This document shows, in pieces, positions 1-22,906 of a stretch of 22,906 nucleotides of DNA. The DNA lies in the IMG/VR virus record IMGVR_UViG_3300025418_001337, positions 1-22,906 of that record. One strand, given 5' to 3'. The notes under the pieces are model-generated. The model searched no databases. It saw only the letters and a program-made list of their open reading frames with translations, and was not told the DNA's origin. The position numbers and the translations under genes were made by a program. This stretch comes from a virus. Each line of letters starts with the position of its first letter. Position 1 is the first letter of the stretch.

Positions 1-13
1 CGAGGACGACATT

Positions 14-397
14 ATGTCGGCTCTTGCCAATCCTACTGGCGATCAACTAGCTGCACTTAAAAAGATTGACGCGGACTTTAAGGTTCAGATGAAATCGTTG
101 GACATTGATTTGGAACGTATTTCTGAACAGGATCGCGATTCAGCCCGTAATATGCAAATTGCAACCCGCGATTGGATCCCCCGTGTGTTGGCGGTTGGCG
201 TCACTCTTGGGTTCTTCGGCATCATTGCATACATCCTGCACTTTGGCCTTCCAGCCACGGGTGGCGAGGCCCTTTTGATGCTGATCGGTACGCTCGGGAC
301 TGCTTGGACTAGCGTTATGGGTTTTTATTTTGGCTCTTCCGCTGGCTCCAAACAAAAGACCGATGCTCTTACCGCTTCTTTGGGGAATAAGCAGTGA
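14..397 (+). CDS. Holin-like two-helix membrane protein
   Basis: This 127-aa protein has a charged N-terminal half (residues 1-54, likely a cytoplasmic amphipathic helix) and two hydrophobic segments at about 55-77 and 84-107. The second segment ends in FYFGSSAGSKQK, a form common in small phage membrane proteins of lysis cassettes. It has no signal peptide. The gene sits directly before the endolysin and its TGA overlaps the endolysin GTG start. That position suggests it permeabilises the inner membrane at lysis. The start is supported by GAGGA seven bases before the ATG; the frame is open to the left edge, so a longer N-terminus cannot be excluded. The holin role is inferred from position and topology and not from a diagnostic motif. 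It could instead be another small phage membrane protein. Confidence 0.7.
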   Translation: MSALANPTGDQLAALKKIDADFKVQMKSLDIDLERISEQDRDSARNMQIATRDWIPRVLAVGVTLGFFGIIAYILHFGLPATGGEALLMLIGTLGTAWTSVMGFYFGSSAGSKQKTDALTASLGNKQ

Positions 398-903
398 ACA
401 CCAATTTCTCCCAATGCTTTGCCCTCGTCCTTAAAAACGAAGGTGGATACGTTGATAACCCTTCCGACCCCGGCGGGGCTACCAACCTTGGCTGCACTAA
501 GGCAACTTGGGAGGCTTGGGTTGGCCATCCGGTGACTAAGGACGACATCAAGGCGTTAACGCCCAATGACGTCATGCCCCTGTACAAAGCCAAATATTGG
601 GATACGGTTAAGGGCGACGATCTGCCGGAAGGCGTAGACTATGCCGTCTTCGATTTTGCCATTAACTCGGGTCCGTCCCGCGCAGCAAAAACCCTGCAGT
701 CGGTACTCAATACCAATCCAGACGGCCAAATCGGACCCACCACGTTACGCGCTCTTGAAACGGCAAACGCTCGTGAAGTTGCTACAGCGGTATGCGAAGC
801 CCGACTAGCCTTCTTACAATCTCTGTCAACTTATGGTACTTTTGGCAAAGGCTGGTCCCGTCGGGTGTCAGAAGTCGAGCAAACCGCATTTAACATGGTG
901 TAG
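394..903 (+). CDS. Endolysin: N-acetylmuramidase (GH108) with C-terminal peptidoglycan-binding domain
   Basis: This 169-aa protein cleaves peptidoglycan glycan strands at lysis. The N-terminal motif KNEGGYVDNPSDPGGATNLG (residues 14-33) is the signature of glycoside hydrolase family 108, and Glu16 is the expected catalytic acid. The second half, from about residue 90 (FDFAINSGPSRAAKTLQ, then DGQIGPTTLRAL), matches the PG_binding_3 domain that normally follows GH108. The length is typical of the family. No signal peptide is visible, so export should depend on the holin-like protein just upstream. The start is GTG in a GTGA overlap with that gene. This assignment is strong. Confidence 0.93.
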   Translation: MNTNFSQCFALVLKNEGGYVDNPSDPGGATNLGCTKATWEAWVGHPVTKDDIKALTPNDVMPLYKAKYWDTVKGDDLPEGVDYAVFDFAINSGPSRAAKTLQSVLNTNPDGQIGPTTLRALETANAREVATAVCEARLAFLQSLSTYGTFGKGWSRRVSEVEQTAFNMV

Positions 904-905
904 AC

Positions 906-1613
906 ATGGATTATAACACCTACGTCCAGCAGATAGCGACAATGGCGGTGGTTCCGACAACGGATTCCAACTTCCAGATCATTTTGCCCCAAATGATTTC
1001 CTATGCCGAACTGCGGATGCAGCGTGACCTTGACTTCTTGTCAACCCAAATCAGCAATTCATCTTATTCTTTTACGCAAGGCAATGGGACTTTAACAATT
1101 CCGACTTCTCAATTCGTCGTTATAGAAACATTTGAAGTAATTGACAATTCAGGAAACTCTTCTGCTCTTTTGCCCGTTGGAAAAGAATTTATTCAAAATG
1201 TATATGGCACAGGTTCAACGCAAGGGCTTCCGCAATATTTCGCAGTTTATGGTGGCGACTCTGCGACAACTGGTTTGACTAGTCAAAATATGATCGTTGG
1301 TCCCATACCGGACTTGACCTATTCCGTTCGTTTGACAGGAACCGTGCGTTCTGCGCCTTTGTCGTCCATGAACACACAAACCTACATATCGGTCTATCTG
1401 CCAGATATGTTTATCATGGCTTCCATGATCTATATTTCGGCTTATCAACGCAACTTTGGTCGCTTGAACGATGATCCTGCCATGGCTCAAACGTATGAAA
1501 GTCAATATCAGGGCCTACTCAAAAGCGCCATGGTCGAAGAGAACCGCAAGAAATTTGAATCAGCTGCATGGACGCCTTATTCTCCTGCACCTTTTGCCTC
1601 GCCAACGAGGTAA
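906..1613 (+). CDS. Head-tail adaptor protein (SU10 adaptor / P22 gp4-like)
   Basis: This 235-aa protein resembles the adaptor proteins of podoviruses that form a ring under the portal. The N-terminus (MDYNTYVQQIATMAVV) and the following helix with AELRMQRDLDFL are typical of the family. A middle beta-rich part follows, then a helix with YLPDMFIMASMIYISAYQRNFG, described here in part, and the ending in AQTYESQYQGLLKSA. The gene lies two bases after the endolysin stop and three bases before the gp10-like gene, which matches the adaptor-nozzle order of P22-like tails. The ribosome-binding site is weak, so translation may be coupled to the endolysin gene. The family is assigned from overall sequence character and gene order. 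Confidence 0.78.
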   Translation: MDYNTYVQQIATMAVVPTTDSNFQIILPQMISYAELRMQRDLDFLSTQISNSSYSFTQGNGTLTIPTSQFVVIETFEVIDNSGNSSALLPVGKEFIQNVYGTGSTQGLPQYFAVYGGDSATTGLTSQNMIVGPIPDLTYSVRLTGTVRSAPLSSMNTQTYISVYLPDMFIMASMIYISAYQRNFGRLNDDPAMAQTYESQYQGLLKSAMVEENRKKFESAAWTPYSPAPFASPTR

Positions 1614-1616
1614 CCG

Positions 1617-4091
1617 ATGCCTCATAATACGATCAAGCTGAAGCCCGGCGTCGAAACAAATACAACCCCCGCGTTGAATGAAGCGGCATATTCATCGTCT
1701 CAGCTTGTTCGTTTTTTACCAGAACGCAATGGCTATGGTCTCGCACAAAAGCTTGGTGGTTGGGTGGGGTATCCTTCTTCTGCTATACCTTTGCAGGTGA
1801 ACAGTAAAGTTAGATCGTTAAAGGGCTGGGCGGATCTTAATGCTGTTAACCACCTAGGAATTGGCGCTGAGTCTTCTCTTAGCGTGTTAACGAATAGTAC
1901 TAACGTACCAATTACTCCTCAAACGACCATTACTAATTCTGGGCCAAACTTTACAACCACAAACAATTCAAACCTTATACAAGTGGTTGATTATGGTATT
2001 ATCGCATCAACATTAGATTACGTGGATTATGTAACACCTGTAACGATCGGCGGGTTATCTCTTAATGGTCCATATCCTATTTATTCTGCTACTGCCGCTG
2101 TAAGTGTTGCAACAAGCACCGCAAGTGGTACGGGGACAATTGCGACAATTACATTTCCTGCTCAATCAGTCGCGCCTCCAATTGGATCAATTATTTTAAT
2201 TAGTGGCGTCACGCCATTACAATATAATGGTTCATGGGTTGTTACGTCTTCTTCGACCACATCGGTTTCATTTGCAAGCACCGCAACAGGATCTCAAACG
2301 GTTGCTGGTACTATTCAATACGGCGCAAATTATTCAATTCAGGCTGCAAATAATGCTACATCGTCTGTTTCAAACGCTGGCGCATCTTATTACTTCACAA
2401 CAACAAGTGGCTCTTCAATTGTAACCTGTACTTTTGCTAATCACGGTTACAGCGTTGGAAGTCAATTTTACATTGGCGTGTCGACAGGTGCTACATTTAC
2501 AGGCTCAATTTCTGGCACCTTATTAACGGTCACTTCAATTTCAAGCGGGTCTATTATAGTTGGTGCGACTATTAATGGTTCTGGCGTTACTGGAGGAACA
2601 ACAATTACCGCTTTAGGAACTGGCAATGGTGGCGTTGGAACTTATACTGTCAGCACTAGTCAAACCGTATCATCAACTACAATAAATTCAAATTTAGCTG
2701 GATTAACTTTATTTGGACTTTACACTGTTTTATCGGTTACCTCGTCTAGCATCTTCACTTTTTCAGCACAAAATACAGCAGGAAGCGCCGTAAGTGCTTA
2801 TATTAATAGTGGTAATATTCAATCAACATTTTACGTTGCTCAAGGACCGCAAGCCACCAGCACGGGCTTTGGCGTAGGTGGTTTTGGCGTCGGTGGCTTT
2901 GGTGTCGGAACTACGCAGCCAAGTGTTCCCGGAACATCAATTACGGCAACTGATTGGACGCTTGATAACTTTGGTCAAGATTTAATTGCTTGCCCTGCGG
3001 GTGGTGCAATTTATTATTGGGATCCAAGCGGTCAATTACAAAATGCTCAAATCATTGGCGGTAACGGTCCTCTTGTAAACAGTGGCATCTTCGTCGCCAT
3101 GCCTCAACGCCAAGTAATTGCTTACGGCTCATCGTTTACGCTTTCGCCCGATCCGCTTCTGGTCCGCTGGTCAGACATTGGCGATTTTACGTCATGGAAT
3201 GGCACTGTTACCAACCAAGCGGGTTCTTATCGTATCCCAACGGGATCCAAGATCATGGCTGGTATCCAAGGACCACAACAGGGTCTTTTATGGACCGACC
3301 TTGATTTATGGGCGATGCAATATGTTGGAGCTCCGTTTGTCTATGGGTTCAACAAGATTGGCTCAAATTGCGGCGCTGTATCACGTCATTGTTCGGGTCA
3401 GTTAAACGGCGCTGTCTATTGGATGAGCCAAAAGCAATTCTTTATGATGGTCGGTTCGGGCGTTCAATCTATCCCATGTCCTGTTTGGGACGTTATTTTC
3501 CAAAACATCAATACGTCATATCTTTATAAAGTTGCTTGCGGCGTAAACAGTCAGTTCAACGAAATTACTTGGTACTATCCTTCTGCCTCGTCCACAGAGA
3601 ACGATAGTTATGTTAAATACAATACGGTTCTTGAACAATGGGATTTTGGAACTTTGGGTCGTACTGCTTGGATTGACCAGTCTGTTCTTGGATCTCCCAT
3701 TGGTGCTGGGTCTGACAATTATTTATATCAGCACGAAATAGGAAATAATGCTGGATACGGGGTAGCTATGCTATCATCTTTCCAGACAGGATATTTTCAG
3801 CTTAACGAAGCTGATAACTTGATCTTTATTGATCAAATCTGGCCCGACATGAAATGGGGTACATATTCTGGTAACCCTAATGCCACGGTGCAGATTACAT
3901 TCTACGTTACCAATTACCCCGGCGATACGCCCGTGCAATACGGTCCCTATACAATGACGCAGGCGACCGAATACATATCTGTCCGTATTAGGGCGCGTTT
4001 GATGGCATTTAATATATCTTCTAATGATACGGATACTTTTTGGCGGCTTGGTGCAATCAGATACCGCTATCAGATTGACGGGAGATTCTAA
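1617..4091 (+). CDS. P22 gp10-like packaged-DNA stabilisation / tail nozzle protein with inserted repeat modules
   Basis: This 824-aa protein probably plugs or extends the tail tube under the adaptor. The first 90 residues (VRSLKGWADLNAVNHLGIGAE) and the C-terminal half (DLIACPAGGAIYYWDPSG; WSDIGDFTSWNGT; GLLWTDLDLWAMQYVG) carry the repeated pattern of the P22 gp10 family. Between about residues 155 and 415 lies a Thr/Ser/Gly-rich, AT-rich stretch with small beta modules: one around 180-235 (YNGSWVVTSSSTTSVSF), one around 262-400 (ANHGYSVGSQFYIG), and a third, around 292-358 (SGTLLTVTSISSGSIIVG), lodged inside the second. A GFGVGGFGVGGFGVG repeat follows. The protein is longer than P22 gp10 because of these insertions. 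GAGG precedes the ATG at normal spacing. Confidence 0.82.
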   Translation: MPHNTIKLKPGVETNTTPALNEAAYSSSQLVRFLPERNGYGLAQKLGGWVGYPSSAIPLQVNSKVRSLKGWADLNAVNHLGIGAESSLSVLTNSTNVPITPQTTITNSGPNFTTTNNSNLIQVVDYGIIASTLDYVDYVTPVTIGGLSLNGPYPIYSATAAVSVATSTASGTGTIATITFPAQSVAPPIGSIILISGVTPLQYNGSWVVTSSSTTSVSFASTATGSQTVAGTIQYGANYSIQAANNATSSVSNAGASYYFTTTSGSSIVTCTFANHGYSVGSQFYIGVSTGATFTGSISGTLLTVTSISSGSIIVGATINGSGVTGGTTITALGTGNGGVGTYTVSTSQTVSSTTINSNLAGLTLFGLYTVLSVTSSSIFTFSAQNTAGSAVSAYINSGNIQSTFYVAQGPQATSTGFGVGGFGVGGFGVGTTQPSVPGTSITATDWTLDNFGQDLIACPAGGAIYYWDPSGQLQNAQIIGGNGPLVNSGIFVAMPQRQVIAYGSSFTLSPDPLLVRWSDIGDFTSWNGTVTNQAGSYRIPTGSKIMAGIQGPQQGLLWTDLDLWAMQYVGAPFVYGFNKIGSNCGAVSRHCSGQLNGAVYWMSQKQFFMMVGSGVQSIPCPVWDVIFQNINTSYLYKVACGVNSQFNEITWYYPSASSTENDSYVKYNTVLEQWDFGTLGRTAWIDQSVLGSPIGAGSDNYLYQHEIGNNAGYGVAMLSSFQTGYFQLNEADNLIFIDQIWPDMKWGTYSGNPNATVQITFYVTNYPGDTPVQYGPYTMTQATEYISVRIRARLMAFNISSNDTDTFWRLGAIRYRYQIDGRF

Positions 4092-4513
4092 TGGGTGCGT
4101 CACTCGACGATATTCTCACCACGCAAAAGAACGGCGTTATCGCTATCAATAACCTTTCCGGTTATTTGCAAACACTTGCCACCGAGGTAACAATCCTTGC
4201 TGGTTTTGCGGCAGGGAACAACCCAACCAACTCATGTCCTACGGTTGTAGCCACAACAACGTCAATTGTGGTTGGCAAAGGCATTATGTTTAGCATTTCC
4301 ATTCCTGCGTCGTCTGGGTCAAACCAAGTGCTTATTTACGACAGCGCGACAACGGGCGGCATTGGTTCGTCTAACCTTATTTATGCTTCACTTCCCGCCA
4401 ACGCCTCTAATTTCGTTCCATACCGCGACACCCGCATTCATTATTCCAATGGCTTAGTCGTTGTTTGCCAGACGGGTATGTCTGCCGTCGTTTCTTACAC
4501 GCCAAATATCTGA
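4091..4513 (+). CDS. Hypothetical phage structural-region protein
   Basis: This 140-aa protein has an N-terminal helix with a conserved-looking start (MGASLDDILTTQKNGVIAIN) and a Ser/Thr/Val-rich beta-strand C-terminus. It has no catalytic motif, signal peptide or membrane helix. Its ATG overlaps the stop of the gp10-like gene in TAATG, with GGGAG just upstream, so the two are translationally coupled. The DILTTQKNGVxAIN type of start is common in small proteins beside tail genes of environmental phages. A minor virion or tail-decoration role is plausible from context only. Confidence 0.7.
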   Translation: MGASLDDILTTQKNGVIAINNLSGYLQTLATEVTILAGFAAGNNPTNSCPTVVATTTSIVVGKGIMFSISIPASSGSNQVLIYDSATTGGIGSSNLIYASLPANASNFVPYRDTRIHYSNGLVVVCQTGMSAVVSYTPNI

Positions 4514-4520
4514 GGTCGTC

Positions 4521-5144
4521 ATGCCATTAGCACACGGTAAATCTCAAAAGACGATCAGTCACAACATCAGCGAGATGGTCCATGCGGGTCATCCGCAAGA
4601 TCAGGCGATCGCGGCTGCGTTAAATACGGCTCGTTATACAAAAGCGGGTGGTGGGCCTATGGATACTCGCAGCATTCCGTCAGTGGAATATGCCAAACCC
4701 GTGCACATGACGCACACGGGCCCTATTCATAGCCCGGTTGCCGGCCGCACGGACCACTTGCCAATGAATGTAAAAGCTGGATCCTATGTTATTCCGGCGG
4801 ACATTATCGGTGCCATGGGCGAAGGCAACACGATGGCCGGATTTAAAATAGCTCGTCGCATGTTCTCATCGGCGCCTTATTTTAATACCCAAAAACAGCC
4901 CTACACCGAAGCCGCGCAACCATATGCCGAGGGAAAACCGTATACAGGCCGCGCAGAAGGTGGCGAAACGTTAGTAGAAATAGTGGCGGCCGGCGGAGAA
5001 TATGTTATTAGCCCAGAAGATGTTACACGTTTAGGCGGCGGTGACATCGATCACGGTCACGACATACTTGATCATTTTGTGACTGGATATCGTAAAAAGA
5101 CCATAGATACGTTAAAAAAATTACCGGGGCCAAAGAGGGATTAA
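4521..5144 (+). CDS. Hypothetical phage protein with S-x-I-S-x-N-I-x-E helical motif
   Basis: This 207-aa protein begins with GKSQKTISHNISEMVHAGHP followed by QDQAIAAALNTAR. That short helical motif is found in many phage structural-operon proteins of unknown function. The remainder holds RTDHLPMNVKAGSYVIPADI (about 75-95) and a second similar block, AEGGETLVEIVAAGGEYVIS. These two blocks look like degenerate copies of one hydrophobic strand motif (LPMNVKAGSYVIPAD against VEIVAAGGEYVISPED). I chose the ATG at 4521, with GAGG before it. An upstream in-frame ATG would run back into the previous gene and lacks support. A structural or assembly role is inferred from position. Confidence 0.72.
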   Translation: MPLAHGKSQKTISHNISEMVHAGHPQDQAIAAALNTARYTKAGGGPMDTRSIPSVEYAKPVHMTHTGPIHSPVAGRTDHLPMNVKAGSYVIPADIIGAMGEGNTMAGFKIARRMFSSAPYFNTQKQPYTEAAQPYAEGKPYTGRAEGGETLVEIVAAGGEYVISPEDVTRLGGGDIDHGHDILDHFVTGYRKKTIDTLKKLPGPKRD

Positions 5145-5650
5145 TGACCGAAGTACGTTTAGGAACACCCGCAGACGAGACGGCGATGTTGGAATTGGCG
5201 CTTCGTGCTTGGGAAGAAAACGGAATTAAAGACGTAAATCCAGAGAAAATGCTCGGCATGATCCGCCCGGCTTTATATCTTTGGCAAGGGTTAGTGGGCA
5301 TTATTGGAAAACCCGGCGAAAAGATTGAAGGCGCGGTCCTTTTAAGACTGTCGCAAATGTGGTATTCTGATAGTTGGATGCTCGAGGAAAAGGCTATTTT
5401 TGTGGATCCCGCATTTAGGAAGAGCGAAGGCGGCCGTCGTTCGGCCACCAAATTACACGCTAGTACTTTATGCGACTTCTCAAAAAAAGTCGCTGACGAG
5501 TTGAATATACCCCTGATTATCGGGGTTCTGTCCAATCATCGGACCGAATCAAAGATCAGGCTTTATGAACGTTCTTTTGGGCCTCCTGCAGGGGCTTTTT
5601 TCTTATACAATGTCCGCACTGGGCATGAAGAGCATGTGACGGAGCATTAA
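5144..5650 (+). CDS. GNAT-like acetyltransferase-fold protein in the tail operon
   Basis: This 168-aa protein has the layout of the GNAT fold: an N-terminal VRLGTPADETAMLELALRA segment, a central pair of beta strands, VDPAFRKSEGGRRSATKL (about 86-103) in the place of the acetyl-CoA loop, and a late NHRTESKIRLYERSFGPPAG segment. The family usually transfers an acetyl group to an amine, but the pyrophosphate-loop motif (Q/R-x-x-G-x-G/A) is imperfect here, so activity is uncertain. The start overlaps the previous stop in TAATG, with AGAGGG upstream. GNAT-like proteins occur in tail operons of several podoviruses, where their job is unknown. Confidence 0.72.
   Translation: MTEVRLGTPADETAMLELALRAWEENGIKDVNPEKMLGMIRPALYLWQGLVGIIGKPGEKIEGAVLLRLSQMWYSDSWMLEEKAIFVDPAFRKSEGGRRSATKLHASTLCDFSKKVADELNIPLIIGVLSNHRTESKIRLYERSFGPPAGAFFLYNVRTGHEEHVTEH
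5580..5602 (+). terminator. Terminator-like hairpin plus T-run inside the GNAT-like gene
   Basis: GCCTC and GGGGC form a five-pair stem (one G-T wobble) around a five-base loop, followed directly by six T's at 5596-5601. The shape is that of a weak intrinsic terminator, but it lies about 50 bases inside the 3' end of a coding sequence whose downstream genes must be expressed. It could attenuate transcription or be chance. Confidence 0.25.
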
Positions 5651-5651
5651 G

Positions 5652-8600
5652 ATGGGTGGCAAGACCGGCACGACGACCCAGAGTGTACAAATCCCACCAG
5701 AAGTTCTGGCTCGGTATAACGCGGTCAATACTACTGCAGAAAAAACTGCAGCTCAACCATTCCAACAATACAGCACCGATCCAAATGCTTTTGTTGCGCC
5801 TCTTAATCAACAACAACAGGCCGGTATTAGCAACATTAATCAATACGCTAATGCGGCACAGCCTGCTTATGGCGCAGCCATGCAAGGCACTGCCAATGCT
5901 TATGGCGGATTGACGCCTGAAGGTTTTCAGCAAGGCGTCTCGGGTTATATGAACCCGTTCGTTAATCAAGCAATGGGTGCCACGGCTGCCCAGATGCAAA
6001 ACATTAACCAGCAAGAGCAACAAAAACTTCTTGGCAACGCTATTAGTCAAGGAGCATTTGGTGGCGATCGCGGGAATATTGCTCAAGCCGCACTTATGAA
6101 CCAGCAAAACCTTGCTATGGGTCAAACGCTTGGCCAAATGGCTTCGCAAGGGTATCAAAACGCTGCTCAAAATTATCTTGCCGGTATTGGTCAGCAAGGT
6201 GCCTTGGCCAACCAAATGGGCGCTTTAGGCACTGGCGCTCAAACCGCTGGACTTACAGGCGCACAGGCACAACTCGGTGCAGGTACGCTTGGCCAACAAA
6301 CGACGCAGGCAGGCAATACGGCTCTTTACAATCAGTTCCTGCAGCAGCAAGCTTATCCATTCCAAGTGGCTCAGTTTCTTGCAAACATCGCAGAAGGCAC
6401 TGGCGCTCTGTCTGGATCGACGACGACCACGCAACAGCCTATGCCATTCTTCTCCGATCGTCGCCTTAAAGAAGATATCAAACGCGTTGGCACCGCCCAT
6501 AACGGCCTTCCAATTTATACATTTAAGTATAAAGGAGACCCTGCCGAGCAAACGCATATTGGTTTCATGGCTGATGAGGTTGAGAAAAAGCACCCAGAGG
6601 CCGTTGGTCTTGCAGGTGGATACAAAACAGTCGATTACGATCGTGCCGCTCGTGCGGAAGGCGGTCTTGTTATGCCGCAGCATGAAGGCATGGGCTTTGG
6701 CCTTGGCGGCCGTGAACACCATTATGACGGTGATATGGTCGGCCAATTAACGGCCGCTCAAAAAGCCATGTATGAAAAATTAATTGAACAGGCAGGTCAG
6801 CAAGCCGGTAGGACAACAACCGGAACCCCGGGCATGTCGTCTTATGTTCCTCAGGCGCAACAACAACAACGTGAATTAAAAGTTGCTGGCGCCCCACCAG
6901 CTAACCCTCAATCCGGCTTATCGCAAGTTATGAACGTAGCGCAAGAAGCGCAAGAAGGTGCAAATTTTTTTGGCACCGATAAATATGGTAATAAAGGTTT
7001 AGGTAAAGCAGCCGCAGATAATGTTTCTGATTTTTTAAAGAAACAACAACAAGCTGCAGATCAAATGGGCCGTACTCCTGAAGGTGGTTTCCAAGCCAGC
7101 GGAGGTCTTGTTGGTTACGCCGATGGCGGCGACGTTCCATATGAAAAAGAAGAAGACAAAAAACTCGATATTCCTGAAGATGATAATAAAAAACAACATG
7201 GTCTTATGACCGCGGCAAACCCAACAGGTGCCCCATCGCAAACTGGTTTAAGCGTTGGTGACGCGCTTGGTGCCGCTAAAATGGCTGCATCTGCCGGCCC
7301 AGCTATTGGTGATTTCTTGGCGTCATTGGCAATGTTTGCAAACCGCGGAGGCGCCGTTGAGCGCGAACATCACGACGGCAGCGAAGGCAACGTAGTAGGC
7401 GGTGGAGACAAACCGGTAGATGATCCATTTGACACGTCAAATGGCGGGTTCACTAAAGCAGTTCCAGATCATTGGAAACCACTGCTTACGGCTATTTCTG
7501 GCCCAGAAAGCGGCAATCAATACGACATCGTTAACGGCGGAAAAACACATATTGATCCTCATCAGCCTCACCCCGGCCTTGTAGGTGAAGGTGGAACAAG
7601 CACAGCGTCCGGTCGTTATCAATTTACCAAAGACACTTGGAACGACACGACCGGCAATCAGCCGATGACGCCATTTAATCAAGATGCTGCCGCAATTAAA
7701 CGCGCTACTTTAGATTATAAACAACGCACCGGCCGTGATCTTGACGCTGACCTTAAAAGCAATGGCGTAACCAAAGACATGATTTCGTCTCTTGCTCCAA
7801 CATGGTCTGGCCTTGGCCCAAAACAAAAATTTGGTGGGTTATCGCTTGGTGATTTGTTCGGTGTTGGTTCAGCTCACGCGCAAGAAGCGCAGCAGCAAGG
7901 TGGCTTGGGTGATTTGATGACAACGCAAAACGTTGTCCCTCTTCTTGCCGGTCTTGGAGCTATGGCATCATCAAATAGCCCGTATCTTGGATCCGCTATT
8001 TTGCAAGGTTTAGGTGCAGGCGCCAAAACCTACGCAGGCATTCAAACGCAACAAGCTGGTCTCAAACAAACCGAAGCAGAAACGGCCGCCAAGAAAGCGG
8101 AAACCGCAAAGAACCGCGTGTTTGCCGTTGGCAATCAATTGTTTATCAACGCTCAATATCCAGACGGCACCGAAGGCAACATTATGTCTGCCTACGATTG
8201 GCTTTACGGTGATCCTAAAACGCGTCCTCGTCTTACTGCGGATCAGGAAAACCAAATTCGCGAATATGTCGCTAAAAATCCATCTGCTGGATTAAAACCA
8301 CCTGCTGCGGGATCTGACGTTATTGCGCCAACGCCGAGCGGTAAAGATACAGCAATCGTTTCTCAACCTCTCGCTCCTCTTGCTGGAACGGACGCATCAA
8401 AGAATGTGGCTGAACCTGCTCAAGTTAAAGGAGAATCTACAACTGCTCCGCAATTGGCAAAGGGTGAAACGAGCGTTACGCTTTCTCCTGATGCTTTGAA
8501 CTTGGCTAAAAATAACCTTCAACAAGCGCGTGTGGCTCAAGATCCTGCAGGGGATGTGTTTAGTGGACAATCTGCTCTTGGCCGCGCTTCCCGTGATCAA

Positions 8601-9251
8601 CGTAGTCTTTTGTTGCCTTTGGCTGGATCATTCTCACGTATTCCTGAAACAGGAGGATCATCAGGCGGTCAACTACAAGCGGTTTTGGCTCCAGTTATGG
8701 ATACAATGAACCATTTTGGCGCTGTTCTTGGTGCGCCTAATTTGATTAAGAATCCAAACATTCTTACAGATCAAAAAGAAGTTGATAAACTTGTTACACA
8801 ATTACAGGCTCAAGCCACATCGGCCGCTGGACAGCATGCCTATGCTGCATTGCAAACTTTATCCGGTGCGTTACCGAGCAATTTAATGGATAAAAACAGT
8901 CAAGCTCGTTTGATGGCTCAACTCATAACAACCAATCAAAAAGAAATTGACCGCGATAATTATTTTAATCAATTCTACAATACTGTTGCATCAACGCCGG
9001 GTGGCGCAGCTTTTGCAAAATACGCTGGTAAAGGTCTCGATCAGCAATTTGAGAATGATTACAACCGCGGTACTTATTCTACTGAGGCGGCAAATCTTGA
9101 ACGCATGTTTAAGACGCCCGTCAAGGAAAGAAACAAACGCAATCTTATGGATGTTTTGACGTCTGGCGAACAATTAACAAACGCTCAAAAAGCAAGCATT
9201 CGCAATAAGTTTGGAAATAAAATTCTTCGTTATTTTAACATTGATGAATAA
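5652..9251 (+). CDS. Large virion protein with S74 autoprotease/chaperone domain and lysozyme-like domain
   Basis: This 1199-aa protein is probably an internal virion or tail-associated protein that opens the cell wall during DNA entry. Residues 1-260 are Gln/Ala-rich and mostly helical. Residues 264-335 form a compact peptidase S74 (intramolecular chaperone) domain: SDRRLKEDI with the Ser268/Lys273 dyad, then THIGFMADEVEKKHPEAV and VDYDRA. Two Gly-rich EGG/DGG segments follow (about 336-500). Residues 605-720 look like a phage muramidase: ISGPESGNQYDIVNGG with Glu619 as likely catalytic acid, then ASGRYQFTKDTWND. A long helical C-terminus follows. S74 normally ends a protein, so this internal position is odd. 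GGAG lies seven bases before the ATG. Confidence 0.82.
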   Translation: MGGKTGTTTQSVQIPPEVLARYNAVNTTAEKTAAQPFQQYSTDPNAFVAPLNQQQQAGISNINQYANAAQPAYGAAMQGTANAYGGLTPEGFQQGVSGYMNPFVNQAMGATAAQMQNINQQEQQKLLGNAISQGAFGGDRGNIAQAALMNQQNLAMGQTLGQMASQGYQNAAQNYLAGIGQQGALANQMGALGTGAQTAGLTGAQAQLGAGTLGQQTTQAGNTALYNQFLQQQAYPFQVAQFLANIAEGTGALSGSTTTTQQPMPFFSDRRLKEDIKRVGTAHNGLPIYTFKYKGDPAEQTHIGFMADEVEKKHPEAVGLAGGYKTVDYDRAARAEGGLVMPQHEGMGFGLGGREHHYDGDMVGQLTAAQKAMYEKLIEQAGQQAGRTTTGTPGMSSYVPQAQQQQRELKVAGAPPANPQSGLSQVMNVAQEAQEGANFFGTDKYGNKGLGKAAADNVSDFLKKQQQAADQMGRTPEGGFQASGGLVGYADGGDVPYEKEEDKKLDIPEDDNKKQHGLMTAANPTGAPSQTGLSVGDALGAAKMAASAGPAIGDFLASLAMFANRGGAVEREHHDGSEGNVVGGGDKPVDDPFDTSNGGFTKAVPDHWKPLLTAISGPESGNQYDIVNGGKTHIDPHQPHPGLVGEGGTSTASGRYQFTKDTWNDTTGNQPMTPFNQDAAAIKRATLDYKQRTGRDLDADLKSNGVTKDMISSLAPTWSGLGPKQKFGGLSLGDLFGVGSAHAQEAQQQGGLGDLMTTQNVVPLLAGLGAMASSNSPYLGSAILQGLGAGAKTYAGIQTQQAGLKQTEAETAAKKAETAKNRVFAVGNQLFINAQYPDGTEGNIMSAYDWLYGDPKTRPRLTADQENQIREYVAKNPSAGLKPPAAGSDVIAPTPSGKDTAIVSQPLAPLAGTDASKNVAEPAQVKGESTTAPQLAKGETSVTLSPDALNLAKNNLQQARVAQDPAGDVFSGQSALGRASRDQRSLLLPLAGSFSRIPETGGSSGGQLQAVLAPVMDTMNHFGAVLGAPNLIKNPNILTDQKEVDKLVTQLQAQATSAAGQHAYAALQTLSGALPSNLMDKNSQARLMAQLITTNQKEIDRDNYFNQFYNTVASTPGGAAFAKYAGKGLDQQFENDYNRGTYSTEAANLERMFKTPVKERNKRNLMDVLTSGEQLTNAQKASIRNKFGNKILRYFNIDE

Positions 9252-9260
9252 AGGTGCGTC

Positions 9261-11576
9261 ATGGATAATACCGATCAAGGTTTTACTTTTGACGAAATTC
9301 CGCAATCCTCTACCCCAGTGGATGATAAAAACGGTTTTACGTTTGATGAAGACAGAAAAACTATTCCTGTTGAACAGCCACTAACTTTAAAAGGTGGCAT
9401 GGGAGCCGCTACAACCGGCGCTGCAAAAGGAATGGCAAATATAGCCGGAACGGTGAAGGACATTGGATCTATCCCTTTGGCTGCCGCTCAACTTTATACA
9501 AAAGCTACGACAACGCCTGAACAATATCAGGATATTAATACGCGTTATCAAAAAATATTTGCGCCTGAAAACCAACCTTCTTATTTGTCGGGGCCATTTG
9601 ATTTTATTCCATCCTCGGAAGACATTAAAAATTTAGTGTCGCCTTATTTGTACCAGTCTAAAAACCCTGCAGAACAACGCGTTGAATCTGGTACTGAACT
9701 TGGCACAACGGTTGCCGGTGGCGGAGAAGGTAGCCTTCTTTCCAAAGCCAGACAATTTATGACAGGATTAGGCGTTGGTTATGGTGCCGAATCTGTACAA
9801 CAACAAAATCCAGAAAATCCCTATATAAAACCAATCATTACGATTGGTGGGTTACTTGCGGGTGAAGGATTGGGCGCTGCTGGAAAAACTATGTTTGGTT
9901 CAGATGAAGCAGCCAAAAAAGCTGTTTCTGAAGCATTGCAAACCGATATTCGCAATGGAACAATTGATCCATCCAAATTTTCTTCTACCGATAATATTTT
10001 GGATGTTGCTCCGCCCGGAAGCAATATTCGGAGACTTGTTGAACGTCAGGCAAACAGGTCATCGGATTATCCAAATGAACTAACTCAATTTAATGTTGAG
10101 GCCGGATCCCCACAAAAACTTGATCAACTTCGTTTGGGTGTAAAAAATTCTCTTGAACAAGTGGCACGTCATCCAATGGATGATGCTTCTAGTTTACAGA
10201 ATTTTGTTGAACAAGCCGATCGTGCGGATGTTGACAAGCTTTATGATCTTGCTCGTGCTAACCCTAAAGCAGCGGCAGTTCCTCGTAGTATATTTGGTGA
10301 AATAGGTGACTTCCAAAACGTGAAGGACGCAGAAGCAATTGTTCAAAAAAATATTGCAAACGATATCAACGCCAATCGTTATGTAATTCCTACAGAAGCG
10401 TCTGCAGGAACTGAAAGCACTTGGGTTGCAACCCCTCAAGGTCTGCAACAAATTTCGGGAAAAGCCGCGCAAGCTGCTCAAGATGGAAATTTATCATATT
10501 GGGATCGCGTGTATCGTCAATTGCGCGATACTGGAGATACTTTATCTCGTAACCCAGAAACAAAAAACGCGGCACAAAATAACTATAATGCTGCAAAACA
10601 AATTCGTGATGCGCTCGATCAGCATATGACAGAGAACGGGTCTTCTCTTTATGCAAATGCCCGTAACAGGGCAAGAGAAGCATTTGAATCCAGTGATGCA
10701 ATAGACACGGGTGAAAAAGCTTATTCAAAATTTAGCCGCAGCCCTCTTGAAAACCAACAAATGGATCAAGATTTTGCATCGCAAACTGACGCCCAAAAAG
10801 CACTTGGGAAGTACGGTTTTATCAATGCTATGAATACCGATTTAAATAAGCCAAACGGTTTATCTTCTATAGCAAATAAAATGTCATCGGATATTAATTT
10901 CCAAAGCCGCGCCAAAATGATTATGGGTGATAATGATTACCATCAAGTTCGCGGACAAGTTTTGGCAGCCGACTTAAAAAATAATGCTAAGCGTTTAAAC
11001 ATACCTGCCAATCCTCCAGAAAACCCTAGTTTTTTACAACGTGCTAAAAGCATAGGAACTGCAGGTGCGATCGGAAGTGCAGTTATTCCTGCCGGCATTG
11101 GCCTTTATAATACTTTGATGGATGCAGCTTTTGCCAATAACTTGTTAAGTGCAGGCGGATTATTGGGGACTGGAGCCGCGGCAATGGCTGTGGCAGGAGG
11201 CAAGGCTTTGTCAGATTCAAATGTAAAAGCAACCGCTAACAAGGTATTAAATTTGGTTGCCAAATCAACGCCTCAAGATCTTGCTACGTTATCAAAAATG
11301 ACCGAAACGGATCCGGTGGCTAAAACATTTTTAATGAAACTTACCGGCGCTTTGCAGTCTTCTCAGCCGCAAGAACAGCCACAGGAAGCGGATGGCGGCC
11401 GTATTGGCCGTGCAACCGGTGGCCGCGCTGGTAAAGATCCAAAAGCTCGTGCAATGCAGTTGATCAACATGGCCGATCGGATTAAAAAGGAACAAGGCAA
11501 CGAAACGAAGCCTTTACTCAACTTGGATGACACTACCGTCGCCAAGGCATTAGCAATAGCCAATAGGGGTATATAA
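9261..11576 (+). CDS. Internal virion / DNA ejection-type protein
   Basis: This 771-aa, mostly helical protein follows the lysozyme-bearing virion protein by nine bases. It starts with two copies of a short motif, GFTFDEIPQ and GFTFDEDRK. Alanine/glycine-rich hydrophobic stretches lie near residues 45-75, 190-210 and 595-652 and could insert into membrane. The centre is rich in charged helices. The C-terminus has ADGGRIGRATGGRAGKDP (about 710-728), then a basic helix. No enzyme motif was seen. Size, composition and position fit the large ejection proteins that podoviruses release into the cell envelope with the genome. The specific family is not recognised. Confidence 0.7.
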   Translation: MDNTDQGFTFDEIPQSSTPVDDKNGFTFDEDRKTIPVEQPLTLKGGMGAATTGAAKGMANIAGTVKDIGSIPLAAAQLYTKATTTPEQYQDINTRYQKIFAPENQPSYLSGPFDFIPSSEDIKNLVSPYLYQSKNPAEQRVESGTELGTTVAGGGEGSLLSKARQFMTGLGVGYGAESVQQQNPENPYIKPIITIGGLLAGEGLGAAGKTMFGSDEAAKKAVSEALQTDIRNGTIDPSKFSSTDNILDVAPPGSNIRRLVERQANRSSDYPNELTQFNVEAGSPQKLDQLRLGVKNSLEQVARHPMDDASSLQNFVEQADRADVDKLYDLARANPKAAAVPRSIFGEIGDFQNVKDAEAIVQKNIANDINANRYVIPTEASAGTESTWVATPQGLQQISGKAAQAAQDGNLSYWDRVYRQLRDTGDTLSRNPETKNAAQNNYNAAKQIRDALDQHMTENGSSLYANARNRAREAFESSDAIDTGEKAYSKFSRSPLENQQMDQDFASQTDAQKALGKYGFINAMNTDLNKPNGLSSIANKMSSDINFQSRAKMIMGDNDYHQVRGQVLAADLKNNAKRLNIPANPPENPSFLQRAKSIGTAGAIGSAVIPAGIGLYNTLMDAAFANNLLSAGGLLGTGAAAMAVAGGKALSDSNVKATANKVLNLVAKSTPQDLATLSKMTETDPVAKTFLMKLTGALQSSQPQEQPQEADGGRIGRATGGRAGKDPKARAMQLINMADRIKKEQGNETKPLLNLDDTTVAKALAIANRGI

Positions 11577-11767
11577 TGGAAAATCTTGAACTTGATCTTA
11601 AATTAACAGTCTTGCACGTTAACGCTATTTTGAAGCATCTTGGCGCAGGCGCATACGCCGAAGTCGCAGAAGTTATCAACTTGCTGCATGGCCAAGCAAA
11701 GCCTCAGATTGAAGCCGCGGCCGCTCCGGCGCCTGCTGTGGATCCTATGCCTATTCCTGCCGAATAA
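11576..11767 (+). CDS. Small hypothetical phage protein, last gene of the late operon
   Basis: This 63-aa protein consists of an amphipathic helical part (LKLTVLHVNAILKHLGAGAY followed by AEVAEVINLLHGQ) and an Ala/Pro-rich tail. Proteins of this size with the VNxILxxL helix are common in phage genomes and have no known function. Its ATG overlaps the stop of the ejection-type gene in TAATG. Its 3' end overlaps the convergent leftward gene by 17 bases. Confidence 0.7.
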   Translation: MENLELDLKLTVLHVNAILKHLGAGAYAEVAEVINLLHGQAKPQIEAAAAPAPAVDPMPIPAE

Positions 11768-12101
11768 ACTTTGCATACGACAATTCGCGGATGACGTAGC
11801 CCTGCTTCTTTGACGAGAACCGGGCTATGTCAAACGCGTCAAAGTTGTCCGACAAATACATTACCATCATAGCAAAAATCATGCTGTCGCCGTAGTAAGC
11901 GATGATATCTTCGTTTGGATCAAAATCATCCATACGATCGGCAATGCGATACTCAAAGCGGTGAAGGTGTTCGTCACCTATTAAATTATCAAACATTGGC
12001 ATGTCGCTGACGTACACGACCGTTTCTGCTAGGTTGGATAGTTCTTCTGGGTCGAACCTAAAGCTTGGGTTAGGGACGAACACTCTGCGGTACAATTTCA
12101 T
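11751..12101 (-). CDS. Hypothetical protein, terminal gene of the leftward operon
   Basis: This 116-aa acidic protein begins MKLYRRVFVPNPSFRFDPEE and contains DFDPNEDIIAYYGDSMIFAM at about 60-79. It has one moderately hydrophobic stretch (about 76-85), too short for a clear membrane helix. No family was recognised. The gene is the last of the leftward chain, overlaps its upstream neighbour by 32 bases, and meets the late operon tail to tail. The acidic Asp/Glu-rich make-up resembles small phage early proteins that bind host factors, but that is only an analogy. Confidence 0.68.
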   Translation of the reverse strand: MKLYRRVFVPNPSFRFDPEELSNLAETVVYVSDMPMFDNLIGDEHLHRFEYRIADRMDDFDPNEDIIAYYGDSMIFAMMVMYLSDNFDAFDIARFSSKKQGYVIRELSYAKFIRQE

Positions 12102-12267
12102 CTATAAATTCCTGTTCTTCCAACCAAAAATGCCATAACGGCATTTCGCTTTTTAATTCCAAAATCATCTTCTGGGCTTCTTCTAATTCTAGATCCGTGT
12201 CTATTACCATAGACGGGCCCATAAGAAAATTTCTCTGTTCTCCCTTTATCATATACCACACGCTCAT
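12070..12267 (-). CDS. Small hypothetical acidic protein
   Basis: This 65-aa protein starts MSVWYMIKGEQRNFLMGPSM and continues with LELEEAQKMILELKSEMPLW, then an acidic tail. I chose the ATG at 12267 because it forms an ATGA overlap with the previous stop and has TTAGGAG six bases before it; a TTG two codons upstream is less likely. The beta-strand start plus amphipathic helix suggests a small folded domain. No family was recognised. A competing 66-aa frame on the same strand has no such start signals. Confidence 0.6.
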   Translation of the reverse strand: MSVWYMIKGEQRNFLMGPSMVIDTDLELEEAQKMILELKSEMPLWHFWLEEQEFIDEIVPQSVRP

Positions 12268-12473
12268 AAGCAACTCCTAACCCATCTTTTGACGTCACCC
12301 CGAAAATTAAGATTTCCCCGGCCGTCCGATGGCGTACACGATGCTATAAATATTTTTTTATGGGTACCCCTTCGGGCATAAATTTTAAAATGCCTGAACG
12401 TGTGTTGAATCTCTTCTATATCTGCTCCACATTTGGAGAATACTTCTTTTATCTCCCTAACCCTTTTGTTCAT
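12264..12473 (-). CDS. Small hypothetical protein, possibly HicA-like fold
   Basis: This 69-aa basic protein has an N-terminal helix, then HFKIYARRGTHKKIFIASCT and PSDGRGNLNFRGDVKRWVR. The order 'HxK, strand, hydrophobic-strand, S-x-TPSD-x-R, helix' is shared by many small phage proteins and loosely resembles HicA/YcfA-type dsRNA-binding folds. No antitoxin partner is obvious, so a toxin role is not claimed. The start overlaps the upstream gene by 17 bases, with GAGAGG before the ATG. The stop overlaps the next start in ATGA. Confidence 0.62.
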   Translation of the reverse strand: MNKRVREIKEVFSKCGADIEEIQHTFRHFKIYARRGTHKKIFIASCTPSDGRGNLNFRGDVKRWVRSCL

Positions 12474-12669
12474 TTAAGCCTCTCAAATCGTTGTACATAC
12501 GATGTAATTCCGTAAGGCCTGCCAAAGCATTATCCCTTTGGCGCTCTGCTTCGGCCAACTTTTTACGAAGCTCAATAATATGATCCACCGTTACGGTGTC
12601 CGCATACCGGCTTCCGGGCGGGTATGGTCCAAGCCAACGGACCATTTTCTTGCTTTCATACCCTGTCAT
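12457..12669 (-). CDS. Small coiled-coil hypothetical protein
   Basis: This 70-aa protein has a Pro/Gly-rich start (RWLGPYPPGSRYADTVTVD) followed by a heptad-like helix (IIELRKKLAEAERQRDNALA) and a short basic tail. A dimeric coiled coil is likely. Its ATG overlaps the stop of the primase-helicase gene in ATGA, so it is translationally coupled to it. That could make it a small replication accessory protein, but no family is recognised. Confidence 0.65.
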   Translation of the reverse strand: MTGYESKKMVRWLGPYPPGSRYADTVTVDHIIELRKKLAEAERQRDNALAGLTELHRMYNDLRGLNEQKG

Positions 12670-14930
12670 TTTTTAGCCTTTCTATAACGTTTGACTGTGA
12701 TTTTCCGACGAGGGTGCTGATGCTCGTCAACCAATACCAAGCCGCGCTCGACCAGCTTCTCGAGCACCTTCTCGATGTTGTCTTTCTTGTGGGGCCGTAG
12801 GCGGTTTATAAGTACCCCCAACGTCTCGCCGTCATCGCCGAGCAAGTTCTGTATCCTTGACACGATGGCGTCCTCTGGCGCGTCTTTCTGCCGATCGTTA
12901 CCGATGACAATACGAGCCTTGGTTTCAACGTCATTCTTAACAAGCGCATAGGCCCACCTGACGTGCTCCTGTGTGCGTATGCCCTCTGGCGCCGCCAAGA
13001 TAAACGAAACCTTTGCCACAAGCTCTTTGCCGCGCAAGAACAGCGCTTCAAGGCCTGACCGTTCGGCCTGATCTTCTGCAATGTTGTGCAAAATCTGACT
13101 GGTTTTTTTCAACAATGCCAAGCCGTCGTCCGTCGTAGGGATGGCAACTTTATCCCCATGATTCTCAATCCGGCCAAGATCCATCACATCAAATGACCCG
13201 GCCATGTAAATCTGCTGCAGCGTATTTTTCATAACCTCCGGCATCGGCCGCGGCTGAAAATCCGGCTTTTCTGCCGGCACGGTCTTGGTTTCAATGAACA
13301 ACAACGAACGGCCAATAAAACCGTTTGTGGCGTTCTCGTAATCCACCGAATCATCAAAATTGGAATTGGTGGTAAAACCCATCAAAGACAAAAACGGGTT
13401 CTTGATGCCAACATTAATATGATCCAAGCTTTGCTCTAAACGTACCCGCTTGGCTTCAAAAATCGGATTAGGACCGTCTTCGAGCTGGCGCTCAACTTGG
13501 TTGATTTCCTGCAAAATTGCTTTGCGTATTTCTTTTTTAACGTCTCCCGATACCAACAGCGTTCCGCTGGCTTTGGAGTAGATTGACATAATGACGCCAA
13601 TGATTGCTTCAAGATAAGAAGCGGAACCGCCTTTTTGTGCATTTTTGATCTTCTTCATTAAGAAGCCAATTTCGTCGATCATATAGAAAGACGCTTGATG
13701 CTCGACTAAGTTACGGACAATTTCTTGCTCTGATTTGATTGTGCCATAAGCGGCACGTTGCAGATCAACGGCTTCCATAATCTGGATGCCGCCGCGCAAA
13801 ATACTTTCTTTACCGGTGGCCGACCCCGCGACGCAGAAAGCAATTAAGTTCGACGTCGTATTCCGCAAGGGATCCATATACTTTAGACCAACAAGATTGC
13901 CCATTGAGACAAGCGCTGATCCGACCGCAATCGTCTCCCGCACATACGGGCACTGATCGTGGATCCATGTGGCTACATCGCCAACGAAGCCCGGTGGACG
14001 GCGCAGATCGATGCCGGACAAATCAATATCGTCCTCCTCGACGATCTCGAGCACTTCGTTTGGCACGAACGTTACAGGCCATTCCCAGCCGCCTTTTTGA
14101 GCGTAGTAAACCAACGTTCCAAGCGTTACCGGATTGGCCGATTTACCAAAGCTGTGCCATTTCTTGGCCATGTCTGTTTCGTCGTGCTTTGACGACGTCG
14201 ACGACCAAGCTCTCCACAAATCATATGCTGCACCGCCCGAAGCGTGGTGCAATGACATGCCGATTCGGATCCATACTTCGTAATCTAAGTTGTCATTGTT
14301 GATATACGAAAGCATGTCGCCGAGCTCGGTGGGCGATACGTCAACCGTGCGGCCCTCATACGTGGCGCGGTTTCTTTCTGGCTTGCGTAGAGCGCTGATA
14401 AGCGTTTCCGGAGCGTCCTCGATATCCGAGGGGGATCCAATCAACGTAACATATCTGTTGCCAGTCGCATGTAACGAATCGGGGCCAACGACAAAACCAC
14501 TACTTTTAAAATCAATGCCGGGGTAATCATCGAGGTGCTGGACAAGCGCAAGTTCTTCTTGAAGTTTGAAATACAAGTGCTTGGATCCGTTGCCAGATCC
14601 TGTTTGAACGATCAAACCTGCGCCGGCGACTTCTGGATACTTTATGAGCAAACGCTCATATGATTCGACGCCGCCGTTACGAGCGTCGACGTCAATAACC
14701 AATAGTCCTTTTACCAAAACACCATAGCCAGAACTTAACTGGTCGGTTTCTTCAAACGTTTCTAATTGCTCTTCGGACCAGTAAGGCACATTGGTCCATC
14801 CAGACATAACAGGATGCTTGCCAACAGCTTTGCACTTTAAGTTGCCGCAGCCGCAAGTATTGCTTTTTGTTATTGGATGAAGGCCAAAAATGCGATAACC
14901 GGCCTCCCAAAAATTCCGGTAATTCGACAT
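12666..14930 (-). CDS. Bifunctional primase-polymerase with PriCT-2 and helicase-like ATPase domains
   Basis: This 754-aa protein likely primes and unwinds DNA at the phage origin. Residues 1-180 form a Prim-Pol (AEP) domain: Cys26/Cys28/Cys33 in CGCGNLKC, the metal-binding VIDVDARNGG (Asp80, Asp82), and GSGNGSKHLYFK (His118). Residues 200-285 match PriCT-2 (DYEVWIRIGMSLHHASGGA, then YDLWRAWS). Residues 310-650 hold a DUF3987-like ATPase with Walker A GSATGKES (369-376) and Walker B FYMIDEIG (415-422). A winged-helix-like end (LINRLRPHKKDNIEKVLEKL) completes it. The Prim-Pol/helicase fusion is typical of phage and plasmid replication proteins. The gene starts just after the GIY-YIG stop. Confidence 0.9.
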   Translation of the reverse strand: MSNYRNFWEAGYRIFGLHPITKSNTCGCGNLKCKAVGKHPVMSGWTNVPYWSEEQLETFEETDQLSSGYGVLVKGLLVIDVDARNGGVESYERLLIKYPEVAGAGLIVQTGSGNGSKHLYFKLQEELALVQHLDDYPGIDFKSSGFVVGPDSLHATGNRYVTLIGSPSDIEDAPETLISALRKPERNRATYEGRTVDVSPTELGDMLSYINNDNLDYEVWIRIGMSLHHASGGAAYDLWRAWSSTSSKHDETDMAKKWHSFGKSANPVTLGTLVYYAQKGGWEWPVTFVPNEVLEIVEEDDIDLSGIDLRRPPGFVGDVATWIHDQCPYVRETIAVGSALVSMGNLVGLKYMDPLRNTTSNLIAFCVAGSATGKESILRGGIQIMEAVDLQRAAYGTIKSEQEIVRNLVEHQASFYMIDEIGFLMKKIKNAQKGGSASYLEAIIGVIMSIYSKASGTLLVSGDVKKEIRKAILQEINQVERQLEDGPNPIFEAKRVRLEQSLDHINVGIKNPFLSLMGFTTNSNFDDSVDYENATNGFIGRSLLFIETKTVPAEKPDFQPRPMPEVMKNTLQQIYMAGSFDVMDLGRIENHGDKVAIPTTDDGLALLKKTSQILHNIAEDQAERSGLEALFLRGKELVAKVSFILAAPEGIRTQEHVRWAYALVKNDVETKARIVIGNDRQKDAPEDAIVSRIQNLLGDDGETLGVLINRLRPHKKDNIEKVLEKLVERGLVLVDEHQHPRRKITVKRYRKAKK

Positions 14931-14933
14931 CTT

Positions 14934-15470
14934 TTACCCCTGCCAAGTATCAATTATTTCTGTTACTAAATCTAAAACGCCAACTGACGCTAAATCAATT
15001 TTAGTTGTTTTGCCAAACAAAATAGATCTTAAAAATAAAGATGACTTTGATGGATCTATTTTTCTTTCTAACCCACGAAGAACGTGATCTTTTTTCTTCG
15101 CGCTTGGCCAATTTCCCAAAAAAATTTCCAATTTCTTTTTCGCATATTCCATATCATCTGATATATTTTTTAAATTATCAGGATGGTAATCGTCTTGCAT
15201 TCTGATAAATTCGTTTAAAACCATATCAAGTGGTTGAAACCATTCATATTTTACAAAAAAACCTTTTTCTTTAAGTCTTTTGTGCATTTCTTGTTCACAC
15301 ATCAATGCTGATTTTTTACTATCATAACAAACTTTTGTAACTAACTTTACGGGAAAAGGATTTTGAGCTTCAAGAGACTTTAATCGAGCTTCAATATTAG
15401 AACTAATCCCAACTTTTGCATGATTTTTGCAGCTAATTAAATACAAAAAGTATTTTTGATCATTTTTCAT
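14934..15470 (-). CDS. GIY-YIG-type nuclease, T5orf172/MUG113-like
   Basis: This 178-aa protein carries the reduced GIY-YIG form seen in T5orf172 domains: FLYLISCKNHAKVGISSNIE (Tyr10, Lys19-Val-Gly21), Arg29 in EARLKSL, Glu59/Glu61 and His63 in CEQEMHKRL, and EWF at 76-78. These positions match the nuclease core of about 80 residues. The C-terminal 100 residues are helical and unassigned. The gene is clearly more AT-rich than the primase next to it, which suggests separate acquisition. I chose the internal ATG at 15470, 12 bases inside the longest frame, because it follows GGTGGT and overlaps the regulator by only 11 bases. Free-standing relatives may be homing-type or DNA-processing nucleases. 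Confidence 0.78.
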   Translation of the reverse strand: MKNDQKYFLYLISCKNHAKVGISSNIEARLKSLEAQNPFPVKLVTKVCYDSKKSALMCEQEMHKRLKEKGFFVKYEWFQPLDMVLNEFIRMQDDYHPDNLKNISDDMEYAKKKLEIFLGNWPSAKKKDHVLRGLERKIDPSKSSLFLRSILFGKTTKIDLASVGVLDLVTEIIDTWQG

Positions 15471-15687
15471 TTTCACCACCAAATAAATATAATGAAAGTT
15501 TTTCTACGGTTTCTAACGTAGGATTTACATTCTTCCCAGACGCGACTGCTCGAACAGTGTTTTCATGCAATTTTGTATAAGAAGCTACTTTTGAGAGATT
15601 TCTATCCTTTAAAGCGCTTTGAATACGTTTTAATTGCTCTTCAAACGTAAACCGAATTATTTGGTCTGGTTTGTCAAAAATTTCCAT
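15460..15687 (-). CDS. XRE/Cro-type helix-turn-helix regulator
   Basis: This 75-aa protein is almost entirely one HTH domain: FEEQLKRIQSALKDRNLSKV followed by ASYTKLHENTVRAVASGKNV and NPTLETVEKLSLYL. The recognition helix would be around HENTVRAVASG. The start at 15687 follows AAGGA at seven bases; a longer frame would start inside the promoter region. It is the first gene of the leftward operon and faces the Sak4-like ATPase across about 90 bases with two inverted repeats. It probably binds there and represses itself and the rightward operon. A Cro-like or antirepressor-independent switch is likely, but lysogeny is not shown. Confidence 0.85.
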   Translation of the reverse strand: MEIFDKPDQIIRFTFEEQLKRIQSALKDRNLSKVASYTKLHENTVRAVASGKNVNPTLETVEKLSLYLFGGENEK

Positions 15688-15704
15688 CTTTGTGTCCTTA
15701 ATAA

Positions 15705-15718
15705 CAACAACGGTGTTG
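15705..15718. promoter_or_regulatory. Operator-like inverted repeat 1
   Basis: CAACA and TGTTG flank ACGG in a perfect 5+5 dyad. It overlaps the -35 box of the rightward promoter and the leftward start site. Its right half reads TGTTGA when extended, the same half-site as in repeat 2. It is a likely binding site for the neighbouring HTH protein. Confidence 0.5.
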
Positions 15719-15748
15719 ACATTCACACATCGACCCCTGTACTGTCAA
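15710..15748 (-). promoter_or_regulatory. Predicted leftward early promoter (HTH/GIY-YIG/primase operon)
   Basis: A perfect TTGACA lies on the minus strand at 15748-15743. At 16 or 17 bases spacing the -10 candidates are GTGAAT or TGAATG, which are weak. Transcription would start near 15710, about 20 bases before the HTH start codon. The weak -10 suggests dependence on an activator or release from repression. Confidence 0.45.
15716..15745 (+). promoter_or_regulatory. Predicted rightward early promoter (Sak4/SSB operon)
   Basis: A perfect TTGACA at 15716-15721 is followed, at 18 bases, by TACTGT (15740-15745), a poor -10 match. Transcription would start near 15752, shortly before the ATG at 15775. 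It overlaps the leftward promoter head-on, so both polymerases would cross the same DNA. Confidence 0.45.
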
Positions 15749-15757
15749 CCCTGTTGA
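15745..15757. promoter_or_regulatory. Operator-like inverted repeat 2
   Basis: TCAAC and GTTGA flank CCT in a perfect 5+5 dyad. It overlaps the leftward -35 box and the rightward start site, mirroring repeat 1. It shares the TGTTGA half-site. The pair is therefore placed to control both promoters at once. Confidence 0.5.
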
Positions 15758-15774
15758 AGCAGAGGAGTATGCCA

Positions 15775-16563
15775 ATGGGCATTTTAGATAGTATATCGAA
15801 GCCGGTTGATCGTCCGGTAATAGTAACGATCTGTGGTGATAGCGGTATGGGTAAAACCACCCTTGCCGTGTCTTTTCCAAAACCAATCGTGATTCGCGCA
15901 GAAGATGGCCTCCAAGCCATTCCTTCAGATCAGCGCCCTGACGCGTTCCCATTGTTATCGTCGCCTGACGATCTGTGGGATCAGTTGAAGGGTTTGATCA
16001 ACGAGCCTCACGATTACAATACACTGATCGTCGACAGCGTCACCGCTCTTGAGCGTATGTTCGCACAATACATCGTCGATACAGATCCTAAGAAGCCGCG
16101 GGGCATTCAACAGGCTCTCGGTGGTTACGGTGCAGGCCGTGACGCCGTGTCTGGCATGCATCAGCGGTTGCGTAAGGCGGCCGGCATTTTGGCTGAAAAG
16201 CGTGGCATGCACACCGTGTTTATTGCACACGCCGACACTCAGAAGATCGAACCGCCGGACGATGACGCTTATATGCGTTACACCTTACGTCTGCACGAAA
16301 AGAGCCTCCCAGCCTACGTTGATGACGTAGACGTTGTGGGTTTCCTTAAGCTGGAAACATTCACAACAGGCGATGAAAATAAGAAGAAAGCTATCTCCGA
16401 TGGTACTCGCATTCTTATTACACACGCCACAGCGGCTAACGTTTCCAAAAACCGTTATGGGATCTCAGAGCCCATTATTGTTAAGGCCGGCGTTAATCCG
16501 TTTGCTGATTTTATTCCCGCTCTTAAATCAACCGCGCAGACCAAGAAGGAGAAAGCGCAATGA
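15775..16563 (+). CDS. Sak4-like RecA-fold AAA ATPase
   Basis: This 262-aa protein has the AAA_24/Sak4 pattern: VIVTICGDSGMGKTTLAVSF with Walker A at 21-28 (Lys27), FPKPIVIRAEDGLQ, and Walker B TLIVDSVTALE (Asp87). Sak4 proteins are short RecA/Rad51-like phage recombinases that promote strand annealing and work with a cognate SSB. The next gene is SSB-like and coupled by an ATGA overlap, which supports the assignment. I chose the ATG at 15775 because AGGAG lies seven bases before it; an ATG six bases earlier would be only one base from that site. It is the first gene of the rightward early operon. Confidence 0.85.
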   Translation: MGILDSISKPVDRPVIVTICGDSGMGKTTLAVSFPKPIVIRAEDGLQAIPSDQRPDAFPLLSSPDDLWDQLKGLINEPHDYNTLIVDSVTALERMFAQYIVDTDPKKPRGIQQALGGYGAGRDAVSGMHQRLRKAAGILAEKRGMHTVFIAHADTQKIEPPDDDAYMRYTLRLHEKSLPAYVDDVDVVGFLKLETFTTGDENKKKAISDGTRILITHATAANVSKNRYGISEPIIVKAGVNPFADFIPALKSTAQTKKEKAQ

Positions 16564-17102
16564 GTTTCTGGAACCTTTCTGACGGCGACGATATTGCCAA
16601 AACCGGCTCAAAGTATGAGATCGAAGGCGGCTCAATGGAGCCTATCCCTAACGATACAAACTGCGTAGCCAATATTGAAAACGCTTCGATCGAAAGCAAT
16701 CGTGACGGGCTTCAGTATATTAATATCCGTTGGTCCGTATTGGCGCCATCGGAATATAAAAACCGCAAAGTGTTCCAAAAGCTTTGGTGCCTCGATGACG
16801 ATCCCCGCGCAAAGGATGCGGCCGTCAAAAAGGACAAGGCCAAGAAGATGCTTTTTGTTATGGATAGCAATGCCGGTGGCAAGATGTTCTCTAGCGGCAA
16901 GCCTATGACTGACAATCTCCTTGCTACACTTCATGGCAAGCAGATGCAGATTAAGGTCATGACGTATGAGATCGAGGGAGACAACGGCAAGATTACGGGT
17001 AATTGGATCTCGTCTATTTCCCCTAAAGCTGGCGCCGCAGCACCCGCACCAAAGGCTAAGGCGCCTGTTCAAGTCCATGATGACGAGGATGTGCCGTTCT
17101 AA
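16560..17102 (+). CDS. SSB-like single-stranded-DNA-binding protein
   Basis: This 180-aa protein is predicted to bind single-stranded DNA and to partner the Sak4-like ATPase. Residues 1-150 are beta-rich with an OB-fold-like pattern (GGSMEPIPNDTNCVANIENA, then DGLQYINIRWSV). An Ala/Pro/Lys linker (about 153-172) leads to an acidic tip ending DDEDVPF. That ending closely resembles the DDDIPF tip by which bacterial SSB recruits partner proteins. The family may be DUF669-like. Its start overlaps the ATPase stop in ATGA. The Sak4/SSB pairing is known from other phages. Confidence 0.78.
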   Translation: MSFWNLSDGDDIAKTGSKYEIEGGSMEPIPNDTNCVANIENASIESNRDGLQYINIRWSVLAPSEYKNRKVFQKLWCLDDDPRAKDAAVKKDKAKKMLFVMDSNAGGKMFSSGKPMTDNLLATLHGKQMQIKVMTYEIEGDNGKITGNWISSISPKAGAAAPAPKAKAPVQVHDDEDVPF

Positions 17103-17118
17103 GGGGCGAACGGTCGAG

Positions 17119-17140
17119 GGGGCGGCCTACGGGCCGTCCC
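17119..17140 (+). other. RNA hairpin with UACG tetraloop
   Basis: A nine-pair GC-rich stem (one G-T wobble) encloses TACG closed by C-G, which is the UNCG class of very stable tetraloops. It lies in the 56-base gap between the SSB-like gene and the next ribosome-binding site. No T-run follows, so it is more likely an mRNA-stability or processing element, or a block to read-through, than a classical terminator. Confidence 0.6.
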
Positions 17141-17158
17141 TATACAAAGGAGGGTTTA

Positions 17159-17398
17159 ATGCCACAATGGTATTTTAAAAGTAAACTTGAACAACAAGAA
17201 GAAGAGCGAAAAAAACTGCAGCAAATTAAATTTGATAAAATGTATTATGAAAATTTGCGGCGGATGAGTGAAGCTACGATGACTCAAAAAGGTAAAGAAA
17301 AAATAGGGGTAAAAACCCGAGCAAGAAATACAAAGGTATCGTTACCAAAATTTAGTTGGGACAACAAAGGAGATAAAAATGGCATCGATGTCGACTGA
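17159..17398 (+). CDS. Small basic hypothetical protein
   Basis: This 79-aa protein is rich in Lys, Arg and Gln. Residues 8-40 form a charged helix (SKLEQQEEERKKLQQIKFDK), followed by a basic segment (KEKIGVKTRARNTK). The start has a strong AAAGGAGG seven bases upstream, one of the best ribosome-binding sites in the window. Its end overlaps the next gene by 20 bases. The gene is AT-rich compared with the SSB-like and exonuclease genes. It may bind nucleic acid; no family is recognised. Confidence 0.65.
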   Translation: MPQWYFKSKLEQQEEERKKLQQIKFDKMYYENLRRMSEATMTQKGKEKIGVKTRARNTKVSLPKFSWDNKGDKNGIDVD

Positions 17399-17618
17399 GT
17401 ATGAACAGGTTTTGGTTCTTGGCGAGATTAAAGAACAATTGGAAAGATTAAATAGTTCCTTGCAGTCAATTGAATTTTCAATTGATCATTCGGGTACAAG
17501 TTTAAGAAATCAATTTGCAATCGCTGCTTTAGCTTTGGTTAAAGACGCATGGAGTAATGATGAACTTGCCATAAAAGCATTTGAAATTGCAGACGCGATG
17601 ATGGAACGTATTAAATAA
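17379..17618 (+). CDS. Small helical hypothetical protein
   Basis: This 79-aa protein has a coiled-coil-like first half (EIKEQLERLNSSLQSIEFSI) and a hydrophobic helical second half (QFAIAALALVKDAWSNDELA). The start follows AAAGGAG. Its stop overlaps the exonuclease start in TAATG, so expression is coupled to the exonuclease. No family is recognised. Confidence 0.66.
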   Translation: MASMSTEYEQVLVLGEIKEQLERLNSSLQSIEFSIDHSGTSLRNQFAIAALALVKDAWSNDELAIKAFEIADAMMERIK

Positions 17619-18241
17619 TGGAACAACGCAGTGAAGAATGGTTTAAAGCCCGTCAGGGCCGGGTTACAGGGTCCGCAGTGGGTGCCATTCTCGGGGTGTC
17701 TCCATTTACCAAACCGGCCGATGTCATGCGCCGCATGGTGCGTGACTGGCACGGTGCGCCGTCTGAGTTTAAAGGCAACATAGCCACCGACTGGGGCACC
17801 ACTAATGAGGCCGGCGCCGTTGCACAATTTGAAATGAGAACAGGCCATATCGTCGAGCCATGCGGGTTTTATACCCATGAAGAATGGCTCGGCGCTTCGC
17901 CCGACGGTTTGGTCGGGACATCTGGTCTGCTGGAAGTCAAATGCCCTTTTGGTCTACGCGATAAAACTGAACCTGTTTTTAAAACAGCTAAAATGCAGAT
18001 CCATTACTATAGCCAGATGCAAGTTCAGCTATACGTTACCGGCCGCAAGATCTGCTACTTTTACCAGTGGGCGCCCAAAGGCGACGATCTTGAAGTGGTG
18101 GAATACGACCAGCGCTACATGGACACGGCACTAAAAGCGCTTCGTATGTTTTATGATCAGTATCTCAAAGAACGCGAATTTCCGTATGCGGAGAAATATT
18201 TAGATGGGCAAACGCAGCAACTTCAAACGTCACAAGCTTGA
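17618..18241 (+). CDS. YqaJ-type viral recombinase exonuclease (lambda-exonuclease fold)
   Basis: This 207-aa protein likely degrades one strand of double-stranded DNA to provide ends for the Sak4-like annealing system. The N-terminus (RSEEWFKARQGRVTGSAVGA) is the YqaJ signature. The PD-(D/E)XK site is visible as Glu64 (TTNEAG), Asp96 in ASPDGLVG, and Glu106/Lys108 in LLEVKCP. A downstream QMQVQLYVTG helix is also typical. Length is normal for the family. The 3' end is overlapped by 38 bases by the methyltransferase start. Confidence 0.92.
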   Translation: MEQRSEEWFKARQGRVTGSAVGAILGVSPFTKPADVMRRMVRDWHGAPSEFKGNIATDWGTTNEAGAVAQFEMRTGHIVEPCGFYTHEEWLGASPDGLVGTSGLLEVKCPFGLRDKTEPVFKTAKMQIHYYSQMQVQLYVTGRKICYFYQWAPKGDDLEVVEYDQRYMDTALKALRMFYDQYLKEREFPYAEKYLDGQTQQLQTSQA

Positions 18242-18719
18242 TTTATATGCGACGCCAGAAGAAGCCGTTCTGCCTCTCCTGCCGCATTTAGACAAGATAA
18301 CGTACTACGCCGAACCATGTGCCGGGGACGGCGCTTTGATTAAGATCCTACAAAAGCATGGCCATAAATGCGTGGCGGCTTATGACGTTGAACCTAGACA
18401 CAAGATTGTGAAACCACTCGATGCGACATTTCTTAAAAAAGAAGACCTCAATCGCGCTGACGTCATCATTACGAATCCGCCTTGGGGACGGGAAGTGCTT
18501 CATCAGATCATCGAGCGGTCTTTTTTTCTGGCGCCGTCGTGGTTTCTATTTGACGCCGATTGGATGCATACGAAACAAGCTGCATCATACCTTCCGCGGT
18601 GCCAGAAAATTGTTTCTATAGGCCGGGTAAAATGGTTTGGTAATATCGCGGGTAAAGATAATTGTTGTTGGTATTTGTTCAATGAATCCCCAACAAAAAC
18701 AATTTTTGTAGGGCAATGA
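18204..18719 (+). CDS. Class I SAM-dependent DNA methyltransferase (NPPW type)
   Basis: This 171-aa protein shows the SAM-binding motif EPCAGDGAL (about 37-45), an acidic residue ending the next strand (YDVEPR), and the catalytic ITNPPWG (about 89-95). The order, SAM site then NPPW, fits N6-adenine methyltransferases. It is short and has no separate target-recognition domain, like other small phage methyltransferases. No restriction enzyme partner is evident, so self-protection or regulation is likely. It overlaps the exonuclease gene by 38 bases, with GGAG ten bases before the ATG. Confidence 0.85.
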   Translation: MGKRSNFKRHKLDLYATPEEAVLPLLPHLDKITYYAEPCAGDGALIKILQKHGHKCVAAYDVEPRHKIVKPLDATFLKKEDLNRADVIITNPPWGREVLHQIIERSFFLAPSWFLFDADWMHTKQAASYLPRCQKIVSIGRVKWFGNIAGKDNCCWYLFNESPTKTIFVGQ

Positions 18720-19237
18720 TGATTGTAAGATTAACCAAATCTGAGCTGATGGTTGCCGGGCTGGTTGGCAATATGCGAAGCATCTCGTCTTTGGGGCGGT
18801 TGGTGCAAAACAAGCACTCGCCGACCGATTCCCAATGGCAGATCGACGTTGACGGTGCAGCGGCCGAAATGGCTTTTGCCAAGTGGATGAACGTTTATTA
18901 CGAGCCAACCCTTAACACGTTCAAAGATCCCGATGTAGGACGCGTTCAAATCCGATCTACCAAACACGAGCACGGCAAGCTTATTGTTCGCGATCGGGAC
19001 GTTAAAAATGAAATTATTGTTCTGGTCATTAATGCCATGCCGGAATATAGAATGGCAGGCTGGATCTACATCGACGATGCCAAGCAAGATAAATATATTT
19101 ACGACCCAAATAGCAAGAATGCCCCCGCGTGGATGGTTCCACAATCAGATTTAAATAAAATGGAAGATCTTGATGTTACGACCCTATCAGCAAAAAGCAC
19201 ACGACAAGATAATCCAGTGGATCAGCAAGACGACTGA
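18716..19237 (+). CDS. Conserved phage protein of unknown function, possibly nuclease-like
   Basis: This 173-aa protein belongs to a type I recognise from many phages by pattern, without a known function: DVDGAAAEMAFAKWMNVYYE, then NTFKDPDVGRVQIRSTKHEH, GKLIVRDRD and MAGWIYIDDAK. The spacing of Glu51, Asp73 and Gln78-x-Arg80 resembles a PD-(D/E)XK nuclease core, with Arg in place of Lys. This is my inference. The start forms an ATGA overlap with the methyltransferase. The 3' end is overlapped by 65 bases by the helicase gene. Confidence 0.72.
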   Translation: MMIVRLTKSELMVAGLVGNMRSISSLGRLVQNKHSPTDSQWQIDVDGAAAEMAFAKWMNVYYEPTLNTFKDPDVGRVQIRSTKHEHGKLIVRDRDVKNEIIVLVINAMPEYRMAGWIYIDDAKQDKYIYDPNSKNAPAWMVPQSDLNKMEDLDVTTLSAKSTRQDNPVDQQDD

Positions 19238-20948
19238 ACCCTGCTGCATCGAAGCGGCCACAGGCGCCGGCAAGAGCCACATTATTGCGGAGATTGCGTC
19301 GACCATTCACCGCAAGTCAGGTGGCAAACACGTACTGTGCCTTGCGCCAAGCGCCGAGCTTGTCGTTCAGAACAGTGAAAAATATAAAGCCACCGGCAAT
19401 CCGTATTCGTTGTTCTCCGCATCTGCCGGCAAGATCTCGCTGCGCCACCCGGTGGTTTTTGGCACACCGTTAACGGTCGTTAACAGGATCAAGCGCTTTG
19501 GCAGCCAGTTTGCCATGATTGTTATTGACGAGGCGCACGGCATTACACCAACCATCCGCACGATCGTGGATAACATGCGAGAGCAAAACCCCAATGTCCG
19601 CGTCGTCGGCATGACCGCCACACCTTACCGCATGGGCTCTGGCTATATCTACGGGATCCGCCCCGATGGCAGTCCCGTTCCCGATCGGGAAACAAAAAAA
19701 CCATACTTTGCAGCCTGCGTCGATCGCATTACCGCTCAGGAGCTTATCGCACAGGGGTACCTCACGCGGCCTGTCATCGGTCGGATACATGCCGAATCGT
19801 ATCACACCCTCGATATGGAGCTTAACAGCCGCGGCCAGTTTGACGCCGAGGACGTCGATCGCGCTTTCATTGGGCAGGGCCGAAAAACCTCTGCCATCAT
19901 CGCAGATGTGGTTGCACAGGCCCGTGACCGCCAAGGCGTAATGATCTTTGCGGCCACCGTTCAACACGCCTACGAATGCTTAGAAAGCCTGCCCCGGGGC
20001 CTGTCTGCGATTGTTACCGGAAACACCCCAAGCCAAGAACGGGCCGCTATTATCGCAAGATTTAAAGCGCGGGAGATCAAATACATTGTCAACGTGTCGG
20101 TACTAACCACAGGCTTTGATGCCCCGCACGTGGATCTTATTGCCATGCTCCGTGCAACCGAATCAGTTGGCCTGTTGCAGCAGATCATCGGCCGCGGCCT
20201 ACGCAAGAGCGATGGAAAAGACGATTGTTTGGTTCTAGACTATGCCGAGAATATTGAGCGTCACTGTTCAGACGGTGACGTGTTCAATCCTATTATTAGT
20301 GCCGTGCGGTTTAAAGAAGATGCCAATTATCTTAAATGCAGGTGCCCAACATGCGAGGTAGAAAATGAATTTAAGGCCAGACCCAATCCGTCAGGATTTA
20401 ATATTTCGGCAACGGGTTATTTTACGGATCTTGATGGGGTTACCATCTCTTCTGAGTATGGAGATGTGCCGGCACACTACGGCCGTCGTTGCCAGTCAAA
20501 GCAACTTCTTGCCGGTCAACTTGTTCAGTGTGGCTACAGATGGACCACAAAGCAGTGCCCACACTGCGAAGCCGACAACGACATAGCTGCGCGTTACTGC
20601 AGCGAGTGCAAAGGCGAAATCGTCGATCCGAACGAGAAGCTGATCGCAGAGTTCAACGAGATGAAAAGCGATCCTACGCGGCGCCAGACCGATCGCGTAA
20701 TGTCATTTTCAAAAAGACCATCGATCAGCAAAGCCGGCAGGCCAATGTGGTTGGTGAACGCCGTAACAGAATACCGCACGTTTACGTACTGGGTGCCAAA
20801 AGAACCTACATGGTCGCAAGGATACACCGATCGTGCCATGCTTCTGGGCCTAGGCGATACCAAACCCGAAACCATTACCTATCAGAAGGAAGGTCAGTGG
20901 TATAAGGTTTATGCATATAACAGGAGGGCAGATGAAGTTCCCAAATAA
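19173..20948 (+). CDS. SF2 DNA helicase (DEAH) with C-terminal zinc-finger motifs
   Basis: This 591-aa ATP-dependent helicase has all main SF2 motifs: RPYQQKAHDK Q-like motif, Walker A ATGAGKS (29-35), DEAH (119-122), TATPYR (148-153), TTGFDAPHVD (312-321) and QIIGRGLR (337-344). The C-terminal part adds cysteine pairs at 389-394 (CRCPTC), 440, 453 and 462-479 (CPHC and CSEC), likely one or two zinc ribbons that bind DNA. The layout resembles phage helicases related to RecQ/UvsW-like or type III restriction helicase subunits. I chose ATG 19173 over a TTG one codon upstream. It overlaps the previous gene by 65 bases. Confidence 0.92.
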   Translation: MLRPYQQKAHDKIIQWISKTTEPCCIEAATGAGKSHIIAEIASTIHRKSGGKHVLCLAPSAELVVQNSEKYKATGNPYSLFSASAGKISLRHPVVFGTPLTVVNRIKRFGSQFAMIVIDEAHGITPTIRTIVDNMREQNPNVRVVGMTATPYRMGSGYIYGIRPDGSPVPDRETKKPYFAACVDRITAQELIAQGYLTRPVIGRIHAESYHTLDMELNSRGQFDAEDVDRAFIGQGRKTSAIIADVVAQARDRQGVMIFAATVQHAYECLESLPRGLSAIVTGNTPSQERAAIIARFKAREIKYIVNVSVLTTGFDAPHVDLIAMLRATESVGLLQQIIGRGLRKSDGKDDCLVLDYAENIERHCSDGDVFNPIISAVRFKEDANYLKCRCPTCEVENEFKARPNPSGFNISATGYFTDLDGVTISSEYGDVPAHYGRRCQSKQLLAGQLVQCGYRWTTKQCPHCEADNDIAARYCSECKGEIVDPNEKLIAEFNEMKSDPTRRQTDRVMSFSKRPSISKAGRPMWLVNAVTEYRTFTYWVPKEPTWSQGYTDRAMLLGLGDTKPETITYQKEGQWYKVYAYNRRADEVPK

Positions 20949-21345
20949 CATAGCCGTGTATGGCGATCAAACATACAAAGGCGAATGCCCAAGCGAAGGC
21001 GTCGAGCAAGTGACGTTCTTTACAAGGCTACGCATGCGTTATCCTGATTCGTGGGGGATCATCGCAATCCACCCGCGCAACGAGGGCATCCGCACATGGG
21101 CCAAGGCTGCGATCGAAAAGGCCGAAGGCATGGCCAAAGGCGCAGCGGATATTATTATCCCCGGAAGCCCGTCATTTGTTTGCGAGATCAAACGCCGGGA
21201 CCACAGCAAATCTAAATGGCAAGATGGACAACAAGAGTATTTAAATGCCGCGCAAAAAGCAGGGTCATTCGTCTGCGTCGCCCTTGGAGCAGATGCAGCT
21301 ATTCTCGCCTTCGAAGAATATTTGGGTCAACGTAAGACCACCTAG
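20932..21345 (+). CDS. VRR-NUC domain nuclease
   Basis: This 137-aa protein is a PD-(D/E)XK nuclease of the VRR-NUC family, which in phages occurs alone and is thought to resolve branched DNA. Visible motifs are AIHPRNEGI (His48, Glu51), MAKGAADIIIPGSPSF (Asp73), VCEIKRRD (Glu85, Lys87) and SKWQDGQQEYL. The order matches the family. AGGAGGG just before the ATG at 20932 selects this start over a longer frame. It overlaps the helicase end by 17 bases, as expected for a helicase-nuclease pair. Confidence 0.9.
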   Translation: MKFPNNIAVYGDQTYKGECPSEGVEQVTFFTRLRMRYPDSWGIIAIHPRNEGIRTWAKAAIEKAEGMAKGAADIIIPGSPSFVCEIKRRDHSKSKWQDGQQEYLNAAQKAGSFVCVALGADAAILAFEEYLGQRKTT

Positions 21346-21631
21346 CCACATTATTGACGACGTGATGTCGGGCAAAATAGAATTGGAAGATCAATCACTT
21401 GCCATTCAATCGGCATGTTCGTTTTACATTTATGAGACGGCATGCGAAACTCTTGCCCCCGAAACTAAACAGGAGAGACAGAAAGTACTGGCAACCCTTC
21501 CCGACAAGCTAAAACCGCATGTCAGGGCAGAAGCGGAAAAACTTTGGAGAAAACGACATGATGATGATTTACGCATTTGGCACAGTATTCGTGGGCCTAA
21601 CAGCACAGGTGATAGCGACTGGAATTTATGA
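21293..21631 (+). CDS. Hypothetical early phage protein
   Basis: This 112-aa protein contains RPPSHIIDDVMSGKIELEDQ and then helical, acidic and basic segments ending in a polar tail. The HIIDDxxSGK type of start is seen in small phage proteins of unknown role. The start is uncertain: I chose ATG 21293, with GGAG nearby, but an ATG at 21245 would give 128 aa with a 101-base overlap with the nuclease. It may be a DNA-metabolism accessory, judged only by its neighbours. Confidence 0.62.
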   Translation: MQLFSPSKNIWVNVRPPSHIIDDVMSGKIELEDQSLAIQSACSFYIYETACETLAPETKQERQKVLATLPDKLKPHVRAEAEKLWRKRHDDDLRIWHSIRGPNSTGDSDWNL

Positions 21632-21662
21632 AGATTACAAATATTGGAAGGATAAAAAATAA
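21558..21662 (+). CDS. 34-aa predicted single-span membrane peptide
   Basis: This short frame starts with three consecutive ATG codons and encodes a hydrophobic helix (IYAFGTVFVGLTAQVIATGI) followed by a charged tail, YEDYKYWKDKK. GGAG at 21546-21549 lies eight bases before the first ATG. It overlaps the end of the preceding gene in another frame by 74 bases and is the last gene before the promoter region. The helix-plus-charged-tail form is typical of small phage membrane proteins. It could be a chance frame, but the start signal and composition argue otherwise. Confidence 0.55.
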   Translation: MMMIYAFGTVFVGLTAQVIATGIYEDYKYWKDKK

Positions 21663-21685
21663 TTTTAAATAAATGCATTTTTTTG

Positions 21686-21714
21686 TTTGCATTCTAAATC
21701 GGACCGTGTATATG
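21686..21714 (+). promoter_or_regulatory. Predicted promoter for the 21762-22906 genes
   Basis: TTTGCA (21686-21691) and TATATG (21709-21714) are 17 bases apart, each matching four of six bases of the sigma-70 consensus. The surrounding DNA is AT-rich, with a T-run upstream. Transcription would begin near 21721, inside a palindrome. The 100-base non-coding gap here is the only one of its kind in the rightward early region. Confidence 0.5.
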
Positions 21715-21721
21715 TAATCAC

Positions 21722-21738
21722 ATCAGCGCGGTGCTGAT
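21722..21738. promoter_or_regulatory. Palindrome at the predicted start site (operator or 5' RNA hairpin)
   Basis: ATCAGC and GCTGAT form a perfect 6+6 dyad around GCGGT, just after the -10 box. As DNA it is a candidate operator. As RNA it would form a hairpin at the 5' end of the message. It does not share the TGTTGA half-site of the divergent control region, so a different regulator would be expected. Confidence 0.45.
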
Positions 21739-21761
21739 CCAAATTTAGATGGAGATTTCAA

Positions 21762-22058
21762 ATGTCAAACCGTTCCCTCGCCGACCAATACTACGATCTC
21801 GACCAAGCTGAAAAGGCTGCTGCAGATGCCAAAAAGGCTCTCAAGGCCGAGATCGTAGCCCTCGGTACCGACATCGTCCTCGGCGACGAAGTCGACGTTA
21901 AGGTTTCTCTATCCCAGCGTTCCACGATGGATTTTGACAAGTTGTTTGCCACTTACGGCATCACCGAAGAGCAGTTCAAGCTGTTCTCGGCATGCACCAA
22001 AGAAGGCAAGCCTTTCGAGGTTCTCAAGGTTGTCTGCAAGAAAAAGGAAGCCGCATAA
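21762..22058 (+). CDS. Hypothetical early phage protein
   Basis: This 98-aa protein has a coiled-coil N-terminal half (LDQAEKAAADAKKALKAEIV), a beta pair (LGDEVDVKVSLSQRST) and a C-terminal helix-strand (EEQFKLFSACTKEGKPFEVL). Its GC content is higher than that of its short neighbours. GGAG precedes the ATG at good spacing. I recognise the pattern as recurring in phage genomes but know of no function. It is the first gene of a new short operon after a promoter. Confidence 0.7.
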   Translation: MSNRSLADQYYDLDQAEKAAADAKKALKAEIVALGTDIVLGDEVDVKVSLSQRSTMDFDKLFATYGITEEQFKLFSACTKEGKPFEVLKVVCKKKEAA

Positions 22059-22336
22059 TGAAAGAACTGCACACCATCCTTGCGGTGGTGCACGACATGG
22101 GTCTTGGCTCTTCAGCCAAGATCCTCTGGATTAAACTATTCGATAAATATGGGTACAAGCCATTCTCTGGCACTTACGAGGAAATGGCAGAAGAAGTTTT
22201 TAGTAAGCGCTATACCGTCCGAGCACAAGTCGCAGCCCTGCGCGAGATTGGTGCAATCGACGTCAAGCAATACTATGAACAAGCCAATGCCGGTTGTACT
22301 TTTACCCTTATCGATCCTTACAAATGGAAAGATTAA
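22058..22336 (+). CDS. Small winged-helix-like protein
   Basis: This 92-aa protein has the outline of a winged-helix DNA-binding domain: a first helix pair (GSSAKILWIKLFDKYG), then TYEEMAEEVFSKRYTVRAQV as helix-turn-helix, AALREIGAIDVKQYY as recognition helix into wing, and a final strand (CTFTLID). This resembles helix-turn-helix proteins of replication initiators and regulators. The start overlaps the previous stop in TAATG, with AAGGAAG upstream. Function is inferred from fold pattern only. Confidence 0.62.
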   Translation: MKELHTILAVVHDMGLGSSAKILWIKLFDKYGYKPFSGTYEEMAEEVFSKRYTVRAQVAALREIGAIDVKQYYEQANAGCTFTLIDPYKWKD

Positions 22337-22337
22337 A

Positions 22338-22658
22338 ATGGCAACACTGTTAGATTACGAACGACTTCAGCGTAAAGTAGCCGATCTTATGGCTGAAAAC
22401 GCAAAGTTAAAACGTGAAATTATACCTCATAAAAAGGATGAACAACGTTGGGAAAACATCGAATCTCAACCGGACGTTGGAACTTTTTCAGAAGAAAAAC
22501 GTCTGCGCCGGATCATCAAAGATTGGGAGGAAAGATACGATACTCTGACGGAGATCTTGTATCGCCAAGCGACTGGGGAACCGATCGGCTGGTACGAAGT
22601 GAAGAACCAAAAAATAACATTTATTCAACAACTGAAAAAGCTATGGGGTTTGAAATGA
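22338..22658 (+). CDS. Coiled-coil hypothetical protein
   Basis: This 106-aa protein begins with a clear heptad helix (LDYERLQRKVADLMAENAKL), then a charged middle and a second helix (EKRLRRIIKDWEERYDTLTE). The end is basic. It probably oligomerises. The ATG follows one base after the previous stop, with GGAAAG upstream; its stop overlaps the next start in ATGA. No family is recognised. Confidence 0.66.
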   Translation: MATLLDYERLQRKVADLMAENAKLKREIIPHKKDEQRWENIESQPDVGTFSEEKRLRRIIKDWEERYDTLTEILYRQATGEPIGWYEVKNQKITFIQQLKKLWGLK

Positions 22659-22906
22659 CACTTATTTCCAAGCGCGAAAAAACACACGGCGTATGGCGCG
22701 AACAATCCGCCATGAGCCAGTCCATCAAAGACGTTTTTAAAAGCGGAAAGAACTGGGAAAGGCTCAACGACGGACAACGTGAAGCGCTCGAGATGACGGC
22801 CGTCAAGATTGCTCGGATTCTGTTAGGTGATCCTAATTACCGCGACCACTGGGATGATATCGTTGGTTATGGCCAGCTCGGCACCGACAGCAGCGCAGTC
22901 AACATG
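22655..22906 (+). CDS. DUF6378-like phage protein (cut by window end)
   Basis: The 84 visible codons start in an ATGA overlap and contain KTHGVWREQSAMSQSIKD, NWERLNDGQREALEMTAVKI, ARILLGDP and HWDDIVGYGQL. This matches the DUF6378 domain found in many phages, whose function is unknown. The visible part covers most of the domain, so only a short C-terminus is likely to be missing. No catalytic motif is recognised. Confidence 0.8.
   Translation, partial: MTLISKREKTHGVWREQSAMSQSIKDVFKSGKNWERLNDGQREALEMTAVKIARILLGDPNYRDHWDDIVGYGQLGTDSSAVNM

Follow-up and report, generated by a model that had tools for sequence, protein, structure and literature searches.

The window analysed here is the whole 22,906-nt stretch (22.9 kb) of the IMG/VR virus record IMGVR_UViG_3300025418_001337. 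Its ORF at positions 5652-9251, which has a GGAG ribosome-binding site 7 nt upstream of the ATG, contains a Peptidase_S74 (S74/ICA) domain and a candidate lysin in one chain. A scan of the whole ORF revealed no other internal start with a ribosome-binding site, and an identical protein is encoded in another IMG/VR contig, L005. The features of the locus are as follows.

5652..9251, plus strand: predicted fused ejection-type virion protein, 1199 aa
5652..6452, plus strand: residues 1-267, Gln/Ala-rich helical N-terminal part resembling a P22-gp7-type first ejection protein (PHROG matches, AF2 model)
6450..6455, plus strand: predicted scissile bond Phe267/Ser268, placed by analogy with endoNF, T5 LTF and MYRF
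6453..6647, plus strand: residues 268-332, mini S74/ICA domain (PF13884), with Ser268 (TCC) at 6453-6455 and Lys273 (AAA) at 6468-6470
6648..7433, plus strand: residues 333-594, Gly-rich linker region, the place of the second S74 in two-S74 relatives
7434..7823, plus strand: residues 595-724, lambda-lysozyme-like (GH104-like) domain, with candidate catalytic Glu619 at 7506-7508
7872..9248, plus strand: residues 741-1199, second-ejection-protein-like helical part, opening with the conserved motif LAGLGxMASSxSPYLGxAILQGLG
9261..11576, plus strand: next gene, third-ejection-protein-like, 771 aa, with profile matches in ppBeUSDA76-2 and Mae-JY35

An independent GH108 endolysin gene (394-903) stands where the virion gene cluster starts, next to a small ORF that is a possible holin. 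Directly 5' of the S74 gene lies a small ORF (5144-5650), the window copy of which has no Pfam match; the gene preceding S74 is annotated as an acetyl- or acyltransferase in MW202675, RHph_N2, RHph_I3_18 and Ochrobactrum phage OH. Replication genes occupy positions 12666-20948 and encode a Prim-Pol/PriCT_2 primase-polymerase (minus strand), an AAA_24 ATPase, a YqaJ recombinase and a ResIII/DEAD helicase. Motifs resembling xGGxxGYAxGG recur in the structural proteins at 5652-9251, 9261-11576 and 4461-5144, and in the S74 family the A/SxGG motif is about 1.8 times commoner than in shuffled versions of its sequences.

The Pfam profile PF13884 (Peptidase_S74) matched residues 268-318 with an E-value of 4.6e-11 and 43.3 bits, against a cut-off of 22. 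SDRRLK (Ser268 and Lys273), HIGFMADEVE and VDYDRA are all present at the positions given in the earlier note, which had placed a compact S74 domain at residues 264-335; the domain and its dyad are intact, and only the C-terminal border has to be moved, the family-conserved end lying at about residue 332. The domain is followed by 867 residues in the same ORF, close to the 860 or so estimated earlier, and it thus differs from the canonical tail-fibre S74, which is C-terminal. A profile of the S74 family matched solved ICA domains of the phage S16 fibre, MyRF and the GA-1 appendage (including 6F45 and 3GUD). The AF2 model of the S74 core reached a pLDDT of about 89, and VIA-align placed two ICA domains at the top for this part, that of MyRF, 7DC3 (69 aligned with rmsd 5.6, Z 3.9), and 3GUD (65 aligned with rmsd 5.3, Z 3.6); both Z values are modest, with unrelated rows at 2.4. 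Foldseek E-values taken by themselves were not significant, and the PDB yielded nothing significant for either model; a search of solved structures with the single 1199-aa protein returned no match, and one of NCBIfam nothing useful. The fold predicted for the domain is S74-like, in keeping with the original assignment.

The SDxxxK dyad is intact in all 133 distinct S74 domains, second copies included. In 132 of them it falls inside the aligned stretch; L136, considered as a possible dyad-less domain, was rejected as such because SDPRLK sits just upstream of its aligned part. Among the first 83 domains, Ser, Asp and Lys were each found 83 times, positions between them vary, and the Ser codon uses all four TCN forms. 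Conservation of Ser268 and Lys273 among homologues, which had been suggested as a check, therefore holds without exception. The invariant dyad argues for retained catalysis, although the two residues could instead be structural.

A C-terminal trimeric coiled-coil helix is absent from the window S74 in both sequence and model: the domain ends at VDYDRA and gives way to the Gly-rich linker, with only a stub helix modelled after the core (residues 329-334). Throughout the family, S74 ends at VDY plus a few residues in unfused forms or enters a Gly-rich linker when fused. The region upstream of S74 was modelled as helices with low confidence, and no beta-helix was predicted. In characterized systems, the T5 LTF S74 ends in a coiled coil (PMC4690869), and cleavage of MYRF requires its C-terminal coiled coil, which drives trimerisation (PMC8326128); in endoNF, T5 LTF and MYRF the cut falls before the dyad serine (PMC4690869, PMC8326128). 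As a guess, trimerisation could here come from the helical N-terminal part. Phage ppBeUSDA76-2 encodes, in addition, a separate tail-fibre protein with S74 and an apparent long helical tail (judged by eye), and thus seems to possess both S74 types, one with a helical tail and one coil-less.

The N-terminal 267-aa piece, described in the earlier note as Gln-rich, indeed contains 17.6% Gln and was modelled as helical, with low confidence. It matched phrog_6121 'virion structural protein' (E 6.6e-24), the match running on through S74, and phrog_4287 'DNA ejection protein' (E 1.3e-14), again including S74; in both families S74 aligns at the C-terminal end of the family itself. Furthermore, in 14 isolate or named phages of Pseudomonas, Rhizobium, Bradyrhizobium, Sinorhizobium, Vibrio, Pseudoalteromonas, Microcystis and others, the homologous S74 protein stops 0-17 residues after S74. 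Several of these unfused relatives, and only unfused ones, matched phrog_598 'DNA ejection', a family of gp7 length. Judging from such family matches, the unfused S74 protein is a predicted P22-gp7-type DNA-ejection protein. The next gene abuts or overlaps the S74 gene in nearly all 14 phages (AH02 has a gap of 46 bases); in many of them the annotation of the gene 3' of S74 names an internal virion protein, DNA injection, a peptidoglycan hydrolase or a cell wall hydrolase, and several of these next genes carry lysin domains (Phage_lysozyme2, Hydrolase_2 or SLT). The next gene after S74 in Vibrio phage 199E37-1 is injection-translocase-like (28.4 bits with PF16928, slightly short of the 29.7 cut-off).

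Gene order links the two arrangements. The family profile of the gene at 9261-11576 matched a gene of ppBeUSDA76-2 that stands two places after the S74 gene (E 2e-20) and a gene of Microcystis phage Mae-JY35 that stands three places after it (E 1.7e-7). The window thus has the long ORF followed by the third-type gene, whereas unfused phages have the S74 gene, a second gene and then the same third-type gene, so that the C-terminal 860 residues of the window protein hold the place of the missing middle gene. In BFVD, the model of residues 580-1199 matched free-standing phage proteins of 450-550 aa (E 4.7e-5 and 8.4e-5, prob 1.00); another match was a public protein of 1329 aa that bears the name 'Intramolecular chaperone auto-processing domain containing protein'. 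Sequence matches of the C-terminal part are weak: its profile matched the gene adjoining S74 in PAE2 (E 1e-4, prob 58) and gave no clear match to the next genes of most unfused phages beyond PAE2, a HMMER rerun against these genes yielded a marginal match only, and Foldseek returned only generic bundles for the helical C-terminal part. The case for fusion consequently rests mainly on gene order, the BFVD matches and the S74 at the very end of the unfused relatives. For the window protein, the best reading is that two adjacent genes for ejection proteins fused and left S74 at the old boundary, a history that we infer with considerable confidence.

Between S74 and the C-terminal part lies the lysin. 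The muramidase-like site that the earlier note saw around Glu619 is real, but could be detected only with a family profile. Pfam found no lysozyme domain in the single window sequence at E<=1, whereas a seven-sequence profile of residues 580-735 aligned with six relatives matched lambda lysozyme (1AM7 and 3D3D, the top two of three matches) with an E-value of 0.005 over 61 positions, a modest match. Glu619 is invariant in all seven aligned sequences, the HMMER alignment to 1AM7 beginning after this Glu. The AF2 model of the lysin part has a pLDDT below 50 over much of its length, and the region gave a weak tblastn match to internal protein D of Bordetella phage BB8 (E 0.02). In the same slot of 76 relatives, Pfam identified SLT (19), Phage_lysozyme2 (6), GH108 (3), Phage_lysozyme (2) and Hydrolase_2 (2) domains, and GH104-like domains occupy it in the window protein and relatives. 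The slot thus keeps its position while lysins of at least five families replace one another in it, a pattern suggestive of selection in favour of a wall hydrolase at this place, as would be expected for a virion lysin used at entry.

The fused architecture is widespread, being shared by a large group of uncultured bacterial viruses from freshwater, and most of the fused relatives come from IMG/VR. In each of the 55 distinct homologues whose 3' end is known, the last S74 is followed by 596-1565 residues. Relatives had been sought with an S74 motif, and the search was repeated, as a check for bias, with a far C-terminal motif only; the C-terminal alignments were too diverse for scanning the collection until narrowed. 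In this second search, 63 of the 67 ORFs with their own start contained S74, and the remaining four comprised three long ORFs without S74 and one split locus, L183. Of the 87 distinct ORFs from both searches combined, 57 carry a single S74, 26 carry two and 4 (split L183 among them) carry none. A search of the genome contigs identified one locus. On one 90.6-kb contig (IMGVR_UViG_3300010965_000005) the same S74 ORF occurs near both ends in opposite orientation (L055 and L056), possibly an assembly duplication.

In the two-S74 ORFs (L034, L036, L040, L041, L049, L054, L055, L058, L060, L077, L083, L084, L090, L114, L123, L124, L131, L132 and others), the second S74 lies about 155-480, mostly 155-300, residues further on in the linker region, in many cases behind a hydrophobic stretch rich in Ala, Gly and Ile. 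A tree built from the N-terminal part requires at least 9 changes in the second copy and at least 2 between presence and absence of S74 (L183 counted as absent); the second S74 has been repeatedly gained or lost. In L130 (3202-7236), L143 (3475-7356) and L152 (3109-6339, its 3' end cut off by the contig), S74 is cleanly absent, the long ORF is kept and the chain passes from an LFS/FFS junction directly to the Gly-rich linker. Loss thus concerns the whole unit, and a decayed dyad was never seen. Given these few full-length relatives without S74, release of the enzyme by S74 is not strictly required by the fused architecture. In L183 (2108-5704 and 5701-7401), the gp7-like part, S74 and lysin share one ORF, and the C-terminal ejection part is encoded by a separate overlapping ORF.

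The earlier note had proposed that S74 serves as a processing site freeing the enzyme. The intact dyad inside a lysin-bearing protein fits this proposal, and a cut of the 126-kDa chain would yield pieces with predicted masses of 27.6 kDa (residues 1-267) and 98.4 kDa. Fusion of adjacent genes, the missing coil, two-S74 relatives and full-length relatives without S74 were not part of that interpretation. Taking these into account, S74 is predicted to cut between Phe267 and Ser268 and thereby to free a lysin-bearing ejection protein, which we regard as reasonably probable. An ancestral gp7-type protein already ending in a short S74 would have fused with the next, lysin-bearing ejection protein. 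The chain would fold and oligomerise, after which the Ser268-Lys273 dyad would cut before Ser268; residues 1-267 (gp7-like) and residues 268-1199 (lysin plus tunnel) would from then on be two distinct virion proteins. Each would be packaged and, at infection, ejected, and the GH104-like domain would there open the peptidoglycan. For the broader proposition that coil-less S74 modules, one or two per chain, split ejection fusions into a pore-type protein, a linker piece and a lysin-tunnel protein, as a viral parallel of MYRF, we see the chances as evenly balanced.

Cutting is the best single account in view of the dyad record, the location of S74 at the presumed ancestral gene boundary and the internal S74 of MYRF, which self-cleaves and separates two halves of one chain with release of the N-terminal half (PMC3742443, PMC8326128). 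A non-cutting role stays alive owing to the missing coil and the relatives without S74. S74 would then be a folding or oligomerisation module with the dyad kept for structural reasons, and the protein would work as one long chain, much as T7 gp16 (1318 aa, with an N-terminal peptidoglycan hydrolase) carries a lysin within one long ejection protein (PMC8954989). However, no residue is more invariant than Ser and Lys over the 133 domains, including those of the 26 two-copy ORFs, and S74 disappears as a unit rather than through decay of the dyad; we consider this reading rather unlikely. Even if S74 cuts, it might serve mainly to control the folding quality of the N-terminal gp7-like oligomer, as it does in tail spikes, with separation of the lysin as a by-product. 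The unfused gp7-like protein has this mini S74 at its end, where nothing but self-release is possible, but the second S74 domains further along the chain would be left unexplained, and we hold this to be improbable. For the notion that an error of assembly or sequencing produced the long ORF, or that its parts are made from internal starts, we found no supporting point: the fusion recurs in dozens of distinct contigs as well as in MW202675, a circular 61-kb record, and the scan for internal starts described above speaks against the latter. We give this notion hardly any credibility.

Like MYRF, the window protein has an S74 core with a Ser-Lys dyad between two functional halves; unlike it, MYRF is a eukaryotic membrane transcription factor with a C-terminal coiled coil and a beta-helical stalk, neither of which was seen here. 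The S74 core and SDxxxK dyad are shared with the chaperones of endosialidase K1F, T5 LTF and the GA-1 appendage, which however are C-terminal on beta-rich tail spikes or fibres and are discarded (that of T5 LTF with a trimer coil), whereas the window S74 is internal, coil-less and part of a predicted-helical ejection-type protein. Gene position and family links, including the phrog_598 matches, recall P22 gp7/gp20/gp16, but P22 has three separate ejection proteins and its gp7 is trimmed by a host protease (PMC4992974). T7 gp16, or internal virion protein D, is likewise a virion protein with a peptidoglycan hydrolase for entry (PMC8954989), although the T7 lysin forms the N terminus of the third ejection protein and no S74 has been reported there. 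Our search of the open-access literature turned up no account of an ejection protein with S74 or of S74 domains in tandem. If the cut occurs, S74 would act in phages as an internal polyprotease that does without the coiled coil considered necessary, which would explain how ejection proteins can be fused yet act separately and would bring a domain known from tail spikes and myelin biology into the genome-delivery machinery. Natural versions with zero, one and two copies of S74 are available for comparison.
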